From: Actinoallomurus soli
Lineage (GTDB): Bacteria; Actinomycetota; Actinomycetes; Streptosporangiales; Streptosporangiaceae
Assembly (NCBI RefSeq): GCF_024055715.1
Contig: NZ_JAMXMV010000007.1
Location: forward strand, 62,001 to 126,000
Direction of reading: 5' to 3'
DNA length: 64,000 nucleotides
Positions 1-64,000 of this stretch are shown piece by piece. Under the pieces are notes generated by a model. The model worked only from the letters and a program-made list of their open reading frames with translations, made no database searches and was not told the DNA's origin. Position 1 is the first letter of the stretch. Each line of letters opens with the position of its first letter. A program made the translations under genes and the position numbers.

Positions 1-293
1 ACGACGGCGTCCGGGGCCGCGCCCGCGTCGCCCGCGCGGATGCGCAGCAGGTCCGGCGTGGACTTGCCGCGGGTGTGCCGGATCCGCGTCTCGTCGTCGG
101 TCAGCACCGCGTCGGGGCCCACGATCTCCGCCAGCGCCCGCACGGCGGGGGCCGGCGCGGGCGGCGCCACCTCCGCGAGCGGCACCGGCGGGACGGGGTC
201 CGGCCGGACGCCGAGCAGCTCCCGCAGCAGCCCCACGACGGAGTCGGGCAGCGGGGCGGCCCGGTCCGGATCGCCCCAGCCGTTCCAGCGCAT
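1..293 (-). CDS. FAD-binding oxidase, alkyldihydroxyacetonephosphate synthase-like (partial, N-terminus)
   Basis: Only the first 97 or so codons lie in the window; the gene runs off the left edge on the minus strand. The product starts MRWNGWGDP and carries RIRHTRGKSTPDLLRIR near residues 75-91. As I remember them, both are typical of actinobacterial FAD_binding_4 oxidases annotated as alkylglycerone-phosphate-synthase-like. The family binds FAD and oxidises a hydroxy-acid or glycerol-ether type substrate; the true substrate here is unknown. The gene is divergent from the TetR gene at 349, with only 55 bp between starts. With GlpD downstream of TetR this looks like a small glycerol-phosphate/lipid locus. 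The ATG at 293 is chosen because homologues begin at MRWNG. Confidence 0.75.
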   Translation of the reverse strand, partial: MRWNGWGDPDRAAPLPDSVVGLLRELLGVRPDPVPPVPLAEVAPPAPAPAVRALAEIVGPDAVLTDDETRIRHTRGKSTPDLLRIRAGDAGAAPDAV

Positions 294-348
294 CGTCGGC
301 ACGGCCCCTCCCTTCCTGCGAACTCTGAGGGGATTTACACTGTTACAC

Positions 349-933
349 ATGACGTCCATTCGTCACAAGAAGGACGCGATGCTCGACGCCGCCCGTGACT
401 GCGTCCTCGCCGTCGGAGTACGGCGCACGACGCTCACCGACGTCGCGCGGCGCGCCGGCGTTTCCCGCATGACGATCTACCGGCGCTGGCCGGACGTGCG
501 CACCCTCGTCGCCGACCTGATGACCCGTGAGTGGGCGAGCGTCGTCGCCCGCGTCACCCCGCCCGCCGACGGCGCGCCGGTCCGGCCGCAGGCGGTCGAG
601 GCGCTCGTCGCGGGCGTGGCCGCGCTCCGCGGGCACCCGCTGTTCCACAAGATCCTGGAGGTCGACCCCGAGGTCCTCCTGCCGTACCTCCTGCAGCGGC
701 GCGGCACCACCCAGGACGCCATGCTGCGCGCCTTCGAGAAGACCCTGCGCGCCGGGCACCGCGATGGCACCATCCGCGCCGGCGACCCCGCACGGCAGGC
801 CCGCGCCGTCCTGCTCATCGTGCAGTCCTTCGCCATGTCCGGGCACATCGTCGCCGACGGCGCCCCGGCCCTGTCGCCGCAGGCCTTCGACGACGAGCTG
901 CGGCAGATCCTCGACCGGTACCTCGCGCCATGA
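349..933 (+). CDS. TetR/AcrR family transcriptional regulator
   Basis: A 194-residue regulator with an N-terminal helix-turn-helix at about residues 28-47 (TLTDVARRAGVSRMTIYRRW) and a helical C-terminal ligand domain with no recognised ligand motif. It probably represses the divergent FAD oxidase gene and/or its own operon with glpD. The open frame extends upstream to position 40, but the ATG at 349 gives the normal TetR length and begins just before the HTH. Its stop overlaps the glpD start by four bases (ATGA), so the two are translationally coupled. The intergenic DNA at 325-348 contains the AT-richer stretch GGGATTTACACTGTTACACA, a likely promoter/operator area. Confidence 0.9.
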   Translation: MTSIRHKKDAMLDAARDCVLAVGVRRTTLTDVARRAGVSRMTIYRRWPDVRTLVADLMTREWASVVARVTPPADGAPVRPQAVEALVAGVAALRGHPLFHKILEVDPEVLLPYLLQRRGTTQDAMLRAFEKTLRAGHRDGTIRAGDPARQARAVLLIVQSFAMSGHIVADGAPALSPQAFDDELRQILDRYLAP

Positions 934-2477
934 CGGCCTCGACCTCCTCGCTGAACGCCGCCCGGCGGACCCGCGACCTGGCCGCGCTCAGCGCCGGCGA
1001 GGTCGTCGACGTCCTGGTCGTCGGGCTCGGGGCGACCGGAGCCGGCGTCGCCCTCGACGCGGCCTCCCGCGGCCTGTCGGTCGCCGCCGTCGACGCGCAC
1101 GACCTCGCCTTCGGCACCTCCCGGTGGAGCTCGAAGCTCGTGCACGGCGGCCTTCGGTACCTGGCCTCCGGGCAGCTCGGCATCGCCCACGAGAGCGCGG
1201 TCGAGCGCGGCGTGCTCATGGCGCGCACCGCCCCGCACCTCGTGCACGCCCTGCCGTTCGTGCTGCCGCTCACGCCGCTGGTCTCCGGTTCGGCGGCGAC
1301 CCTGTCCATGGCCGGGGTGCGGGCCGGCGACCTGCTCCGGCTCAGCGCGCGCACGCGCCGCGCGGTCCTCCCCCGCCCGCGCCGGCTGTCCGCCGTGGAG
1401 ACGCTGCGGCTGGTGCCCGCGCTGCGCTCGTACGGGCTGCGCGGCGGCATCCTGTCCTGGGACGGCCAGCTCGCCGACGACGCCCGCCTGGTGACGGCGA
1501 TCGCGCGGACGGCGGCCGCGCACGGCGCCCGGATCATCACCCGCTGCCGGGCCCTCGCCCTGCGCGGCGACGGCGCGGACGTACGGGACGAGGCGACCGG
1601 GGCGGAGCACGTCATCCGGGCCCGCGCCGTGATCAACGCGACCGGGGTGTGGGCCGGGGAGCTCGCCGACGGCGTACGGCTGCGCCCCTCCCGCGGCACC
1701 CACCTCGTGCTGCGGGCCGAGACGCTCGGCGCGCCGCTCGCCGGGCTGCACCTGCCCGTTCCGGGGACGACCGGGCGGTTCGCCCTCGTCCTGCCCCAGG
1801 ACGACGGCCGGGTCTACGTCGGGCTGACGGACGAGCCCGCGGACGCCCCGATCCCGGACGTGCCGCGGCCGACGGAGGCCGAGATCGGATTCCTGCTCGA
1901 CATCGTCGACTCGGCGCTCGAGGTCCCCGTGCGCCGCGCCGACGTCGTGGGCGCGTTCGCCGGGCTGCGCCCGCTGCTCGCCGGTCCCGGCGGCCGCACC
2001 GCCGACCTGTCCCGGCGGCACGCCGTCCTGACCGGCCGGAACGGCGTGGTCACGGTCGTCGGCGGCAAGCTCACCACCTACCGGCGGATGGCCCAGGACG
2101 CCGTGGACGCGGCGATCGAGGGACGCGGGCTCACCGCCGGGCCGTGCCGGACGACCCGGCTGCCGCTGGTCGGCGCCGCTCCGGACCTCGGCCGGCTGAC
2201 CGCGCCGATGCGCCTCGTCCGCCGGTACGGCACCGAGGCCACCGCCGTGGCGGCTCTCGCGGCGGCGGACCCCTCCCTCGCCGAGCCGGTCGCGCCCGGC
2301 TCGGCCACCATCGGCGCCGAGCTGGTCTGGGCCGTCCTGCACGAGGGCGCTCTCGACGAGTCCGACCTCCTCGACCGCCGCACCCGCGTCGGCCTCGTCC
2401 CCGCCGACCGGCAGGCCGCCCTCCCCACCGCCCGCCGCGCGCTGAGTCACACCCCGAGCGGGACCGGCACGCGCTGA
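930..2477 (+). CDS. glpD: Glycerol-3-phosphate dehydrogenase, FAD-dependent
   Basis: A 515-residue membrane-associated flavoprotein that oxidises sn-glycerol-3-phosphate to dihydroxyacetone phosphate and passes electrons to the quinone pool. The N-terminal dinucleotide-binding motif VVGLGATGAG lies near residues 30-39, followed by the GlpD signature GTSRWSSKLVHGGLRYL; a DAO-type FAD domain and the C-terminal GlpD domain follow. It starts at the ATG overlapping the TetR stop, so it belongs to that operon. Pairing with an AGPS-like FAD oxidase across the divergent promoter suggests glycerol-phosphate or ether-lipid metabolism, an inference from position only. Length and motifs are normal for the family. 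Confidence 0.93.
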   Translation: MTASTSSLNAARRTRDLAALSAGEVVDVLVVGLGATGAGVALDAASRGLSVAAVDAHDLAFGTSRWSSKLVHGGLRYLASGQLGIAHESAVERGVLMARTAPHLVHALPFVLPLTPLVSGSAATLSMAGVRAGDLLRLSARTRRAVLPRPRRLSAVETLRLVPALRSYGLRGGILSWDGQLADDARLVTAIARTAAAHGARIITRCRALALRGDGADVRDEATGAEHVIRARAVINATGVWAGELADGVRLRPSRGTHLVLRAETLGAPLAGLHLPVPGTTGRFALVLPQDDGRVYVGLTDEPADAPIPDVPRPTEAEIGFLLDIVDSALEVPVRRADVVGAFAGLRPLLAGPGGRTADLSRRHAVLTGRNGVVTVVGGKLTTYRRMAQDAVDAAIEGRGLTAGPCRTTRLPLVGAAPDLGRLTAPMRLVRRYGTEATAVAALAAADPSLAEPVAPGSATIGAELVWAVLHEGALDESDLLDRRTRVGLVPADRQAALPTARRALSHTPSGTGTR

Positions 2478-2568
2478 CCGTTGCCCCGGGGTGGTCAGGC
2501 GCGGGGAAAAGTGGCAACCTAGCGATTGCTTGTTTTTCTTCGCGCGGTGCACCGACGGAGGGCCCGAC

Positions 2569-3411
2569 ATGATCGAATTCCACCCCGTGACACGGCACAT
2601 CGGCGCCGAGGTGACAGGACTCGACCTGCGGAAATCGCCGTCGGACGAAGAGGTCGCGCAGATCCGCCGGGGCCTGCTCGACCACCTGGTCCTGTTCTTC
2701 CGCGACCAGGAGATCACCGACGAGCAGCACCTGGCCTTCGCGCGGCGGTTCGGCACGCTGAACGAGCCGCCGATGAAGACGTCGGCCAGCGCCATCCACA
2801 TCCTGGATCAGAAGGACCCCAAGGGCGAGGGCGGAGACTCCTGGCACAGCGACAACACCTTCATGCCGGTGCCTCCGATGGGGTCGCTGCTGCGCGCGGT
2901 GATCCTGCCCGACGTCGGCGGCGACACCCTCTGGGCGAACATGTACCTGGCCTACGAGTCGCTGCCCCGGTCGATCCAGCGGCTGTGCGACGAGCTGGAG
3001 GCCGAGCACGACCTGACCATGTCGGTGACGAAGGCCATCGCCAAGGGGCACCGGCTCGACCTGGCGGAGATGCAGCGCCGGTGGCCGCCCGTACGGCATC
3101 CGGTGGTGCGCGTCCATCCGGAGACCGGCCGCAAGGCGCTGTTCGTCAACCGCAGCTCGACCACCCGCCTCGTCGGCCTGGACGACCGGGAGAACGAGGC
3201 GCTCCTGCCGCTGCTGCAGGACGTCGTCCGGTCACCGGAGTTCCAGGTGCGACTGAAGTGGCGGGTCGGCACGCTGGCCTTCTGGGACAACCGTCCCACT
3301 CAGCACTACGCGGTCGCCGACTACACCCAGCGCCGCAAGATGCACCGGGTCACGATCAACGCCCCCGCCGAGATCGACGACGGCGTCCCGAAGGGCCCGC
3401 AGCAGGCCTGA
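2569..3411 (+). CDS. TauD/TfdA family 2-oxoglutarate/Fe(II)-dependent dioxygenase
   Basis: A 280-residue non-haem iron dioxygenase. The iron triad appears as H93 and D95 (SWHSDNTF) and H246 (TQHYAV); R260 in KMHRVTI is the expected 2-oxoglutarate carboxylate ligand. Family members oxidise taurine, alkylsulfates, 2,4-D or related acids using 2-oxoglutarate and oxygen; the substrate here is not evident. The ATG at 2569 is preceded by GGAGGG at 2557-2562, a good ribosome-binding site. It is not in an obvious operon: glpD ends 91 bp upstream and the next gene converges from the other strand. A second, clearly different TauD homologue lies at 23219-24118 with a sulfonate transporter, whereas this one has no transporter. 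Confidence 0.88.
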   Translation: MIEFHPVTRHIGAEVTGLDLRKSPSDEEVAQIRRGLLDHLVLFFRDQEITDEQHLAFARRFGTLNEPPMKTSASAIHILDQKDPKGEGGDSWHSDNTFMPVPPMGSLLRAVILPDVGGDTLWANMYLAYESLPRSIQRLCDELEAEHDLTMSVTKAIAKGHRLDLAEMQRRWPPVRHPVVRVHPETGRKALFVNRSSTTRLVGLDDRENEALLPLLQDVVRSPEFQVRLKWRVGTLAFWDNRPTQHYAVADYTQRRKMHRVTINAPAEIDDGVPKGPQQA

Positions 3412-3421
3412 GACCCCCGGC

Positions 3422-3883
3422 TCAGGGTTCCACCGCGGTCGCGTGCGCCGCTCCCGGCGCGAACGGCCGGGACGGTGCGAGCCGGGGCCCCAGGACGGGG
3501 GACGGCTCGCCGTCGCCGGCCGGCGCCCGCCGGGCGAGTTCGACCAGGGCGCCGGCCTGGGCCACCGGCGCCCACGCCGCGAGCAGGTTCATGGCGTCGG
3601 GGAGGGTCTCGGCGAAGACATGCTCGACGACGTTCCCGGCGTTGCCCTCCAGCTGCAGCAGGAACTGCAGGGGCGGCTTCTCGCGGGAGTAGACCGTCAG
3701 CGTCAGCGGGGTGGCGGCGAACCCCTCGTCGCCGATCCGGCACCAGGCCTCGAACCCGAGCCCGGCCATCGCGGCGTACACGTCGCCGCCCTGCGGGTCG
3801 CAGGCCGCCATCACCGGGTCCTCGCACTCGATCCACTCGCCGTTGACCAGGCACCATGCGGGGACGGGCTCCATCGCGATCAC
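3422..3883 (-). CDS. Hypothetical protein
   Basis: A 153-residue soluble protein I do not recognise. It has a compact, mixed composition with several tryptophan and cysteine residues (AWCLVNGEWIEC near the start, FEAWCRIGDEG in the middle) and no signal peptide or membrane segment. The last 35 residues are low-complexity Ala/Pro. Codon use is normal for this genome. It converges on the upstream dioxygenase gene with only 10 bp between stops. The start could be the GTG at 3883 or the ATG three codons in (3874); no strong ribosome-binding site decides. No function can be assigned. Confidence 0.6.
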   Translation of the reverse strand: MIAMEPVPAWCLVNGEWIECEDPVMAACDPQGGDVYAAMAGLGFEAWCRIGDEGFAATPLTLTVYSREKPPLQFLLQLEGNAGNVVEHVFAETLPDAMNLLAAWAPVAQAGALVELARRAPAGDGEPSPVLGPRLAPSRPFAPGAAHATAVEP

Positions 3884-3998
3884 AGCGTCACGGTAGGACG
3901 CCGCCGGGTCACTGGCGAGGACGCCACGCCATGGGCGTTCAGCCGACGCGGGCTCGGGCCGGCCCGCGTTCCCGGCGAACGGCGCACCTCCGGACGGG

Positions 3999-4472
3999 TC
4001 ACCGCGTCGGAGGGCCGGCCGCAGGCCCCTCCTCGGGACACCAGGAGGGAGGAACCGCCTCGGGGCGGTCCGTCTCGCCGTTCACGGCGATGGCGGGACG
4101 GGGAGCGCCCGGCCCGTCGGCGCGTTCGACCGGCCGGGTGACGCCGGAGCGCCCGGCGTCCGGCGCGCCCCGCTCGGGCGGCCAGAGGTCGATGACGACG
4201 CCGCGGCATTCCTTGATCGCTTCGTCCAGAGCGGAGATCGCCTCGTAGATCTTTCGCGCGCCCACCTCGACCTCGACGCGCTCGCGGATGTGCCCCAGCG
4301 CGGCGTGCAGGTCCAGGCCGACCTCGAAGAGACGGTGGATGAGCATGTCCACCCGCTCGTACGGCAGGGCGGCCTCGTCGCCGGCCGGCCGGGGCGTCGC
4401 GCGGGAAGGGGGCTCCTCGCCGCGCGTGGCCGCCGGGCTCCCGGGGTCCCACCGCCTCTCAGCGCCGTTCAC
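3999..4472 (-). CDS. Small protein resembling a DevS/NarL-type histidine-kinase dimerisation domain without kinase domain
   Basis: A 157-residue protein. Residues about 40-98 look like the DHp (HisKA_3) helix pair of DevS/DosT-type sensor kinases: RVDMLIHRLFEVGLDLHAAL, then ALDEAIKECRGVVIDLWP, matching the family pattern HDxVIQRLFxxGLxL ... LDxAIxEIRxxIFxL. The phospho-accepting histidine that should begin the first motif is replaced by valine (VDMLIHRLF), and there is no ATP-binding HATPase domain: the rest is a Pro/Ala/Glu-rich tail. It may be a dimerisation or decoy module or a shrinking pseudogene. Its neighbour at 4652 encodes a phosphoribosyltransferase of a type found in DosR-like dormancy regulons, which fits a DevS relative. 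Confidence 0.6.
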   Translation of the reverse strand: MNGAERRWDPGSPAATRGEEPPSRATPRPAGDEAALPYERVDMLIHRLFEVGLDLHAALGHIRERVEVEVGARKIYEAISALDEAIKECRGVVIDLWPPERGAPDAGRSGVTRPVERADGPGAPRPAIAVNGETDRPEAVPPSWCPEEGPAAGPPTR

Positions 4473-4651
4473 ACGCCTCGCCCCCTTCGTACGGTCCGCC
4501 GGGGGCGGTACCGCAGATTTGCCCGTTTGCTGGGGGATTGACGGTATTCACATCTCGTACCCACCGAACGACCGGATGCACCTCATCTTTGTGGGTAGGG
4601 CTGCCATGAAAGGCCGCTCAAAGGCCCCCTCATCCCTGCGAGGTGGTCGTC

Positions 4652-5299
4652 GTGGGTTGGAGCCGACAGGGCGTACGGCTGCCCTTCACCGATCGCGCCG
4701 AGGCCGGACGCCTGCTCGCGGAGGAACTCGTGCCGCTGGGGCTCGCCGATCCGCTGATCCTCGCCCTGCCCCGCGGGGGCGTACCGGTCGCCCGGGAGAT
4801 CGCCCGGCGCCTGGACGCGCCGCTCGGCGTCCTGGTGACCCGGAAGATCGGCTGCCCGGGCCAGCCCGAGCTGGGCGTGGGCGCGATCGCCGAGGGCGGG
4901 GAACCCGTCTTCGACGCCGACCTGATGCGCCGGGTGGGGCTGACCCGGGCGGATGTGGAGGAGACCGTACGACGCGAGCGCGCCGAACTCGCGCGCCGCG
5001 TGGCGGCCTACCGGGGGGACCGGGCGCTGCCATCCGTCAAGGACCGGAACGTCGTGGTCGTCGACGACGGCCTGGCCACGGGCGGTACGGCACGGGCCGC
5101 GCTCGCGGCGGTCCGGGCGGGAGAACCCCGGCGGCTCGTGCTCGCCGTACCGGTCGGAGCGGCGCAGACGGTGAAGGCCCTCGCCCGCGACGCCGACGAG
5201 GTCGTGGTGCTGGCGGCCCCCTGGACGTTCCGCGCGGTGGGGCAGTGGTACGTGCGCTTCGACCAGTTGTCCGACGACGACGTGCAGAGGCTGCTCTGA
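4652..5299 (+). CDS. Phosphoribosyltransferase family protein
   Basis: About 215 residues with the type I PRTase fold. The key PRPP-binding loop is VVVVDDGLATGGTARAAL near residues 130-147, and the N-terminal segment reads LALPRGGVPVAREIA. Such stand-alone PRTases of unknown substrate are common in actinobacterial stress clusters. In Mycobacterium tuberculosis the homologue Rv0571c carries a C-terminal dienelactone-hydrolase domain; here the frame stops after the PRTase and hydrolase-like remnants follow (see 5310-5612). The start is uncertain: GTG 4652 has GAGG eight bases upstream, while GTG 4643 is in frame. Confidence 0.82.
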   Translation: MGWSRQGVRLPFTDRAEAGRLLAEELVPLGLADPLILALPRGGVPVAREIARRLDAPLGVLVTRKIGCPGQPELGVGAIAEGGEPVFDADLMRRVGLTRADVEETVRRERAELARRVAAYRGDRALPSVKDRNVVVVDDGLATGGTARAALAAVRAGEPRRLVLAVPVGAAQTVKALARDADEVVVLAAPWTFRAVGQWYVRFDQLSDDDVQRLL

Positions 5300-5309
5300 C
5301 GCCCTCCCC

Positions 5310-5612
5310 GCCGTGACGTGGGAGTTCGCGCAGCCGGAGTGGCCGCCGGCGCGCCGCCGCGGTGGTGTCCCGCGGCGGCCGCCCGGCCTCGTCGGCCAGT
5401 CCTCAGCGGTCGTACGTGCGCCTACACTGTTGATCGTGGGCGGACGCGACCTGGACGTGCGGTCGCCGAGCGGGCGGGCGGCCGCACGGATGACGACCGA
5501 GACGGCGACCGTGATGGCGCCTGGCACGGGTCATCCGTGCAGCGAGCCGGGCGCACTCGAAGAGGTCGCCCGGCTCTCGGGGGAATGGTCCGCCCGCCGC
5601 ATGAAGGGGTGA
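5310..5612 (+). pseudogene. Remnant of a dienelactone-hydrolase/alpha-beta-hydrolase C-terminus
   Basis: Directly after the phosphoribosyltransferase stop, two reading frames together spell the end of a dienelactone-hydrolase-like domain. One frame at about 5357-5390 gives AAVVSRGGRP. Another at about 5417-5600 gives VRAPTLLIVGGRD, followed by a histidine-containing APGTGHPCSEPG and ALEEVARLSGEW, which in intact relatives reads PGATHLFEEPGxLEEVAxLAxxWF. The frame change and an in-frame stop mean no full hydrolase can be made. A 99-codon frame from 5313 is open but lacks the front of the domain. The likely origin is a PRTase-hydrolase fusion whose second half has decayed. Confidence 0.6.
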
Positions 5613-5696
5613 AGCATCTGAGATTTTCGGCGCTCTCGCCGTTCGGCCCGCAGTCGTCGGGCCCTGGTCGCGCGGCCGCGGGTAGCGGGGGAAACG

Positions 5697-5993
5697 CTAC
5701 GCGGCGTTGGCGCGACGCATGCGACGGCGACGCTCGGACGCGCGCTCGTCTTCGTTCAGGCCGCCCCATGTGCCGTACTTCTCGGGCCGGGAGACGGCGT
5801 AGTCAAGGCATTCGGTGCGCACGGGGCAGCGCATGCACACGGCCTTGGCCTTACGCTCGCGGATCTCACGCTCCGGCTGACGCTCGCCGTCGGGGCCGAA
5901 GAACAGGATGAGGTCCTCCCCCCGGCACTCGGCAGCGTCCTGCCAGCCCCAGCTGGGACGGGGGAGGTTTGCCTGCCGACGTACCTGAGCCAT
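5697..5993 (-). CDS. WhiB family iron-sulfur transcriptional regulator
   Basis: A 98-residue WhiB-like protein. The four cluster cysteines follow C-X29-C-X2-C-X5-C (AEC ... AVCMRCPVRTEC), the G-T-W-G-G turn follows, and a basic DNA-binding tail (ERRRRMRR) ends the protein. Such proteins hold a [4Fe-4S] cluster, bind region 4 of the primary sigma factor and sense redox or nitric oxide. Which WhiB paralogue this is cannot be said safely. The start is the ATG at 5993, preceded on the minus strand by GAGGTGG; the longer open frame upstream has no family similarity. It neighbours a predicted ferredoxin-like gene on the same strand. Confidence 0.93.
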   Translation of the reverse strand: MAQVRRQANLPRPSWGWQDAAECRGEDLILFFGPDGERQPEREIRERKAKAVCMRCPVRTECLDYAVSRPEKYGTWGGLNEDERASERRRRMRRANAA

Positions 5994-6149
5994 AGAACTA
6001 CCACCTCGTAGCTTGCTGGTGAGCAAATTTCGGTCACGGGCGCTACAGCAGTAAGAAGCGCGCAAAATCTTGCAACGTCTTGAAGCGCCGTGATGTTCCC
6101 CGAGAGCCGCCGTGTCCCCTCGGGAACGGCGAATAGGGCCTCGGAGAGG

Positions 6150-7109
6150 CTACACGAGGGCCGCCCCGTTGAGAAGGGCCAGGTCCCTTTTAACATACGT
6201 GGCGAGGTTCTCCGAACACTCCGCGCCGCAGCCGCCGAGGTCCGCCCGCGCGACCCGGACGCGGTATCGCGCCTGGCCGGCGCGTACGACGGCGGTGTCT
6301 CCGACCATCGACTCCACCGCGACGCCGCCCACGGCGAGGATCCCGGTGTGCGCCCGCACGAAGTGCTCGGCGGCCTGCACCGGCTCGGGCAGGCCCGCAC
6401 GTCCACGGTAGCGGTCGAGCACCACTTCTCCGTACCGGTAGGCCGCCGCGGCCGCCACCGCGCGCCGTTCGTCCAGGTCGCCGTAGTACAGACCGTGCGG
6501 GAGGCAGACGAGGTTGGCGGCGTAGCGGTCACCGCCGACATGTGTCGTTTCCCACACTTGTGATCCGAAGCGCTCGCGCAGGGCGCGGGCCAGCGGGGCG
6601 CCGGTCCGCGCGCAGCAGGCGTTCCGGCGGCCGTGCGCGCAGACGAGCAGAAGCGGATCCGCGACCGGCCCGCCGAACCCGGGAGGCCGCCCGGCCGCCA
6701 CCGCCGCCAGGTCCAGGCCGGCCAGTTCCTCCGGGCGGGTCAGCTCCCGCCCTTCCAGCCAGGGCGTCACGGGCCGGCCGTCGGGGGCGCCGTCGCCGGA
6801 GAAACCGGTGTACACCCACAGCGGAGGCGTCGGGCGTCTCCCACGCGGGGCCCGGATGAACTGGACGCGCACGCCGTGCCGTCCGGCCCGGCGGAGGACG
6901 TCGGCGACCGGCCCCGGCACCGCGGTGGCCTCGACGCGTTCGGCCCACGGCCCCGGATGCTCGATCAGCAGCCACGAGCGCGCTCCGGTCGTGGCACTGG
7001 CCAGGCACGGGCGCTCCCCCGTGTGACTTCCCGGACAGTGTGCACAGCGGTGGTCCGCCAAGGGGCCCCCTGTCGATCGATCGGCTGCGTCGGAGTCGGC
7101 GCCGGTCAT
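6150..7109 (-). CDS. Sucrase/ferredoxin-like (Apd1-type) family protein
   Basis: A 319-residue protein of the Suc_Fer-like family with a thioredoxin-fold ferredoxin C-terminal half. Near residues 159-180 it has CAHGRRNACCARTGAPLARAL, followed by HVGGDRYAANLVCLPHG, the family signature. Members are thought to bind a [2Fe-2S] cluster and to act in redox or iron homeostasis; the name sucrase is historical. N-terminal cysteines (RCAHCPGSHTGERPC) may bind a further metal. The gene is divergent from efeO and its start is 70 bp from the iron box at 7179-7197, so it is probably iron-regulated by a DtxR-type repressor. Confidence 0.85.
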   Translation of the reverse strand: MTGADSDAADRSTGGPLADHRCAHCPGSHTGERPCLASATTGARSWLLIEHPGPWAERVEATAVPGPVADVLRRAGRHGVRVQFIRAPRGRRPTPPLWVYTGFSGDGAPDGRPVTPWLEGRELTRPEELAGLDLAAVAAGRPPGFGGPVADPLLLVCAHGRRNACCARTGAPLARALRERFGSQVWETTHVGGDRYAANLVCLPHGLYYGDLDERRAVAAAAAYRYGEVVLDRYRGRAGLPEPVQAAEHFVRAHTGILAVGGVAVESMVGDTAVVRAGQARYRVRVARADLGGCGAECSENLATYVKRDLALLNGAALV

Positions 7110-7436
7110 GATCAGTGCCGTCGGAATCGGCGCTGGACCGCGGCCGGCGCTGGGTCGTGATCGCTCACGTCCACGTTATTAGGTGAGACTAACCTAACCT
7201 CCCTCCGCCCGCTTCGGGGGTAAGGCGGGGAGAAGGCCCTGGTGAAGCCCTGGTTACGCGGACGTGAACTGCCGCACGAAGCCCGAGCCCGTGCCGGATC
7301 CGGGGCGTGACCGCCGGTCGCGGCGTTCTAGAGTGTCGGGGTCCGCCCGCCCGGCGATCAACGCGCCGGCGCGGCCGGTGACCACCGACCGGGGACGGCC
7401 GCGCGCCGGTCCCCTCGAAGACCCGATGGAGTCGTC
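7110..7436. other. Divergent intergenic region between the ferredoxin-like gene and efeO
   Basis: This 327-bp non-coding stretch separates two divergent iron-related genes. It contains the iron box at 7179-7197 and a second half-overlapping TAACCTAACC just after it. The remaining 240 bp before efeO holds no gene I can support. A GGAG at about 7427 could be the efeO ribosome-binding site. Confidence 0.6.
7179..7197. promoter_or_regulatory. DtxR/DmdR-type iron box
   Basis: The 19-bp sequence TTAGGTGAGACTAACCTAA is an interrupted palindrome matching the actinobacterial iron-box consensus TTAGGTTAGGCTCACCTAA. An iron-loaded DtxR/IdeR-type repressor would bind here and could silence both the leftward ferredoxin-like gene and the rightward efeO-efeB genes when iron is plentiful. 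A second box of the same type precedes efeU at 62762. Confidence 0.88.
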
Positions 7437-8585
7437 ATGCGCTTGCCGGCGCTCGCAGCGGGCGCGGCCCTGCTGCTCGCCATGGCCGGCGACGGTACGC
7501 GCCCGGCGCCGAAGGCGCCGTCGGCGGCGCCCGCGATCGAGGCCGGCGCCTCGGGCTGCGGCACCGGCCGGGTGCCGCTGCGGCCGGGCCCGCAGGTGCT
7601 GCCGCTGCGCAACGACGGCGACACGTCGACGAACGTCACCCTGCTCGACCCTCGGACGGGCGCGGTCTACGCCGAGCTGGAGGGAATGGGCCCCGGGACC
7701 GTCCGCTCGCTGCGGATCGCGCTCGGCCCCGGCTCGTACGCCTTCCGCTGCGCGCAGGACGGACCCGCCGACCCGGTCACCGGCCCCGTGACGCGGATCA
7801 CCGGCGCCGGAGGCGGGACACCGGGGATCGTCCCGGTCTCCGAGAACGACCTGTACGCGCCGACGCGGGCCTACCAGGCGTACGTCTCCACCGGCCTCGA
7901 CCGCCTGGTCGACAGGACCGACGCCCTGCGGTCCGCCGTCGACGACGGCGACCTCGGCGCGGCACGGGCCGCCTGGACGCCGGCGCACCTGGCGTACGAG
8001 CGTCTCGGGGCCGCGTACGGCACGTTCGGCGACTTCGACGGCCGGATCGACGGCCTCCCGGCAGGGCTCCCCGGAGGCGTCCACGACGCGGGTTTCACCG
8101 GGTTCCACCGCGTGGAGTACGGCCTGTGGCACGGCGAGTCCGCCGCCTCGCTGGCCGGCGTGACCGACCGGCTCGCCCGCGACGTCCGCGCCCTGCGGTC
8201 CTCGTGGGCCGATGAGCGCATGGAGCCCGGCGATCTCCCGCTGCGCGCGCACGAGATCCTGGAGAACACCCTGCAGTTCCAGCTGACCGGTGAGGCCGAC
8301 CAGGGCAGCGGCACGACGCTGCGGACCGCCGCCGCCAACCTCGAGGGCACCCGGGAGCTCGTCGGCCTGCTCCGCCCGCTGCTGCGCCCCCGCTACACGG
8401 GCCTGGCCGCCGTCGACGCGTCGATGGACCGGATGGACGCCCTGCTGAAGGGCCGCTCGTCGGTCGGCGCGCTCTCGCGCATCGACCGCGAGCGCCTGAA
8501 CGGCGCCGCGGGAGACCTGCTCGAACGCCTCGCCCCGATCGCCACGATCTGCGCCCCCCGTCGTCGCCCCCAGGGAGCGGGATGA
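7437..8585 (+). CDS. efeO: Iron uptake protein EfeO (cupredoxin plus M75/imelysin domain)
   Basis: A 382-residue exported protein of the EfeUOB ferrous/ferric iron uptake system. After a signal sequence (residues 1-18) comes a small cupredoxin-like domain (about 35-115), then an M75 imelysin-type domain with the metal motif HLAYE in [18 protein letters not shown]. EfeO presents iron to the permease EfeU. The signal peptide ends LLAMAGDG where many actinobacterial EfeO lipoproteins have AGCG, so the lipobox cysteine appears lost. The efeB start overlaps its stop. The operon is probably under the iron box 240 bp upstream. The permease gene is missing here and is found at 62811. Confidence 0.92.
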
Positions 8586-9829
8586 TGCCCTCCGACCGCC
8601 GATCCTTCCTGCGCGGCGCCCTGGCCGCCGGCGTGGCCGGCGCCGTCGCCGGTCCCTCCGCCGCCCGTGCGGCCGGCGCCGTGACCGACTCCGCCGCCGA
8701 CCGGACCGCGGCGCGTTCGTTCCACGGCGCGCACCAGGCCGGCATCCTCGAGCGGCCGAGGCGGCGGACCGTCGTCGTGTCGTTCGACGTCGTCGCGACG
8801 GGTCGCGGCGAGCTCACCGAGCTGTTCCGCACGCTCACCGACCGCGCCCGCGCGCTGACCGCCGGAGGCACGCCCGTGGACGCCGGGATCAGCGCGCCGC
8901 CCGCCGACTCGGGGGTGCTCGGGCCCGAGGTGCCCGGCGGCGGGCTGATGATGACGGTCGGGGTCGGCGCGTCCCTGTTCGACGACCGGTACGGACTGGC
9001 GGCGCGGAAGCCGCCCGGCCTGACGCCGATGCGGACCTTCCCCAACGACTCGCTCGACCCGGCCTGGTGCCACGGCGACCTGAGCCTGCAGCTGTCGGCC
9101 GACGAGGAGGACACGGTCGTGCACGCGCTGCGCGACGTCGCCCGGCACACGCGCGGCGGCATGCAGGTGCGGTGGCGGATCAACGGCTTCGCCAGCCCGC
9201 CGCGGCCCAGCGGCACGCCGCGCAACCTCATGGGCTTCAAGGACGGCATCGCCAACCCCGACGCGGCGGACGCACGGGAGATGAGCCGTCTGGTCTGGGC
9301 CGCCCCCGGCACGACCGGCCAGGGCCGGCACGCGCCGGAGCCGGCCTGGACGGCCGGCGGCTCGTACGTCGTGATCCGGCTCATCCGGATGCTCGTGGAG
9401 TTCTGGGACCGGGTGGGGCTCGCCGAGCAGGAGCAGATGTTCGGCCGGGCGCGGGACACCGGCGCCCCCCTCGACGGGAACCACGAGCTCGACGAGCCCC
9501 GGTACACCGCGGACCCGATCGGCAAGGTCATCCCGCTGACGAGCCACATCCGGCTGGCCAACCCGCGCACGCCGCAGACCGCCGACAGCCGGATCCTGCG
9601 CCGCAGCTTCAACTACGACCGCGGCGTGGACGCGGTCGGCGACCTCGACATGGGGCTGGTCTTCAGCTGTTACCAGCAGGACATCGCGCGGCAGTTCGAG
9701 GCGGTGCAGACCCGGCTGGCGGACGAGCCGCTCACCGACTACATCCGGCCGTTCGGCGGCGGCTACTTCTTCGCCCTGCCCGGCGTCCGTGACGCCTCGG
9801 ACTTCTTCGCCCGCGCCCTCCTGAGCTGA
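8582..9829 (+). CDS. efeB: EfeB, Tat-exported Dyp-type haem peroxidase
   Basis: A 415-residue DyP peroxidase exported by the Tat pathway: the N-terminus DRRSFLRG followed by a hydrophobic alanine-rich stretch is a clear twin-arginine signal. The DyP signature GFKDGIANP lies at about residues 219-227, and the expected proximal haem histidine sits in [11 protein letters not shown]. EfeB works with EfeO in iron uptake, oxidising ferrous iron or acting on haem. ATG codons at 8582 and 8585 overlap the efeO stop, so translation is coupled. Length and motifs are complete. Confidence 0.93.
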
Positions 9830-9858
9830 CCGTCGCAGGCCCTAAACGGGTCGAATCG

Positions 9859-9953
9859 GTCATTCACGGGACAGATGACCCCGAGTTAGATAAAGATCGT
9901 CTAAAGAGATTTGAAGTAGCCATGGTGTCCTGTTCACGCACGCGTCACCTTCT
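9859..9953 (+). promoter_or_regulatory. Possible PhoP (Pho box) repeats upstream of phospholipase C
   Basis: GGTCATTCACG at 9859-9869 fits the Streptomyces PhoP direct-repeat unit G(G/T)TCAYYYR(G/C)G at all positions. GTTCACGCACG at 9932-9942 fits at 10 of 11 and is followed at once by the weaker unit CGTCACCTTCT (9943-9953). The region between is AT-richer than its surroundings. Secreted phospholipases are typical members of the phosphate-starvation regulon, so the assignment is plausible but rests on short motifs. Confidence 0.4.
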
Positions 9954-10046
9954 GTCAGCGTGATCGTCGTCGCGGCTCGATGAGATCCCGGCTGAGCCGG
10001 GGCTCCGTCGGAGGACCGGTGTTTCACAACTTCAGGAGGCAACAGG

Positions 10047-11672
10047 ATGGGTCCCGGAAAGTGGAAGGGCCGACGGTCCGCGGTGATCGCCGGATCGGTG
10101 GCCGCGGCCGGAGCGCTCGCGCTGGCCGCGGTGCCGAGCTGGGCGAGCGGCGGGCGGCAGGAAGGCGCCTCGCTGACCGCGGCCGTGACGCAGGTCCGCA
10201 CCGCCACGCCGATCAAGCACGTCGTCGTGCTCTTCGGTGAGAACATCTCCTTCGACCACTACTTCGGCACGTACCCGAAGGCGGCCAACACCGACGGCAC
10301 CAAGTTCGTCGCCAAGCGGCACACGCCCCGCGTCGACGGGCTGACGAAGAAGCTGCTCAAGGACAACCCGAACCAGTACAACCCCAAGCGCCTCACTCCC
10401 GCCCAGGCGATGACCTGCGACCAGGACCACGGCTACGGGTCCGAGCAGAAGGCCGTCAACGGCGGCAAGATGGACGGCTTCGTCGAGCACACCGAGAAGG
10501 ACAAGTGCACCGGCCAGCCCGTGCTGTTCGGCGAGCCCGGCCTGGTGATGGACTACTACGACGGCAACACCGTCACCGCGATGTGGAACTACGCCCAGAA
10601 CTACGCGATGAGCGACAACTCCTGGGACTCGGTCTTCGGGCCGTCCACGCCGGGTGCGCTCAACCTGATCTCGGGCCAGACGCACGGCGGCTACGCCGTC
10701 GACCCGGTGACCCACAAGAAGGTCAGCGACGCGTACGTCGTCCAGTCGCCGGACGCGAACGGCGTCGGCACGGTCATCAACGACCCGGACCCGGCGTTCG
10801 ACGACTGCTCCGGCACCAACCACACGTCCAAGAACAACCTGGCCGTGATGACCGGGCAGAACATCGGTGACCTGCTCAACAAGAACAAGGTCACCTGGGG
10901 CTGGTTCCAGGGCGGCTTCCGGCCCACCGGCACCGCGAACGGCTACGCCGTCTGCGGAGCGACGCACCAGAACGTCGGCGGCATCAACGTCACCGACTAC
11001 AGCCCGCACCACGAGCCGTTCCAGTACTACAAGTCGACGGCCAACGAGAAGCACCTGCCGCCGTCCTCGGTCGCCGCGATCGGCCGCACCGACCAGGCCA
11101 ACCACCAGTACGACCTGAGCGACTTCGACGCGGCGCTCTCGGCGCACAACCTGCCCGCGGTGAGCTTCCTCAAGGCCGCCGCGTACCAGGACGGCCACGC
11201 CGGCTACTCCGACCCGCTCGACGAGCAGCAGTTCATCGTCAACACGATCAACAAGCTGCAGAAGTCGCCCGAGTGGAGCTCCACCGCGGTCGTCCTCGCC
11301 TACGACGACTCCGACGGCTGGTACGACCACAAGGCCCCGCGGATCCTCAGTGGCTCCACGGACGCCTCGCAGGACACGACGCTGTGCGGCAAGGCCAAGG
11401 TGGCCGGCGGCTACCAGGACCGCTGCGGTCCGAGTCAGCGCCTCCCGCTCCTCGTCGTCTCGCCGTACGCGAAGGTCAACCACGTCGACCACCACTACAC
11501 CGAGCAGACCTCGGTGCTGAAGTTCATCGAGGACAACTGGGGCGTCGGCCGGATCGGCGACGCGTCGTTCGACCAGCGGGCCGGAAGCCTGAGCGGCATG
11601 TTCGACTTCCGCCACCCGCGCGCGGGCCGTCTGTTCCTCGACCCGAAGTCCGGCGCCCCGGCCTTCCACTGA
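10047..11672 (+). CDS. Secreted phospholipase C / acid phosphatase (phosphoesterase family)
   Basis: A 541-residue exported phosphoesterase. Residues 1-35 form a signal peptide (basic KGRR, alanine-rich core, cleavage near SWA). The N-terminal catalytic motif is VVVLFGENISFDHYFGTYP, characteristic of the non-specific phospholipase C/AcpA family, which uses a metal-activated threonine/serine-type site; the closing part has AYDDSDGWYDH and the histidine-rich VNHVDHHYTEQTS. It likely hydrolyses phospholipids or phosphate esters outside the cell to release phosphate. It is transcribed alone, with possible Pho boxes upstream and two GC-rich hairpins downstream. Confidence 0.88.
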   Translation: MGPGKWKGRRSAVIAGSVAAAGALALAAVPSWASGGRQEGASLTAAVTQVRTATPIKHVVVLFGENISFDHYFGTYPKAANTDGTKFVAKRHTPRVDGLTKKLLKDNPNQYNPKRLTPAQAMTCDQDHGYGSEQKAVNGGKMDGFVEHTEKDKCTGQPVLFGEPGLVMDYYDGNTVTAMWNYAQNYAMSDNSWDSVFGPSTPGALNLISGQTHGGYAVDPVTHKKVSDAYVVQSPDANGVGTVINDPDPAFDDCSGTNHTSKNNLAVMTGQNIGDLLNKNKVTWGWFQGGFRPTGTANGYAVCGATHQNVGGINVTDYSPHHEPFQYYKSTANEKHLPPSSVAAIGRTDQANHQYDLSDFDAALSAHNLPAVSFLKAAAYQDGHAGYSDPLDEQQFIVNTINKLQKSPEWSSTAVVLAYDDSDGWYDHKAPRILSGSTDASQDTTLCGKAKVAGGYQDRCGPSQRLPLLVVSPYAKVNHVDHHYTEQTSVLKFIEDNWGVGRIGDASFDQRAGSLSGMFDFRHPRAGRLFLDPKSGAPAFH

Positions 11673-11689
11673 GCGGACGTCTCGCCCTC

Positions 11690-11761
11690 GGGGCTCCACG
11701 ACTCCGGTCCCGGAGCCCCGAGTCAACCACCCTGGAAGCCCCCGCCTCGGCGGGGGCTTCC
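11690..11761 (+). terminator. Two consecutive hairpins, probable terminator of the phospholipase gene
   Basis: The first hairpin pairs 11690-11697 (GGGGCTCC) with 11712-11719. The second pairs 11734-11746 with 11749-11761 as a perfect 13-bp GC-rich stem with a 2-nt gap. No T-run follows, as is common for high-GC actinobacterial terminators. The site lies between convergent genes and may serve both strands. Confidence 0.65.
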
Positions 11762-11770
11762 GCCATGTCC

Positions 11771-11869
11771 GGAGGGCGTCAGGGCTCGCGGCCCTTCGGG
11801 CCAGGAGCGAAGGGCGCAAGGGCTCACGGCCCGCCCGGGACCGGGCGGAGGGCGTCAGGGCTCGCGGCC
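11771..11869. repeat. Three imperfect tandem copies of a 38-bp unit overlapping the yihY-like gene end
   Basis: Copies begin at 11771, 11809 and 11847. The first 23 bases of copies one and three are identical, and copy two differs at a few positions. Copy three covers the stop codon and last codons of the minus-strand YihY/BrkB gene, so the repeat looks like duplication of the gene's 3-prime end. Confidence 0.75.
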
Positions 11870-12802
11870 GGGAGCCGGGGCGTCGTCCTCCAGGCGGGCG
11901 CGCGAGGTGAACTCGCCGGGCCAGAGCTTGTCGACCTCGGCGTTCAGGGCCGCCCCGATCAGGACGGCCAGCGCGGTGACGTACAGCCAGGCGAGCACGG
12001 CGATGGCCGCGCCCAGTGACCCGTACACCGACACCGCAGTCGTGGAGCCGTCCAGGTAGAGCCGCAGCACGAGGCTGCCGAGCCCCCAGATGGCCATGGC
12101 CGTGACCCCGCCGGGGATCTCCCGCCACCAGGCCGTCCGTACGGGGACGCTCAGGTGGTAGAGGAGCGCCAGGAAGATGACCGCGACGATGACGAGGATC
12201 GGCCAGTAGAGGACACGTACGACCACGGCCCCGGCCGGGACCCAGTGCAGGACCAGGGTCGGCCCCGCGACGAGGACGGGGATGACGACCAGCCCGACGC
12301 CGAGTCCCGCGAGGTAGAGGAAGAACGCGCGCAGGCGGGTACGGATCACGCCGCGCACGCCGGACAGGCCGTGCGCGATCGTGATCGTGTCGACGTAGAC
12401 GTTCAGCGCGCGCGAGCCGGCCCACAGGGAGATGAGGAAGCTGATCGAGACGATCCCGACCTGGCCGCCGCGCAGCACCTCGTCGAGGAGGGGCTCGACG
12501 ACGGATTTGACGGTCTGTTCGGTGAGCACCGTCTGGGCGCGGTCCAGCACCCATTCGCGGGTCTCCGCGATGGTCGTGGCGCCGAGCAGGTTCCGGAAGT
12601 GCCCGAGCAGGCCGATCAGGCCGAGCGCCAGGGGCGGCAGCGACAGGAGGGTGAAGAAGGCCGCCTCGGCGGCCAGCCCGGTCACCCGGTAGCGGAACGC
12701 CGAGAGGGTGGTGCCGCGGACGACCTGCCAGACGGCGGAGCGCATCCGTGCGACGGCGGACGACCCGGAAACGCCCGTCGAGGCATCGGAGGCGGTGGTC
12801 AT
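11855..12802 (-). CDS. YihY/virulence factor BrkB family membrane protein
   Basis: A 315-residue integral membrane protein with about six hydrophobic segments, for example FFTLLSLPPLALGLIGLLG, VVIPVLVAGPTLVLHWVP and AAIAVLAWLYVTALAVLIGA. The family hallmark Y-R-x-x-G-L-A-A-E-A-A-F-F lies at about residues 38-50, and GSRALNVYVDT in the middle. The cellular role of YihY/BrkB proteins is not settled; they were once misannotated as RNase BN. The C-terminus is acidic and proline-rich. The gene stands alone; a CRP-like site lies about 180 bp upstream of its start, and its 3-prime end lies in a tandem repeat. Confidence 0.9.
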   Translation of the reverse strand: MTTASDASTGVSGSSAVARMRSAVWQVVRGTTLSAFRYRVTGLAAEAAFFTLLSLPPLALGLIGLLGHFRNLLGATTIAETREWVLDRAQTVLTEQTVKSVVEPLLDEVLRGGQVGIVSISFLISLWAGSRALNVYVDTITIAHGLSGVRGVIRTRLRAFFLYLAGLGVGLVVIPVLVAGPTLVLHWVPAGAVVVRVLYWPILVIVAVIFLALLYHLSVPVRTAWWREIPGGVTAMAIWGLGSLVLRLYLDGSTTAVSVYGSLGAAIAVLAWLYVTALAVLIGAALNAEVDKLWPGEFTSRARLEDDAPAPGREP

Positions 12803-12978
12803 GAGGCTCTACCGTAGGGGCTGATACGCCCGGTGTGCGGCATGACGCTCATCTCGCCGATCGCCTCCGGCCGGTCGCCCCGGACCCCGGGCCGGGGCCG
12901 GAGATCCCCGTCCGGAGCGGGGATACGAAGGCTCCTCCCTGAGATGACCCCGTCGGAGCGGCGGACGCATCTCCCGGC

Positions 12979-12994
12979 TGTGACGATCATCACA
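12979..12994. promoter_or_regulatory. CRP/FNR-family binding site (TGTGA-N6-TCACA)
   Basis: TGTGACGATCATCACA is a perfect match to the CRP half-site pair TGTGA-N6-TCACA. It lies just downstream of the TIGR03084-like gene and 177-192 bp upstream of the minus-strand yihY-like start at 12802. A small hairpin (12904-12924, arms ATCCCCG and CGGGGAT) lies between. Actinobacterial CRP/GlxR proteins use this consensus. Whether this copy is functional is unknown. Confidence 0.5.
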
Positions 12995-12996
12995 TC

Positions 12997-13767
12997 TCAG
13001 GCGAATCGGCCGGGTGGGCGGCCGTTGCCGGGTGGCCCGGCGAACGCCTGCGCGATGTCCATCCACTCCTTCGCGACCGGTCCGGCGACCGTGAGGCCGA
13101 CGTCGGCGCGGTTCCGTCGCTGCGTCACGAGCAGGCAGAAGTCCAGCGCCGGGCCGCGTACGACGTCCGCGGCGTCCTCCGGGCCCGCGGTCCAGACGTC
13201 GCCGCCGGGAAGGGTGAGCTCGACGCGCACCGGCGCCTGCGGGACCGGCCTGTCGTGGACGACGAAGCTCCACGACAGGGTCCGCACCCCGATCTGGGCG
13301 ACGTGGCGGAGCCGGTCGGTGGGCTCGCGCCGGACGCCAACGGCGTCCGCGACGTCCTGGCCGTGCGCCCACGTCTCCATCAGGCGCGCCGTCGCGAAGG
13401 AGGCCGCGCCCATGTCAGGGCCGTACCAGGGGATCCGGGCCTTCGGATCGAGGACCGTCAGCGCCTCGATCATGCGGCCCCGGGCCGTACGGAACCACTC
13501 CAGGACCTCGTCGCCGGGCATGGAGCGCCGCTCCTCGACGATCCGGTCGGTGTCGAAGCCCTCCTCCACCAGCCGGCGGACCTCCTCGCGGAAGGCGCCG
13601 GGGTCCGTCACGGCGCGGACGGCGGCCTCGTCGAACCAGGCCAGGTGGGTCACCTGGTCGCGTACCGTCCAGCCCTCGGCGGGCGTGGGCAGGTCCCAGG
13701 CGTCCGGTCCAAGGAGACGCTCGAGGTCGCCCGTCTCCTCGCGCAGGTCGGTGAGCAGTCGATCCAT
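12997..13767 (-). CDS. TIGR03084-family protein (mycothiol-dependent maleylpyruvate isomerase-like)
   Basis: A 256-residue protein of the DinB-like, mycothiol-dependent maleylpyruvate isomerase superfamily. The N-terminal bundle contains WTVRDQVTHLAWFDEAA near residues 40-56, where the histidine is a likely metal ligand, and LMETWAHGQDVADAVG near 135-150, which carries the second metal-binding motif HxxD. Family members are actinobacterial and the biological reaction is mostly unknown. The start is placed at the ATG 13767 (MDRLLTDL) rather than at upstream GTG codons because homologues begin there. It is transcribed alone. Confidence 0.83.
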   Translation of the reverse strand: MDRLLTDLREETGDLERLLGPDAWDLPTPAEGWTVRDQVTHLAWFDEAAVRAVTDPGAFREEVRRLVEEGFDTDRIVEERRSMPGDEVLEWFRTARGRMIEALTVLDPKARIPWYGPDMGAASFATARLMETWAHGQDVADAVGVRREPTDRLRHVAQIGVRTLSWSFVVHDRPVPQAPVRVELTLPGGDVWTAGPEDAADVVRGPALDFCLLVTQRRNRADVGLTVAGPVAKEWMDIAQAFAGPPGNGRPPGRFA

Positions 13768-13862
13768 CGCCACGGCCACGCGCACAGCGTACAGAACGGA
13801 GTTCGGTCGCGCCTGCGCCCGGCGCCGGCGATGAGACGGCGCCGAGTGGGCACAATGAACAC

Positions 13863-14021
13863 GTGATCTGCGAAGCGTGTCGTGAGCGGCGGCACGGCGA
13901 GTGCCGGGGCGGCACGTGGTGCGACTGCCAGCACCTGCCGCCCGAAGCCGAGACCCCGGAGGAGACCCTTGCGCCCGCCGAGGGCACCGAGCCGGACATC
14001 AACTGGCTCCGGCAGGGCTGA
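13863..14021 (+). CDS. Small cysteine-rich putative zinc-binding protein
   Basis: A 52-residue protein beginning MICEACRERRHGECRGG and continuing WCDCQHLPPE, giving the pattern C-x2-C-x5-H-x2-C-x6-C-x-C-x-H, a likely small zinc knuckle. The tail is acidic and proline-rich. Short actinobacterial proteins with this CxxC...CDCQH pattern are common and unnamed. The GTG start at 13863 has no strong ribosome-binding site and may be leaderless or nearly so. The gene is divergent from the TIGR03084-type gene. Confidence 0.72.
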   Translation: MICEACRERRHGECRGGTWCDCQHLPPEAETPEETLAPAEGTEPDINWLRQG

Positions 14022-14193
14022 GGTGCGGTCGCCCGTCCGCGAGCCGTACGGCCACCGGCCGGCCCGGCCTTACGTCCACGGATCACGTGGCCGCCCGCCG
14101 ATGGCTTGGTCGCCTGTCCACGGACCAATGCGACGGACGTCCGCATTCCGGACATGGTTGGACAGTCATCGAACCACATGTCATCATCGAGAC

Positions 14194-14271
14194 ATGGCTG
14201 CTGCGGATCCGTTGCTGGTTATGCGCCGGCACGTCGACTATCTCCGCGTGGGCAGCGCGATCTGTCGCTGA
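14194..14271 (+). CDS. Cysteine-containing leader peptide of the sulfite reductase operon
   Basis: A 25-codon ORF ending MRRHVDYLRVGSAICR and then a stop, 129 bp before the sulfite reductase start. It matches the short actinobacterial leader-peptide pattern RxHVDLxRVxSAxC found before sulfur-assimilation genes. The cysteine is the penultimate residue, so ribosome pausing there when cysteinyl-tRNA is scarce is a plausible attenuation signal. A 16-residue version could start at ATG 14221. A palindrome (CATGTC 14177-14182 with GACATG 14191-14196) overlaps the first start codon. A sister leader lies at 27042-27119. Confidence 0.8.
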   Translation: MAAADPLLVMRRHVDYLRVGSAICR

Positions 14272-14400
14272 CACCTGACCACCGCCACTGCCTCACGGGC
14301 GCGCGGTATGCCGGTGTCATTCCCCACAGCTCAGCGTTGAGCCAGCAGTGCGATCTGCCGGCGTGCTTCGCGTCCCCCACGACCACGGAGGACGCGCACG

Positions 14401-16056
14401 ATGCCATCCCGTACGCAGCGGAAACGAGGCGAGGGCCAATGGGCCCTGGGCTACCGTGAACCGCTCAACAAGAACGAAGAGAGCAAGAAGAACGACGACG
14501 GCCTGAACGTCCGCCGTCGCATCATCGACATCTACGCCAAGGGCGGCTTCGACTCCATCGACCCCGCGGACCTGCGGGGCCGGTTCCGCTGGTACGGCCT
14601 GTACACGCAGCGCCGGCCCGGCATCGACGGCGGCAAGACGGCCGTGCTGGAACCCGAGGAGCTCGACGACCGGTACTTCATGCTGCGCGTCCGCATCGAC
14701 GGCGGCCGGCTGAACCTCGACCAGCTGCGGACGATCGCCGACGTGTCGTCGAAGTACGCCCGGGGCACCGCGGACATCACCGACCGGCAGAACATCCAGC
14801 TGCACTGGGTCGAGATCGAGAACGTCCCGGCCATCTGGGAGGCCCTGGAGGCGGTCGGGCTGCACACCACCGAGGCCTGCGGCGACACGCCGCGCGTCAT
14901 CCTCGGCTGTCCGCTCGCCGGGATCGACGCCGACGAGGTCATCGACGCGACGCCGCAGCTTCGCGAGATCCACGACCGGTACATCGGCAGCCCGGACTTC
15001 TCGAACCTGCCGCGCAAGTTCAAGACGGCGCTGTCCGGCTGCACCGCCCAGTGCACGATCCACGAGATCAACGACATCGCGTTCGTCGGCGTGGTCAACG
15101 ACGAGGGCGAGGCCGGCTACGACGTCTGGGCGGGCGGCGGCCTGTCCACGAACCCGATGTTCGCCAAGCGGCTGGGCGCGTTCGTCCGCCCGGAACAGGT
15201 CCACGAGGTCTGGGCGGGCATCACCGGGATCTTCCGCGACTACGGTTACCGCCGCCTCCGGCACCGCGCGCGGCTCAAGTTCCTGATGAACGACTGGGGC
15301 CCGGAGCGGTTCCGCGAGGTCCTGGAGAAGGAGTACCTCGGGTACGCCCTGGCGGACGGGCCGGCACCCGGCGAGCCCCGGGACCGGCGCCGGGATCACG
15401 TCGGCATCCACCGGCAGCGCGACGGCCGGTACTACGTCGGCTTCGCGCCGAAGGTCGGCCGGGTCAACGGCGACCTGCTGCACGTCATCGCGGACCTGGC
15501 CGAGGAGTACGGCTCCGGCCGGGTGCACACGACGACCGAGCAGAAGATGGTCATCCTGGACGTTCCGGAGGACCGGACCGAGGAGCTGGCCGCCGAGCTG
15601 GAGTCGCACGACCTGCGGGTCCGCCCGTCGACGTTCCGGCGCCAGACGATGGCCTGCACCGGCATCGAGTACTGCAAGCTCGCCATCGTCGAGACCAAGC
15701 AGCGCGGCATGGACCTGATCGAGGAGCTGGAGCAGCGCCTGCCGGACTTCGACGAGCCGCTGACGATCAACATCAACGGCTGCCCGAACTCCTGCGCCCG
15801 CATCCAGACCGCCGACATCGGGCTGAAGGGCCAGTTGGTCACCGACGCGAACGGTGAGCAGGTCGAGGGCTACCAGGTCCACCTGGGCGGCTCGATCGGC
15901 GGCGAGTTCGGCAAGAAGATCCGCGGCCTGAAGACCACCGCCGAGGAGCTGCCGGACTACGTGGAGAGGGTGCTGCGCAACTTCCGGAAGGGCAGGAACG
16001 ACGGCGAGTCCTTCGCCGCCTGGGTGCAGCGTGCCGAGGAAGGTGAGCTGAAGTGA
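14401..16056 (+). CDS. sirA: Ferredoxin-dependent sulfite reductase (nitrite/sulfite reductase, sirohaem)
   Basis: A 551-residue enzyme that reduces sulfite to sulfide with six electrons from ferredoxin, using sirohaem coupled to a [4Fe-4S] cluster. The cluster ligands are C419 and C425 (MACTGIEYCK) and C461 and C465 (NGCPNSCAR). Two ferredoxin-like half domains and two sirohaem-binding NiR_SiR domains are present at normal length. The context (CysH, CbiX, sulfur leader peptide) identifies the sulfite rather than nitrite enzyme. Its stop overlaps the start of the next small gene. A weak GCTCA/TGAGC hairpin at 14329-14342 lies in the leader between peptide and gene. Confidence 0.93.
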   Translation: MPSRTQRKRGEGQWALGYREPLNKNEESKKNDDGLNVRRRIIDIYAKGGFDSIDPADLRGRFRWYGLYTQRRPGIDGGKTAVLEPEELDDRYFMLRVRIDGGRLNLDQLRTIADVSSKYARGTADITDRQNIQLHWVEIENVPAIWEALEAVGLHTTEACGDTPRVILGCPLAGIDADEVIDATPQLREIHDRYIGSPDFSNLPRKFKTALSGCTAQCTIHEINDIAFVGVVNDEGEAGYDVWAGGGLSTNPMFAKRLGAFVRPEQVHEVWAGITGIFRDYGYRRLRHRARLKFLMNDWGPERFREVLEKEYLGYALADGPAPGEPRDRRRDHVGIHRQRDGRYYVGFAPKVGRVNGDLLHVIADLAEEYGSGRVHTTTEQKMVILDVPEDRTEELAAELESHDLRVRPSTFRRQTMACTGIEYCKLAIVETKQRGMDLIEELEQRLPDFDEPLTININGCPNSCARIQTADIGLKGQLVTDANGEQVEGYQVHLGGSIGGEFGKKIRGLKTTAEELPDYVERVLRNFRKGRNDGESFAAWVQRAEEGELK

Positions 16057-16229
16057 CCGAGAGGGCCGTTCCCTTCTACTGCCCCTACTGCGGAGACGAG
16101 GACCTGGAGCCGTACGAGAGCGACGGCGGCTGGCACTGCCGCGCCTGCACGCGGGCGTTCCGGCTCCGCTTCGTCGGGCTCGGCGCGCTGAGCTCGGCCG
16201 GCGCTCCCCGGCGGGAGGGCTCGGCATGA
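16053..16229 (+). CDS. Small zinc-ribbon protein of the sulfate-reduction operon
   Basis: A 58-residue protein reading FYCPYCGDEDLEPY near the start and GWHCRACTRAFRLRF in the middle, giving two CxxC pairs of a zinc ribbon. The GTG start overlaps the sulfite reductase stop (GTGA) and its stop overlaps the cysH start (ATGA), so it is locked between the two by translational coupling. I recall the same small gene in this position in Streptomyces and relatives, sometimes mislabelled as an insertion-element protein. Its role is unknown; an accessory function in electron transfer or assembly is a guess. Confidence 0.85.
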   Translation: MTERAVPFYCPYCGDEDLEPYESDGGWHCRACTRAFRLRFVGLGALSSAGAPRREGSA

Positions 16230-16939
16230 CGCTCCTGTTCGAACGCCCCACCGCCGCGCTCGACCTCACCGACATCGTCGAATCGGCCGCCGACGCGCTC
16301 GAGGAGGCGTCCGCCGAGGAGATCGTCCGCTGGTCGATCGCGACCTTCGGCGACCGGATCTGCGTGACGTCGTCCATGAAGGACGCCGTGCTGGTCGACA
16401 TCGCATCGAAGGTCCGGCCCGGCATCGACGTACTGTTCGTCGACACGGGCTACCACTTCGCCGAGACGATCGGCACCCGCGACGCGGTGGAGGCCGTCTA
16501 CCCGGTGAACGTGGTGAACGTCACCTCCTCCCGTACGGTCGCCGAGCAGGAGCGCGACCTGGGTCCCCGGTTGTACGGCCGGAACCCGGATCTGTGCTGC
16601 CACCTGCGCAAGGTCGAGCCGCTGAACCGCGCGCTGGAGCCGTACCTCGCCTGGATCACCGGGATCCGGCGCGAGGAGACCTCGCACCGGCGCGGCGCGC
16701 GCGTCGTCGAGTGGAACGCCGCGCGCGGCAAGGTCAAGGTCAACCCCCTCGCCCGCTGGACCCAGGACGACCTGCACGGCTACATCGAGGAGCACGGCAT
16801 CCTGGTGAACCCGCTGCAGTACGACGGGTATCCCTCGATCGGCTGCGAGCCCTGCACCAAGCGGGTCGCGCCGGGTGAGGACCCGCGCAGCGGACGCTGG
16901 GCCGGCACCGGAAAGACCGAATGCGGCATCAACCTGTGA
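16226..16939 (+). CDS. cysH: Phosphoadenylyl-/adenylyl-sulfate reductase
   Basis: A 237-residue PAPS-reductase-family enzyme that reduces activated sulfate to sulfite with thioredoxin. It has CCHLRKVEPL near residues 130-139 and GCEPCTKRV near 210-218; these two cysteine pairs are the [4Fe-4S] ligands that mark APS-type (plant/actinobacterial) reductases rather than the cluster-free E. coli type. The C-terminal catalytic cysteine is in KTECGINL (usually ECGLH), with the final segment slightly altered. It lies between the zinc-ribbon and chelatase genes with 4-bp overlaps. No cysDN sulfate adenylyltransferase genes are present in this window. Confidence 0.92.
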   Translation: MTLLFERPTAALDLTDIVESAADALEEASAEEIVRWSIATFGDRICVTSSMKDAVLVDIASKVRPGIDVLFVDTGYHFAETIGTRDAVEAVYPVNVVNVTSSRTVAEQERDLGPRLYGRNPDLCCHLRKVEPLNRALEPYLAWITGIRREETSHRRGARVVEWNAARGKVKVNPLARWTQDDLHGYIEEHGILVNPLQYDGYPSIGCEPCTKRVAPGEDPRSGRWAGTGKTECGINL

Positions 16940-17700
16940 GAGCCGGGCGACCCGGGGGCGGCGGGGCGGTCCCCCTGGTCGCCGTGGCCCACGGGAGCCG
17001 GGACTCGCGGGCGGCGGCGACGGTCGAGGAACTTCTCGATCTTGTGCGCCGTTCCTCGGGGGTGCGGGTCGTGACCTCGTATCTCGACCACGCTCCCCCG
17101 GCACCGGGGCAGGTGCTCGGTGGTCTCGTCGGAGAGGGGGCCGACGAGGCCGTCGTGCTCCCTCTCCTCCTCACCGCCGCGTACCACAGCAAGACCGACA
17201 TTCCCGGGGTGCTGCGCGCGGCCAGGGCGTCTTATCCGCGGCTGAGGCTGCATTACGGCGCCACGCTCGGCCCCCATCCCCTGATGACCGGCGCGCTGGA
17301 GCGGCGGCTCGCCGAGGTCGGCGTCCGGCCGGACCCGGAGACGGCCGTCGTGCTCGCCGCGGCCGGCTCCAGCGACCCGGCGGCGAACGCGACGATCGGC
17401 CGGATGGCGCGCGGCTGGCGGGGCTGGCGCGCCGTCGTCCCGGCGTACGCCTCCGCGGCCCGTCCCACGCCCGCGGAGGCCGTGCGCGCGCTCTACGCGG
17501 CGGGAGCGCGGCGTGTGGTCGTGGCGTCCTATTTCCTGGCCCCGGGCTTCTTCGCGGACAAGGTGCGGGACGAGGCCCTGGCCGCGGGCGCCGTGGCCGT
17601 CTCACCGGCTCTGGGCGCCGTCCCGGAGCTGGCGGAGATCACCGCGCAGCGTTACCGGGAGGCCCTCCTCAGCGCCGGTCCCGTCGCGGTCGCGGGCTGA
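16936..17700 (+). CDS. Sirohydrochlorin chelatase (CbiX/SirB family)
   Basis: About 254 residues with two repeated chelatase half domains. The first begins LVAVAHGSRDSRAAATVEEL, where histidine of HGSRD is the metal-site residue, and the second begins AVVLAAAGSSDPAAN. The enzyme inserts ferrous iron into sirohydrochlorin to make sirohaem, the cofactor of the sulfite reductase in the same operon. The GTG at 16936 overlaps the cysH stop (GTGA) and is preferred over an ATG at 16921 inside cysH. It is the last gene of the operon; a 355-bp AT-richer region follows. Confidence 0.88.
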   Translation: MRAGRPGGGGAVPLVAVAHGSRDSRAAATVEELLDLVRRSSGVRVVTSYLDHAPPAPGQVLGGLVGEGADEAVVLPLLLTAAYHSKTDIPGVLRAARASYPRLRLHYGATLGPHPLMTGALERRLAEVGVRPDPETAVVLAAAGSSDPAANATIGRMARGWRGWRAVVPAYASAARPTPAEAVRALYAAGARRVVVASYFLAPGFFADKVRDEALAAGAVAVSPALGAVPELAEITAQRYREALLSAGPVAVAG

Positions 17701-17892
17701 GCGACCCGCGCGCGGGGCCGTCGATCTCTGCGGACGCCGGAAAGCCTTGTGCCGTCAGGCTTCGCGATTGATCGCCATTTCGACGATCTTTATCGAGCCG
17801 CGAATTCGATCATTCGAAATCGATCATTAGACGATCTTTTAGCGATCATTTATTCCGGGCCGCCATGTGAGCTATGTCGCAAACATAGGTAT

Positions 17893-17921
17893 TTGGTCGA
17901 CCGATATTTGTCTGCTATGTT
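17893..17921 (+). promoter_or_regulatory. Candidate sigma-70-type promoter for the riboswitch transcript
   Basis: TTGGTC at 17893-17898 and TATGTT at 17916-17921 are separated by 17 bp, an acceptable housekeeping-type promoter. It sits at the end of the AT-rich stretch and about 130 bp before the first aptamer. Position and spacing support it; there is no direct evidence of transcription. Confidence 0.45.
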
Positions 17922-18055
17922 CCCACTAAGTCCAGAGGGACGCCCCCCATGCGCCCCCGGACATCCGCCGGCGGCGGCCGGCCCACCAGCGCAGACGGCG
18001 CAGCGCGAAGACGCGTGAGGGCCTCCGTACAGAGCCGAGACGGTTCATATCCAAA

Positions 18056-18232
18056 TCACGCCACTCCCGCGGAGTATCCACTTGTTCCTTATGGAGCGGG
18101 AGCGGCAACGTCGAGTCCGTGAGAGTCACGGAGCCGGGGACCCATGAGCAGTCCCGGGGTGAATCGGCACATCCGTCGTGTCGTAGGGCGACTTCCACGC
18201 CCGAACCCGTCAGCTAACCCGGTAGGCGTACT
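18056..18232 (+). ncRNA. c-di-AMP riboswitch (ydaO/yuaA type), first of two
   Basis: The conserved ydaO core is plain: CCGGGGACCC (from about 18134), GGGGTGAATCGGC (about 18158), GTAGGGC (about 18183) and CCGAACCCGTCAGCTAACC (18201-18219). P1 can form between ACGCC (18058-18062) and GGCGT (18225-18229). A variable hairpin (CTCCCGC with GCGGGAG) and P2 (CCGTGA/TCACGG near 18118-18132) are present. This class binds c-di-AMP and in Streptomyces controls cell-wall hydrolases. The copy is followed by its own ribosome-binding-like AAGGAG (18239-18244) and a six-codon ORF, not by an intact gene. Confidence 0.9.
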
Positions 18233-18251
18233 GGAAGTAAGGAGTCAGAAC

Positions 18252-18272
18252 TTGTCCGCGAGTCTTCCCTGA
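18252..18272 (+). other. Six-codon relic ORF after the first riboswitch
   Basis: AAGGAG at 18239-18244 is followed 7 nt later by TTG, five sense codons and TGA. The layout copies that after the second riboswitch, where AAGGAG at 18490-18495 is followed 8 nt later by GTG TCC. This suggests either a truncated former target gene of the first riboswitch or a short leader ORF. Confidence 0.45.
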
Positions 18273-18337
18273 TCTGAATATCCGGTCGTCGTCCCTCCCC
18301 TGGGACCGCACGGCCAGCAGACCCTTGTCTCTTTGTT

Positions 18338-18482
18338 CGTGCCGTCCGCGCAAGCGGGCGACCCGCTGAATCCGCACCTCGCGGAACCGGGGACCCACCG
18401 CACCACTGGGGTGAATCGGCACCTTCGTGCCGTAGGGCAGCTTCCACGCCCGAACCCGTCAGCTAACCCGGTAAGCGGCATG
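18338..18482 (+). ncRNA. c-di-AMP riboswitch (ydaO/yuaA type), second of two
   Basis: A second complete aptamer with the same core. It shares an identical 33-nt block with the first copy (18441-18473 versus 18192-18224, offset 249 bp). P1 pairs CGTGCCGT (18338-18345) with GCGGCATG (18475-18482), including GU pairs; a CCGC-GCAA-GCGG hairpin follows P1. The aptamer ends seven bases before the AAGGAG of the CHAP hydrolase gene, so ligand binding could control either transcription or access to the ribosome-binding site. Confidence 0.93.
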
Positions 18483-18503
18483 GAAGCCGAAGGAGTACCC
18501 CCC

Positions 18504-19262
18504 GTGTCCCCTCGACACGCCAAACCCCGCTTTACCTCGAAGAAGAAGTGTCTCACCGGCCTCATCGCCGGCGCCGTGACCGCCGGCGCGGCGGCGACGA
18601 CCGTCGTGACCGCAGGGCCCGCGCTGTCCGCGCAGGCGTCCACCGTGTCCCGTCCGGCCGTCCACCAGGTGGCACAGAAACCCGCACCGGGTACGGGTAA
18701 GGCGAAGCACGCCCGCCCCGCGGGCGACGACGCGCACCTCAACGTGCACACCGTCGCCGAGCAGAAGCAGAAGAAACTGCCCACGGCCGCGGACGTCCTG
18801 AAGCTCGCCGAGTCCCAGGTGGGTACGACCGAGAACGCCACGGGCGGCAGCAAGTTCAACCAGTGGTTCATGACCACCCCGTACGCCAAGGCCGGCGCCG
18901 CCCGCGACGGCGGCTCCGTCAGCGACTACGCCAACGCGTCCTGGTGCGACATGTTCGTCACCTGGGTCGGCGACACGCTGGGCGTCAAGGGCATGGGCGG
19001 CGACGCGTTCACCCCCTCCCACGCCAAGTGGTTCATCTCGCAGGGCCGCTGGGGCAGCGTTCCCAAGCCCGGCGCGGTCGTCTTCTTCTCCTGGAGCGGC
19101 GGCGGGGTCGACAACATCGATCACGTGGGCCTGGTCGTCAAGGACAACCATGACGGCACCATCCAGACGGTCGAGGGCAACACGGACGACGCCGTGAAGG
19201 TCCGGACGCGTAACACCTCCACCGTCGTGGGCTACGGCTACCCGGACTACCCGCAGCAGTAG
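18504..19262 (+). CDS. Secreted CHAP-domain cell-wall hydrolase
   Basis: A 252-residue exported protein. A long basic N-region (residues 1-16) leads to a hydrophobic signal segment (about 20-45) and a Pro/Lys-rich linker. The C-terminal CHAP domain (about 100-252) has the nucleophile cysteine in ASWCDMFVTWVGD and the catalytic histidine in NIDHVGLVV. CHAP enzymes cut peptidoglycan peptides as amidases or endopeptidases. GTG 18504 is chosen because AAGGAG lies at 18490-18495; the open frame upstream runs through the riboswitch. It is the direct target of the second c-di-AMP riboswitch, which suits a cell-wall remodelling enzyme linked to osmotic or resuscitation control. Confidence 0.9.
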   Translation: MSPRHAKPRFTSKKKCLTGLIAGAVTAGAAATTVVTAGPALSAQASTVSRPAVHQVAQKPAPGTGKAKHARPAGDDAHLNVHTVAEQKQKKLPTAADVLKLAESQVGTTENATGGSKFNQWFMTTPYAKAGAARDGGSVSDYANASWCDMFVTWVGDTLGVKGMGGDAFTPSHAKWFISQGRWGSVPKPGAVVFFSWSGGGVDNIDHVGLVVKDNHDGTIQTVEGNTDDAVKVRTRNTSTVVGYGYPDYPQQ

Positions 19263-19404
19263 CCGCCCGTCGGCGCGTGCCGTGCCGCCGCCGGTGACGC
19301 GGCACGCGCGACCTCTCCCCTTACCGGACTTCTCTCCGGATCTCTCCAACCCCTTCCCCGGTACCTCCATGCCCTCATCCCCGCATGCCCCCGAAAGGAA
19401 AGCG

Positions 19405-20034
19405 ATGATCAGGCTTTCGACCAAGGCCATCGCCAGCGTCGCCGCCGGAGTCACCCTGGCCGGCGCCGGCGTCACGACCGCCCTCGCCTACGGGGGCACC
19501 TCGGAGGCGGCGGCGTCGCCCCAGGCGCAGAGCGCCCCCGCGAAGGTCGCACAGCAGGCGCCCGCCCAGGCCGAGAAGCGCGTCCAGAGCGGCGCCCAGG
19601 ACCGGATGCTCCTGTCGGTCAAGAAGGGCAACGACCCCAAGAAGCAGGCCAAGGCCCCGGCCCTGCCCGCCGGCGTCTCCACCGCGACCTCCTTCTGGGA
19701 CCCGTCGACGGCGTCGGGCAAGCCGATGGCGTACGAGACGATCGCCAGCCCGTACTGGCCGCTCGGCACCAAGGTGAAGGTCACCTACAACGGCAAGAGC
19801 GAGATCGGGATCGTCGAGGACTTCGGCCCGGCGGAGTGGGCGGTCGCCCAGCACAACCCGCCGGCGCTCATCGACCTGTCGGAGAAGATGATGAAGCACC
19901 TCACCGGCACCGCGTCCAACTCGATCACGGTCAAGTTCCAGGTGCTTGAGCTGGGCAAGGGCCCGGTCTACCGCCACTCGGGCACCGGCTACGCCACGGC
20001 GACCGGCGCCGCTCAGGCCACCGGCAAGGCGTAA
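19405..20034 (+). CDS. Secreted RlpA-like double-psi beta-barrel protein
   Basis: A 209-residue exported protein with a signal peptide (residues 1-30, MIRLSTKAIASVAAGVTLAG). An Ala/Gln/Lys-rich linker is followed by a DPBB/RlpA-like domain of about 95 residues. This contains ATSFWDPSTASGKPMAYETI, SPYWPLGTKVKV and the aspartate-bearing IVEDFGPAEW, ending with an ALIDLSEKMMKHL helix. Related domains bind or cut glycan strands; the RlpA-type catalytic Asp is likely present but the activity is unproven. AAAGGAAAG precedes ATG 19405. It lies 142 bp after the CHAP gene and may share its transcript. A strong terminator follows. Confidence 0.82.
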   Translation: MIRLSTKAIASVAAGVTLAGAGVTTALAYGGTSEAAASPQAQSAPAKVAQQAPAQAEKRVQSGAQDRMLLSVKKGNDPKKQAKAPALPAGVSTATSFWDPSTASGKPMAYETIASPYWPLGTKVKVTYNGKSEIGIVEDFGPAEWAVAQHNPPALIDLSEKMMKHLTGTASNSITVKFQVLELGKGPVYRHSGTGYATATGAAQATGKA

Positions 20035-20062
20035 CCCGCTCCCCCTCGCCTGCCGGCCGGAC

Positions 20063-20094
20063 GGCGCGGGATCCTCTCTCGGGGATCCCGCGCC
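20063..20094 (+). terminator. Rho-independent terminator of the CHAP/RlpA-like genes
   Basis: A perfect 12-bp GC-rich stem (20063-20074 with 20083-20094) encloses an 8-nt loop and is followed by GTTTCTTC. It is among the clearest terminators in the window. Confidence 0.85.
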
Positions 20095-20097
20095 GTT

Positions 20098-20149
20098 TCT
20101 TCGTGCCCGCTCTTCGTGCCCGCTCTTCGTGCCCGCTCTTCGTGCCCGC
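20098..20149. repeat. Four perfect tandem copies of a 13-bp unit
   Basis: The unit TCTTCGTGCCCGC is repeated four times without change, directly after the terminator and 36 bp before the TetR start. Since 13 bp is not a multiple of 3 and no gene covers it, it is a non-coding microsatellite-like repeat. Confidence 0.9.
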
Positions 20150-20185
20150 TTGCCGGGAAGGAGTGAACTGAGGTTCAATCCTTGT

Positions 20186-20887
20186 GTGCCGTACCGCCGT
20201 ACGCCCCGGATCGAGGCCCGGCTCGGCGCCTCACGGGACCGCATCCGCGCCGCCGCGCTCGCGGTCGTGGCCGAGCAGGGTTACGCCGGATGCTCGATCG
20301 CCGCCGTCGCCCGGCGCGCGGGCGTGGCGACCGGCAGCGTGTACCGCCATTTCCCGTCGAAGTCCGACCTGGTCGCCGAGGTCTTCCGCGTCGCCTCCCA
20401 GCGCGAGGTCGACGCGTTCACCCGCGCCGCGTCACCGGACCGGGCGGCGGCCGAGAGCGTCGCGGCGGTGATCGAGACCTTCGCGGGCCGGGCCCTGCGC
20501 GCGCCGCGCATGGCCTACGCGCTCCTCGCCGAGCCGGTGGACCCCTCCGTCGACGCCGAACGCCTGGTGTTCCGCCGGGCATACGCCGCCGTCCTCGCCG
20601 AGATCATCAGTCGCGGGATCGCCGCCGGCGAGCTGCCCGACCAGGACGTCGACGTCGGCGCCGCCGCGCTCGTCGGCGCCATCGGCGAGGCCCTCGTCGG
20701 ACCGCTCGCGGTCGGCGCGGGCCGGCCCGCCGACCCGGATCCGCCCGGCGCCCCGCCCCAGCCCGTCGGCCCGGCCCTGCCCGCCCGTACGGACGCGGCG
20801 GCGGACGGACGGGCCCGGGCCCACCTGATCTCCCATCTCATCGCCTTCGCCCAGCGCAGCATTGGAGCGGTCAGTGACAACGCATGA
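20186..20887 (+). CDS. TetR/AcrR family transcriptional regulator
   Basis: A 233-residue regulator. The helix-turn-helix lies at about residues 37-56 (SIAAVARRAGVATGSVYRHF), and the C-terminal part matches the TetR_C ligand domain with a long Pro-rich insertion (PADPDPPGAPPQP) before the last helix. GTG 20186 begins MPYRRTPR, as in homologues. The next gene, an AidB-like acyl-CoA dehydrogenase, starts inside its last 14 bp, so the two are co-translated. It probably regulates this pair, perhaps in response to an acyl-CoA; that is inference from position. Confidence 0.88.
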   Translation: MPYRRTPRIEARLGASRDRIRAAALAVVAEQGYAGCSIAAVARRAGVATGSVYRHFPSKSDLVAEVFRVASQREVDAFTRAASPDRAAAESVAAVIETFAGRALRAPRMAYALLAEPVDPSVDAERLVFRRAYAAVLAEIISRGIAAGELPDQDVDVGAAALVGAIGEALVGPLAVGAGRPADPDPPGAPPQPVGPALPARTDAAADGRARAHLISHLIAFAQRSIGAVSDNA

Positions 20888-22481
20888 GGTCTTCAACCAG
20901 GTCCCCCCGCTGTCCGGCCACGACGTGGCCGACGATCCGGCACTCCTCGACGGGCTCTTCCGCGAGGGCGGCGGCTGGGCGGCCGAGGCCGTCCACGAGC
21001 TGGGCCGGCTGGCGGGCACCGAACAGGCACGGGAGTGGGGCCGCCTCGCCAACGAGCACCCGCCGGTGCTGCGCACCCACGACCGGTACGGCCACCGCAT
21101 CGACGAGGTGGAGTTCCACCCCGCCTGGCACGAGCTGATGCGCGTCGCGGTGAGCCACGGGCTGCACGCGCGCGCCTGGACCGAACGGTCCGGGGCGCAC
21201 GTCGCCCGCGCCGCCAAGTTCTACGTCTGGCGGGTCGACGCCGGGCACGGCTGCCCGATCTCGATGACCTACGCCGCCGTGCCCGCGCTCCGGCACGCGC
21301 CGGAGCTGGCCCGGCGGTACGAGCCGCTGCTGACCTCCGACACGTACGATTTCGGGCTGCGCGACCCGGCCGGCAAGCGCGGCATCCTCGCCGGCATGTC
21401 GATGACGGAGAAGCAGGGCGGGTCCGACGTCCGGGCCAACACGACGCGGGCGGTGCCGCAGCCCGACGGCACGTACCTGCTGACCGGCCACAAGTGGTTC
21501 ACGAGCGCGCCGATGTGCGACGTCTTCCTCGTCCTCGCCCAGGCCCCGGAGGGCCTCACCTGCTTCCTGCTGCCCCGGGTGCTGCCCGACGGCACCCGCA
21601 ACGCCATCCGCCTGCAGCGCCTCAAGGACAAGCTGGGCAACCGGTCGAACGCGTCCGCCGAGGTCGAGTACGAGGAGGCCGTCGCCTGGCGCGTCGGCGA
21701 CGAGGGGCGCGGCGTCCGCACGATCATCGAGATGGTCAACATGACCCGGCTCGACTGCGTCATCGGCGCGGCCGCCGGGATGCGCGAGGGCCTCGTCCAG
21801 GCGGCCCACCACGCCGCGCACCGGCAGGCGTTCGGCCGGTACCTCATCGACCAGCCGCTGATGCGCAACGTCCTGGCCGACCTGGCCGTCGAGTCCGAGG
21901 CGGCGACCGTCCTCATGCTCCGCCTGGCCGGGGCGACCGACCGGGGCGAGACCGCGTTCAAGCGGTTCGGACTCGCCGTGAGCAAGTACTGGGTGTGCAA
22001 GCGCTGGCCCGCCCACGCGGCGGAGGCCCTCGAATGCCTCGGCGGCAACGGTTACGTCGAGGACTCCGGCATGCCGCGGCTGTTCCGCGAGTCGCCCCTC
22101 AACGGAATCTGGGAGGGCTCGGGCAACGTCTCGGCGCTCGACGTGCTCCGGGCCATGGTCAAGGAGCCGGAGACCGTCGAGGCGTTCTTCGACGAGGTCG
22201 GCCTGGCCTCGGGCGCGGACGCCCGGCTGGACGCCGCGGTCGCCGAGGTCAGGGACGCGCTCACCGACGTGGCGACGATCGAGGCCCGTGCCCGGCGGAT
22301 CGTGGAGCGCCTCGCCCTGGTGCTCCAGGGCTCGCTGCTGGTCCGGCACGGTCATCCGGCCGTCGCCGACGCCTTCTGCGCCTCCCGCCTGGGCGGCGAC
22401 TGGGGCCGGGCGTTCGGCACCCTGCCGGCCGGCGTCGACTTCGGCGCGATCATCGAACGGGCCCGCCCGAAGACCGGCTGA
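20874..22481 (+). CDS. AidB-like acyl-CoA dehydrogenase
   Basis: A 535-residue flavoprotein of the acyl-CoA dehydrogenase superfamily, AidB branch. It starts MTTHEVFNQVPPL, as AidB relatives do. FAD/substrate-binding signatures include GMSMTEKQGGSDVRANTT near residues 176-193 and KWFTSAPMCDVFLVL. AidB proteins are associated with alkylation-damage response and have weak isovaleryl-CoA dehydrogenase activity; the physiological reaction is unclear. GTG 20874 has GGAGCGG upstream and overlaps the TetR gene end. The C-terminal AidB helical extension appears complete. Confidence 0.9.
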   Translation: MTTHEVFNQVPPLSGHDVADDPALLDGLFREGGGWAAEAVHELGRLAGTEQAREWGRLANEHPPVLRTHDRYGHRIDEVEFHPAWHELMRVAVSHGLHARAWTERSGAHVARAAKFYVWRVDAGHGCPISMTYAAVPALRHAPELARRYEPLLTSDTYDFGLRDPAGKRGILAGMSMTEKQGGSDVRANTTRAVPQPDGTYLLTGHKWFTSAPMCDVFLVLAQAPEGLTCFLLPRVLPDGTRNAIRLQRLKDKLGNRSNASAEVEYEEAVAWRVGDEGRGVRTIIEMVNMTRLDCVIGAAAGMREGLVQAAHHAAHRQAFGRYLIDQPLMRNVLADLAVESEAATVLMLRLAGATDRGETAFKRFGLAVSKYWVCKRWPAHAAEALECLGGNGYVEDSGMPRLFRESPLNGIWEGSGNVSALDVLRAMVKEPETVEAFFDEVGLASGADARLDAAVAEVRDALTDVATIEARARRIVERLALVLQGSLLVRHGHPAVADAFCASRLGGDWGRAFGTLPAGVDFGAIIERARPKTG

Positions 22482-22618
22482 GCCCCGCGAGTTCACCCAC
22501 GCTTTGAAGGTCGCCCGGCGGCGACCAGCTCGTTCATCGGCGTCTCCGGTGAAAAGTCTCACAGGGAAGTTCAATGAAACCCTGGAAGGGAGAACGCGAC
22601 CGAGATCGGAAGGGCGTC

Positions 22619-23104
22619 ATGACGCAGGACGAGATCATTCAGTTCGCAGCCGGCCTGCCGGGGACCGTGGTGGTCACGGCGAGCGAGGAGACGGGGGCTC
22701 CGGAGCCGGCCTGGGGTGACACGTTCATCTCCTACGATCCGCGCGGTGACGCGCCCGCCGACCGGTTCCTTCCCTTCGCGACCATCGTGACCAAGGACTA
22801 CGACGGGTTCGACACCGCCTCGGACCTCGACCGCCCCGGCGTGTTCCGGTTGAACCTCGCCGTCGGCCGCAGGAGGTTCGAGGAGCTGATCGGTCACTCA
22901 CCGGCGGCGCACGCGGACCACCGCGCCGGCATCGACTTCACGGTGACCGATCGGGTCCTCCCCCACCCCGTGTACGCGGCGCAGGGCTGGGTCTGCGTGC
23001 TCAACCCGGGCGAGGCCACCTCCTCACTCGCGCGCACCCTCCTGGAGGAGGCCCGTGCCCGGGCCGCGAGACGACTCGACCGGGCCCGGCCGGGCCCCGC
23101 CTGA
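22619..23104 (+). CDS. DUF6194-like family protein
   Basis: A 161-residue protein with the pattern MTQDEIIQFAAGLPG, AWGDTFISYDP and LPFATIVTKDYDGFD, then the DLDRPGVFRLNLAVGRRRFEEL block. I recall these from an actinobacterial family of unknown function (DUF6194-type). It may bind a small ligand, but no catalytic residues are evident. ATG 22619 is the family-typical start; an upstream ATG at 22574 is in frame but unsupported. It is monocistronic, with a terminator hairpin at 23181-23212. Confidence 0.75.
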   Translation: MTQDEIIQFAAGLPGTVVVTASEETGAPEPAWGDTFISYDPRGDAPADRFLPFATIVTKDYDGFDTASDLDRPGVFRLNLAVGRRRFEELIGHSPAAHADHRAGIDFTVTDRVLPHPVYAAQGWVCVLNPGEATSSLARTLLEEARARAARRLDRARPGPA

Positions 23105-23180
23105 CGGCCGGCCGCTCGCGGTCCCCGGCCGGCGCCGGGGCGGCGCGCACCCGCCGCCCGAGGTCTCATCCGCCGCCGGA

Positions 23181-23212
23181 CGGGGCCCGGAGCCCCGCGC
23201 CTCCGGGCCCCG
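23181..23212. terminator. Bidirectional terminator hairpin between convergent genes
   Basis: A perfect 12-bp GC stem (23181-23192 with 23201-23212) with an 8-nt loop lies directly next to the stop of the minus-strand dioxygenase gene and 76 bp after the plus-strand gene. It can serve both directions. There is no T-run. Confidence 0.7.
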
Positions 23213-23218
23213 CGTCCA

Positions 23219-24118
23219 TCAGGCGGCGACGACGGCCGGGGTGTAGTGCTGCGCCTCGTCGCCCTCGATGACGTGGCTCTGCGTGCCGTCGACGCCCACG
23301 GGGACGTCACCCGCCACGGTCACCCGGTGCAGCCTGCGGGGCTGGTCCCCGTAGTCGTCCGGGGCGTAGTGCTGGGTGATCCGGTTGTCGAACACCACGA
23401 GGTCGCCGGGGTTCCACTGGACGCGCAGGATGTTCTCCGGCCGGATGACGTACTCCTGGAGGATGCGCAGGATGTCACGCGACTCCGTGCTGTTCAGCCC
23501 GATGATCCGCTGGGCGAACCCGCCGATGAACAGTCCGCGTTCGCCCGTCTCCGGGTGCACCCGCACGACCGGGTGCCCCGTCCGGTACCGCCGGGAGACG
23601 AAGGTCTCCCGGTACTCCACGGCCTTCCTGGTGTTCGTACGGGGCAGGACGTAGTCGTAGTCGTTGGTGTGCACGGCCCAGAGGCGGTCGGCGAACTCCC
23701 GCAGCTGCTCCGGCAGGTCTCGGTAGGCGGCCGCGGCGTTCGCGATCAGCGTGTTGCCCCCGTACGGCGGCACGACCAGCGCACGGAGCGTGGTGACCTT
23801 GGGCGGCGTGCGCACGAACGTCACGTCCGTGTGCCAGTGGTTCGACCGGATGCCCTCCTCCCCGTCGACCGGCAGGATGTTGGGGCTCCCGTCCACGGAC
23901 GGCACGGTGGGATGGGCGGCGGTCAGCTCGCCGAACCTCGCGGCGAAGCGGATCTGGCCCTCGTCGTCGAGGCCGGTGTTGCGGAACACCAGCGCCTTGT
24001 GCTCGAGCAGGGCCGCGTTGAGCTCACGGAAGTCCTCGCCGCCGAGGCGGTCGAGGCCGGCGCCGGTGACCTCCGCGCCGATGCGTCCGCCGACCTTGCG
24101 AATGTCGAGGGTGGACAT
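23219..24118 (-). CDS. TauD/TfdA family dioxygenase (sulfonate/alkylsulfate type)
   Basis: A 299-residue Fe(II)/2-oxoglutarate dioxygenase. Iron ligands are H96 and D98 (HWHTDVTF) and H250 (ITQHYAPDDY); R265 in RLHRVTV should bind 2-oxoglutarate. The segment LFIGGFAQRIIGLNS resembles the alkylsulfatase AtsK branch. It likely releases sulfite or sulfate from a sulfonate or sulfate ester imported by the ABC transporter encoded upstream. The ATG 24118 has AAGGAG before it. It is the last gene of the leader peptide-SBP-ATPase-permease-dioxygenase operon. The sulfite produced could feed the sulfite reductase at 14401. Confidence 0.9.
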   Translation of the reverse strand: MSTLDIRKVGGRIGAEVTGAGLDRLGGEDFRELNAALLEHKALVFRNTGLDDEGQIRFAARFGELTAAHPTVPSVDGSPNILPVDGEEGIRSNHWHTDVTFVRTPPKVTTLRALVVPPYGGNTLIANAAAAYRDLPEQLREFADRLWAVHTNDYDYVLPRTNTRKAVEYRETFVSRRYRTGHPVVRVHPETGERGLFIGGFAQRIIGLNSTESRDILRILQEYVIRPENILRVQWNPGDLVVFDNRITQHYAPDDYGDQPRRLHRVTVAGDVPVGVDGTQSHVIEGDEAQHYTPAVVAA

Positions 24119-24144
24119 GGGGCACTCCTTCTCTTTCGGGGTTC

Positions 24145-25032
24145 TCACGAGTTGCGGATGGTGGGGTCGGCGGCGCGCAGCAGCAGGCGCAGCAGGCCGT
24201 CGAACGCGAAGCCGAGGACGGCGATGACGATGATCCCGCTGAAGATCAGCGGAGTCTGGAGGTAGTTGCCGGCCTGCAGGATCAGGAAGCCGACCCCTCC
24301 GGTGGCGGCGATCATCTCGGCCGCGATGATGCTCGTCCAGGCGCCGCCCATGGCGATCCGCATCCCGGTGATCACGCCGGGGACGGCGGCGCGGAGCCGT
24401 ACGTGCACCATCGTGTGGAACTGCGAGGCGCCCAGGCTCCGGCTGGCGTTCACCAGCTCGGCCGGGACGGCGTCGAGGGCGCCCAGGGTCGCGATCGTGA
24501 TGACCGGGACCACGCCGAAGAACAGCAGCGCCACCTTCGACGTCTCGCCGATGCCGAACCAGACGACGAGCAGGGGGATGAACGCGATCGGCGGCAGGGG
24601 CCGCACGACCGCGATGATGGGGTCGGCGAGTTCGCGGATCACGCGGACGCCCGACATCGCGGCGCCCAGGACGAGGCCCACGACCGTGCCGAGCCCGAAC
24701 CCGGCGAGGATCCGGCCGGTACTGATCAGGGCGTCCTCCAGGAGGGTCTTGCCCTGGACCTCCGGATACCGATGGGTGACGTAGTGCCCGAACTCACGGA
24801 CGGTCTCGGTGACCGACGGCAGGGTCACCGGGTCGCCGATGACCAGCGCCGCGACCTGCCAGACGCCGAGCGCCAGCAGCAGGCCCGTGCCGCCGAACGC
24901 CACGCGCCGCCACGAACGCCGTCTCCGCCGTCCCGGCGCGCCGGTCGTCCCGGGCGTCGCCGGCGGCGGGTCCTCCCCGTCGGGCTCCTGCGCGGCGGTC
25001 AGGGGCGCCGCGCTCGTGATCTGCTCGCTCAT
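24145..25032 (-). CDS. Sulfonate/taurine-type ABC transporter permease
   Basis: A 295-residue BPD_transp_1 permease with about six membrane segments after a Pro-rich, basic cytoplasmic N-terminus (RRRRRSWRR). The EAA loop that contacts the ATPase is visible as ELVNASRSLGASQFHTMVHVRLRAAVPGVITGM, with the central glycine. Best resemblance is to the SsuC/TauC group. It overlaps the ATPase gene by 4 bp and precedes the dioxygenase gene by 26 bp. Confidence 0.9.
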   Translation of the reverse strand: MSEQITSAAPLTAAQEPDGEDPPPATPGTTGAPGRRRRRSWRRVAFGGTGLLLALGVWQVAALVIGDPVTLPSVTETVREFGHYVTHRYPEVQGKTLLEDALISTGRILAGFGLGTVVGLVLGAAMSGVRVIRELADPIIAVVRPLPPIAFIPLLVVWFGIGETSKVALLFFGVVPVITIATLGALDAVPAELVNASRSLGASQFHTMVHVRLRAAVPGVITGMRIAMGGAWTSIIAAEMIAATGGVGFLILQAGNYLQTPLIFSGIIVIAVLGFAFDGLLRLLLRAADPTIRNS

Positions 25033-25871
25033 CGCTCCAGCACCTCCCTGATGCGCCGTTTGGCGGTGACGAACTCGAGCGTCTCGGTGTCCTCGTAGAC
25101 CCGGGGCCGTGGGAGGGGGATGTCGACGACCGCCTTCGTCCGGCCGGGCCTGCCGGACAGCACCGCCACGCGGTCGCCGAGGAGGGTCGCCTCCTCGACG
25201 TCATGGGTGACGAACACGATCGTCATCCGGTGCCGCTGCCAGAGCTCCAGCAGGAACCGCTGCATCCCGGCGCGGGTGATGGCGTCGAGCGCCCCGAACG
25301 GCTCGTCCATGAGGAGCACGCTCGGGTGGTTGATCAGCACGCGGGCGAACGCCGCCCGGTGGCGCATCCCGCCGGACAGCTCGTGCGGGTGGGCGTCACG
25401 GAAGTCCGCCAGCCCGACCGTCTCCAGCAGGGCGTCGGCCTCCTCCCGCACCTCCCGGGTGAGCGCGCCCCTGGCCTTGGGGCCGTACAGGACGTTCTGG
25501 CGGGTGGTGAGCCACGGGAAGAGCGTCGGCGTCTGGAACAGCACGCCCCGGTCGGGGCCCGGCCCCCGCACCGGCCGCCCGTCCACGAGCACCTCGCCGG
25601 AGTCGGCGGGGACGAAGCCGGCGAGGACGCCCAGCAGCGTGGACTTGCCGCATCCGGAGGGCCCGAGCAGGCAGAGGAACTCCCCCGCCTCGATGTCCAG
25701 GCTCACGCCCTCCAGCGCGGCGGTCCGCCTGCGCCGTCCGCGGAAGGTCTTGCCGACGTCACGGAGCCGTATCGCGGACGGCCGTTCGGTGATCCGGGGT
25801 TCCGCGACGACCGCGTCCGCCGGCCGGCGTTCCGCGGCCGCCGGCGCGTGCGATGTGCCGGGCCGGCTCAC
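25029..25871 (-). CDS. Sulfonate/taurine-type ABC transporter ATP-binding protein
   Basis: A 280-residue ABC ATPase: Walker A GPSGCGKST, Q-loop in LFQTPTLFPWLT, signature LSGGMRHRAAFARV, Walker B VLLMDEPFGALD and the switch histidine in VFVTHDVEEAT. The family is SsuB/TauB-like. About 35 residues of extra, proline-rich sequence precede the domain. GTG 25871 overlaps the stop of the binding-protein gene (GTGA), which fixes the start. It energises uptake through the adjacent permease. Confidence 0.92.
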   Translation of the reverse strand: MSRPGTSHAPAAAERRPADAVVAEPRITERPSAIRLRDVGKTFRGRRRRTAALEGVSLDIEAGEFLCLLGPSGCGKSTLLGVLAGFVPADSGEVLVDGRPVRGPGPDRGVLFQTPTLFPWLTTRQNVLYGPKARGALTREVREEADALLETVGLADFRDAHPHELSGGMRHRAAFARVLINHPSVLLMDEPFGALDAITRAGMQRFLLELWQRHRMTIVFVTHDVEEATLLGDRVAVLSGRPGRTKAVVDIPLPRPRVYEDTETLEFVTAKRRIREVLER

Positions 25872-26887
25872 GAGCAGCCTCCGGCCTGTGCCTTGGCCCA
25901 GAAGCCCGGGTCGATGTGCGCGGCGATCCGGGCGAGGGACGGAACGGTCTTCGCCCGGCCCTGCGTCACCAGGAACTCTCCGGTGCGCTGGAAGTTGGCG
26001 GCCAGCCGGCCGGAGGCCGCCGTGCCGTCCGTTCCCTGGAGCCAGCCGGTCTCCTCGGCCGCCGGGATGTAGGGATAGCTCTTCGTCGCCTCGACGGCGT
26101 CGTCGGGCCGCACGCCGAGGAACCGGGCCGCCGGGCGGACGTACTTGGCGGCCTGGTCGCCGTGGACCAGCGTCTGGGCCTGGGAGACCTGGCAGACCAG
26201 CTGCTGGACCAGGTCGCGGTTCTTCGCGGCGTACGGCCGGCTGACGGCGAGCAGGTTGACCGCGGCGTATCCGAGCCTGGCGATGTCCGCCGCCGTCGTG
26301 AGCACCCGGCCGCCGTGCTTCTTCAAATCGATGAGGAAGGACTGGCTGATGTAGACCGCGTCGATCTTGTGGGCCTTCCAGGCGGCGGCCTCGGCGGCCT
26401 CGCCGGCGAAGCTGGCGATCTGCACCCTGCCGGTGAGTCCCTGGCTCTTCAGCCAGCCGCGGAGCTGGAAGTCGAGGGTGGAGCCGACGAGCACGCCGAC
26501 CTTCCGCAGGTCGGCGTTCGACCTGATCGCGTCGCTGACGACCAGCCCGGACTCGTCGATGCTCTCGGCGAAGACCACCTCCACGTCCGTGCCGGAGGAG
26601 AACGCGCCGACGAACGGCGGGTTGCCGACGCCGGAGACCACCGGGAAGGCGCCGGCGCGCAGCTGGGCCATGCCGGCCACGCCGCTGTCGATCGGGCGCA
26701 GCTCGATCTTCGCCTTGACGTGCGACGACAGGCCGGGGTCGGCGGCCACGACGGCCTCGGGGCCGGCGACGGCCCCCTGGAAGTATCCGATCTTCAGGGT
26801 CGGCGAGTCGGCCGAGCGCGCCTGCGCGGCGCAGCCGGTGCCGGCGAGGGTCAGGGCCAGGACGGCCGAGAGAGATCTTCTGGGCAT
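25868..26887 (-). CDS. Sulfonate/taurine-type ABC transporter substrate-binding protein
   Basis: A 339-residue periplasmic-binding-protein type II (NMT1/SsuA-like) protein. The N-terminus is a signal peptide ending LTLAGTGC, which resembles a lipobox but is imperfect (T-G before the Cys). The mature part starts LKIGYFQGAVAGPEAVVA, typical of aliphatic-sulfonate or taurine binding proteins, and continues with GSTLDFQLRGWLKSQG. It captures the organosulfur compound for the permease/ATPase. It is the first protein gene of the operon after the leader peptide, which lies 154 bp upstream. Confidence 0.87.
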   Translation of the reverse strand: MPRRSLSAVLALTLAGTGCAAQARSADSPTLKIGYFQGAVAGPEAVVAADPGLSSHVKAKIELRPIDSGVAGMAQLRAGAFPVVSGVGNPPFVGAFSSGTDVEVVFAESIDESGLVVSDAIRSNADLRKVGVLVGSTLDFQLRGWLKSQGLTGRVQIASFAGEAAEAAAWKAHKIDAVYISQSFLIDLKKHGGRVLTTAADIARLGYAAVNLLAVSRPYAAKNRDLVQQLVCQVSQAQTLVHGDQAAKYVRPAARFLGVRPDDAVEATKSYPYIPAAEETGWLQGTDGTAASGRLAANFQRTGEFLVTQGRAKTVPSLARIAAHIDPGFWAKAQAGGCS

Positions 26888-26933
26888 GAGGGAATGCGCT
26901 CCTGTACGGGGGCGGCGCCGTCTTCATGGCGTG

Positions 26934-26956
26934 CGGCACTCGCCGGACGAGTGCCG
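26934..26956 (-). promoter_or_regulatory. Hairpin in the leader of the sulfonate transporter operon
   Basis: CGGCACTCG (26934-26942) and CGAGTGCCG (26948-26956) form a perfect 9-bp stem with a 5-nt loop. It lies between the leader-peptide stop and the substrate-binding-protein start, where an attenuator or anti-ribosome-binding structure would be expected. Function is inferred from position. Confidence 0.45.
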
Positions 26957-27041
26957 TGGGGCACCGTGACGGAGAACGAGCTGCGGGAATGGGGGAACGC
27001 GACCGCGGAGCAGGCCGCGTGAGACGGGAACGGCGAGATCG

Positions 27042-27119
27042 TCAGCCGCGACAGCGGGCTGCGGCGACACGGACCAGGTCGACGTGCCGCCGGCGGGTGA
27101 GGGCGGGCCGGACGCGCAT
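27042..27119 (-). CDS. Cysteine-containing leader peptide of the sulfonate transporter operon
   Basis: A 25-codon ORF ending RRRHVDLVRVAAARCRG and then a stop. It shares RRHVD-x-x-RV-x-x-A-x-CR with the leader upstream of the sulfite reductase (14194-14271) and is the same length, 78 nt including stop. It lies 154 bp before the transporter operon. The single cysteine near the end suggests sensing of cysteinyl-tRNA or cysteine supply by ribosome stalling. It is too short for ordinary gene callers and overlaps unrelated longer open frames. Confidence 0.8.
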   Translation of the reverse strand: MRVRPALTRRRHVDLVRVAAARCRG

Positions 27120-27242
27120 GAACTGATCGAAACACGGCGCACCGCACACAGTCAACCTTTCCTACCGGCTTACCATGGAATTGACCGTCTCAACTCTGGG
27201 TAAAGATCGGCTGGGAGCGACGGATCGACCTAAGGACCCCCC

Positions 27243-28583
27243 ATGGGCGTACCCCTGCTCGGCGACATCCGTGACCAGGCCGGCGGCCTGGATCGTGATC
27301 AGCGCAACGCCTTCCTCGCCGCGTTCCTCGGCTGGATGATGGACGCGTTCGACTACTTCCTCCTCGTCTTCGTGATCACCGAGGTCGCCAAGGACTTCGG
27401 CACGTCGGCCGAGAAGGTCACGGTCGCGACCACGCTGACGCTGATCGCCCGGCCGCTCGGCGCGTACCTCTTCGGCCTGTGGGCGGACAAGGCCGGCCGG
27501 CGGATCCCGCTGATGGCGGACGTGCTGTTCTACTCCGTCGTCGAGATGATCTCCGGCTTCTCGACCTCGCTGACCATGCTGCTCGCCCTGCGGTTCCTGT
27601 ACGGCATCGGCATGGGCGGCGAGTGGGGCCTGGGCGTCTCCCTGGCGATGGAGAAGATCCCGCCGGCCAAGCGCGGGTTCTACTCCGGGATGCTCCAGGT
27701 CGGATACCCGGCGGGCTACCTGGTGGCCGCGCTCGCGTACTTCGTGATCACGCCGATCTTCGGCTGGCGCGGCCTGTTCGTCTTCGGCGCGGTGCCCGCG
27801 CTCATCGCGCTGTACGTGCGGTACCGCGTGGGCGAGTCGGAGGTCTGGGAGCGCACGAACGCGCGGCTGCAGATGACGCGCACGCCCCTGCGCAAGGTCT
27901 TCTTCGACCGCAAGGTCCTGGTCCGGTTCTTCTACCTCGTGCTGCTCATGACGGCCTTCAACTTCATGAGCCACGGGACGCAGGACATCTACCCGACCTT
28001 CCTGAAGAAGGGCCTGCACCACTCCCCGCACTACGCGGTCGGCATCGCGGTGATCTACAACGTCGGCGCCATCGTCGGAGGCGTCGTGGTCGGCACCCTG
28101 TCGCAGCGCTTCGGGCGGCGCCGGGCCATCGTCGGCGCGGCCCTGCTGGCGCTGCTCGTCGTACCGCTGTTCGCCTACTCCAAGAGCGCGGCGCTGCTGG
28201 CGGTCAGCGCGTTCCTCATGCAGCTGTTCGTCCAGGGGGCCTGGGGCGTCATCCCGGCGCACCTGACCGAGATGTCGCCGGACGCGATCCGGGGCTTCTA
28301 CCCCGGCGTCACCTACCAGCTCGGCAACCTCCTCGCCGCGATCAACCTGCCCCTGCAGGAGCGCCTGGCGAGCGGGCACGGCTACCCGTTCTCGTTCGCC
28401 GTCGTGATCGCGCCGACGCTGCTCGCCGTGGTCCTGCTGACCGCGTTCGGCCGGGAGGCGCACGGCGTGGAGTTCGGCAACGCTCCGGCGGTCCCCCCGG
28501 ATCGGGAGCAGGTGGAGGCGGAGCCGGTGGAGGCGGAGCGGACCACCCGCCCGGAGGGCCGGCCTGGCACTGACCTTTCCTGA
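27243..28583 (+). CDS. MFS transporter (metabolite:H+ symporter, NanT/ShiA-like)
   Basis: A 446-residue major facilitator with 12 predicted membrane segments. The family marks are [17 protein letters not shown] in TM1, the loop motif [14 protein letters not shown] between TM2 and TM3, and [24 protein letters not shown] around TM4. These place it in the sialic-acid/aromatic-acid/metabolite symporter group; the substrate is unknown. The C-terminal tail is Glu/Pro-rich. It is divergent from the sulfonate operon leader, with about 120 bp between, but no sequence ties it to sulfur. Confidence 0.88.
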
Positions 28584-28761
28584 CCTCACATAGAGTGCAT
28601 CCCTGGCGGATCCGGATGAACATCCTGGTCAGCCACGTACTCGGCATGCGTCGCGCGGCTCGGGGCACCGGATCCCGGTCCTCCCCGGCCGCGCCATTCG
28701 CGTCTGGGCCGAGGTACGGCGACAATTCGATGAGGCATGTCCGTGGACACCGAGGAGAGCG

Positions 28762-30870
28762 ATGCAGGAGGTCTGGCCCGGCACCCCGTACCCCCTGGGC
28801 GCCACCTGGGACGGGACCGGCACGAACTTCGCGCTGTTCTCTGAGGTGGCGCGGCGGGTCGAGCTGTGCCTGTTCGACGAGGACGGCACCGAGACCCGTT
28901 ATGCCCTGCCCGAGACCGACGGCTTCGTCTGGCACGGCTACCTTCCCGGCATCGGCCCCGGGCAGCGGTACGGCTACCGCGTGCACGGGCCGTACGAGCC
29001 GGCGCTGGGACACCGGTGCAACCCCGCCAAGCTCCTCCTGGACCCGTACGGCAAGGCCGTCGAAGGCGACGTGCGATGGCACGAGTCGGTGTTCTCGTAC
29101 CGGTTCGCGGCGCCGGCCGAGCTCAACACCGAGGACAGCGCGCCGTACATGCCGAAGAACGTCGTGATCAACCCGTTCTTCGACTGGGGCGAGGACCGGT
29201 CACCACGGACGCCGTACCACGAGACGGTCATCTACGAGGCCCACGTCAAGGGCCTGACGCGGCTGCACCCGGACATCCCGGAGGAGCAGCGCGGCACCTA
29301 CGCCGCGCTCGCCCACCCGGCGATGATCGAGCACCTTCGCCGGCTCGGCGTCACGGCGATCGAGCTGATGCCGGTGCACCAGTTCGTCTCCGAGCACGCC
29401 CTGGTGGCGCGCGGGCTGACCAACTACTGGGGCTACAACACGATCGGGTTCCTCGCGCCGCACAACGCCTACTCCTCCTCCGGTGAGCTCGGCGAGCAGG
29501 TCCTGGAGTTCAAGGCCATGGTGCGGGCGATGCACGAGGCGGGCATCGAGGTGATCCTCGACGTCGTCTACAACCACACCGCCGAGGGCGACCACCTTGG
29601 CCCGACGCTCAGCTTCCGCGGCATCGACAACGCCGCCTACTACCGGCTCCGCGACACCGACAAGCGGTACAACCTCGACTACACCGGCTGCGGCAACAGC
29701 CTCAACGCCCGGCACCCGCACGCGCTCCAGCTGATCATGGACTCGCTGCGGTACTGGGTGACCGAGATGCACGTGGACGGTTTCCGGTTCGACCTCGCGT
29801 CCGCGCTGGCCCGGGAGTTCCACGACGTCGACCGGCTCTCGGCGTTCTTCGACCTGGTCCAGCAGGACCCCATCGTCTCGCAGGTGAAGCTGATCGCCGA
29901 GCCCTGGGACGTCGGTGAGGGCGGCTACCAGGTCGGCAACTTCCCGCCGCTGTGGACGGAGTGGAACGGCAAGTACCGCGACTCGGTCCGGGACTTCTGG
30001 CGCGGTCAGCCCGCTCTGCAGGAGTTCGCCTCCCGCCTGACCGGCTCCAGCGACCTGTACGCCGACGACGGCCGCCGCCCGCTGGCCTCGATCAACTTCG
30101 TCACCTGCCACGACGGGTTCACCCTGCACGACCTGGTCACCTACGACCGCAAGCACAACGAGGCCAACGGCGAGGACAACCGCGACGGGACCGACGACAA
30201 CCGCTCCTGGAACCACGGCGTGGAGGGCGAGACGGACGACCCGGCGATCCGGTCGCTGCGCGCCCGCCAGCAGCGCAACCTCATCGCCACGCTGTTCCTG
30301 TCGCAGGGCGTGCCGATGCTGTCGCACGGCGACGAGCTGAACCGCACGCAGCACGGCAACAACAACGCCTACTGTCAGGACGACGAGCTGGCCTGGGTGT
30401 CCTGGAACGACGACCGGGACCTCGCCGACTTCATCCGTACGGTGTCGGAGCTGCGGAGGGACCACCCGGTCTTCCGGCGGCGGCGGTTCTTCCAGGGGCA
30501 CACGCACGGCGGCGAGCTGGACGGCCAGCGCGACATCTGCTGGCTCACCCCGTCCGGCACGGAGATGACCGAGGCGGACTGGAACATCGGCTACGCCAAG
30601 GCCGTCGCGGTGTACCTCAACGGCGACGCGATCACCGAGCCGGACCCGCGGGGGCGGCGGGTCCGCGACGACTCGTTCCTGCTCCTGTTCAACGCGCACT
30701 CCGACGGCATCGTCTTCCACGTCCCGGACGAGCGCTTCGGCGAACGGTGGGAGGTCGTCCTCGACACCGCGGCGCCGGCACCGGCCGACCGCGAGGCGGT
30801 CAAGGCCAACGACGACCTGGCGGTCGCCGACCGGGCCCTGGTCCTGCTGCGCCGCGTCCTGCCCGCCTGA
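28762..30870 (+). CDS. glgX: Glycogen debranching enzyme GlgX
   Basis: A 702-residue GH13 enzyme that hydrolyses alpha-1,6 branch points left by glycogen phosphorylase. It begins with an N-terminal CBM48 domain (GTPYPLGATWDGTGTNFALFS). The catalytic nucleophile is D344 in DGFRFDLAS, the general acid E380 in LIAEPWD, and the transition-state Asp is in TCHDGFTLHDL. The sequence NYWGYNTIGFLAPH and length fit GlgX rather than trehalose-forming TreX relatives, although the two overlap. No other glycogen or trehalose gene is beside it. A 178-bp non-coding gap precedes it without a clear signal. Confidence 0.92.
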   Translation: MQEVWPGTPYPLGATWDGTGTNFALFSEVARRVELCLFDEDGTETRYALPETDGFVWHGYLPGIGPGQRYGYRVHGPYEPALGHRCNPAKLLLDPYGKAVEGDVRWHESVFSYRFAAPAELNTEDSAPYMPKNVVINPFFDWGEDRSPRTPYHETVIYEAHVKGLTRLHPDIPEEQRGTYAALAHPAMIEHLRRLGVTAIELMPVHQFVSEHALVARGLTNYWGYNTIGFLAPHNAYSSSGELGEQVLEFKAMVRAMHEAGIEVILDVVYNHTAEGDHLGPTLSFRGIDNAAYYRLRDTDKRYNLDYTGCGNSLNARHPHALQLIMDSLRYWVTEMHVDGFRFDLASALAREFHDVDRLSAFFDLVQQDPIVSQVKLIAEPWDVGEGGYQVGNFPPLWTEWNGKYRDSVRDFWRGQPALQEFASRLTGSSDLYADDGRRPLASINFVTCHDGFTLHDLVTYDRKHNEANGEDNRDGTDDNRSWNHGVEGETDDPAIRSLRARQQRNLIATLFLSQGVPMLSHGDELNRTQHGNNNAYCQDDELAWVSWNDDRDLADFIRTVSELRRDHPVFRRRRFFQGHTHGGELDGQRDICWLTPSGTEMTEADWNIGYAKAVAVYLNGDAITEPDPRGRRVRDDSFLLLFNAHSDGIVFHVPDERFGERWEVVLDTAAPAPADREAVKANDDLAVADRALVLLRRVLPA

Positions 30871-30947
30871 GCACGGCCGGGCGCCGCTCGTCATCGCGGG
30901 CCGGGGCCACGGCCGGACCACGGGCCGCCGACGCCGGCCCGCGGCCG

Positions 30948-31364
30948 TCAGGGCTGGCCGCGGGCGGCCCTGATCGCGGTGAGCAGCACCAGCACGAACG
31001 TCAGGAGTGCGACCGTGCCGTGCGCGAGCACGCCGATCAGGGGGAAGTGCTGCTCCGCGCCGCGCGCGTGCTTGCCGCCGCGCCCGGTGAGCCAGCGCGT
31101 CAGGAGGGTGAAGCCCAGCAACGCCACGACGGCCAGCACGCCGAACGAACTCCACGCGTACGCGACCCGCGCCGTCTGCAGGAACTTCACCCAGGCGCCC
31201 AGGGACACCACGGCCAGGGCGGGGTGGCCGAGGACGACCGTCAGCGGGAAGCGGGTGACCTTCGTGCCCTGGCGCCGCAGGCCGCCGTTGGCCAGCCAGA
31301 CGATCAGCAGGTAGGCGCCCGCGACGGCGGCCAGCAACCACATCACCAATGCGGCGATACCCAA
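30948..31364 (-). CDS. Small integral membrane protein, hypothetical
   Basis: A 138-residue protein with four hydrophobic segments: ALVMWLLAAVAGAYLLIVWL, PALAVVSLGAWVKFL, FGVLAVVALLGFTLL and VALLTFVLVLLTAI. Short basic loops carry GGLRRQGTKVTRF and WLTGRGGKHARG. I do not recognise the family; similar small four-helix proteins are common in actinobacteria. It is divergent from the RibD-like gene, and the 107 bp between them contains TGACCCGGCTCTTACC but no firm promoter. Confidence 0.65.
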   Translation of the reverse strand: MGIAALVMWLLAAVAGAYLLIVWLANGGLRRQGTKVTRFPLTVVLGHPALAVVSLGAWVKFLQTARVAYAWSSFGVLAVVALLGFTLLTRWLTGRGGKHARGAEQHFPLIGVLAHGTVALLTFVLVLLTAIRAARGQP

Positions 31365-31471
31365 GCCCTTTCCCCCCTCTTGACCCGGCTCTTACCCAAG
31401 TGTCACCTCGGCCACACTGCGACAAGAGCGCGGTAACGTCACGAACCGAACGCTGTGCCACCCTGGGTGTC

Positions 31472-32200
31472 ATGCGACGACTCGAACCCGCCGGCCTCGC
31501 GGACCTCGCGGAGGCGTACGCCTATCCGGACACCACTCCCTGGCTCCGGGGCAACATGGTCGCCAGCGCCGACGGCGCCGCGACGTTCGAGGGCAAGGCC
31601 GGAGGGCTCGGCAACGAGGCCGACCGGCGCCTGCTGTCCCTGCTGCGCGGGCTGGCCGACGTCGTCATCGCCGGCGCGGCGACGGTCCGCGTCGAGGGGT
31701 ACGGCCCGGTCCACCCCCGCGAGTGGTGGGGCGACATCCGTAAGGGACGGCCGGCGGCGCCGCCACTGGCCATCGTGTCGCGCTCGCTGGAGCTCGACTT
31801 CGACGCCCCCGTCTTCACCGAGGCGACCGCCCGCACGATCGTCATCACGTGCGCGTCGGCCCCGGAGGACCGGCGCAGCGGCCTGGAGAAGCACGCCGAC
31901 GTGATCGTCGCCGGCGAGGAGGAGGTCGACGTGGCGGCCGCGCTCGACGCGCTGGCCGAGCGCGGCCTCACCCGTCAGCTCACCGAGGGCGGCCCACGGC
32001 TGCTCGCCCGGTTCGTCGCCGCGGAGCGGCTCGACGAGCTGTGCCTCACCGTCAGTCCGCAGATCACCGCGGGCGACGCGGCCCGGATCGTCAACGGACC
32101 GGGACCGGCGTCGACTCCGTACCGTCTCGGGCACGTCCTGGAGGACGAGGACTTCCTGTTCCTCCGCTACACGCGCCGTGACGACCGGGGATCGTCGTAG
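31472..32200 (+). CDS. RibD C-terminal-like pyrimidine reductase family protein
   Basis: A 242-residue DHFR-fold protein of the RibD_C family. The N-terminal substrate segment WLRGNMVASADGAATFEGKAGGLGN and the NADPH-binding ADVVIAGAATVRVEGYGPV are typical, as is the late LTEGGPRLLARFVAAERLDELCLTVSP. The full deaminase-reductase RibD is absent, so this is a stand-alone reductase that may act on 5-amino-6-ribosylaminouracil phosphate or another pteridine-like substrate. ATG 31472 is chosen because homologues start just before the WLRxNMV motif. It is followed closely by the DNA-ligase gene, 20 bp downstream. Confidence 0.84.
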   Translation: MRRLEPAGLADLAEAYAYPDTTPWLRGNMVASADGAATFEGKAGGLGNEADRRLLSLLRGLADVVIAGAATVRVEGYGPVHPREWWGDIRKGRPAAPPLAIVSRSLELDFDAPVFTEATARTIVITCASAPEDRRSGLEKHADVIVAGEEEVDVAAALDALAERGLTRQLTEGGPRLLARFVAAERLDELCLTVSPQITAGDAARIVNGPGPASTPYRLGHVLEDEDFLFLRYTRRDDRGSS

Positions 32201-32220
32201 GCGTGTTCTAGTGTGAGGTC

Positions 32221-33282
32221 ATGGACCTGCCCGTGAGCCCGCCCGTGGCGCCGATGCTGGCCAAGGCCGTCAAGGAGCTGCCCCGCGGGGACGTGCTCTA
32301 CGAGCCGAAGTGGGACGGGTTCCGGGCGATCGTGTTCCGGGACCGCGACGAGGTGGCGATCTACGGGCGCAACGGCAAGCCGCTGGACCGCTACTTCCCC
32401 GAGCTGGTGGAGGGCTTCCGCCGCGAGCTGCCCGAGCGATCCGTCCTCGACGGGGAGATCGTCGTGCGCCGGGGCCACGTCCTCGACTTCGAGGCGCTGC
32501 AGCAGCGCATCCACCCCGCCGCCTCGCGGATCAAGCTGCTCTCCGAGGAGACGCCGGCGGGCTTCGTCGCCTTCGACATGCTCGCGCTCGGCGCCGAGTC
32601 GCTGCTGGAGACCCCGTTCGGCGACCGGCGCGCCCGGCTCGCCGATGCGCTCGCCGGCGCGAAGCCGCCCGTCCACGTCACCCCCGCCACCGACGCGTAC
32701 GACGTTGCCCTGCGCTGGTTCGACGAGTTCGAGGGCGCCGGGCTGGACGGCGTGGTCGTCAAGCCGCTGGACGGCGCGTACGAGCCGGACCGGCGGGCGA
32801 TGTTCAAGGTCAAGCACGAGCGCACCGCCGACTGCGTCGTCGGTGGATTCCGCTGGCACAAGTCCGGGCCGGTCGTCGGCTCGCTTCTCCTCGGCCTGTA
32901 CGACGGCGACCGGCTCCAGCACGTCGGGGTCTCGGCGTCCTTCCCGATGAAGCGCCGCGAGGAGCTGGTCGCGGAGCTGGAGCCCTACCGGGTCACGGAC
33001 CTCACCGGGCACCCGTGGGCCGGATGGGCCGAGCAGACCGACGCCCGGGTCGACCGCATGCCGGGGGCGGTCAGCCGCTGGACCGGCAAGAAGGACCTGT
33101 CGTGGGTTCCGCTGCGGCCCGCGCTGGTGTGCGAGGTCGCCTACGACCATATGGAGGGCCGCCGGTTCCGGCACACCGCGCGGTTCCGCCGCTGGCGGCC
33201 GGATCGCACGCCGGAGTCGTGCGGATACGACCAGCTCGAGGTGCCCGTCGCGTACGACCTGGACGACATCCTCGGCGACTGA
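32221..33282 (+). CDS. ligC: ATP-dependent DNA ligase, LigC type
   Basis: A 353-residue ATP-dependent ligase. The adenylated lysine is K30 in EPKWDGFRAI; motif III-like LDGEIVV, motif IV GLDGVVVKPL and motif V MFKVKHERTADCVV follow, and a C-terminal OB domain completes it. The size and the absence of polymerase or nuclease domains match actinobacterial LigC. In mycobacteria LigC works with a separate primase-polymerase in base-excision/gap repair and backs up NHEJ. A matching LigD-type polymerase gene lies 3.2 kb away on the other strand (36526). No Ku gene is visible in this window. Confidence 0.9.
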   Translation: MDLPVSPPVAPMLAKAVKELPRGDVLYEPKWDGFRAIVFRDRDEVAIYGRNGKPLDRYFPELVEGFRRELPERSVLDGEIVVRRGHVLDFEALQQRIHPAASRIKLLSEETPAGFVAFDMLALGAESLLETPFGDRRARLADALAGAKPPVHVTPATDAYDVALRWFDEFEGAGLDGVVVKPLDGAYEPDRRAMFKVKHERTADCVVGGFRWHKSGPVVGSLLLGLYDGDRLQHVGVSASFPMKRREELVAELEPYRVTDLTGHPWAGWAEQTDARVDRMPGAVSRWTGKKDLSWVPLRPALVCEVAYDHMEGRRFRHTARFRRWRPDRTPESCGYDQLEVPVAYDLDDILGD

Positions 33283-33308
33283 GCTCCGGTCTTCTCCCCC
33301 GACACCAA

Positions 33309-33324
33309 CCAAGCGTACGCTTGG
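33309..33324. promoter_or_regulatory. Perfect 16-bp palindrome upstream of aldehyde dehydrogenase
   Basis: CCAAGCGTACGCTTGG is a perfect palindrome located about 60 bp before the aldehyde-dehydrogenase ATG. Related ACCAAGCG-type palindromes are common operators of TetR regulators in actinobacteria, so a TetR-type repressor is the best guess. No regulator gene is adjacent. Confidence 0.6.
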
Positions 33325-33381
33325 CGCAGTGCACGGCAGGCGCGGGCGGGCTCCGTCGCGCGCGGGGAGAAGGGGATCGCG

Positions 33382-34818
33382 ATGCGGGAGTTCTCCAACC
33401 TGATCGGCGGCGAGCTGCGCCCCGCCGACCGCACGCTCGACTCGGTCGATCCCTCGACCGGGAAGGTCTGGGCGAGGATCCCGCGCAGCACGGCCGGCGA
33501 CGCGGACGCGGCCGTCGCGGCGGCCCGTGCGGCGTTCCCCGCCTGGTCCGCGCTGCCGGCGGCCGGCCGGGCGCACCTGCTCCGCAAGGTGGCCGGGGTC
33601 TTCGCCGCCAACGCGCGGGAGCTGGCCGAGCTGGAGACCCGCGACAACGGCCGCATCATCACCGAGACCGCCAGGCGCGACCTGCCCGGGATGACCTACC
33701 TGTGGCAGCTGGCCGCCGCCGAGTGCGGCGTCGCCGTCGAGGGCAAGACCGTCATCCTCGGACCGGGCAGCCTGGGATTCACCCGGCGTGTCCCGTACGG
33801 GGTGGTGGTCGGGATCATCCCGTGGAACTCCCCGATCTCGACGTTCTCGGCGAAGGCGGCGTTCGCGCTGGCCGCCGGCAACACCGTCGTCATCAAGCCC
33901 GCCGAACAGGCGACCGCGTCCACGCTGCGGCTCGGCGAGCTGCTGCGCGAGGTCCTGCCGCCCGGCGTGCTCAACATCGTGTCCGGGCTCGGCGAGGAGG
34001 TCGGCGATGCCCTCGTCCGCCACCCGGGCGTGAACCGGATCAGCCTCACCGGCTCCACGGAGACGGCGCGGATCATCACCCGGGCCAGCACGGACGCCCT
34101 CAAGCCCCTCGCCTTCGAGCTCGGCGGCAAGTCCCCCAACATCGTCTTCGCGGACGCCGACCTGGATCGCGCGGCCCTCGGCGTGTCGACGCAGAGCGTC
34201 TTCACCGCCAACGCGGGCCAGGTGTGCGTGGCCGGCTCGCGGATCCTCATCGAGCGGCCGGTCTTCGCCGAGATGATCGACCGGATCACCGCGATCGCCC
34301 GGGGAATCCGGCTCGGCGACCCGCTGGCGGAGGAGACGACGATGGGGCCGATCGTCTCCTCCGAACAGTTCCAGCGCGTCACGGGCTACCTGGAGATCGC
34401 CGCGAAGGAGGGCGCGGAACTGGTCTTCGGCGGGCGCTCCGGTGGCGAGATCGTGGACGAGGCGTACGCGGGCGGCTACTGGGTCGAGCCGACGCTGTTC
34501 ACGACCGAGGACAACGCGCTGCGCGTCTGCCAGGAGGAGATCTTCGGCCCGGTCGCCGTGGCGCTGCCCTTCGACACCGAGGAGGAGGCGGTCGCGCTCG
34601 CCAACGACTCGGCGTACGGCCTGGCGGCGGGCGTGTGGACACGGGACCTCGGCCGCGCGCACCGCATGTGCCGGGACGTCGAGGCCGGCACGGTCTGGGT
34701 GAACACCTACCGGAAGATGCCGCCGGGCCTGCCGTTCGAGGGCCTGAAGGACAGCGGCTACGGCCACGACTCGGTGCTCGCGAACACCCGCGAGAAGTCC
34801 TGCCTGATCGAGTCGTGA
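33382..34818 (+). CDS. NAD(P)+-dependent aldehyde dehydrogenase
   Basis: A 478-residue ALDH. The catalytic cysteine is C282 in NAGQVCVAGSR and the general base is E246 in FELGGKSPN; NAD binding uses IIPWNSPIS and LTGSTETARII. It oxidises an aldehyde to the acid; sequence features resemble betaine/vanillin/4-aminobutyraldehyde-type ALDHs but do not identify the substrate. The 99-bp gap before it contains AACCAAGCGTACGCTTGGCG, an inverted repeat (CCAAGCGTACGCTTGG) that may be an operator. It converges on the epoxide-hydrolase gene. Confidence 0.9.
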   Translation: MREFSNLIGGELRPADRTLDSVDPSTGKVWARIPRSTAGDADAAVAAARAAFPAWSALPAAGRAHLLRKVAGVFAANARELAELETRDNGRIITETARRDLPGMTYLWQLAAAECGVAVEGKTVILGPGSLGFTRRVPYGVVVGIIPWNSPISTFSAKAAFALAAGNTVVIKPAEQATASTLRLGELLREVLPPGVLNIVSGLGEEVGDALVRHPGVNRISLTGSTETARIITRASTDALKPLAFELGGKSPNIVFADADLDRAALGVSTQSVFTANAGQVCVAGSRILIERPVFAEMIDRITAIARGIRLGDPLAEETTMGPIVSSEQFQRVTGYLEIAAKEGAELVFGGRSGGEIVDEAYAGGYWVEPTLFTTEDNALRVCQEEIFGPVAVALPFDTEEEAVALANDSAYGLAAGVWTRDLGRAHRMCRDVEAGTVWVNTYRKMPPGLPFEGLKDSGYGHDSVLANTREKSCLIES

Positions 34819-34861
34819 GCCGATCGAGGCTCCGGCCCCGTGCCGTCCGCGGACAGGGCCG

Positions 34862-35902
34862 TCAGCCGCCCAGCCGGACCGCACGGCGTACGTCGGCGGC
34901 GTAGGCCTCGGGCTGTTCCCAGGCCGCGAAGTGTCCGCCGGCGCGGTGTTCCACATACTCGCGGACGTTGAGGAACGCCTCGGCGTAGCTTCGCGGCTCC
35001 GGCTTGGTGTCGCGCGGGAACATCGAGAGCACGGTCGGCGTGTCGACCCGGTCGGGAAGGACCACCGGTTCCGCGTAGGTGGCGAAGGAGGTGCCGATCG
35101 TGCCGGTGACCCAGTAGGCGGTGACCCAGGTGAGGAGCTCGTCCGTGGTGAAGGCCGACTCGTCGGACCAGGACTCCAGCTTCTCGACGATCCATGCCGC
35201 GAGGCCGGCGGGTGAGTCGCCGAGGGCGACGGCGAGCGTGTTCGGCCGCGTCGACTGCTCCGCGATGTACCCGCCCTCGCCGCGGAACCACTGGGCCGCC
35301 CGGCCGAGGTAGGCCGCCGCGTCGGGCGCGAGCTTGGCCGGGTCCGCCGTGAGCGCACGCTGCGGGGCGACGTTCGTGAGGTGCAGGGCGGCCACTCTGT
35401 CCGGGTGCTCCCCCGCGAGGATCTCCGCGAGGGTGCCGCCCACGTCGCCGCCGGACACCGTGTACCTCGGGTGACCGAGCTCGTCGAGAGCGTCCGCGAC
35501 GATCCCGGCGATCCGGTTGACCGACATGCCGGGCGTGGTGAGCGGGGCCGCGAACGGGAAGCCCGGCAGCGCGGGAACCACCACGTGCAGGTCCGCGAGC
35601 AGAGGGAGGACGCGCTCGAAGCGCAGCACCGAGTCCGGCCAGCCGTGCAGCAGCACGACGACCGGCGCGCCCGGATCCGCGGACCGCTGGTGGATCACGC
35701 GCAGGTCGGTGCCGCCCGCCCGCACCGTCACCCAGGGGAACCCGCCGATGCGGCGCTCGTGCACGCCCCAGTCGTACTCGGTCGCCCAGCGTTCGAGCAG
35801 GTCGTCAAGGCGGGCGCCGCTGACGCCGCGCGTCCCGTCGTCACTCCACGGGGTCGTGACACGGCGCGTCCGCTGGAGTCGTTCCCGCAAGTCGTCGATC
35901 AT
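34862..35902 (-). CDS. Epoxide hydrolase family alpha/beta hydrolase
   Basis: A 346-residue alpha/beta-hydrolase with an N-terminal epoxide-hydrolase extension (MIDDLRERLQRTRRV, then DWGVHERRIGGFPWVTV). The oxyanion-hole motif is LLHGWPDSVLRFE, the nucleophile Asp is expected in YTVSGGDVGGTLAE, and the late His is in EHRAGGHFAAWEQP. This domain order matches EPHX1-like and juvenile-hormone-epoxide-hydrolase-like bacterial enzymes. The ATG at 35902 lies inside a large palindrome shared with the divergent TetR gene, so the mRNA is probably leaderless and repressed by that regulator. Confidence 0.9.
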   Translation of the reverse strand: MIDDLRERLQRTRRVTTPWSDDGTRGVSGARLDDLLERWATEYDWGVHERRIGGFPWVTVRAGGTDLRVIHQRSADPGAPVVVLLHGWPDSVLRFERVLPLLADLHVVVPALPGFPFAAPLTTPGMSVNRIAGIVADALDELGHPRYTVSGGDVGGTLAEILAGEHPDRVAALHLTNVAPQRALTADPAKLAPDAAAYLGRAAQWFRGEGGYIAEQSTRPNTLAVALGDSPAGLAAWIVEKLESWSDESAFTTDELLTWVTAYWVTGTIGTSFATYAEPVVLPDRVDTPTVLSMFPRDTKPEPRSYAEAFLNVREYVEHRAGGHFAAWEQPEAYAADVRRAVRLGG

Positions 35903-35943
35903 GTGTACGAGCATACACAAGATGTGTATGCTCGTACACATGA
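35899..35943. promoter_or_regulatory. 45-bp double-operator palindrome between epoxide hydrolase and TetR genes
   Basis: Two 21-bp arms (35899-35919 and 35923-35943) are perfect inverted copies around the trinucleotide AGA. Each arm also contains its own palindrome TGTGTA-N6-TACACA (35902-35919 and 35923-35940), so two operator sites lie 21 bp apart, on the same face of the helix. Both start codons are inside the palindrome, and TATGCT (35927-35932 and its mirror) lies about 8 bp before each start as a -10 element for leaderless transcripts. The divergent TetR protein is the obvious ligand. Confidence 0.88.
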
Positions 35944-36500
35944 CTTCGCGCAACGCGGCGGCCACCAGACAGCGGATCCTGGAACACGCGCGCAGCCAGT
36001 TCGCCCGACACGGGTACACGGCGGTCACCGTCAAGGGCGTGGCCGACGCGGCAGGCGTGTCGCCCAACCTCATCACGCGCTACTTCGGCGGCAAGGACGG
36101 TCTCTTCCTGGCGGCGACCCGGGTGGAGATCCCGGTCTCGGACTCCTTCGACGGCGAGCGTTCCGCGCTGGGTTCACGCCTCGCGGCGAGCATCGTCCAG
36201 CGCTGGTTCGGCGCACCCGGCGACGATCCGCTGCTCGTCCTGCAGCGCGCGTCCGGCGAACGCCCGGAGGCGGCGGAGGCGCTGGCCGCCTTCCTCGACA
36301 CCAACTCGCTGGAGCCGCTGTACCGCTACCTCCGCGACAGCGGCCTGGACGACGCGAGCGCCCGCAGCCGCGCCGCGGCGATCGACGCCTTCGTGCTCGG
36401 CGTCTCGACCCGCCGCCGGGTCCTGCGCTCCGAGCTCGGCGACCCCGCCGAGCTCCAGGCCTGGCTGAGCGCCACCATCCAGCGCCTCGCCGACGGGTGA
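35940..36500 (+). CDS. TetR family transcriptional regulator of the epoxide-hydrolase divergon
   Basis: A 186-residue regulator with the helix-turn-helix at about residues 27-47 (TVKGVADAAGVSPNLITRYFG) and a TetR C-terminal domain. ATG 35940 is at the edge of the operator palindrome and probably at the 5-prime end of the mRNA. It should repress both itself and the epoxide hydrolase gene, responding to an epoxide or xenobiotic. Frames upstream are open on both strands only because the palindrome lacks stops. Confidence 0.9.
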   Translation: MTSRNAAATRQRILEHARSQFARHGYTAVTVKGVADAAGVSPNLITRYFGGKDGLFLAATRVEIPVSDSFDGERSALGSRLAASIVQRWFGAPGDDPLLVLQRASGERPEAAEALAAFLDTNSLEPLYRYLRDSGLDDASARSRAAAIDAFVLGVSTRRRVLRSELGDPAELQAWLSATIQRLADG

Positions 36501-36525
36501 GGCACGACGGCCGTCGACGGTCGGT

Positions 36526-37575
36526 TCAGTCGTGGCGGGCCTTGCTCGGCTGGACGCGCTTGGGCTCGCCCGCCATCTTCGGATAGTTCGGCGGATAGGG
36601 CATGTCGCCCAGCCCGTGCTCCCGCTCGTCCCGGTCGGCCCACTCCAGCAGCGCCTCCAGGGAGAACGCCCGCTCGTCGATCGCGGCGTGCAGGTCGCCG
36701 ATCTTCGCGAACCGCTCCGGCATGGTGGCGATCGTGAAGTCCTCCGGATCGACGTCGGGCAGCTCCTCCCAGGTCAGCGGCGCGGATACCGGAGCGTACG
36801 GCTTCGGGCGGACGCTGTAGGCGGACGCGATGGTGCGATCACGGGCGTTCTGGTTGAAGTCGACGAAGACCTTCTCGCCGCGCTCCTCCTTCCACCAGTT
36901 GGTGGTGACCAGGTCGGGCATCCGGCGCTCGATCTCCCGCCCGAAGGCCAGCGCGCAGCGGCGGACCTCGGTGAAGGTCCAGCGGGGCTCGATCCGTACG
37001 TAGACGTGCACGCCGCGCCCGCCGGAGGTCTTCGGGAAGCCGACGAAGCCGAGCTCGCCGAGGATCTCGCGGACGGCCTCCAGGGCGACCTTCTTGGCCT
37101 CGGCGAAGCCGGTGCCGGGCTGAGGGTCGAGGTCGATGCGCAGCTCGTCGGGATGGTCGACGTCCCCGCAGCGCACCGGCCACGGGTGGAAGGTGACGGT
37201 GCCGAGGTTGGCGCACCAGGCCACGGCCGCGAGCTCGGTGGGGCAGATCTCGTCGGCGTGCCGCCCGCTGGGGAACGCGATCCGGGCCGTCTCGAGCCAC
37301 TCCGGAGCGTTCTTCGGCACGCGCTTCTGGTAGAAGGCGTCGCCCCGGTTGTCGGCGCGCGTCGCCATCTTCGCGCCCTCGAACACCCCGCCCGGCCAGC
37401 GCTCCAGCGTCGTCGGCCGGCGGCGCAGCGCCCGCAGGATGCCGTCGCCGACGGCCAGGTAGTAGTTCACCAGGTCCAGCTTGGTCTCCCCGCGCGCCGG
37501 GAAGTAGACCTTGTCCGGATTGGTGATCTTGACGACGCGATCTCCGACCTGGATCTCCACGAAAGGCGATGCCAT
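36526..37575 (-). CDS. LigD-type DNA polymerase/primase domain protein (PolDom)
   Basis: A 349-residue stand-alone archaeo-eukaryotic primase-type polymerase as in the LigD polymerase domain. The metal-binding aspartates are in LRIDLDPQPG (DxD) and the third is in VFVDFNQN; TSGGRGVHVYV and the early ITNPDKVYFPARGETKLDL are family signatures. Such proteins fill gaps or extend ends with ribonucleotides during NHEJ or excision repair, often with LigC. The ATG 37575 (MASPFVEIQ) is preferred over an upstream in-frame start. Its C-terminus has a basic tail. Its partner ligase is at 32221. Confidence 0.9.
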   Translation of the reverse strand: MASPFVEIQVGDRVVKITNPDKVYFPARGETKLDLVNYYLAVGDGILRALRRRPTTLERWPGGVFEGAKMATRADNRGDAFYQKRVPKNAPEWLETARIAFPSGRHADEICPTELAAVAWCANLGTVTFHPWPVRCGDVDHPDELRIDLDPQPGTGFAEAKKVALEAVREILGELGFVGFPKTSGGRGVHVYVRIEPRWTFTEVRRCALAFGREIERRMPDLVTTNWWKEERGEKVFVDFNQNARDRTIASAYSVRPKPYAPVSAPLTWEELPDVDPEDFTIATMPERFAKIGDLHAAIDERAFSLEALLEWADRDEREHGLGDMPYPPNYPKMAGEPKRVQPSKARHD

Positions 37576-37645
37576 AACGGCACGGTACATCCGCCCGGTG
37601 ACAGATCACCGGAATGGCCCGTCCCCGCCGCGGGTTATGCGGGAC

Positions 37646-38047
37646 ATGACAGTCATTCGCAAGAGCGAGGAAGAGTGGAAGGTCCAGCTCTCGCCGGAGG
37701 AGTTCCACGTCCTGCGCGAGGCGGGCACCGAGCCGCCGTGGTCCGGGGAGTACGTCTCCACCAAGACCGAAGGGGTGTACCGCTGCCGGGCCTGCGGCGC
37801 GGAGCTGTTCCGCTCGGACACCAAGTTCGACTCGCACTGCGGCTGGCCGAGCTTCTACCAGCCGACCGAGTCGGACGCGGTCACGCTGCTGCGGGACACC
37901 TCGCACGGCATGATCCGCATCGAGGTCCGCTGCGCCCGGTGCGACTCGCACCTGGGCCACGTCTTCGAGGGTGAGGGCTACCCCACCCCGACCGACCAGC
38001 GCTACTGCATCAACAGCGTCTCACTGAGCCTGGAGCCGGCCGAGTAG
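37646..38047 (+). CDS. msrB: Peptide-methionine (R)-S-oxide reductase MsrB
   Basis: A 133-residue MsrB that reduces methionine-R-sulfoxide in proteins. The two zinc-binding pairs are CRACG and CARCDSHLGHVF, the conserved segment is HCGWPSFYQP, and the catalytic cysteine is in RYCINSVSL. Length is normal. ATG 37646 (MTVIRKSEEEWK) fits homologues; an ATG three codons upstream is possible. It is divergent from the polymerase gene. A weak hairpin (GCGCCGG 38071-38077 with CCGGCGC 38090-38096) separates it from the convergent secreted-protein gene. Confidence 0.93.
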   Translation: MTVIRKSEEEWKVQLSPEEFHVLREAGTEPPWSGEYVSTKTEGVYRCRACGAELFRSDTKFDSHCGWPSFYQPTESDAVTLLRDTSHGMIRIEVRCARCDSHLGHVFEGEGYPTPTDQRYCINSVSLSLEPAE

Positions 38048-38070
38048 GCCCGTTCGGCGAAAAGCGGAAC

Positions 38071-38096
38071 GCGCCGGCGCGTCACCGCCCCGGCGC
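38071..38096. terminator. Weak terminator hairpin between convergent genes
   Basis: A 7-bp GC stem with a 12-nt loop lies in the 61-bp gap between the convergent msrB and SH3-like genes. No T-run is present. Confidence 0.35.
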
Positions 38097-38108
38097 ATTC
38101 CGGCATTC

Positions 38109-38468
38109 TCAGCGGCGCTTCACGTCGATCCGCTGAAGGTTCTTCCCCGGTACCCATCCGGTCCTGCCGCCGCCCAGCCTCACCTCGAGGTACCCGTGGG
38201 AGGACCTGCCCGTTCCGGTGGTCGTCGCGCCGGCGCCGAGGTGGCCGACGATCCGCGACTTCGGGTCGGCCGCCGCCTGAACGGCGAGCTCACGCCCCTT
38301 CCGCACGCCGACGACCCGGTAGGTCTGCGACGCCTTGGCGCTCGGAGCGTGTGCGGAGACGGGCCGTACGGCGGCCTCCGCCGTCGCCCCCATGGCCAGG
38401 ACTCCGCCGGCTCCGATGGTCACGGCGGCGACGACGGTGACGGCCCGGTTGCGCAGATTCATGTCCAC
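38109..38468 (-). CDS. Small secreted protein with SH3-like domain
   Basis: A 119-residue exported protein: signal peptide residues 1-33 (cleavage near ATAEAA), a short linker, then a domain of about 65 residues. This reads TYRVVGVRKGRELAVQAAADPKSRIVGHLGAGATTTGTGRSSHGYLEVRLGGGRTGWVPGKNL in outline, matching bacterial SH3 (SH3b) repeats that often bind cell-wall peptides. The start may be the second Met (38462). AT-richer DNA at 38480-38560 upstream probably holds the promoter. Confidence 0.75.
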   Translation of the reverse strand: MDMNLRNRAVTVVAAVTIGAGGVLAMGATAEAAVRPVSAHAPSAKASQTYRVVGVRKGRELAVQAAADPKSRIVGHLGAGATTTGTGRSSHGYLEVRLGGGRTGWVPGKNLQRIDVKRR

Positions 38469-38642
38469 TCCCTGGTGTTCGACAGCCCTTTCGGATATCG
38501 GCCAAATTAATCGGCCCGTCTGGAAGGACGATGAAGCACGACAAGGAATTGAATGAGATCGATTTCAGAGTGGAATGAGGCAGATTAACGCGGTATGAGA
38601 ACCGCTGCGCGGCGCGCCGCCCGGTGGGACGGCGCGCCGTGC

Positions 38643-39800
38643 TCAGCGCAGGACCGACAGCCGGTCGAGGACGCCGAACGGCTGCAGCCCGTAGGCGTAG
38701 AAATCGACCGCGTCGGCCGTCGCGGCGACCGACCCGGCCTTGGCCGCCAGGTCGGCCGCCGAGGCGGTGTCCGGCGGGCCCGGGCGCAGCAGGGCGCGCA
38801 GCTCGCGGCCCGGCCCGAGGGCGGCGCGGTACGCCTCCAGGTCGGTCGCGACCCGACCGGCGTCCCGCGCGTACGCGGTGACGGCGTAGCCGCCGGCGAC
38901 CCGCGCGACCGCGGCCGGGTCGATCCCGATCCGCCACGCGTCGGACGCCGAGGGCCCGCCCGACGGGCGGCCGTCCGCGTACCCCTTCACCGCGCCGGTG
39001 AGGTCGAGGAAGATCAGCCGAGATCCCTCCGCGGCGACCGCCTCGGCCACCTCGGCGACGAGCGAGGTGATCGTCGCCCGGCGGGCCGTCGCGAACTCCG
39101 TGATCGCCGCCGGCAGGCCGGCCTCCGCCTGCCGCGCGCCCCCGCCTTCGAACGCCTCCTCGACCAGGCGCACGGCCTCCTTCCGCGCCGCCTCCGCGCC
39201 CTCGACGCGCCGGCAGTCCGGGCAGAAGCACAGGCCGAGGGCGTACTCGGCGACCGGGCCGAGCTCGACGAAGGAGCGTTCGTGGTGATAGCCGTGCCCG
39301 AAGAACCCGAAGTGCAGCGACTCGGCGACGACGCCGTCGACGCCGTACCGCGCCATGGAACGGGCCAGGGCGACGGCGTACGCGCGGACGTCGGGGTTGG
39401 ACGGGCACAGGTCCGCCGGGGCCGCGCGGTCGCCGAAGCAGTTCTCCTGCGTCACGCCGGGGTGCTCCAGGCCGATCGTGGTGTTGTGCAGGAAGACCCC
39501 CCACGCGTACAGCGACGCGCCGCGCGAGCGGGTCAGGGCCCGCAGCGAGCGGAGCGGGTCGTCCTCCGCGCCCGCCTGCACGGGCGGCACCAGCCTCCCG
39601 AACAGGTCGCCGGGCGGGAAGTGCACGCCGTCGTGGCGGAACGTCACCCGCGACGCGCCGTGCGGGGTGACGTCACGGGCCCGGTGGTAGGCCGCCGCGA
39701 CGGTCAGCCCGGTACAGCCGTAGCCGACGACCCGGTCGAGGACCGGCGCGGCGCCCTCGCCGCGCACGTCCTCGACGAAGGTGTAGACGGTGGAGTCCAT
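38643..39800 (-). CDS. Unknown protein, last gene of the amino-sugar-acid operon (possible TIM-barrel enzyme)
   Basis: A 385-residue soluble protein of no family I can name. It opens MDSTVYTFVEDVRGEG and contains YGVDGVVAESLHFGFFGHGYHHERSF, a cysteine pair in CFCPDC near residue 195, and SRLIFLDLTG later. These beta-strand-then-charged-loop segments suggest a TIM barrel such as a glycoside-hydrolase-like or sugar-lactonase-type fold, but this is only an impression. It starts one base into the RidA stop (TGATG), so it is firmly part of the operon. The product could process a glycan or glycosyl derivative feeding the pathway. Confidence 0.7.
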   Translation of the reverse strand: MDSTVYTFVEDVRGEGAAPVLDRVVGYGCTGLTVAAAYHRARDVTPHGASRVTFRHDGVHFPPGDLFGRLVPPVQAGAEDDPLRSLRALTRSRGASLYAWGVFLHNTTIGLEHPGVTQENCFGDRAAPADLCPSNPDVRAYAVALARSMARYGVDGVVAESLHFGFFGHGYHHERSFVELGPVAEYALGLCFCPDCRRVEGAEAARKEAVRLVEEAFEGGGARQAEAGLPAAITEFATARRATITSLVAEVAEAVAAEGSRLIFLDLTGAVKGYADGRPSGGPSASDAWRIGIDPAAVARVAGGYAVTAYARDAGRVATDLEAYRAALGPGRELRALLRPGPPDTASAADLAAKAGSVAATADAVDFYAYGLQPFGVLDRLSVLR

Positions 39801-40195
39801 CAGCCCTTGTACGCCACGAAGTCGATCTCGACCAGGATGTTCATCAGGTCCGAGCCGACGGTCGTGCGCACCGGATACGGCTCCGTGAAGTGCTCGCGGT
39901 AGACCTCGTCGTAGGCGGCGAAGTCGCGGTGCAGCTCCTGCAGGTGCACGGTCGACTTGACGACGTCGTCGAAGGTCAGGCCCTCCGCGGCGAGGACGGC
40001 GGCCAGGTTCTTCAGCACCTGCCGGGTCTGGGTGGCCACGTCGTCGCCGACGACCTGGCCGGTCTCCGGGTCGATCGGGCCCATCCCGGCGGTGAAGAGG
40101 AGGTCGCCGGCGACGATCCCGTGCGAGTAGGTCCCGCCCGGCGCGGGGACGTTCTCCGGCTGGACGCGCTTCTTGGAAGGAATGGTCTTCTCCAA
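39800..40195 (-). CDS. RidA family reactive intermediate deaminase
   Basis: A 131-residue YjgF/YER057c/UK114 protein that hydrolyses reactive enamine/imine intermediates (for example 2-aminoacrylate) released by PLP-dependent dehydratases. The substrate arginine is in YPVRTTVGS and the C-terminal ILVEIDFVAY is the family end. It is encoded 8 bp after the kinase gene with a TTG start at 40195; no better start exists. Its presence with a PLP dehydratase-like enzyme fits detoxification of the enamine formed during deamination. Confidence 0.9.
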   Translation of the reverse strand: MEKTIPSKKRVQPENVPAPGGTYSHGIVAGDLLFTAGMGPIDPETGQVVGDDVATQTRQVLKNLAAVLAAEGLTFDDVVKSTVHLQELHRDFAAYDEVYREHFTEPYPVRTTVGSDLMNILVEIDFVAYKG

Positions 40196-40202
40196 TCGCT
40201 GG

Positions 40203-41297
40203 TCAGCGCACCACGTCGTCGGTGGCGCGCATGAGGATGAGATCTTCCCGGGAGGGCAGACCCTCCCAGTCTCCCTGGACGGTGACGGCGTACGCGCCCG
40301 CGCACGCGCCGGCCGCCAGGCGCTCGGGGATGCGGCGGCCGAGCACTCGCTCGGCGAGGTACGCCGCGGCGAACGCGTCCCCGGCCCCGACCGGGTCGAT
40401 CGTCTCGACCGGCAGGGCGGGCTCGTCGTACAGGTCGCCGTCGCAGCAGGCGACGGCGCCCAGCGCGCCGCGCTTGACGATCGCCTCGCGCGGGCCGAGG
40501 GCGGCCAGGCCGGCCGCGAGCGCGGACGCGTCCGCGCCGCCGGTGACGAGCCGGGCCTCCACCTCGGTCGCGAAGACGACGTCCGACCGCATGACGAGGG
40601 GCTTCAGCCGCGCACCGGCCTCCGCCGGCGTCCACAGGGCCCGGCGGAAGTTCAGGTCGAGCGAGACCGGGACGCCCGCGGCGCGCGCGGTGTCGATGGC
40701 GGCGTGCACCGCCGCGTGCGCGCCATAGCTGAGGGCGGCGGTGATCCCGGTGACGTGCAGGACGCGGGCCCGGCGGATCAGGTCCTCCGGGACGTCCTGC
40801 GGGGAGAGCCGCGATCCGGCGCTGCCGGAACGGTAGTACTGGACCCGCGTGAGCCGGCCGGTCCGGCGCTCCTTGATGAGCAGCGCCGTCGGGGCGGCGG
40901 GGTCGACGATGACGTGGCCGACGTCGATGCCCTGGCCGGCCAGTGTCATCTGGATGAGCCGGCCGAACTCGTCCTCACCGACCCGCCCGACCCAGGCGGC
41001 GCTGCCGCCGAGGCGGCGGAAGCCGATGGCGACGTTCGACTCGGCGCCGGCGACGCCCAGGTCCAGGCTGCGGGCGTGGCGCAGCGGCCCGACCACCGGA
41101 CCCTCCAGCCGGGCCAGCGACTCGCCGATGGTGACGAGCTGCGGCCCCTCCACCGATGGCCGCGGCCCGTCCCCCGCCGGCTGCACCGCAGGATGCGGCC
41201 CGCTTCCCGCCTGCCGCGGCCCGTCCCCCGCCGGCTGCACCGCAGGATGCGGCCCGCTTCCCGCCTGCGGCGGCCCGTCCCCCGACGTGGCGCTCAT
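40203..41297 (-). CDS. PfkB-family sugar kinase, 2-keto-3-deoxygluconate-kinase-like
   Basis: A 364-residue ribokinase-family enzyme. The domain starts at LVTIGESLARLEGP (about residue 52) and ends with the ATP/catalytic motif DPVGAGDAFAAAYLA, whose Asp is the catalytic base. The order and loops (SLDLNFRRALW, DVVFATEVEARLVTG) resemble KdgK. It should phosphorylate 2-keto-3-deoxygluconate to KDPG for the adjacent aldolase. The first 50 residues are an unusual Gly/Pro/Gln/His-rich extension made of two 18-residue repeats encoded by a 54-bp tandem duplication. The ATG overlaps the aldolase stop (ATGA). Confidence 0.85.
   Translation of the reverse strand: MSATSGDGPPQAGSGPHPAVQPAGDGPRQAGSGPHPAVQPAGDGPRPSVEGPQLVTIGESLARLEGPVVGPLRHARSLDLGVAGAESNVAIGFRRLGGSAAWVGRVGEDEFGRLIQMTLAGQGIDVGHVIVDPAAPTALLIKERRTGRLTRVQYYRSGSAGSRLSPQDVPEDLIRRARVLHVTGITAALSYGAHAAVHAAIDTARAAGVPVSLDLNFRRALWTPAEAGARLKPLVMRSDVVFATEVEARLVTGGADASALAAGLAALGPREAIVKRGALGAVACCDGDLYDEPALPVETIDPVGAGDAFAAAYLAERVLGRRIPERLAAGACAGAYAVTVQGDWEGLPSREDLILMRATDDVVR
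41161..41268. repeat. 54-bp tandem repeat in the kinase N-terminal extension
   Basis: Two copies (41161-41214 and 41215-41268) encode the repeated GDGPxQAGSGPHPAVQPA segment of the sugar kinase; a partial third copy follows. The unit is in frame (18 codons), so it lengthens the protein without breaking it. Confidence 0.9.
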
Positions 41298-41938
41298 CCG
41301 CGTGCTCCGGCGACGGCCGCGACGAGGCGGCGGGCCCGGTCGGCCAGGGCGTCCAGCGGCCCTCCGTCGAGCGCGTCGCCGAGGAGGGGCCCGCCGACGC
41401 CGACCGCGATGGCGCCGGCCCGGATGTAGTCGCCGGCCACGTCGACGCCGATACCGCCGGTCGGCAGGAGCGGGATGTCGCGGAACGGCCCGCGCAGGTC
41501 GCGCAGGTACCCGGGGCCGAACGTACCGGCCGGGAAGACCTTCACGGCGGACGCGCCGAGCTCCCAGGCCGCACCGATCTCGGTGGGCGTGAGCGCGCCC
41601 GGATAGTAGGCGATGCCGCGCGCGGCGGCGCGCTCGGCGACCTGCGGCCGCGTGTCGGGCGCGACGACGAAGGACGCGCCCGCGTCGGCGGCGGCGTCGA
41701 CCTGCTCGGCGGTCAGCACGGTGCCCGCGCCGAGTTCGACGTCGCCGGGCAGCCGGCGACGCGCCGCCCGGAGGGAGTCGATCGCTCCGGGGGTGTTGAG
41801 GGTCACCTCCAGGCAGCGCACGCCGGCGGTGGTGAGCGTGTCGAGCACCGCGTCCGTCCGGTCCCCGCTGGTGCCCCGCACGACGGCGACGACGCCGCCG
41901 GCGAGCAGCACCGGGCCGGGGCTGACTCGGGTGGTCAT
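41294..41938 (-). CDS. KDPG/KHG aldolase
   Basis: A 214-residue class I aldolase (Eda family). The Schiff-base lysine is K133 in SAVKVFPA, the catalytic glutamate is E44 in CLEVTLNTP, and GAGTVLTAEQV and YPGALTPTE carry phosphate- and substrate-binding residues. It cleaves KDPG to pyruvate and glyceraldehyde-3-phosphate. It sits directly upstream of the KDG-type kinase with a 4-bp overlap and downstream of the PLP enzyme by 33 bp, a classic keto-deoxy-sugar-acid module. Confidence 0.92.
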   Translation of the reverse strand: MTTRVSPGPVLLAGGVVAVVRGTSGDRTDAVLDTLTTAGVRCLEVTLNTPGAIDSLRAARRRLPGDVELGAGTVLTAEQVDAAADAGASFVVAPDTRPQVAERAAARGIAYYPGALTPTEIGAAWELGASAVKVFPAGTFGPGYLRDLRGPFRDIPLLPTGGIGVDVAGDYIRAGAIAVGVGGPLLGDALDGGPLDALADRARRLVAAVAGARG

Positions 41939-41971
41939 GAGGTGTTTCTCTCCTTCGGAGGATGCGGGGTC

Positions 41972-43285
41972 TCAGAAGTAGGTGCGGATCAGGTCGACGA
42001 CCGTGCGATCCTCGTCGATCACGGGGATGACCTGCCACTTGTCGAAGGCCGTGCAGGGGTGGGAGATGCCGAAGCACACCAGGTCGCCCGGGGTGAGCCG
42101 GACGTCGCCGGTCAGGTAGGCGTGGTGGTCGTTCATCCGCTCGACGACGAGGCCGTCGGCGGGCTCCTCGCTCCCGTCGCGGCGGCGGATCAGGCGCGGC
42201 ACCGGCAGGCCCTCGTCGTACGGCGCCTCGCGCTTGCCCATGCCGACGAGGGCGAGTCCCTCCTCCGGGGTGGAGGTGACCTGGGCCCAGACCTCCAGCG
42301 CCGCGTCGAGCGAGCCGCCGATCCGGGTGTAGGGCGTCTTGACGCGGTAGACGCCGTCGTCGTGACTGACGTACGCGCCGCTGCGCAGGATCGTGCGCAG
42401 CCGGTGACCGGGCAGCCACTCGCCGCCGAGCCGGTCGGCGACGACGTCGAAGTAGGCGCTGCCGCCGGCGGTGACGATCACGGTCTCGGGCAGCAGCCCG
42501 GCGCGGGACAGCTCCAGCGTCGCGGCGCGCACGTCGTTCAGGTACGCGGTGACGGCGGGCACGCTCGTCAGGCCGCCCTCGTAGGCCGCCACGCCCGCGA
42601 GCTCGATGTTCGGGGCGGCGGCGACGGCGCGGGCGACCTCGGTCAGCTCGGCGGCGGTGCGGCAGCCCGTACGCCCGCCGGCGTGCCCGAGCTCGACCAG
42701 GACCCGGAAGGACCCGGGCACCGACGCGATCGTCTCGACCCCGGCGACCGAGTCGACGTAGCACAGGAACTCCAGGCCGCGGTCGATCTCCTCGCCGATC
42801 CAGCGCAGCGCCACCGGGTCGAGCAGCTCGTTGGCCAGCAGCACCCGGGGCACGCCGAACGTACGGTAGGCCAGCACCTGGTTCGCGGTGGCGGCGGTGA
42901 TCCCCCAGGCCCCGGCGTCGAACTGCGCCTGGAACAGCGAGGGCGCCATCGTCGTCTTGCCGTGCGGGGCGAACTCCAGCCCGCGCTCCGCGCAGAACGC
43001 CGCGAGCCGGTCGATGTTGTGATCGAGGGCCGAGCGCCGGGCCACCATGACCGGCCAGGTGAACGCCCCGCCGAACAGGTGGTGCCGGGCGGCGGCGAAG
43101 TCCTCGATCGACTCGGCCGGTCCCGGGTGCCACAGGCCCTTGGTCAGCGCGTCGACCCGCGCGGGCGGGACGGTGAGGCGCACCCCGGCGCCGTCGGCCC
43201 GGCCACCGGTCTGCTGGCCGGTCGTCGTCTCGCCGGTTCCGTCCGTCCGGCCGGTGGTCGCCTCGTCGATGCCGTGTTCGCTCAC
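41972..43285 (-). CDS. PLP-dependent D-threonine aldolase/D-serine dehydratase-like enzyme (possible D-glucosaminate dehydratase)
   Basis: A 437-residue fold-type III PLP enzyme. The PLP lysine is K110 in EFAPHGKTTMAP within the alanine-racemase-like barrel; the C-terminal DSD domain ends with H409 and C411 in SHPCTAFDKW, the zinc site of eukaryote-type D-serine dehydratases. D-glucosaminate dehydratase, which converts D-glucosaminate to 2-keto-3-deoxygluconate and ammonia, belongs to the same superfamily to my knowledge. With KDG-type kinase and KDPG aldolase next, that reaction is more likely here than D-serine cleavage. The first 35 residues are low-complexity Thr/Gly. GTG 43285 overlaps the IclR stop. 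Confidence 0.8.
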   Translation of the reverse strand: MSEHGIDEATTGRTDGTGETTTGQQTGGRADGAGVRLTVPPARVDALTKGLWHPGPAESIEDFAAARHHLFGGAFTWPVMVARRSALDHNIDRLAAFCAERGLEFAPHGKTTMAPSLFQAQFDAGAWGITAATANQVLAYRTFGVPRVLLANELLDPVALRWIGEEIDRGLEFLCYVDSVAGVETIASVPGSFRVLVELGHAGGRTGCRTAAELTEVARAVAAAPNIELAGVAAYEGGLTSVPAVTAYLNDVRAATLELSRAGLLPETVIVTAGGSAYFDVVADRLGGEWLPGHRLRTILRSGAYVSHDDGVYRVKTPYTRIGGSLDAALEVWAQVTSTPEEGLALVGMGKREAPYDEGLPVPRLIRRRDGSEEPADGLVVERMNDHHAYLTGDVRLTPGDLVCFGISHPCTAFDKWQVIPVIDEDRTVVDLIRTYF

Positions 43286-44091
43286 TGGACGTTCCCCTCC
43301 GCGGCAGCGCCGTGTCGTGTTGATCCGAGGATCCGTGATATCTCCGCCGCCGTGCGGACCACCAGGGGGCCCACCTCACGGACCCGTACCGGTGTCATCC
43401 GGGAGGTCAGGCCCGAGACGCTCAGTGCGGCGACGGCTTGGTCGGTGTGGTCGAAGACGGCCGCGGCGACGCAGCGGACCTCGGGCTCGTTCTCCCGGTC
43501 GTCGATGGAGTAGCCGCGCCGGCGGATCCATTCGAGCTCGGCCCGCAGCGCCTTCGGGTCGGTCACGGTCTTCTCGGTGATCGGCGGCATCCCCGCCTCG
43601 ACGATCAGACGGAACGCGTCCTCGTCGAGCCAGGCGAGGACGGCCTTGCCGACGGCGGTGCAGTAGGCCGGGGCCCGGCTGCCGACCCGGGAGGCCATCC
43701 GGACGTTGTGCTCGTTCTCCACCTTGTCGATGTACACGACGTCCGGCGCGTCGTACAGGACCAGGTGACAGGTCTCACGCACGGCGCGCTGGAGCCGGCG
43801 CAGCGGTTCGGCGGCGACGGCCCGCACGTCGATGGAGGACAGGTACGCCTGGCCGAGCCGCAGCGAGCCGTGCCCCAGCCGGAACCAGCCGGTCTCGTGG
43901 TCGCGGGCGAGCAGGTCCTCCTCCAGCAGCGGCGCGGACAGCCGCAGCACCGTGCTCTTGCTCATGCCGAGGTCCTCCGCGATCCGGGTCAGCGGGACGG
44001 GCCGCCCCGCGTTGTCCCGCAGGTACCCCAGCACGGCGAGGGCCCGCCGCAGCGAGGAGGACTGGTTGCGCCCGGCCGGTGTCACGGTCAT
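43282..44091 (-). CDS. IclR family transcriptional regulator
   Basis: A 269-residue IclR regulator: N-terminal winged helix with LTRIAEDLGMSKSTVLRLSAPL (about residues 34-55) and the C-terminal GAF-like effector domain with RAPAYCTAVGKAVLAWL and GYSIDDRENEPEVRCVAAAVF. IclR proteins often regulate sugar-acid catabolism. Encoded inside the operon it presumably controls, with 4-bp overlaps on both sides, it probably acts at the repeats at 52097-52125. Confidence 0.92.
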   Translation of the reverse strand: MTVTPAGRNQSSSLRRALAVLGYLRDNAGRPVPLTRIAEDLGMSKSTVLRLSAPLLEEDLLARDHETGWFRLGHGSLRLGQAYLSSIDVRAVAAEPLRRLQRAVRETCHLVLYDAPDVVYIDKVENEHNVRMASRVGSRAPAYCTAVGKAVLAWLDEDAFRLIVEAGMPPITEKTVTDPKALRAELEWIRRRGYSIDDRENEPEVRCVAAAVFDHTDQAVAALSVSGLTSRMTPVRVREVGPLVVRTAAEISRILGSTRHGAAAEGNVQ

Positions 44092-44804
44092 GTCGTGCTC
44101 CCGGGCAGCAGGCCGCGCGCCAGGACGTCGCGCGCCGCGGTCAGGTGCCGGCCACCGCGGGTCAGGGAGATCTCGTGGTGGCCGGGGAAGAGCGCGTCGA
44201 CCTCCAGCCGGGCAAGCGCCTCCAGGCTGGCGGCGTACTCGGGGACCCGGCAGTCGTGCAGGTTCTGCAGCGAGATCCGGCCGCCGTGGAACACGCAGTC
44301 GCCGGAGAACAGCGCCCGATGGTGCGGCGTCCGCAGCAGGTAGCAGGTGTGGCCGTCGGCGTGGCCGGGCGTGGCGATCGCCCGCAGCGTCACGCCGCCG
44401 CCGAGGTCGAACTCGTCACCGTCGCGCACGGCCCGGACGCCGGGACAGGGCGGAAAGTCGTATCCGGGCGGGTAGACGCCCGCCGCGCGCCCCTTGTCGA
44501 CGCTCAGCCCGGCCTCGTCCCCGGCCGCCATCCAGTCGCCGACCGGCGCGCCCGCGTGGATCGGGACGCCGTGGCGGGCCAGCTCGGCGGCGCCGCCGGA
44601 ATGGTCGGCGTGGCCGTGGGTGAGCAGGACGCGGTCGGGGCGGCCGTGGCGCAGGATCTCCGGCACCGACCGGCCCGCGCCCGCGTCGATCAGCGCGCTG
44701 CCGGTCGCGCCGGTGACGAGGTAGACGTGGCAGTCGAGCGGGTCGGTCAGGTCGAAACCCGCCGCTCCGCTGGCCACCAGAGTGACGTGTTCGGTCAGGC
44801 GCAT
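44088..44804 (-). CDS. Metallo-beta-lactamase-fold hydrolase
   Basis: A 238-residue MBL-fold hydrolase. The zinc motif HxHxDH is in LLTHGHADHSGGA at about residues 57-69; later metal histidines are in TPGHADGHTCY and in the C-terminal FPGHHEIS. The fold includes glyoxalase II, lactonases and many others; in this operon a lactone or thioester hydrolysis step is possible, for example opening an amino-sugar lactone, but this is speculation. It starts with an ATG at 44804, 22 bp after the M20 gene. Confidence 0.85.
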   Translation of the reverse strand: MRLTEHVTLVASGAAGFDLTDPLDCHVYLVTGATGSALIDAGAGRSVPEILRHGRPDRVLLTHGHADHSGGAAELARHGVPIHAGAPVGDWMAAGDEAGLSVDKGRAAGVYPPGYDFPPCPGVRAVRDGDEFDLGGGVTLRAIATPGHADGHTCYLLRTPHHRALFSGDCVFHGGRISLQNLHDCRVPEYAASLEALARLEVDALFPGHHEISLTRGGRHLTAARDVLARGLLPGSTT

Positions 44805-44826
44805 GGCGTCCTCCGTACGAGCTCGG

Positions 44827-45960
44827 TCATGCGCATGGCATCCCCCGTACGACCTCGGTGACGATCTCGGCGGCCAGCGCCACGTCGGCCAGGGCGACCG
44901 ACTCGGCGGCCGAGTGGGCGTCGCCGACCGAGCCGGGGCCGAACACCACGGACGGGATGCCGGCGTGGGCGATCTTGCTGGCGTCGGTGCCGAACGGCAT
45001 GCCGCGCACCTCGGCGTCCCGCCCGCGCGCGGTCAGCGCGGCGCGCAGCGTCGCGACGACCGGGCTGTCCGCCGGGGTGTCGAGCGCCAGGTCCACGGTG
45101 AAGGGCTCGTCGACCTCGATCGGGCCGAGCGCGGCCAGTTCCGCTCCCTCGCGCCGCCACACGGCGTGCGGGTCCTCGCCCGGCAGGGTGCGCCGGTCGA
45201 CGTCGATCTCGCAGGTGCCCGGGATCGTGTTCGGGCCCGTGCCGCCCCGTACGCGGGTGACGGCGCGCGTCGCCGCGCCCAGGAGCGGGTGGTCCGGCAC
45301 GTCCGGGACGGTGTCGTCGAGGTGGGCCAGGACCGGGCCCATCAGCGACACGGCGTTGACGGCCTCGTGCGGGCGCGAGCTGTGGCCGGCCCGGCCCAGG
45401 GTGCGGACGGTGTAGCGGACGCAGCCCTTGTGCGCGGTGACCGGCGCCAGGTCCGTGGGCTCGCCCACGATCGCACCGGCGAAGCCGCGGCCGGCCTCGT
45501 CCGACAGCAGGGCGAGCACGCCCCGGTAGTGGTGCTCCTCGTCGGCCACCCCGGCCAGGACGACCGTGCACGGCGGCGGCTCGCCGGCGGCGAGCTCGGC
45601 GGCGGCCAGCATGAACGCGGCGAGCGGCCCCTTGGCGTCGCAGGCGCCGCGCCCGTACAGCCGGCCGTCGCGGACCTCGCCGGCGTACGGGTCGACCGTC
45701 ATGCCGTCGGTCTCCACCGTGTCCAGGTGGGACTCCAGCAGGACGGCGCGCGGCGAGCGGCCCGGCACGACCGCGACGACGTTCGGCCGGCCGGGCAGGA
45801 CCTCGCGGACCGCGGCGGTGATGCCGCGCTCGGCCAGCCAGTCCCGCGCGTACGCGGCGACGGCGGCCTCGGCGGGCCCGTCCCCGTCACGCGGGTTGAC
45901 GCTCGGCACGGCCACCAGGCCGCGCAGCAGTGACTCTGCGTTCTCCCCCGAGATCGTCAT
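44827..45960 (-). CDS. M20 family metallopeptidase/deacylase (ArgE/DapE-like)
   Basis: A 377-residue M20 enzyme. The metal site is seen as ESHLDTV (H), GRGACDAKG (bridging D), GVADEEHH (catalytic E followed by a metal E), VGEPTD and the late GDAHSAAESV (H). The dimerisation lid (GHSSRPHEAVNAVSLM) is intact. It may cleave an N-acyl or dipeptide bond of the imported compound, giving an alternative to the D-aminoacylase. The ATG 45960 overlaps the permease stop. Confidence 0.9.
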   Translation of the reverse strand: MTISGENAESLLRGLVAVPSVNPRDGDGPAEAAVAAYARDWLAERGITAAVREVLPGRPNVVAVVPGRSPRAVLLESHLDTVETDGMTVDPYAGEVRDGRLYGRGACDAKGPLAAFMLAAAELAAGEPPPCTVVLAGVADEEHHYRGVLALLSDEAGRGFAGAIVGEPTDLAPVTAHKGCVRYTVRTLGRAGHSSRPHEAVNAVSLMGPVLAHLDDTVPDVPDHPLLGAATRAVTRVRGGTGPNTIPGTCEIDVDRRTLPGEDPHAVWRREGAELAALGPIEVDEPFTVDLALDTPADSPVVATLRAALTARGRDAEVRGMPFGTDASKIAHAGIPSVVFGPGSVGDAHSAAESVALADVALAAEIVTEVVRGMPCA

Positions 45961-46919
45961 CAGTTCCGCCGTTCTCGCGCGTAGGCCAGGAGCAGGAGGA
46001 TGATCAGCAGACCCTGGAAGACCTGGCGGATGCCCTCCGACAGGTTCCAGGCGGCCAGCAGGGCCGTGATCAGGGTGAGCAGGAGCGCGCCCGCGATCGT
46101 GCCGAGCAGGTGGCCGCGCCCGCCCAGGATGGACGTGCCGCCGAGCACCACCGAGGCGATCGACAGCAGCTGGTACGGGTTGCCCATGGTCAGCGAGCTG
46201 GTCCCGGTGAAGCCCAGGAGGACCAGCCCCGCCACGCCCGCCAGCAGGGAGCACACCGCGTACACGGTGAAGGAGGTCGCGGTCAGCGGCACGCCGGAGG
46301 CGCGCGAGGCCGGCTCGCTGGTGCCGACGGCGAAGACGTACCGCCCGGTCCGGGACAGGTGCAGCAGCCAGTACGCCGCGGCCGCGATCACGAGCCACAG
46401 CACGAACGCCAGCGGGATCCCGGCCACCTTGCCGTTGGCGAGCGAGTCGAGCAGCCCGACGCGGGCCGACTTGGGCGCGCCGTTGGTGTAGACGAGCAGC
46501 GCGCCGGAGATGATCGTGCCGGTGGCCAGTGTCATCACCATCGGCGGGACCCGCAGCCAGGTGATCCCGGCGGCGTTGACCACGCCGACGAGGGTGCTGA
46601 GGACGAGTGCGACGAGGATCCCGGCGACGGGGCCGTGGCTCGCCGCCGTCTGCGCGCAGACCACCGCGGACAGGGCGACCACTCCGGACACCGACAGGTC
46701 GATGCCGCTCATCATCACGACGAGGGTCTGGCCGATCGCGACGATGCCGAGGAACGAGGCCGTCTGGACGAGGTACCGGAAGCTGGAGACGCTGTCGAAT
46801 CCCTGCGCGAACAGGATCGCCGCGATCCAGACCACGGCGAGCACGCCGAACGCCCAGGCGGCGCGGTTGTCGCGCAGGGCCGCGAGCGGTCGCGCGGTGG
46901 TGGATGATGCCGTCGTCAC
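45960..46919 (-). CDS. Ribose/sugar-type ABC transporter permease (second)
   Basis: A 319-residue BPD_transp_2 permease of the RbsC family with about eight to ten membrane segments. The segment VVMMSGIDLSVSGVVALSAVV is the family signature. GTG 46919 overlaps the stop of the first permease gene (GTGA). It forms a heterodimer with the product of the preceding gene, as is usual for ribose-type importers with two permeases. Confidence 0.92.
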   Translation of the reverse strand: MTTASSTTARPLAALRDNRAAWAFGVLAVVWIAAILFAQGFDSVSSFRYLVQTASFLGIVAIGQTLVVMMSGIDLSVSGVVALSAVVCAQTAASHGPVAGILVALVLSTLVGVVNAAGITWLRVPPMVMTLATGTIISGALLVYTNGAPKSARVGLLDSLANGKVAGIPLAFVLWLVIAAAAYWLLHLSRTGRYVFAVGTSEPASRASGVPLTATSFTVYAVCSLLAGVAGLVLLGFTGTSSLTMGNPYQLLSIASVVLGGTSILGGRGHLLGTIAGALLLTLITALLAAWNLSEGIRQVFQGLLIILLLLAYARERRN

Positions 46920-47851
46920 GCCGTCCTCCTCCGGTCGGTCGCGAGGGTCTTCAGGGCGATCGCCGCGATGAGGATCACGCCCTGCAGGATGAGCTGGTAG
47001 AAGGGCGACATCCCGGTGAACAGCAGCAGGTTCGTCAGCAGGCCGATGATCAGCGCGCCGAGGATCGTGCCCCGCATCGCGCCGACCCCGCCGAAGAAGC
47101 TGACTCCGCCGAGCACCGACGCCGCGATGGAGTTGAGGGTGTAGGGGGTGCCGATGGTCGCGTCGCCCGAGCCCGTCTGGATCGCCAGGCCGATCCCGGC
47201 GAGGCCGACGAAGACCCCGGCCAGGGCGTATCCGCCGATCTTGATGGCGCGGGTGTTCAGGCCCCCGGCGTACGCGCCGTGCTCGTTGCCGCCCACGGCG
47301 TACAGCGCGGTTCCGAAGCGGGTCAGCTTCCCGAGCTTCCAGAGCACGACGACCACGATGATCGCCACCGCCGGGACGGCGACGCCGTTCCAGCCGTTGT
47401 TGTACGCCTTGACCAGGCCGCCCGGCACGTGCCCGCCCGGCTGCGGCAGCACCGCGAGGGTGACGCCGCCCCACAGGAAGGACGCCGCGAGCGTCACGAT
47501 GATCGGCGGCAGGCCGGCGTAGGCGACCATCGCGCCGTTCACCGCGCCGGCGGCCGCGGCGACGAGCAGCGCGAGCACCGCCGCGAGCACGACGCCGTGG
47601 TCGGCGCGCAGCGCGAACACCGCCATCGCCAGCGCCAGCACCGGCCCGAGCGACAGGTCGATGCCGCCGGTCAGCATGACCGTCGTCTGGCCCATCGCCG
47701 CCAGGATCAGCGACAGGAACTGCGCCGAGAGGATCGTGATCGACGCGGGCGTCAGCAGCGACGGGTCGTACGCCTGGTAGGCGATGAGCAGGACGACGAG
47801 CAGGACGCCCAGCCCCACCGTCTCCAGGTGCTCGGAGATCCGCTCATGCAT
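46916..47851 (-). CDS. Ribose/sugar-type ABC transporter permease (first)
   Basis: A 311-residue RbsC-family permease carrying TTVMLTGGIDLSLGPVLALAM, the same signature as its partner, and the loop ALYAVGGNEHGAYAGGLN near the end of the central region. About eight to ten membrane segments. The ATPase gene overlaps its start region by 8 bp. The two permeases, ATPase and binding protein form one importer, predicted to take up the N-acylated substrate. Confidence 0.92.
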   Translation of the reverse strand: MHERISEHLETVGLGVLLVVLLIAYQAYDPSLLTPASITILSAQFLSLILAAMGQTTVMLTGGIDLSLGPVLALAMAVFALRADHGVVLAAVLALLVAAAAGAVNGAMVAYAGLPPIIVTLAASFLWGGVTLAVLPQPGGHVPGGLVKAYNNGWNGVAVPAVAIIVVVVLWKLGKLTRFGTALYAVGGNEHGAYAGGLNTRAIKIGGYALAGVFVGLAGIGLAIQTGSGDATIGTPYTLNSIAASVLGGVSFFGGVGAMRGTILGALIIGLLTNLLLFTGMSPFYQLILQGVILIAAIALKTLATDRRRTA

Positions 47852-49340
47852 GGGCCACGCTCCCCGTCACCGAGGCGCGGACCAGCCGCTCCTCCGTCAG
47901 GTCGGGGCCGCTCAGCCGGTCGACGACCGTTCCCTCGTACATCACCGCGACCTCGTCGCACAGGCCGACCAGCTCCATCGTGTCCCCGGAGGTGACGAGC
48001 ACCGCCATGCCCCCGTCGGCCAGTTCCCGGAGCAGGTGGTAGATCTCGCGTTTGGTGCCCACGTCGATGCCGCGCGTGGGCTCGGCCAGCAGCAGGACGC
48101 CCGGCCGGGTCGGCAGCCACTTGGCCAGCGCGACCTTCTGCTGGTTGCCGCCGGACAGCCGGCGTACCTGCTGGGCCGGTGAGGACGTCTTGACCCGCAG
48201 CCGCCGGATCAGCTCGTCGACGAGGCGGTTCTCCGCGCCGCGCGCGACCGTGGCCAGGCGGGACGCCGGGGCCAGGGTCCGCAGGTTCGGCAGTGCGAGG
48301 TTGGCCCGGACGCTCTGCGCCACGTGCACGCCCTCGATCTTGCGGTCCTCCGGGACGTACGCGATGCCGCGCCGGATCGCGTCGCGGGGCGACCGGGACC
48401 GGCAGGGCCGGCCGTCCAGTTCGACCGTCCCCGCGTGCCGGGCGAGCCCGCCCAGCGCGCGCAGCACTTCGCGCTGCCCCTGCCCCTGCAGGCCGCCCAG
48501 GCCGATGATCCGGCCCGGGGCCAGCTCCAGGTCGACGCCGTGGCAGGCGCCGGGCACCGTCAGGCCGCGGGCGACGAGTCGGGGCCCGGCCTCCGTCGCG
48601 GCGGGCCGGTCCGGGAACAGGTTCGACAGCTCCCGGCCGATCATCAGCCGCACGATGTCGTCGTGGTCGGTCTCGGCGCGCTCGCGGGTCGCCGTCACCT
48701 GGCCGTCCCGCAGCACCGTGAGCCGGTCGGACATCGCGAACAGCTCGGCCATGCGGTGACTCACCATGATCACCGAGCTGTTCGCCTCCCGCAGTTCCCG
48801 CACGACGCGGAACACCGCCTGGACCTGGTCGTCGTCGAGCGCCGAGGTGGCCTCGTCCAGGATCAGCAACCGCGGCCTGCTCACCAGCGCCTTGGCCAGC
48901 TCGACGAGCTGCTGCTGACCGAGCGGCAGGCGGCCCGCCTTGGTCCGCGGGTCGACGTCCAGGCCGACCCGCTCCAGCAGGGGGCGGGCGTGCTCGGCCA
49001 GGTTCCGGCCCAGGACCAGGCCGCCGCGGGTCGGCCAGGCGCCGAGGAAGATGTTCTCGGCGACGGTCTGGTGCGGGTTGAGGCTGAGCTCCTGGTGGAC
49101 CGACCCGATCCCGGCGGACCGGGCGCGCTGCGGTGACCAGGCCCGTACGGGCTCGCCGTCCAGGACGATCCGCCCGGAGTCGGGCGTCTGCAGGCCGGTG
49201 ATCAAGGAGAGCACCGTGCTCTTGCCCGCGCCGTTCTCCCCGACGAGCGCCAGCACCTCGCCGGCGCGGACGTCGAAGGTCACCTCGTGCAGGACCCGGT
49301 TGCCCGCGAAGGACTTGCAGACCCCCTCGACGCTCAGCAT
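47844..49340 (-). CDS. Ribose/sugar-type ABC transporter ATP-binding protein (two domains)
   Basis: A 498-residue RbsA-type protein with two ABC domains in one chain. The first has Walker A GENGAGKST and Walker B LLILDEATSALDD, with signature LPLGQQQLVELAKAL. The second has the usual degenerate Walker A (GGLQGQGQREVL) and a full signature LSGGNQQKVALAKW, but its Walker B reads VLLLAEPTRGID, an alanine where family members have the magnesium-binding aspartate. ATG 49340 overlaps the binding-protein stop. It drives the importer. Confidence 0.92.
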   Translation of the reverse strand: MLSVEGVCKSFAGNRVLHEVTFDVRAGEVLALVGENGAGKSTVLSLITGLQTPDSGRIVLDGEPVRAWSPQRARSAGIGSVHQELSLNPHQTVAENIFLGAWPTRGGLVLGRNLAEHARPLLERVGLDVDPRTKAGRLPLGQQQLVELAKALVSRPRLLILDEATSALDDDQVQAVFRVVRELREANSSVIMVSHRMAELFAMSDRLTVLRDGQVTATRERAETDHDDIVRLMIGRELSNLFPDRPAATEAGPRLVARGLTVPGACHGVDLELAPGRIIGLGGLQGQGQREVLRALGGLARHAGTVELDGRPCRSRSPRDAIRRGIAYVPEDRKIEGVHVAQSVRANLALPNLRTLAPASRLATVARGAENRLVDELIRRLRVKTSSPAQQVRRLSGGNQQKVALAKWLPTRPGVLLLAEPTRGIDVGTKREIYHLLRELADGGMAVLVTSGDTMELVGLCDEVAVMYEGTVVDRLSGPDLTEERLVRASVTGSVAHA

Positions 49341-50395
49341 CACTTTCCGATCAGCTTGTCGATGTCGGACTGCGCGATCGGCTGGATCGGGTAGTAGTCG
49401 TCCGACTGGTCGGTCTTGACGTACTGCGCCAGGTTGGCGTCGGTGATCCGGGGCAGCGGGACGGTGACGTTGGTCGGGACGTTCACCCCGTCGCGCTTGG
49501 CGACGGCCGCCTCGATCGCGATGACGCCGAGGTAGTTCGGCTGGGCGGTCGACATCGAGGAGAAGCCCTGCTTCTGCTTGCTCTGCCACAGCTTCAGGAA
49601 GCCGTTGTAGTTCTCACCGGTGATCGGCACGAGCTTCTTGTTCTGCTTGACGAGCGTCTGCAGCGCGGCGGCCGACAGCGCGCCGCCCTGGGAGAAGACC
49701 CCGTTGATCGACGGGTGCGCGGAGTACGCCGACGCGAACGCCTGGGCGGCGGGCGCGAGGTTGTACTCGCTGTGGACGTTCGCCACGATCTTGATGTTCG
49801 GGTACTTCTTCAGCGCCTCCTGGGCGCCCTTCCAGCGGTCTTCGCTCACCGCGACGCCGGCCGGGCCGTTGAACGCGATGATCTGGCCCTTGCCGCCGAG
49901 CTTGTCGGCCAGCCACTGGGCGGTCATCCGGCCCCATTCGACCTGGTCCGTGCCGACCTTGATGACCTTGTCGCTGGTGACGAGGCTGTCGAAGTTCACG
50001 ACGGTGATGCCGGCGTTCGCGGCCTGTTCCAGCGCCGGGTTCAGCGCCGTCGAGGAGCCGGCGTCCACGATGATCACGTCGTACTTCTGCTGGATCATCG
50101 CGCGGATCTGCGCGATCTGCTGGGACGTGTCGCCGTTGGCGTTGAAGGTCTGGTACGACGCGATCTTCCCGGACTGCTTCAGCTTGTTGACGTCGTCCTG
50201 CATCATCTTGGCCGTCTCCTGCATCCAGGAGGGCGTCAGGTAGATGGTCGACCAGCCGACCTTGAGCGCCTTGGTCGCGCCCGCCCTGCCGCCGCCGGCC
50301 GTACTCGCGCCGTTGTTGACGCCGCAGGCCGACACCGCGGTGACCGCGCCGAGGGCGGCCACGGTCAGGACGGCTCCTTTGAGTTTGCCGAACAT
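49340..50395 (-). CDS. Sugar-type ABC transporter substrate-binding lipoprotein
   Basis: A 351-residue Peripla_BP_4 (ribose/galactose-type) binding protein. The signal peptide ends AVTAVSACGVNN, a good lipobox with Cys at residue 24, so it is anchored to the membrane. Core strands include LKVGWSTIYLTPSWMQETAKM, YDVIIVDAGSSTALNPAL and INGVFSQGGALSAAAL. The unusually aromatic first strand suggests a non-standard sugar-like ligand. It is the second gene of the operon, 63 bp after the deacylase gene. Confidence 0.92.
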   Translation of the reverse strand: MFGKLKGAVLTVAALGAVTAVSACGVNNGASTAGGGRAGATKALKVGWSTIYLTPSWMQETAKMMQDDVNKLKQSGKIASYQTFNANGDTSQQIAQIRAMIQQKYDVIIVDAGSSTALNPALEQAANAGITVVNFDSLVTSDKVIKVGTDQVEWGRMTAQWLADKLGGKGQIIAFNGPAGVAVSEDRWKGAQEALKKYPNIKIVANVHSEYNLAPAAQAFASAYSAHPSINGVFSQGGALSAAALQTLVKQNKKLVPITGENYNGFLKLWQSKQKQGFSSMSTAQPNYLGVIAIEAAVAKRDGVNVPTNVTVPLPRITDANLAQYVKTDQSDDYYPIQPIAQSDIDKLIGK

Positions 50396-50458
50396 GGGGG
50401 GACTCCTTCATGAGGTCCGGGAGGGGGATCGGGAGCGCGCCGCGCAGGCGCGGTGCGG

Positions 50459-52006
50459 TCAGTTCGGGGTGAGGGCGCGGCCGGGCAGCGCGCCGGTCAG
50501 GGCTCCCCCGGCCAGGACGGGCACCCCGCCGACGAGGACGTGGTCGACGCCTTCGGCGGGGGTGCGCGGGGATTCGTAGGTCGAGCGGTCGGTGACCGTA
50601 CGGGGGTCGAGGACGACGAGGTCGGCCGCGAAGCCGCGGCGGACGAGGCCACGGTCGAGCAGGCGGAACCGGCGCGCGGCGTGCGCGGACATGTGCACCG
50701 CCGCCTGTTCCCAGGTCCAGTCGCCGAGCTCGCGCACGTGCCGGGCCAGGAGCCGGGCGAACGCACCCCAGCCGCGCGGGTGTGGGTGGCCGCCCTGGTA
50801 GATGGCGTCCGAGCCGGTGGTCTGCGCGGGGTGGCGCAGCAGGGCTCGTACCGACTCCTCGGTGTTGGTCGGCGGCTGCCCGAACACGCACCCGGCCTCC
50901 AGGCGGGTCGCCACGAGCAGCTCGCAGCAGAACTCGCCCGGGGAGCGGCCCGCCCGCTCGGCGGCCTCGGGCAGCGTCAGGCCCTCGGCCCAGCGCAGGT
51001 CGTCGGCCGGCACGTGCGACAGCGTGATGCGCGGCCACAGGTCGGCCGTCCACTCCCCTTCCAGCCGCCGGCGTACGGCGGGGTCGGCCAGCGCCTCCAG
51101 GGTCGCGTCCAGGTCGGCGACGGGAAGCCAGCCGGGCAGGGTGACCAGCGTCAGGGTGCTGGATCCGCGCAGGTAGGGGTAGTTGTCGAAGGTCAGGTCG
51201 ATGCCCTTCGCCCGCGCGTCGTCCACCATCGCGATCAGGTGGTCGCGGGGGCCGTGGTAGTGGGAGACGTGCGCCGCGACCCCGCCGGCCTCCGCGATCC
51301 GGCGCACCTCGGCCATCCCGTCGCCGGCCTTGGCCTCGTACCCCCGCATGTGCGTGACGTACGGCAGGCCGGCCGCGGCGACCGGCGCGCACAGCGCGGC
51401 GATCTCGCCGGCCTCGGCGTACGCGCCGGGGAAGTACTCCAGGCCGGTGGACAGGCCCGCCGCGCCCTCCTCCAGGCCGCGTTCGACGTCGCGGAGCATG
51501 GCGGCCAGTTCGTCGGCGTCGGGCGCGCGGCGGGCGGCGCCGAGCGCGTTGCGCCGGATCGTCCCGTGCGGGAGCAGGTAGACCGTGTGGAGGGGAAGGC
51601 GGCGGTCGTAGCCGGCGAGCAGCTCCGCGACCGTCACCGGGCCGTCGTCGAGGCCGGGGTGCCGGCCGTTGACCGGCGCGAAGTACCGCGAGACGTACGC
51701 CAGCGTCGCCGCGCTCGCCGGGGCGAAGGAGACGCCGTCCTGGCCGAGCACGAAGGCGGTGACGCCCTGGCGCAGGGCGGCGAGCTGGACCTCGGGATCG
51801 AAGACCGCGGCGTCGCCGTGGACGTGCGTGTCGATGAACCCCGGCATGACGTACCGGCCGGTCGCGTCGATCTCCGTCGCCGCCTGGACCCCGGGCAGCG
51901 AGCCGATCTCGGTGATCCGGTCCCCGGAGATCGCGATGTCGGCGCGGAAGGCGGGCGAGCCGGTCCCATCGACCACCCACCCACCACGAATCACCGCATC
52001 AGCCAT
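50459..52006 (-). CDS. N-acyl-D-amino-acid deacylase (D-aminoacylase)
   Basis: A 515-residue amidohydrolase of the D-aminoacylase family. It has the metal motif FIDTHVHGD (HxH) at about residues 58-66, THMRGYE, HVSHYHG, GLSTGLEYFPG and the late GSDAIYQ carrying the catalytic aspartate, plus N- and C-terminal beta-sandwich segments (VVDGTGSPAFRADIAI; FAADLVVLDP). It removes N-acyl groups from D-configured amino acids; D-glucosaminate derivatives fit this stereochemistry. It is the first gene of the 13-gene operon; the IclR-type repeats lie about 91 bp upstream. Confidence 0.9.
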   Translation of the reverse strand: MADAVIRGGWVVDGTGSPAFRADIAISGDRITEIGSLPGVQAATEIDATGRYVMPGFIDTHVHGDAAVFDPEVQLAALRQGVTAFVLGQDGVSFAPASAATLAYVSRYFAPVNGRHPGLDDGPVTVAELLAGYDRRLPLHTVYLLPHGTIRRNALGAARRAPDADELAAMLRDVERGLEEGAAGLSTGLEYFPGAYAEAGEIAALCAPVAAAGLPYVTHMRGYEAKAGDGMAEVRRIAEAGGVAAHVSHYHGPRDHLIAMVDDARAKGIDLTFDNYPYLRGSSTLTLVTLPGWLPVADLDATLEALADPAVRRRLEGEWTADLWPRITLSHVPADDLRWAEGLTLPEAAERAGRSPGEFCCELLVATRLEAGCVFGQPPTNTEESVRALLRHPAQTTGSDAIYQGGHPHPRGWGAFARLLARHVRELGDWTWEQAAVHMSAHAARRFRLLDRGLVRRGFAADLVVLDPRTVTDRSTYESPRTPAEGVDHVLVGGVPVLAGGALTGALPGRALTPN

Positions 52007-52096
52007 ATCTCACCCCTTAGGTAACGAAACCCCCGAAAAGCGGCGTTCGTCCGCATGGCAGGCGACGTTAGGAGCCGGGGAGCCGGGCGCGCCAGA

Positions 52097-52125
52097 TCTG
52101 CAACACAGAATTTTGCGATGCAGAA
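52097..52125 (-). promoter_or_regulatory. Candidate IclR operator upstream of the operon
   Basis: On the minus strand, TTCTGCATCGCA is followed after three bases by TTCTGTGTTGCA, two similar 12-mers with a 15-bp period, and TCTGCA/TGCAGA also form an outer inverted repeat. The site is AT-richer than its surroundings and lies about 91 bp upstream of the deacylase start. The encoded IclR protein is the likely binder. Confidence 0.55.
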
Positions 52126-52226
52126 CGTGATCTATCGCCGCAGGTCACAGGGGTTTACGAGCGAGCGTAGCGCCCGATTCGACCCGCCGGCCCGGCCCCA
52201 AAGGGGCGGTTTCAGACCCCGCGGGC

Positions 52227-52799
52227 TTACGGCACGCGACCCAGGCGGCAGTCGTCCTTGAGGTCCATCTTGTTGGCGAGGACCGGGTACCCGTCGCGCT
52301 CCCGCGCGTGCACGAAGACCACCGGCGCCCGGCCCCGGACCTCGAGGTACGCCGCGCCCGTCCGGCACAGGGCCAGGGCGTCCGGCGAGTTCGCGTCGGT
52401 GGCGGGCAGGTCGGTGTAGACGCGCAGGATCGGCGCGGTCCAGATCACCTCGCGCACGTGCCCGGCGGCCCGGGGATCCGCGCTCCGGTAGTACGCGACG
52501 GCCGCCGTGTCCCGGGCGTCGTCACGCCCCGCCGGCACGGTCGGCGCCGCGCTGGGCGCCGCCGGTGTCGGCCGTTCCCCCTCGACCACCGGCCGGCCCG
52601 GCCGCCGGTGCGGGGCGGACGGGGTGAGCACGACGGCCACCAGCACGAGCCCGGTCGCCCCGCCGAGCAGCAGGCACACCGGGCGTACGACGGAGACCGG
52701 CAGCAGCCGGACGAGCATGCCGGGCACACCGGCGCGCGGCCGCACGTGTCGCCCCCTCCGGCCCCCTGATCGAGTCACGCGTGGAATACTCCGCCGCAC
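52227..52799 (-). CDS. Hypothetical membrane-anchored protein
   Basis: About 190 residues: a basic N-terminus, one hydrophobic segment (residues about 38-58, VCLLLGGATGLVLVAVVLTP), a Pro/Ala-rich linker, then an extracytoplasmic domain with two cysteines (LALCRTGAAYLEVRG and LKDDCRLGRV) that may form a disulfide. No family recognised. The start is uncertain; a Met at about residue 28 (MLVRLLPV) would give a shorter N-terminus. It is divergent from the 52820 gene with overlapping 5-prime ends if both take their longest start. Confidence 0.55.
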   Translation of the reverse strand: MRRSIPRVTRSGGRRGRHVRPRAGVPGMLVRLLPVSVVRPVCLLLGGATGLVLVAVVLTPSAPHRRPGRPVVEGERPTPAAPSAAPTVPAGRDDARDTAAVAYYRSADPRAAGHVREVIWTAPILRVYTDLPATDANSPDALALCRTGAAYLEVRGRAPVVFVHARERDGYPVLANKMDLKDDCRLGRVP

Positions 52800-52819
52800 C
52801 GCACCGACCGACCCACTCG

Positions 52820-53464
52820 ATGGCCGATTCTTCGACCGTCCTTGACTCCCCGATGGAAACCCCGCACTTTCCCCTTGTGGACATCGACCGCCTGGACCAG
52901 AGCACCAAGGACGACCTGAAGCAGCGAAATCTGTTCCTACGGCAGCGTGGTACGCCCACGGTCGTGGAGATCCGTGTGGCCGACGGCAGTCCCACCGGGC
53001 TTCTCATCGGCTGGGCCGAGCAGGTAGAACATCCGTCTTTCCCGGGAACGCTCGCCTGGCGGGACCACGCTCGTCGTGCCACACTGCAGGCCGGCTACTG
53101 GCACCGTCGAGTCGACGCCCCGTACGACGGGATGGAGGGGACTGAGACGGAGTCGCTCGAGCTGGCCATCTCAGAGATACTCGACCGCGCTTCGTACGGG
53201 GACGTCCTAGCCGCCCATGAGAGGGCATCCGGCAGGGTGGAGACCTACACCGCCACGATCCATGAGGAACAGGCAGAATGGCTGGCCGACTGCGACGAGC
53301 CGAAAGGCATGACCCACCGTGGTGGCGGCAAGATCGAACTCACCAACATCGCCGTCGCCTACCTTCGAGGCTCACCACGAAATACGCCGTACGTCGACGC
53401 CAGTAACCAGTTCTACTTCGATCGGTGGGAGGACCCCTACCAACTCACGCTCGAACGCACCTGA
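52820..53464 (+). CDS. Hypothetical protein of the low-GC patch
   Basis: About 214 residues, soluble, acidic, with no family I recognise. Segments such as LFLRQRGTPTVVEIRVADG and YTATIHEEQAEWLADCDEPKGM look folded rather than random. The gene is noticeably less GC-rich than the core genome, with third positions often A or T, like its kinase and recombinase neighbours, which suggests recent acquisition. The start could be ATG 52781, 52820 or 52853; none has a good ribosome-binding site. Confidence 0.55.
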   Translation: MADSSTVLDSPMETPHFPLVDIDRLDQSTKDDLKQRNLFLRQRGTPTVVEIRVADGSPTGLLIGWAEQVEHPSFPGTLAWRDHARRATLQAGYWHRRVDAPYDGMEGTETESLELAISEILDRASYGDVLAAHERASGRVETYTATIHEEQAEWLADCDEPKGMTHRGGGKIELTNIAVAYLRGSPRNTPYVDASNQFYFDRWEDPYQLTLERT

Positions 53465-53594
53465 ACCCCGTCACACGAGGTCAGGGCTCGGCAGCTCCGA
53501 CACACCTTCTTACAGCGCGATGCGCTCGCGGAGCGTGCCGCGCTGGGCGGGCAGTCCGTCCCCGAGGGAGAGACCGAGGATGGGGAATCCGAAT

Positions 53595-54728
53595 CTATCG
53601 GGAGCCGTTGCCCAACAGTATTTCGATGAAAGCTATAACCCCTACGAAGATCACGATGAATGCCAGCCCCCCGATAATACATCCAGCGTCTGTCCTCAAG
53701 AATTCAGAAAGAGAAGTAGTTCTTTTTGGCTCGTCGACGGGCCTTCTGATCACATCGCCTGCCTCGGCTGAGGCAGGGACGTCATCTGGTCGGGAGGTAG
53801 CGACGGTGATCCCTGTCGTAGCCGACAGTTCAACCTCCCCATTGGTCTCCGCCGGTGGGGGGATGCGGCTCGGTCCGACGGCGTGGGCGTGGTCGAGTCG
53901 TCGTAGTGCCTGGGCGAGGGCGGCGGCGTTCGGGTACCGCTGTGCGGGGTCCTTGCGCAGCAAGGTCAGTACGAGGTCGTCCCAGGCGGATGGGATGGTC
54001 GTGGAGACGGAGCTGGGGGCGGGGGGTTCCTGGGTGAGGTGAGCCGAGAGATAGCCCACGGTGTCGGGGGCCTGGAAGGGCAGTCGGCCTGTGATCAGCT
54101 CGAAGAGGAGACAGCCGAGCGCGTACAGATCGCTGCGCGGTTCCGGGAGGCCGCGTGCTTGTTCGGGCGCCATGTAGGGGGGTGTGCCCACGATGAAGCC
54201 GGTCTGGGTGATTCGGTCCGCGGTCGCGTAGGGGTCGGCCGCCCTCGCGATGCCGAAGTCGAGGACCTTCACGTTGCCGGACGGCGTGATCAGGATGTTG
54301 GACGGCTTGATGTCCCGGTGCATGATTCCGGCGTTGTGCGCGTCAGCGAGGGCGTCACCTATCTGCGCGCCCCATCGGGCCGCGTCCGGCAAGGCGACGG
54401 CGCCTCGGCGCAGCATCGCGTCCAGGCCCTCGCCTCGGAGCAGTTCCATTACCAGGAACGGGACCCGTTCGTTTCCCGCGCCGGTCTCGCCGAGGTCGTG
54501 GATGGTGACGATGTTGGCATGCTGCAGTTGGGCGGTGATCCGTGCCTCGCGCAGGAATCTGGCGCGCGCCTCGTCGCCGCGGCTTCCGCCACCGGCGAGT
54601 AGGGAGATCACCTTGACCGCGACGTTCCGGCCCAGCGTCTCGTCCTGCGCCTCCCATACTTGCCCCATTCCGCCCTCGCCGAGTTGTCGCACCACCCGGT
54701 AACGGCCCCCGAGGAGCTGGTCTTGCAC
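53595..54728 (-). CDS. Membrane-anchored serine/threonine protein kinase
   Basis: A 377-residue Hanks-type kinase. P-loop LGEGGMGQVWEA, catalytic lysine in VAVKVISLL, the catalytic loop MHRDIKPSNIL, DFGIARA and the APE segment MAPEQARG are all present, so it should be active. After the domain (residues 10-270) comes a linker and a C-terminal membrane helix CIIGGLAFIVIFVGVIAFIEILLG, with almost nothing outside. GTG 54728 is the start. It lies next to a broken second kinase gene and remnants of a recombinase. Confidence 0.9.
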   Translation of the reverse strand: MQDQLLGGRYRVVRQLGEGGMGQVWEAQDETLGRNVAVKVISLLAGGGSRGDEARARFLREARITAQLQHANIVTIHDLGETGAGNERVPFLVMELLRGEGLDAMLRRGAVALPDAARWGAQIGDALADAHNAGIMHRDIKPSNILITPSGNVKVLDFGIARAADPYATADRITQTGFIVGTPPYMAPEQARGLPEPRSDLYALGCLLFELITGRLPFQAPDTVGYLSAHLTQEPPAPSSVSTTIPSAWDDLVLTLLRKDPAQRYPNAAALAQALRRLDHAHAVGPSRIPPPAETNGEVELSATTGITVATSRPDDVPASAEAGDVIRRPVDEPKRTTSLSEFLRTDAGCIIGGLAFIVIFVGVIAFIEILLGNGSR

Positions 54729-54730
54729 TG

Positions 54731-55081
54731 TTACGCCTCTCCCGTTTCGAACATTCCTGTCCCTCCTGCCGGCGAACCAGCGCGATGGGGATCATGACGC
54801 GATCGCGAAGGCGACACACCCAGCATGCGCGGACCGCCGTCGGTGTTCTCGTCGATGTCGAACACCGTGGTGATCCCGGGGTGGTTCAAGGTGGCGAGAT
54901 CCCGCTCTCCCACCGGAATCGCGCCACCTCGGCCCCGCCGCCCCCCGCTCAGCGAGAGGATCTTGACCGCGACCGGGCGGAGCAGGCGCAGGTCGACGCC
55001 CTGCCAGACCTCACCCGTGCCGCCCTGGCCGAGAGGCGCATCCCGTCGATATCGTCCGGCCGACTCCAAACCACTGCGCAT
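54731..55081 (-). pseudogene. Truncated serine/threonine kinase gene (N-lobe only)
   Basis: The frame encodes a kinase N-lobe, [20 protein letters not shown] and VAVKILSLSGG, followed by a disrupted RRGRGG stretch and then LNHPGITTVFDIDENTDGG, which belongs to the same domain. After DGG the sequence departs and stops at 54731, so the catalytic loop, DFG and C-lobe are missing. The stop lies 2 bp before the intact kinase gene's start. It is most likely the relic of a duplicated or rearranged kinase gene. Confidence 0.7.
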
Positions 55082-55119
55082 CGGCTCTCCTCGGCCTGGA
55101 AGGCGCTGGCCAGATGGAC

Positions 55120-55360
55120 ATGAATGTTCGCTGGATCAGCATAGGCCCGGCTTCGGCGACGGCGTGGGCGACGCGTTCGGCGGTGAAGGTGCGTTCCATC
55201 GCGGCGAACAGGGCCAGGAGTAGAAAGGCGATGCGGCCCATGCCTTCATCGGCGGTGTTGATGGGCAGCGGATCGGCCGGTGACCGTACGCCGATCCCCT
55301 CGTCGAACAGGCGATCAGGAAGATGACCCCATGAACATGGGCATCACGTCGATCGACGAA
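55120..55360 (-). pseudogene. Remnant of a serine site-specific recombinase
   Basis: One minus-strand frame (about 55120-55331) encodes [19 protein letters not shown], then [19 protein letters not shown] and [18 protein letters not shown], which is the second half of a resolvase/invertase catalytic domain. The preceding AHVHGVI lies in a different frame (about 55300-55365), so a frameshift separates them. The sequence loses similarity after VAEAG, and the N-terminal catalytic serine and the C-terminal DNA-binding domain are gone. It marks this spot as a former mobile-element or integration site. Confidence 0.68.
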
Positions 55361-55442
55361 TTGGCGAAAGAGCCGCGTCCCCATGGCCAGAACACGGGAA
55401 CTTACGACTCAGACCGCTTAGTTCTCGGTTTCGGCGAGCCCG

Positions 55443-55580
55443 CAGGCTGGGCGGGAACCGGATGCCCAGGCGCTGCTCGGTGGCCGCGGTGGTCTGAACG
55501 TCGACGGGCTCGGCGCCCAGCCAGTGGGTCTCGATCTGCTCGGCGGTCAGGCGTGGGCGTACGTACTCGTTCGCGGTCCG
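55443..55580 (-). pseudogene. Fragment resembling a SUKH/SMI1-KNR4 family protein
   Basis: A minus-strand stretch encodes LTAEQIETHWLGAEPVDVQT and then TAATEQRLGIRFPPSL. The last part matches the start of SMI1/KNR4 (SUKH-1) domains, which typically read ExxxAEARLGxRLPPSYRAF. Nothing follows that continues the domain, and no start codon with support was found. SUKH proteins are often immunity proteins of toxin systems, so this may be a leftover immunity gene in the same decayed patch as the recombinase. Confidence 0.4.
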
Positions 55581-55585
55581 TACAC

Positions 55586-56290
55586 CTAGGGCAGGGAGGC
55601 GACGAGTTCGGAGACGGGCTTGCGGGCGCCGGTGTAGAAGGGGATCTCCTCGCGGACGTGCCGACGGGCCGTCGCGCCGCGCAGGTGGCGCATGAGGTCG
55701 ACGATACGGTGCAGTTCGTCCGCCTCGAAGGCCAGGATCCACTCGTAGTCGTTCAGCGAGAACGACGCGACCGTGTTGGCCCGCACGTCGGGGTAGCCGC
55801 GCGCCATCATCCCGTGCTCGGCGAGCATCGCGCGGCGCTCCTCGTCGGGCAGGAGGTACCACTCGTACGACCGGACGAACGGGTACACGGAGAGGTACGC
55901 GCGCGGCTCCTCGTCGGCGAGGAAGGCGGGGATGTGGCTCTTGTTGAACTCGGCCGGGCGGTGCAGGGCCATCACCGACCACACCGGCTCGGAGGCGCGG
56001 CCGAGCGCCGTACGGCGGAAGCGGTGGTAGATCTCCTGCAGGTCGTCGGAGCTCGGCGCGTGCCACCAGAACATGTAGTCGGCGTCGGCGCGCAGCCCGG
56101 CGACGTCGTACAGGCCGCGGGTCGTGACGTCCTTGGCCGCCGCCTGCTCGAGCAGGTCCTCGACCTCACGGGCGACCGCGGCGCGGTCGGCCTCGGCCAG
56201 GTCGCGGGCCCGGAACACCGACCACATGGTGTACCGGATGACCTGGTTGAGCTCCCGTGCCTTCGGTCGGCCCGTCTCTGCGGCACTCAC
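55586..56290 (-). CDS. hemQ: Coproheme decarboxylase HemQ (chlorite dismutase family)
   Basis: A 234-residue chlorite-dismutase-like protein that performs the last step of the coproporphyrin-dependent pathway, turning coproheme into haem b with hydrogen peroxide. The segments [43 protein letters not shown] and [18 protein letters not shown] are family signatures; the active-site tyrosine is in [12 protein letters not shown]. It follows hemY and hemE on the same strand, spaced 39 and 57 bp, forming a haem operon hemE-hemY-hemQ. Length is normal for actinobacteria. Confidence 0.93.
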
Positions 56291-56329
56291 GGTCGCACTC
56301 CTCTTCGCTGTTCGGGGGAACGCCCGGGG

Positions 56330-57787
56330 TCACACGGGCCGGTCGCCGACCGGCTCGGCACCCCGGTTCGATTGTCCCCGACCGTTCAGATGGTCGAGCA
56401 CCCGGGCCGCCGCGACCCGGGCGGACGCGACGCAGGCGGGAACGCCGACGCCGTCGTAGGCCGCGCCGCAGAGCGCCACGCCGGGCAGTGCGGCGACCGC
56501 CGCGCGGATCCGCGCGACCCGGTCGAGGTGCCCGACGGCGTACTGCGGCAGCCCGCCGCCCCATCGGGTGACCCGCGTGTCGATGGGCAGCTCGGTGACC
56601 TCGGCGGTGCGGGCCAGCTCGGTCATGGCCGCGGCCGTCAGCTCCTCGTCGGAGCGCTGGAGGGCGAACTCGTCGCCGTACCGGCCGATCGAGCAGCGCG
56701 CGACCACCAGGTCGGGTGAGCCGTCGGTGAGGTGCGGCCACTTCGTGGTGCTGAACGTCACGGCCTTGACCTCGCGCGTCTCGACGGCGGGCACGAGGTA
56801 GCCGCTGCGGCGCGGCCGCTCGGGGAAGGCCGTGCCGGAGTAGGCCAGCGTGATGATCGCCATACTGGCGTACTCGACGCGGTCGAGCTCGGCCGCCGCG
56901 GCCGGGGACTCCTCCTTCAGGAGGCGTCCGGCGGGCCGGGCGGGCACCGCGAGGACGACGGCGTCGACGTCGAGGGCCTCGGGGGCGCGGGCGGGCCCGA
57001 TCGTCAGCCGCCAGCCGCCGGGCGTACGGGCCAGCTCGCGGACCATCGCCTCGGTGCGCACGTCGGCCCCGAGGTCGGCGAGTCCCGCGGCCAGCGCGCC
57101 GGGCAGCGAACCCATGCCGTCGACGAGCGTCGTGAAGACCGGCCCGGGGTCGGCGGGCGCCGCCGCGACGACGGAGCGGGCGGCGTTGATCAGGGACCGG
57201 TGGCTGCGGGACGCGGCGGCCAGCCCGCCCATCGTCGCCTCGAACGACAGCTCCTCGACCCGCCCGGCGTAGACCCCGCCGAGCAGCGGCTCCACCAGGC
57301 GGTCCACCACCTCGCGGCCGACCCGCGCGCCGACGTAGTCGGCCACCGACACGTCCTCGCCGCGCGGGGTCTCGGGGCGGACCAGGTCGAGCGGCACCCG
57401 GGCCAGGCCGGCGGGCGAGAGGACCTGGGAGCGGGCGAGGGCGGTCAGGTCGGCGGGCACGCCCATCACCTGACCGGCGGGCATGGGGTGCAGCGCGCCC
57501 CGGCTCCAGATCGCCGAGGACGTGGTGCCGGGGAAGGCGAGCCGCTCGCCGAGCCCGAGCTCGCGGGCGAGCTCCAGGCCCTCGGGGCGGCGCGCGAGCA
57601 TCGCCTCGGCGCCCTCGTCCACGGCGACGCCCGCGATCTCGCTCACCCGGAGCTTGCCCCCGACGTCCGGCGTCCCCTCCAGGAGGGTGACGCGGACGCC
57701 CTTCTTCGCCAGCTCGTACGCGGCGGTCAGCCCGGCGACGCCCCCGCCGACGACGGCGACGCGGCCGCGATGCGACTCATCGGTCAT
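56330..57787 (-). CDS. hemY: Coproporphyrinogen III oxidase (HemY/HemG-like, FAD)
   Basis: A 485-residue flavoprotein. The Rossmann motif VAVVGGGVAGLTAAYELAKKG begins near residue 9, and the C-terminal FAD segment ALCGAAYDGVGVPACVASARVAA is present. In the actinobacterial route it oxidises coproporphyrinogen III to coproporphyrin III before HemH and HemQ. The ATG 57787 (MTDESHRG) is preferred to the one three codons upstream. The ferrochelatase gene is not in this window. Confidence 0.92.
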   Translation of the reverse strand: MTDESHRGRVAVVGGGVAGLTAAYELAKKGVRVTLLEGTPDVGGKLRVSEIAGVAVDEGAEAMLARRPEGLELARELGLGERLAFPGTTSSAIWSRGALHPMPAGQVMGVPADLTALARSQVLSPAGLARVPLDLVRPETPRGEDVSVADYVGARVGREVVDRLVEPLLGGVYAGRVEELSFEATMGGLAAASRSHRSLINAARSVVAAAPADPGPVFTTLVDGMGSLPGALAAGLADLGADVRTEAMVRELARTPGGWRLTIGPARAPEALDVDAVVLAVPARPAGRLLKEESPAAAAELDRVEYASMAIITLAYSGTAFPERPRRSGYLVPAVETREVKAVTFSTTKWPHLTDGSPDLVVARCSIGRYGDEFALQRSDEELTAAAMTELARTAEVTELPIDTRVTRWGGGLPQYAVGHLDRVARIRAAVAALPGVALCGAAYDGVGVPACVASARVAAARVLDHLNGRGQSNRGAEPVGDRPV

Positions 57788-57844
57788 GGCTTCCACGATG
57801 GCAGACGGTCCGGGCGATGGGCGTTCAGGGGCGCGTGTCGGCGG

Positions 57845-58906
57845 TCAGCGCGCCGACTCCTCGTGGACGAAGTCGACGAGCCGGGTCAGCTTGTCGGGGT
57901 CGGCCGCGGGCGGCACGCCGTGGCCGAGGTTGAAGACGTGGCCCTCGGCGGTGCGGCCGCGGGCGAGCACGTCGCGGGTGCGCTCGGCGATGACGTCCCA
58001 GGGGGCGAACAGGATCGCCGGGTCGAGGTTGCCCTGCAGCGCCTTGCCGGGCCCGACGCGCAGGACCGCCTCGTCGAGGGGCACCCGCCAGTCGACGCCG
58101 ACGACGTCGGCGCCGGCCTCGCCCATCAGGCCGAGGAGCTCACCCGTGCCGACGCCGAAGTGGATGCGCGGCACATCGTACGGCTCCAGCGCCTCGAAGA
58201 TCTTGCGGCTGTACGGCAGCACCGACGCCCGGTAGTCCTGCGGGCCGACGGCGCCGGCCCACGAGTCGAACAGCTGGATCGCGCGCGCCCCCGCCTCGAC
58301 CTGGACCTTCAGGAAGGTCGCGGCGATGTCGGCGAGCCGGTCGAGCAGCCGGGCCCACAGCTCGGGCTCGCCGTACATCATCGCCTTGGTCCGGTCGTGG
58401 GTCTTGGACGGACCGCCCTCGATGAGGTACGACGCGAGCGTGAACGGGGCGCCGGCGAACCCGATGAGCGGAGTGCCGCCGAGCTCGCCGGTGAGCGCCC
58501 CGACCGCCTCGGTGACGAAGGAGACGTCGCCGGGCTCGAGCGGGCGCAGCCGGTCGACGGCGGCGGCGTCACGGATCGGGTCGGCGATGACCGGGCCGAC
58601 GCCGGGCTTGAGGTCGAGGTCGACGCCGATCGCCTTGAGCGGCACGACGATGTCGCTGAAGAAGACGGCCGCGTCGACGGCGTAGCGCCGGACGGGCTGC
58701 ATCGTGATCTCGACGATGAGGTCGGGCCGGGCGCACGCCTCGAGCATGGGGATGCCCGCACGCGCCTCGCGGTACTCCGGCAGGGCGCGGCCCGCCTGGC
58801 GCATGAACCACACGGGCGTGTACGGCACCGGCCGGCGGCGGCAGGCGAGCAGGAAGGGGCTCTCCTCGCCCGGCCCCGAGGCGGCCGTGGCGCTGTCTTG
58901 CGGCAT
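57845..58906 (-). CDS. hemE: Uroporphyrinogen decarboxylase
   Basis: A 353-residue URO-D that removes four carboxyl groups from uroporphyrinogen III. The signature [16 protein letters not shown] is near residues 28-43 and carries the conserved Arg residues; [17 protein letters not shown] and the late FNLGHGVPP follow. The ATG 58906 has AGGAG upstream; a GTG 17 codons earlier is in frame but unlike homologues. It is first in the hemE-hemY-hemQ operon. Confidence 0.94.
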
Positions 58907-59211
58907 GACAGTGCTCTCCTGTCTGGCTTCCCGCGGAAGGTCATGGGCTTGAGGCACGCTCTGGATCGTCCCACGAAACGACGAGCCCCGCGCATCGCCC
59001 TGTGGACGACCCCGCTGGAACGGTCCCGGACCGGTTCGCGGTCCCGTACGATGTGGTGCCCGCGCGGGCGGCCGGGGAGCGCCGCCGGGGCGTGGCCCTA
59101 CGTCCGTTATGAGAATCTTCAGGACACGCCGAGCGAGGTCCTGCGAACACGGCGGGGCGCATGCGAACGTGTGAACGCTCCCCCTGCCGAATCGAGGGAG
59201 GTCACCGAGAG
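58907..59211. other. Non-coding gap between hemE and the zinc-ribbon gene
   Basis: This 305-bp divergent region must hold both promoters. I see an AT-richer TTATGAGAATCTTCAGGACA at about 59107-59126 and GTACGATGT at about 59046 as possible -10 areas, but no clear operator or conserved RNA structure. Confidence 0.4.
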
Positions 59212-59388
59212 ATGGCCCTCACACGTCATTGTTCCGCCTGTGGCGGCGAACGCCGCTTCGAGCAGCCGCCGTGCGCGGACGACCACGGCGCGGACTGCCC
59301 CGAGTGGGCGTGTGCGGACTGCGGCATGGCGATCCTGATCGGCGACGCGCCGGAGGCTCCGGTCACCGCCCGTTCCGAGGCCGCCTGA
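59212..59388 (+). CDS. Small zinc-ribbon protein
   Basis: A 58-residue protein beginning [21 protein letters not shown] and continuing [16 protein letters not shown]. The two CxxC pairs form a likely zinc ribbon; the tail is Ala/Glu-rich. ATG 59212 has GAGGGAGGTCACC upstream. Its position before a DUF3000-like gene and RNase D suggests a conserved actinobacterial neighbourhood, but no function is known. Confidence 0.75.
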
Positions 59389-59454
59389 GGCCCCTGTGCT
59401 GATGTGCCCGTCGAAGCGTTCCGAGGTGTGCCCGGTGGATCGGCCGTACGCCCG

Positions 59455-60033
59455 ATGACGGCGCGGAGTGATCCCGCGCCGGGACCGTTCCAACGCGTGC
59501 TCGACACCTTGCGCGCCGTCGTCGACGCCGAACCCACGCGACCCGAGCTCCTCATCGAGGACATGCCGGCGCCGCAGCGGCTGGCGCCGTACGCCGCGGC
59601 GATCATGGCGACGGTGTACCGCGAGGACGACACCGAGCTCGCCGTCGGCCGCCTCATCGTGCTGTACGACCCCGAGGGGCAGCGCGGCTGGGACGGGGAC
59701 TTCCGGCTGGTCGCGTACGTGCGCGCCGAGCTGGAGCCGGAGATCGCGGCGGACCCGCTGATCGGCCCGGTCGGGTGGAGCTGGCTGACCGAGGCCCTGG
59801 AGGGCCACCGGGCCGGGTACAAGGCCGCGTCGGGGACCATCACCCGCGCGGTGTCGGAGAGCTTCGGGGACAAGGGCGCCGATCCGGCGACGACCGAGCT
59901 GGAGCTTCGCGCCTCCTGGTCACCGACGAGTGATGATATTGCTGGGCATATCAGTGCGTGGTGCGATGTTCTATGTCAGGCGGCCGGCTTGCCGCCGGCG
60001 GGAGTCACCTCACTGCCGAGTCCAGGAGCTTGA
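59455..60033 (+). CDS. DUF3000-like family protein
   Basis: About 192 residues matching what I recall of the actinobacterial DUF3000 family: LIEDMPAPQRLAPYAAAIMATV, LIVLYDPEGQRGWDGDFRLVAYVRAELE and IGPVGWSWLTEAL. Its function is unknown. ATG 59455 (MTARSDPAPG) is the more likely start; a GTG at 59404 is in frame. It lies directly upstream of the RNase D gene, 17 bp, and is probably co-transcribed. Confidence 0.82.
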   Translation: MTARSDPAPGPFQRVLDTLRAVVDAEPTRPELLIEDMPAPQRLAPYAAAIMATVYREDDTELAVGRLIVLYDPEGQRGWDGDFRLVAYVRAELEPEIAADPLIGPVGWSWLTEALEGHRAGYKAASGTITRAVSESFGDKGADPATTELELRASWSPTSDDIAGHISAWCDVLCQAAGLPPAGVTSLPSPGA

Positions 60034-60050
60034 ACACATACGGTAGGCGC

Positions 60051-61280
60051 GTGGAAGTGTCGGAAGCAGAAGTCGTACCCCTCCTCGAACCGCGGGAGGG
60101 CATTCCTCCGGTCATCGAGACCCCGGAGGCGCTCAGGGACGCCGTCGAGCGCCTGGCCGCCGGGGACGGCCCGGTCGCAGTGGACGCCGAGCGCGCGTCC
60201 GGCTACCGCTATGGCCAGCGGGCCTATCTCGTGCAGCTGCGCCGTTTCGGCGCCGGCACGTTCCTGATCGACCCGGTCCCCTGCTCCGACCTGTCCGCGC
60301 TGGACGCCGCGCTGGCCGGCACCGAGATGGTGCTGCACGCGGCCAGCCAGGACCTGCCGTGCCTGGCCGAGCTCGGGCTCGTGCCGCGGCGGCTGTTCGA
60401 CACCGAGCTCGCCGGCCGGCTGCTCGGCTATCCCCGCGTCGGCCTCGGCACCATGGTGGAGACCGTCCTCGGCTTCACCCTCGAGAAGGGGCACTCGGCG
60501 GCCGACTGGTCCAGCCGCCCGCTGCCCGCCGACTGGCTCCGCTACGCCGCGCTCGACGTCGAGCTCCTGGTCGAGCTGCGCGACGCGCTGGAGGTCGAGC
60601 TGAAGCAGGCGGGCAAGCTCGAGTGGGCCCTGGAGGAGTTCGCCGCGATCCTGGCCACGCCGCCGAAGGAGCCCCGGCAGGACCCCTGGCGGCGCACCTC
60701 CGGCATCCACCGGCTGCGCAGCCGCCGGAGCCTGGCCGTCGTCCGCGAGCTGTGGACGACCCGCGACCGGATCGCCCGGGACCGCGACCTGTCCCCCGGC
60801 CGGGTCCTGCCCGACGCCGCGATCGTCGAGGCGGCGCTCGAACTCCCCCGCACGCCGGACGACCTGGCGGCGCTGTCGACGTTCCGGGGGCGCAACACGC
60901 GGCGGCACGCGCCGGCCTGGTTTCGCGCCGTGCAGCGCGGCCGTACGCTGCCGGACGCCTCGCTGCCCGAGCACAGCGTCCCCGGCGACGGACCGCCGCC
61001 CGCGCACCGCTGGGCCGAGCGCGACCCGGCGGCGGCCGAGCGCCTCAGCACCGTGCGGGCCGTGGTCGCCGCGCTGGCCGACGAGCACACGCTGCCCACG
61101 GAGAACCTCCTGCAGCCCGACACCGTACGACGGCTCGCCTGGGATCCGCCCGAGGACGCGACGCCGGAGGCCGTCGGCGTGGTGCTCACCGCCCTCGGGG
61201 CGCGGTCCTGGCAGGTCGAGCTGACGGCCACGCCTCTCGCCAAGGCGCTGTGCCGGCTGGCCGCCAAGCGTGAGGCCTGA
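60051..61280 (+). CDS. Ribonuclease D-like 3-5 exonuclease (HRDC domain)
   Basis: A 409-residue DEDD-family exonuclease. ExoI is in VAVDAERASGYRYGQRAYLVQL (D and E), ExoII in MVLHAASQDLPCL, and ExoIII in WLRYAALDVELLVEL, so the catalytic acidic residues and tyrosine are present. An HRDC domain follows at about residues 215-300. It should trim 3-prime ends of structured RNAs. GTG 60051 begins MEVSEAEVVPLLEP. The last 11 bp overlap the acetyltransferase gene. Confidence 0.9.
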   Translation: MEVSEAEVVPLLEPREGIPPVIETPEALRDAVERLAAGDGPVAVDAERASGYRYGQRAYLVQLRRFGAGTFLIDPVPCSDLSALDAALAGTEMVLHAASQDLPCLAELGLVPRRLFDTELAGRLLGYPRVGLGTMVETVLGFTLEKGHSAADWSSRPLPADWLRYAALDVELLVELRDALEVELKQAGKLEWALEEFAAILATPPKEPRQDPWRRTSGIHRLRSRRSLAVVRELWTTRDRIARDRDLSPGRVLPDAAIVEAALELPRTPDDLAALSTFRGRNTRRHAPAWFRAVQRGRTLPDASLPEHSVPGDGPPPAHRWAERDPAAAERLSTVRAVVAALADEHTLPTENLLQPDTVRRLAWDPPEDATPEAVGVVLTALGARSWQVELTATPLAKALCRLAAKREA

Positions 61281-61764
61281 CCCCCGGGCCGCACGCGCCG
61301 CGGGCCGGATCGTCACGCGGCGTCTGGTCCTGGACCGCCTCGATCCCGGCTCCGCCCGTGCCCTCGCCGAGGGCGACTGCTCGGGCGTGGTCCCCGCGCG
61401 CGGGTGGCCGACGGACGCGACCGCGATCGTCGCCCACCGGGCGGCCACGGACGCCGAGGCGCTCACCTGGCTGATCCAGCGCGAGGGCGCGGTGATCGGG
61501 GAATGCGGGCTCAAACACGCGCCGGGCGCCGACGGGATGGTCGAGATCGGCTACGGGCTCGGCGCGCCCTGGCGGTCGCGGGGGTACGGGACGGAGGCGA
61601 TCCGCGGACTGCTGAGCCGGCTTGAGGAGTCCCCGGCCTACCGCGGGGTGACCGCCGAGGTCCACGAGGGGAATCTCCCGTCCCGGCGGCTCCTGGAGCG
61701 GCTCGGGTTCGCCGTCGACGACTTCACGCCGCCGTACGTCTGGTATGCCCGCGCGCTGCGGTGA
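61270..61764 (+). CDS. GNAT family N-acetyltransferase
   Basis: A 164-residue GNAT enzyme of the RimJ/RimL-like type. IVTRRLVLDRLDPGSARAL opens the fold; the acetyl-CoA loop is GAPWRSRGYGTEAIRGLLSRL, and the late NLPSRRLLERLGF is typical. The acceptor is unknown. GTG 61270 overlaps the RNase D gene. A terminator hairpin follows immediately. Confidence 0.88.
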   Translation: MRPDPRAARAAGRIVTRRLVLDRLDPGSARALAEGDCSGVVPARGWPTDATAIVAHRAATDAEALTWLIQREGAVIGECGLKHAPGADGMVEIGYGLGAPWRSRGYGTEAIRGLLSRLEESPAYRGVTAEVHEGNLPSRRLLERLGFAVDDFTPPYVWYARALR

Positions 61765-61782
61765 CGGGCTCGGCAGAGCCCG
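61765..61782. terminator. Terminator hairpin between convergent genes
   Basis: A perfect 7-bp stem CGGGCTC/GAGCCCG with a GGCA loop begins right after the acetyltransferase stop and lies 12 bp before the stop of the convergent deacetylase gene. Confidence 0.6.
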
Positions 61783-61794
61783 GGGGAAGGGCCG

Positions 61795-62589
61795 TCAGAG
61801 CTGGATGAAGGACAGGCCACGGGCCTGGAGCTTGGGGAGGACCTTCCGCAGCGCCTTGATGGTCTCGGAGCGGTCGCCGCCGCCGTCGTGGCACAGGAGG
61901 ATGTCGCCGCCCTTGGCGGCCAGCATGCTGCGCCTGATGTGGGCGGTGCCCGGGCGGGCCCAGTCCCTCGGGTCGATGTCCCAGTCGATCGGCACCATGC
62001 CGTGCCGGGCCGCCGAGGCGAAGATCGCCCGTGACCACGCCCCGCCGGGCGAGCGGAAGAACCTCGGGGCGACGCCGGTCGCGTCGGCGATCCGTTCGTG
62101 CGCCTCGGTGATCTCCTTGTCGACCTTGTGGGACGACATCTCGGCGATCCACAGCGGGTGGTTCATCGTGTGGTTGCAGAGCTGGTGGCCCGCCTGGACG
62201 ATCCGCTGCGCGAGTTTCGGGTACTGCTTCACCTGGATGCCGATCAGCGAGAACGTCGCCTTCACGTCGTGCTCGGCGAGCACGTCGAGCATCTTCGGCG
62301 TCCACTCCGGATGCGGCCCGTCGTCGATGGTCAGCGCGATCGCGTTGGGCGGCGCGTCGGGGAGGATGTCGTGGATCCGGTACACGGCCTCCTTGCGGCG
62401 CGGTACGGGCGTCGGCGACGGCGGCGTGGGTGTCGGCGTGGGCGACGGGCTGGTGTTCACGGGCGGGATGACGGCACGGCCCCGCGCCAGCGGGTGCCGG
62501 GCACCGGCGGGCGCCCCCGTGACCCGGTCCCCGGCGAGCAGCAGTGCGGCGCTCGCGGCACCGAGGGCGAACATCCGACGACGGGTCAT
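61795..62589 (-). CDS. Exported polysaccharide deacetylase (NodB domain)
   Basis: A 264-residue exported carbohydrate esterase 4 enzyme. The N-terminus TRRRMFALGAASAALLLAG resembles a Tat or basic Sec signal. A Pro/Thr/Ser-rich linker (SPTPTPTPPSPTP) leads to the NodB domain with catalytic DD in LTIDDGPHPEW, metal histidines in CNHTMNHPLW (HxxxxH), RSPGGAW and the late LCHDGGGDRSETI. It should remove acetyl groups from chitin or peptidoglycan. ATG 62589 is chosen next to the twin-arginine motif; a GTG one codon upstream is possible. Confidence 0.9.
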   Translation of the reverse strand: MTRRRMFALGAASAALLLAGDRVTGAPAGARHPLARGRAVIPPVNTSPSPTPTPTPPSPTPVPRRKEAVYRIHDILPDAPPNAIALTIDDGPHPEWTPKMLDVLAEHDVKATFSLIGIQVKQYPKLAQRIVQAGHQLCNHTMNHPLWIAEMSSHKVDKEITEAHERIADATGVAPRFFRSPGGAWSRAIFASAARHGMVPIDWDIDPRDWARPGTAHIRRSMLAAKGGDILLCHDGGGDRSETIKALRKVLPKLQARGLSFIQL

Positions 62590-62761
62590 CACGTCCCGAA
62601 ACTCCACATGTCGAACGCTATGCCGTAACGGCCGTCGGCGGATGTAATTGATCGGATCGAAACAAGGAGCCGGTACCGGGAACGTGACCGATTCAACATT
62701 AAATCGGCTTCTGAGTGACATTCCGGGCTTGCGATCGCGGACCCACTCCCCCAAACTCGGG

Positions 62762-62780
62762 TTAGGTTAGGTTTGCCTAA
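62762..62780 (+). promoter_or_regulatory. DtxR/DmdR-type iron box upstream of efeU
   Basis: TTAGGTTAGGTTTGCCTAA matches the actinobacterial iron-box consensus and lies 31 bp before the efeU start, in promoter position. Together with the box at 7179 it links the two separated parts of the Efe iron-uptake system. Confidence 0.9.
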
Positions 62781-62810
62781 GACCCCCGGTCGTCCGAAGG
62801 AGCGCGTCCC

Positions 62811-63671
62811 TTGTTGCTCGGCAACTTCCTCATCGGCCTGCGCGAGGGGCTGGAAGCCTCACTCGTCGTCAGCATCCTCATCGCGTACCTGGTCAAGTCG
62901 GGCAACCGCCGGGCACTCGTTCCCGTCTGGACCGGCATCGGCGCCGCCATCGCCCTCAGCGTCGCGTTCTGCGTGGTGCTGAGCGTCGCCTCGGGCGAGA
63001 TGCAGTTCAAGACGCAGGAGACCTTCGGCGGGTTCCTGTCGATCCTCGCGGTCTGCCTGGTGACGTGGATGGTGTTCTGGATGCGCCGGGCCGCGCGGTC
63101 CATGAAGGCCGAGCTCGAGGGCAAGCTGGAGGGCGCGCTGTCCCTGGGGACCGGCGCCCTGTTCGCCGTGGCGATCCTCGCGGTCGGGCGGGAGGGGCTG
63201 GAGACGGCCCTGTTCCTGTGGACCAACATCAACGCCGCCCAGGACAGCAGCGCCCAGCCGATCGCCGGCGCCGTGCTCGGCCTGCTCACCGCCGCCCTGC
63301 TGGGCTACCTGCTCTACCGGGGCGGACTCCGGCTCAACCTCAAGCGCTTCTTCACGATCACCGGCGCGGCGCTGATCGTGGTGGCAGCCGGGGTGTTCGG
63401 CTACGGCTTCCACGACCTGCAGGAGGCCGACATCCTGCCGGGCCTCAACTCCTGGGCGTTCCAGCCGCATACCTGGTTCGACGGCATGGGCAGCGCGGGC
63501 CAGTGGCTGCAGACCGCCCTCCAGGGCGTCTTCAACCTGACGCCTCAGGTGACCAAGGTCCAGGCCGTGATGTGGGTCCTCTACCTGGTGCCGGTCATGT
63601 TCTTCTTCCTGCGCCCGGCCAAGCCCGCCGCTCCCAAGCCGGAGCGGCAGACCGCCCCGGCGCGCGGCTGA
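62811..63671 (+). CDS. efeU: Iron permease EfeU/FTR1 family
   Basis: A 286-residue membrane permease with about seven hydrophobic segments. It has two REGLE motifs, REGLEASLVVSI in the first helix (R11, E12, E15) and GREGLETALFLWTN in the fourth, that bind and move iron. It imports iron delivered by EfeO and EfeB, whose genes lie 53 kb away (7437-9829). The TTG start at 62811 has AAGGAG at 62797-62802. The C-terminus is basic and proline-rich. An iron box controls it. Confidence 0.94.
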   Translation: MLLGNFLIGLREGLEASLVVSILIAYLVKSGNRRALVPVWTGIGAAIALSVAFCVVLSVASGEMQFKTQETFGGFLSILAVCLVTWMVFWMRRAARSMKAELEGKLEGALSLGTGALFAVAILAVGREGLETALFLWTNINAAQDSSAQPIAGAVLGLLTAALLGYLLYRGGLRLNLKRFFTITGAALIVVAAGVFGYGFHDLQEADILPGLNSWAFQPHTWFDGMGSAGQWLQTALQGVFNLTPQVTKVQAVMWVLYLVPVMFFFLRPAKPAAPKPERQTAPARG

Positions 63672-63726
63672 TCGCCGGCGGTACGCGCACGGACCCCTGG
63701 TGGCAGGGCCCGGGTTACCCGTCAGT

Positions 63727-63744
63727 CGTTACCGACGAGTAACG
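63727..63744. promoter_or_regulatory. Palindromic operator candidate upstream of the thiolase gene
   Basis: CGTTACCGACGAGTAACG is a perfect interrupted palindrome (CGTTAC-N6-GTAACG), 57 bp before the thiolase GTG. A half-site TTACCC at 63714 precedes it. TTAC-N6-GTAA-type sites are known for TetR regulators of fatty-acid degradation in actinobacteria, so control of beta-oxidation is a reasonable guess. Confidence 0.6.
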
Positions 63745-63800
63745 TAGGGGTAGGAGTACTCAGGAGTGCTCCGCAGGCTCTGTCAGAAGGAGAACCGACC

Positions 63801-64000
63801 GTGCCCCGTACCGCACGTGACGTGGTCTTCGTCGACGGCGTTCGCACGCCGTTCGGCAAGGCGGGCCCCAAGGGGCTCTACGCCGAGACCCGCGCAGATG
63901 ATCTCGTCGTCCGCGTGATCCGCGAGTTGCGGAGGCGCAACCCCTCCCTGCCTGCCGACCGCATCGACGAGGTCGCCATCGCCGCGACCACGCAGATCGG
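63801..64000 (+). CDS. Thiolase family acetyl-CoA acyltransferase (partial, N-terminus)
   Basis: The first 66 codons run off the right edge. The product begins MPRTARDVVFVDGVRTPFGK, the typical start of thiolases, and continues with LYAETRADDLVVRVIREL. Thiolases cleave 3-ketoacyl-CoA in beta-oxidation; the sequence resembles FadA-type enzymes. GTG 63801 has AAGGAGA at 63787-63793. The palindrome at 63727 may be its operator. Confidence 0.88.
   Translation, partial: MPRTARDVVFVDGVRTPFGKAGPKGLYAETRADDLVVRVIRELRRRNPSLPADRIDEVAIAATTQI

Follow-up and report, generated by a model that had tools for sequence, protein, structure and literature searches.

A 13-gene operon of Actinoallomurus soli predicted to break down an N-acylated amino-sugar acid

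Introduction

A route from N-acetyl-D-glucosaminate (GlcNAc1A) down to KDG-6-P has been demonstrated in Pseudoalteromonas prydzensis, where it is encoded by the ong cluster, OngB, OngC and KdgK are active in vitro, and growth on GlcNAc1A is abolished by deletion of ongB, ongC, kdgK or ongD, the last encoding RidA (Jiang et al. 2022, PMC9537276). A published survey found the complete ong pathway in Gammaproteobacteria and in one Achromobacter, with a KDPG aldolase in the ong clusters of Vibrio, Klebsiella and Serratia. The dga route for D-glucosaminate likewise employs a PLP ammonia-lyase (DgaE) and takes an amino-sugar acid to the KDPG level; DGL of this route is described as acting on the 6-phosphate (PMC9529869). 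Here, we describe an actinobacterial operon that, judged from its genes, apparently builds an ong-like route in which deacetylase, transporter and regulator are of other types.

Results

All 13 open reading frames of the operon are present on the minus strand of the window (the whole 64,000-nucleotide stretch analysed), running from 52006 to 38643, with starts and stops checked. In order of transcription, preceded by the candidate operator, the features are as follows.

52111..52125, minus strand: putative IclR operator upstream of gene 1, a variant of TTTTGCANTGCAAAA (motif search)
50459..52006, minus strand: gene 1, D-aminoacylase-like amidohydrolase, Asp-type, 515 aa, proposed N-acetyl-D-glucosaminate deacetylase (PF07969)
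49340..50395, minus strand: gene 2, sugar-type ABC binding protein (PF13407)
47844..49340, minus strand: gene 3, double-domain ABC ATPase (PF00005, two stretches)
46916..47851, minus strand: gene 4, ABC permease (PF02653)
45960..46919, minus strand: gene 5, ABC permease, GTG start (PF02653)
44827..45960, minus strand: gene 6, M20 deacylase, acetylornithine-deacetylase-like (PF01546; TIGR01892 2.6e-64, under cut-off; 7rsf 1.6e-32)
44088..44804, minus strand: gene 7, MBL-fold hydrolase (PF00753; named-family matches all under cut-off or weak)
43282..44091, minus strand: gene 8, IclR-family regulator (PF01614 and PF09339; BhcR/KdgR/IclR-like, all under cut-off)
41972..43285, minus strand: gene 9, PLP enzyme, proposed D-glucosaminate ammonia-lyase (PF14031 and PF01168; 3gwq 4.3e-76; HGK and SHPC motifs)
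41294..41938, minus strand: gene 10, KDPG aldolase (TIGR01182 8.1e-52, over cut-off)
40203..41297, minus strand: gene 11, PfkB KDG-type kinase with a repeat-bearing N-terminal extension (best model NF040938 1.9e-63, under cut-off)
39800..40195, minus strand: gene 12, RidA, TTG start (TIGR00004 1.3e-30; 106.1 bits against a cut-off of 106.25)
38643..39800, minus strand: gene 13, uncharacterised, possibly a glycoside-hydrolase-like barrel (faint DUF4015/GHL6 matches among homologues)

The intergenic gaps from gene 1 to gene 13 are 63, -1, -8, -4, -1, 22, -4, -4, 33, -4, 7 and -1 bases, the negative values meaning that 8 of the 12 junctions overlap. An earlier note on this DNA had described a tight minus-strand operon and suggested a search for the same gene set in other genomes; both the overlaps and the search, in which two g38 genus genomes (L049 and L050) showed all 13 genes co-linear with identities of 63-81%, uphold that description. 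A third g38 genome (L051) carries genes 6-13 at a contig start. Conservation of the set is far beyond chance. No terminator-like site was found in 38050-39000.

Profile matches agreed with the families that the note had read from the sequence: Amidohydro_3, Peripla_BP_4, ABC_tran, two BPD_transp_2, Peptidase_M20, Lactamase_B and IclR; D-ser_dehydrat and Ala_racemase_N domains in the PLP gene; and TIGR01182, PfkB (NF040938) and TIGR00004 models for the KDPG aldolase, KDG-like kinase and RidA. Gene 13, listed there as an unknown protein, indeed has no family match at E 0.001. The kinase ATG at 41297 overlaps the aldolase stop and is most likely the true start of gene 11, correcting an earlier ORF start; the resulting N-terminal extension carries an 18-residue repeat.

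By enzyme kind, the operon shares with the ong cluster a D-aminoacylase-like deacetylase, a KDG kinase and RidA; gene 9, of the D-ser_dehydrat family, is a candidate counterpart of the PLP deaminase OngC. The kinase and RidA are of the ong type at family level, with both models under cut-off (RidA barely), while the KDPG aldolase, over cut-off for TIGR01182, is present in some ong clusters as well. The ong cluster has an SSS transporter (OngIT), a MurR/RpiR regulator (OngR) and a GH20 hexosaminidase (OngA), whereas the window operon has an ABC importer and an IclR protein and no GH20 gene; it adds M20, MBL-fold and gene 13 proteins, and its deacylase is Asp-type, not Cys/His/His. Judged by gene content, the operon is not a plain ong cluster. 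As for the dga route, uptake there is by a PTS, and DgaE has a different PLP fold from gene 9.

The GlcNAc1A deacetylase PpOngB (PMC12017989; PDB 9kb1) belongs to the same superfamily as gene 1 (phmmer 1.7e-46). The two have in common the HxH motif, two metal His, the catalytic Asp, the substrate-carboxylate Arg and Tyr, and a Ser at Ser292; gene 1 differs in having His251 at Lys254, Tyr223 at Glu226 and, at the metal site, Asp90 at Cys97, with H61, H63, H219, H249, D400 and R411 retained in the alignment. Subtype V D-aminoacylases combine a Cys/His/His metal site with a catalytic Asp, and gene 1 has Asp in place of that Cys. Because this metal-site residue differs, we dropped the name OngB orthologue for gene 1. 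Among the matches listed (80 of 216), the Cys-position residue was Asp in 69 of 78 aligned rows, the window included, Cys in 7 and a gap in 2, proportions that give no frequency for the Asp type since the scan patterns (GQDG[LV]S[YF]AP and one other) favoured GQDG; stops in the gene 1 rows of L064 and L084 were written as X for alignment. At the OngB Ser292 position, gene 1 has Ser283, a Ser shared by 10 of the 69 Asp-type rows (the window, L025, L049, L050, L068, L076, L077, L079, L098 and L108), with the D-aminoacylase residue Thr in 58. As a clean specificity marker this position was ruled out, Thr also occurring in kinase-linked Streptomyces. Two loci have a PRK09237-type amidohydrolase in the place of gene 1: in L054 this deacetylase-family match is over cut-off, and in L067, which also encodes an SSF symporter, just under it.

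We examined which genes accompany Asp-type deacylases, counting a gene anywhere in a locus (up to about 21 kb; 64 kb for the window) at tblastn E 1e-8 and 30% coverage, after removal of L075, the same locus as L036. Among the matches listed, 68 distinct Asp-type loci, including the window, contained a PLP enzyme in 54 cases, RidA in 52, IclR in 37, a KDG kinase in 33, a GntP gluconate permease in 23, a KDPG aldolase in 10 and GH20 in 5. As controls from the same matches, none of the 7 Cys-type loci had a KDG kinase, and of the 19 loci of the scan lacking a well-covered gene 1 homologue one did. An annotated Tsukamurella record has the arrangement RidA-IclR-kinase / PLP-D-aminoacylase-KDPG aldolase-gluconate symporter. 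In Cellulosimicrobium and Promicromonospora, a GH20 hexosaminidase lies directly upstream of deacylase-PLP-RidA, and GH20 genes stand beside related loci including L076, L077, L055, L056, L058 and L059. Two sets of 20 relative loci were picked by hand from match lists and are thus not a random sample, and gene calls in relatives came from a crude GC-frame script that gets some ORFs wrong.

In a tree of PLP enzymes (rows with stop codons and three duplicates left out, long branches flagged), GH20 adjoins the PLP gene in all four rows forming the sister group of the window's clade. Inside that clade are the PLP enzymes of L052 and L053, 70% identical to gene 9, with none of the other operon genes nearby in 19.9 kb. 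In the Arthrobacter sp. H5 locus, no gene 9 homologue was found and a DgaE-family enzyme is present with the deacylase, KDG kinase, KDPG aldolase, RidA, IclR and a related ABC importer; by its gene content, a DgaE-family ammonia-lyase there appears to stand in for the PLP enzyme. These associations (KDG kinase, KDPG aldolase, gluconate permease, GH20 and the DgaE-family stand-in) point in the same direction as the ong route.

With up to 2 mismatches allowed, the putative operator is the window's sole match, and 0 of 100 shuffles have one; the motif, which was itself derived from the window, L049 and L050 sequences, also occurs in the promoter regions of L049 and L050. We also considered DasR control and rejected it, as the two sites at 2 mismatches lie outside the operon promoter and equal numbers turned up in 33 of 100 shuffles; no DasR-type site stood above chance.

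Gene 13 has matches in 62 of 120 same-family genomes searched and is a single open frame with an internal insertion in L050. It may be a glycoside-hydrolase-like barrel: of 23 homologues, one matches DUF4015 (3.5e-6) and one GHL6 (0.016). A PDB profile search gave only a faint match to Cwp19 (E 2.2) and one to k-cTRP5, a repetitive chain with each repeat far above E 1, which was taken as an artefact.

Discussion

Taken together, these data suggest that the operon probably imports and breaks down an N-acylated 2-amino-2-deoxy-D-aldonate, GlcNAc1A being the best candidate. All steps are drawn from homology and gene context. Genes 2-5 would bring in the sugar acid, and gene 1 would take off the acetyl group to give D-glucosaminate. 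From this D-threo beta-hydroxy D-amino acid, gene 9 would eliminate water, and the enamine/imine, its hydrolysis hastened by RidA (gene 12), would yield 2-keto-3-deoxygluconate (KDG) and ammonia. KDG would then be phosphorylated by gene 11 and the resulting KDPG cleaved by gene 10 to pyruvate and glyceraldehyde 3-phosphate. Gene 8 would govern the promoter, perhaps via the palindrome at 52111-52125. Genes 6, 7 and 13 would be accessory: gene 6 might be a further amidase, gene 7 either a lactonase or an esterase, and gene 13 an intracellular glycosidase acting before deacetylation.

That the pathway reaches KDG by way of a D-amino-sugar acid is very likely, and by comparison an N-acyl-amino-sugar-acid route to KDG seems well supported; that GlcNAc1A itself is the physiological substrate we consider less certain, though still favour. 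Counting against this reading are the absence from gene 1 of OngB's Cys ligand and Lys254, the scarcity of Ser283 among Asp-type rows, the solitary PLP genes of L052 and L053, and the PLP genes that adjoin gene 13 or, on plasmids, amino-acid transporters with no kinase close by. The earlier note had proposed this deacylation to KDG: the sequence from N-acyl-D-amino-sugar acid through KDG to KDPG stands on the ong precedent and on the gene associations, with acetyl as the probable acyl group and gluco as the probable configuration. Among the three hydrolases of the operon, gene 1 is the candidate proposed for the deacylation.

The strongest alternative, possible if not favoured, is that a larger conjugate, either oxidised chitobiose or the amino-sugar acid in acylated, peptide-linked or lactone form, enters the cell and is opened in the cytoplasm by gene 13, the M20 enzyme and the MBL-fold enzyme before deacetylation. 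The M20 and MBL-fold genes accompany the transporter in the three other copies showing it (L049, L050 and L054), and gene 13 is faintly glycoside-hydrolase-like. Of 20 same-family regions around gene 13, 13 also have the PLP enzyme next to it, 8 of them with the deacylase, and a distant homologue in an Anaerolineaceae MAG is accompanied by a SelA-like enzyme and a homologue of the deacylase.

A further reading, salvage of N-acyl-D-amino acids, appears unlikely. Here gene 1 and the M20 enzyme would free D-serine or D-threonine, gene 9 would deaminate it and RidA would clear aminoacrylate, with kinase and aldolase serving otherwise. Consistent with this, solved relatives of gene 9 carry names such as D-serine deaminase and D-threonine aldolase; the nearest by sequence is 3gwq (4.3e-76, over gene 9 residues 41-437), a PLP protein named D-serine deaminase. 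On three enterobacterial plasmids (13 regions examined, from 40 listed of 529 matching records), PLP homologues with 43-45% identity to gene 9 adjoin amino-acid ABC transporters, with no annotated kinase within 7 kb. The note had held that a kinase and aldolase rule out D-serine or D-threonine as substrate, an argument weaker than stated because none of the 13 regions with gene 13 and a PLP enzyme, a congener's included, has either gene nearby; KDG-kinase/KDPG-aldolase-type genes were found elsewhere in the genome in 14 of 14 relatives tested. Against salvage, however, KDG kinase, KDPG aldolase, gluconate permease and GH20 recur beside the same deacylase and PLP enzyme, a DgaE-family enzyme replaces the latter in Arthrobacter sp. 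H5, and the window's importer matches sugar-type ABC profiles, with no amino-acid transporter in the operon like those on the plasmids.

No more probable is the same pathway acting on another epimer, for example N-acetyl-D-galactosaminate via KDGal. The best models for gene 11 are bifunctional KDG/KDGal kinases, all under cut-off, and close to a Comamonas homologue cluster lies a gene annotated as 2-dehydro-3-deoxygalactonokinase, but the DgaE-family association favours gluco. As GH20-type enzymes also act on GalNAc, GH20 is neutral on this point. Finally, chance joining of two unrelated modules (deacylase-PLP-RidA-gene 13 and transporter-M20-MBL-IclR-aldolase-kinase) is very improbable: congener L025 has the first module alone, but the IclR fragment upstream of its PLP gene suggests loss there, not gain in the window, and the identical 13-gene order in another genus, the overlapping genes, and the way kinase and aldolase go together with the deacylase and the PLP enzyme elsewhere among actinobacterial families all argue against it.

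The substrate proposed for the operon, GlcNAc1A, is the oxidised chain end left on chitin by C1-oxidising LPMOs. Actinobacteria can have several chitin-type LPMOs, and four of the seven in S. coelicolor group with chitin-oxidising ones, according to one report (PMC10067821). In the literature searched, we found no account of actinobacterial use of oxidised chitin chain ends. The window's genome has three LPMO_10 (AA10) genes. LPMO_10 occurs in 20/20 genomes with such a PLP gene and in 18/20 without; its presence therefore does not discriminate, and we dropped co-occurrence as a test.

We tentatively propose, as a speculative extension, that Actinobacteria from Streptomyces to Mycolicibacterium may catabolise oxidised chitin by a branch not yet described, with a new class of Asp-liganded N-acetyl-aldonate deacetylases and interchangeable ammonia-lyases. 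In the window's version, an imported oxidised oligosaccharide or conjugate might be opened by gene 13, as an intracellular glycosidase representing a new family, together with an amidase of the M20 type and an MBL-fold enzyme acting as lactonase or esterase. If the proposed reading of the operon is right, it would provide a pathway open to testing and a class of deacetylases whose metal ligand differs, and genes now annotated as D-aminoacylase and alanine racemase, as in the Tsukamurella record, would have to be renamed.

Operon structure and conservation

We found that the operon consists of 13 genes, each with verified start and stop codons, and that 8 of its 12 junctions overlap, bearing out the earlier note's claim of a thirteen-gene minus-strand operon.

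52006-38643, minus strand: in order, amidohydrolase (gene 1), binding protein, ATPase, two permeases, M20, MBL-fold, IclR, PLP enzyme (gene 9), KDPG aldolase, PfkB kinase (gene 11), RidA and gene 13

The kinase gene most likely starts at 41297. At its 5' end lies an in-frame 54-bp tandem repeat (41159-41284; 2.3 copies, 98% matches), which translates as a repeat of 18 residues within an N-terminal extension of the PfkB kinase. Elsewhere in this 9.42-Mb genome are a second aldolase and KDG-type kinase pair (G000:C33:594000-595525) and a third aldolase (C1:1306-1839). Within the window, a LigD primase-polymerase domain protein (36526-37590) adjoins a SelR (methionine sulfoxide reductase B) gene (37637-38047).

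The earlier note had proposed seeking the same gene set in other genomes, and two loci of another genus, L049 and L050, carried all 13 genes in identical order and orientation, at 63 to 81% identity. Gene 13 of L050 (L050:12410-13870) is an open frame with a long repeat-like insertion mid-gene. A third genome, L051, has genes 6 to 13 at a contig start. A further genome, L054, has genes 2 to 7 and 9, plus gene 13 (47%); its amidohydrolase belongs to another family (PRK09237, over the cut-off), and a search of the locus for a gene-1 match found none. In a congener (L025), only genes 1, 9, 12 and 13 are kept, with genes 2 to 8, 10 and 11 absent. Because a 37-residue IclR-like fragment persists upstream of its PLP gene (L025:6657-6764), likely as a deletion scar, gene loss is suggested.

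Upstream of gene 1, we identified a palindrome, TTTTGCANTGCAAAA, with two mismatches in the window, none in L049 and one in L050. Nothing else in the window matched it with two or fewer mismatches, and 0 of 100 shuffles contained a match, although the shuffle test is partly circular because the motif was derived from these same three sequences. At up to three mismatches, the palindrome was absent from ten other loci scanned, including L054 and L051 (the latter without the promoter), and had one match in L084. We take it for no more than a candidate operator at which the IclR regulator may act.

The deacylase and its gene neighborhoods

We next compared gene 1 with OngB, the N-acetyl-D-glucosaminate (GlcNAc1A) deacetylase of Pseudoalteromonas prydzensis, using residue roles given in PMC12017989 and matching positions through motifs and D-aminoacylase alignments rather than by direct OngB alignment. 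His68, His70, Tyr194, His222, His252, Tyr285, Ser291, Ser292, Asp368 and Arg379 (OngB positions) are kept, whereas Cys97 is replaced by Asp90, Lys254 by His251 and the Glu226 position by Tyr223. Gene 1 falls outside the definition of a subtype V D-aminoacylase. Judged from sequence, it may work like a GlcNAc1A deacetylase.

Among the matches listed from the gene-1 alignment scan, together with the operon and relative loci (78 rows), the metal-ligand position was Asp in 69, Cys in 7 and a gap in 2; the Ser292 position in the 69 Asp-type rows was Ser in 10 and Thr in 58. Removal of one duplicate (L075, the same locus as L036) left 68 Asp-type loci, again among the matches listed, in which we counted a PLP enzyme (54), SelA-like protein (2), RidA (52), IclR (37), KDG kinase (33), GntP permease (23), KDPG aldolase (10) and GH20 (5). 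Of the seven Cys-type loci listed, two had a PLP enzyme and none had a kinase, RidA or IclR. A further 19 loci from the same listed matches had no gene-1 homologue of good coverage; among these, kinase, aldolase, GntP, RidA and IclR each occurred once.

The typical Streptomyces layout is GntP-RidA-IclR-kinase / PLP-deacylase, and that of Tsukamurella, as annotated, is RidA-IclR-sugar kinase / alanine racemase-D-aminoacylase-KDPG aldolase-gluconate symporter. A GH20 hexosaminidase lies upstream of deacylase-PLP-RidA in Cellulosimicrobium and Promicromonospora, and another cluster (L067) combines aldolase, IclR, kinase, a PRK09237-like amidohydrolase (narrowly below the cut-off), PLP enzyme, RidA and an SSF symporter. 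The permease of locus L094 scored 398.9 bits against the gluconate symporter model (over the cut-off) versus 247.9 for DsdX (under). A GntP permease alone does not settle the substrate, since the family holds a D-serine transporter.

The PLP enzyme

Matches to the gene-9 PLP enzyme or its family turned up in 129 of the 150 order-level genomes and in 53 of 296 from the phylum, where many were distant. In a tree of 82 rows, the window's enzyme fell in an eight-row set (100/98) comprising five full or near-full operons, the congener, and two loci (L052 and L053) in which we found no further operon gene within 19.9 kb. Its sister was a set of four GH20-linked rows (12 rows together, 99/97). The first HP[CD] match read HPC in 77 of the 82 rows and HPD in 5; HxC is a mark of dehydratases and HxD of aldolases. 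By our own reasoning, D-glucosaminate shares with D-threonine the D-threo configuration of C2 and C3.

The Arthrobacter sp. H5 locus (L093) yielded no homologue of gene 9 and has a DgaE-family protein (L093:8028-9221) where related clusters carry a gene-9-type PLP enzyme. As two unrelated PLP families occur in one context, we suggest that their common reaction is ammonia elimination from an amino-sugar acid.

Against the amino-sugar-acid reading, relatives of the PLP enzyme on plasmids of Klebsiella, Pantoea and Rahnella neighbor amino-acid ABC genes, RidA and IclR, with no annotated kinase nearby; in the tree, enterobacterial rows from amino-acid-transporter contexts form a separate clade. 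Six further plasmid contexts were mixed: in Comamonas and Microbacterium, kinase genes lie in the vicinity together with either an amidohydrolase or a D-aminoacylase, and the other four are unlike an amino-sugar-acid pathway. The records opened for Nonomuraea and Microvirga were unannotated. The Comamonas cluster (L155:748-10844) encodes a Cys-type D-aminoacylase (GNCG), amino acid deaminase, MurR/RpiR, RidA and dipeptide ABC genes, with a 2-dehydro-3-deoxygalactonokinase adjoining. LPMO_10 was present in all 20 genomes that carry such a PLP gene and in 18 of 20 that lack it.

Gene 13 and the proposed pathway

Of the 120 family genomes that we searched, 62 (the window's own counted) had a match to gene 13, 47 of these with E-values of 1e-100 or lower. 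In the neighborhoods of 20 such matches, a PLP enzyme was near in 13 (with the deacylase too in 8) and gene 13 stood alone in 7; aldolase, kinase, M20 and MBL-fold genes were found in none of the 20. The genomes of all 14 relatives tested include both a KDG-kinase-like gene and a PF01081 aldolase, a weak fit to KDG as product because such genes are common. In an Anaerolineaceae MAG, a gene-13 homologue (L108:3142-4299; 23%) occurs with a SelA-like protein (26%) and an Asp-type gene-1 homologue.

For GlcNAc1A, the steps to KDG-6-P are established in Pseudoalteromonas prydzensis (PMC9537276). A glucosaminate deaminase and KDG kinase route was earlier proposed for Cupriavidus (PMC2842291), and PMC12343721 predicts that haloarchaea use a route through D-glucosaminate-6-phosphate; the clusters there include IclR and RutC-family genes. 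In the open-licence papers searched, we found no account of GlcNAc1A catabolism in actinobacteria. Of the N-acyl amino-sugar-acid route first proposed, conversion of an amino-sugar acid to KDG is well supported, and N-acetyl-D-glucosaminate is the putative substrate. Taken together, the operon is an actinobacterial variant of an already known kind of pathway.
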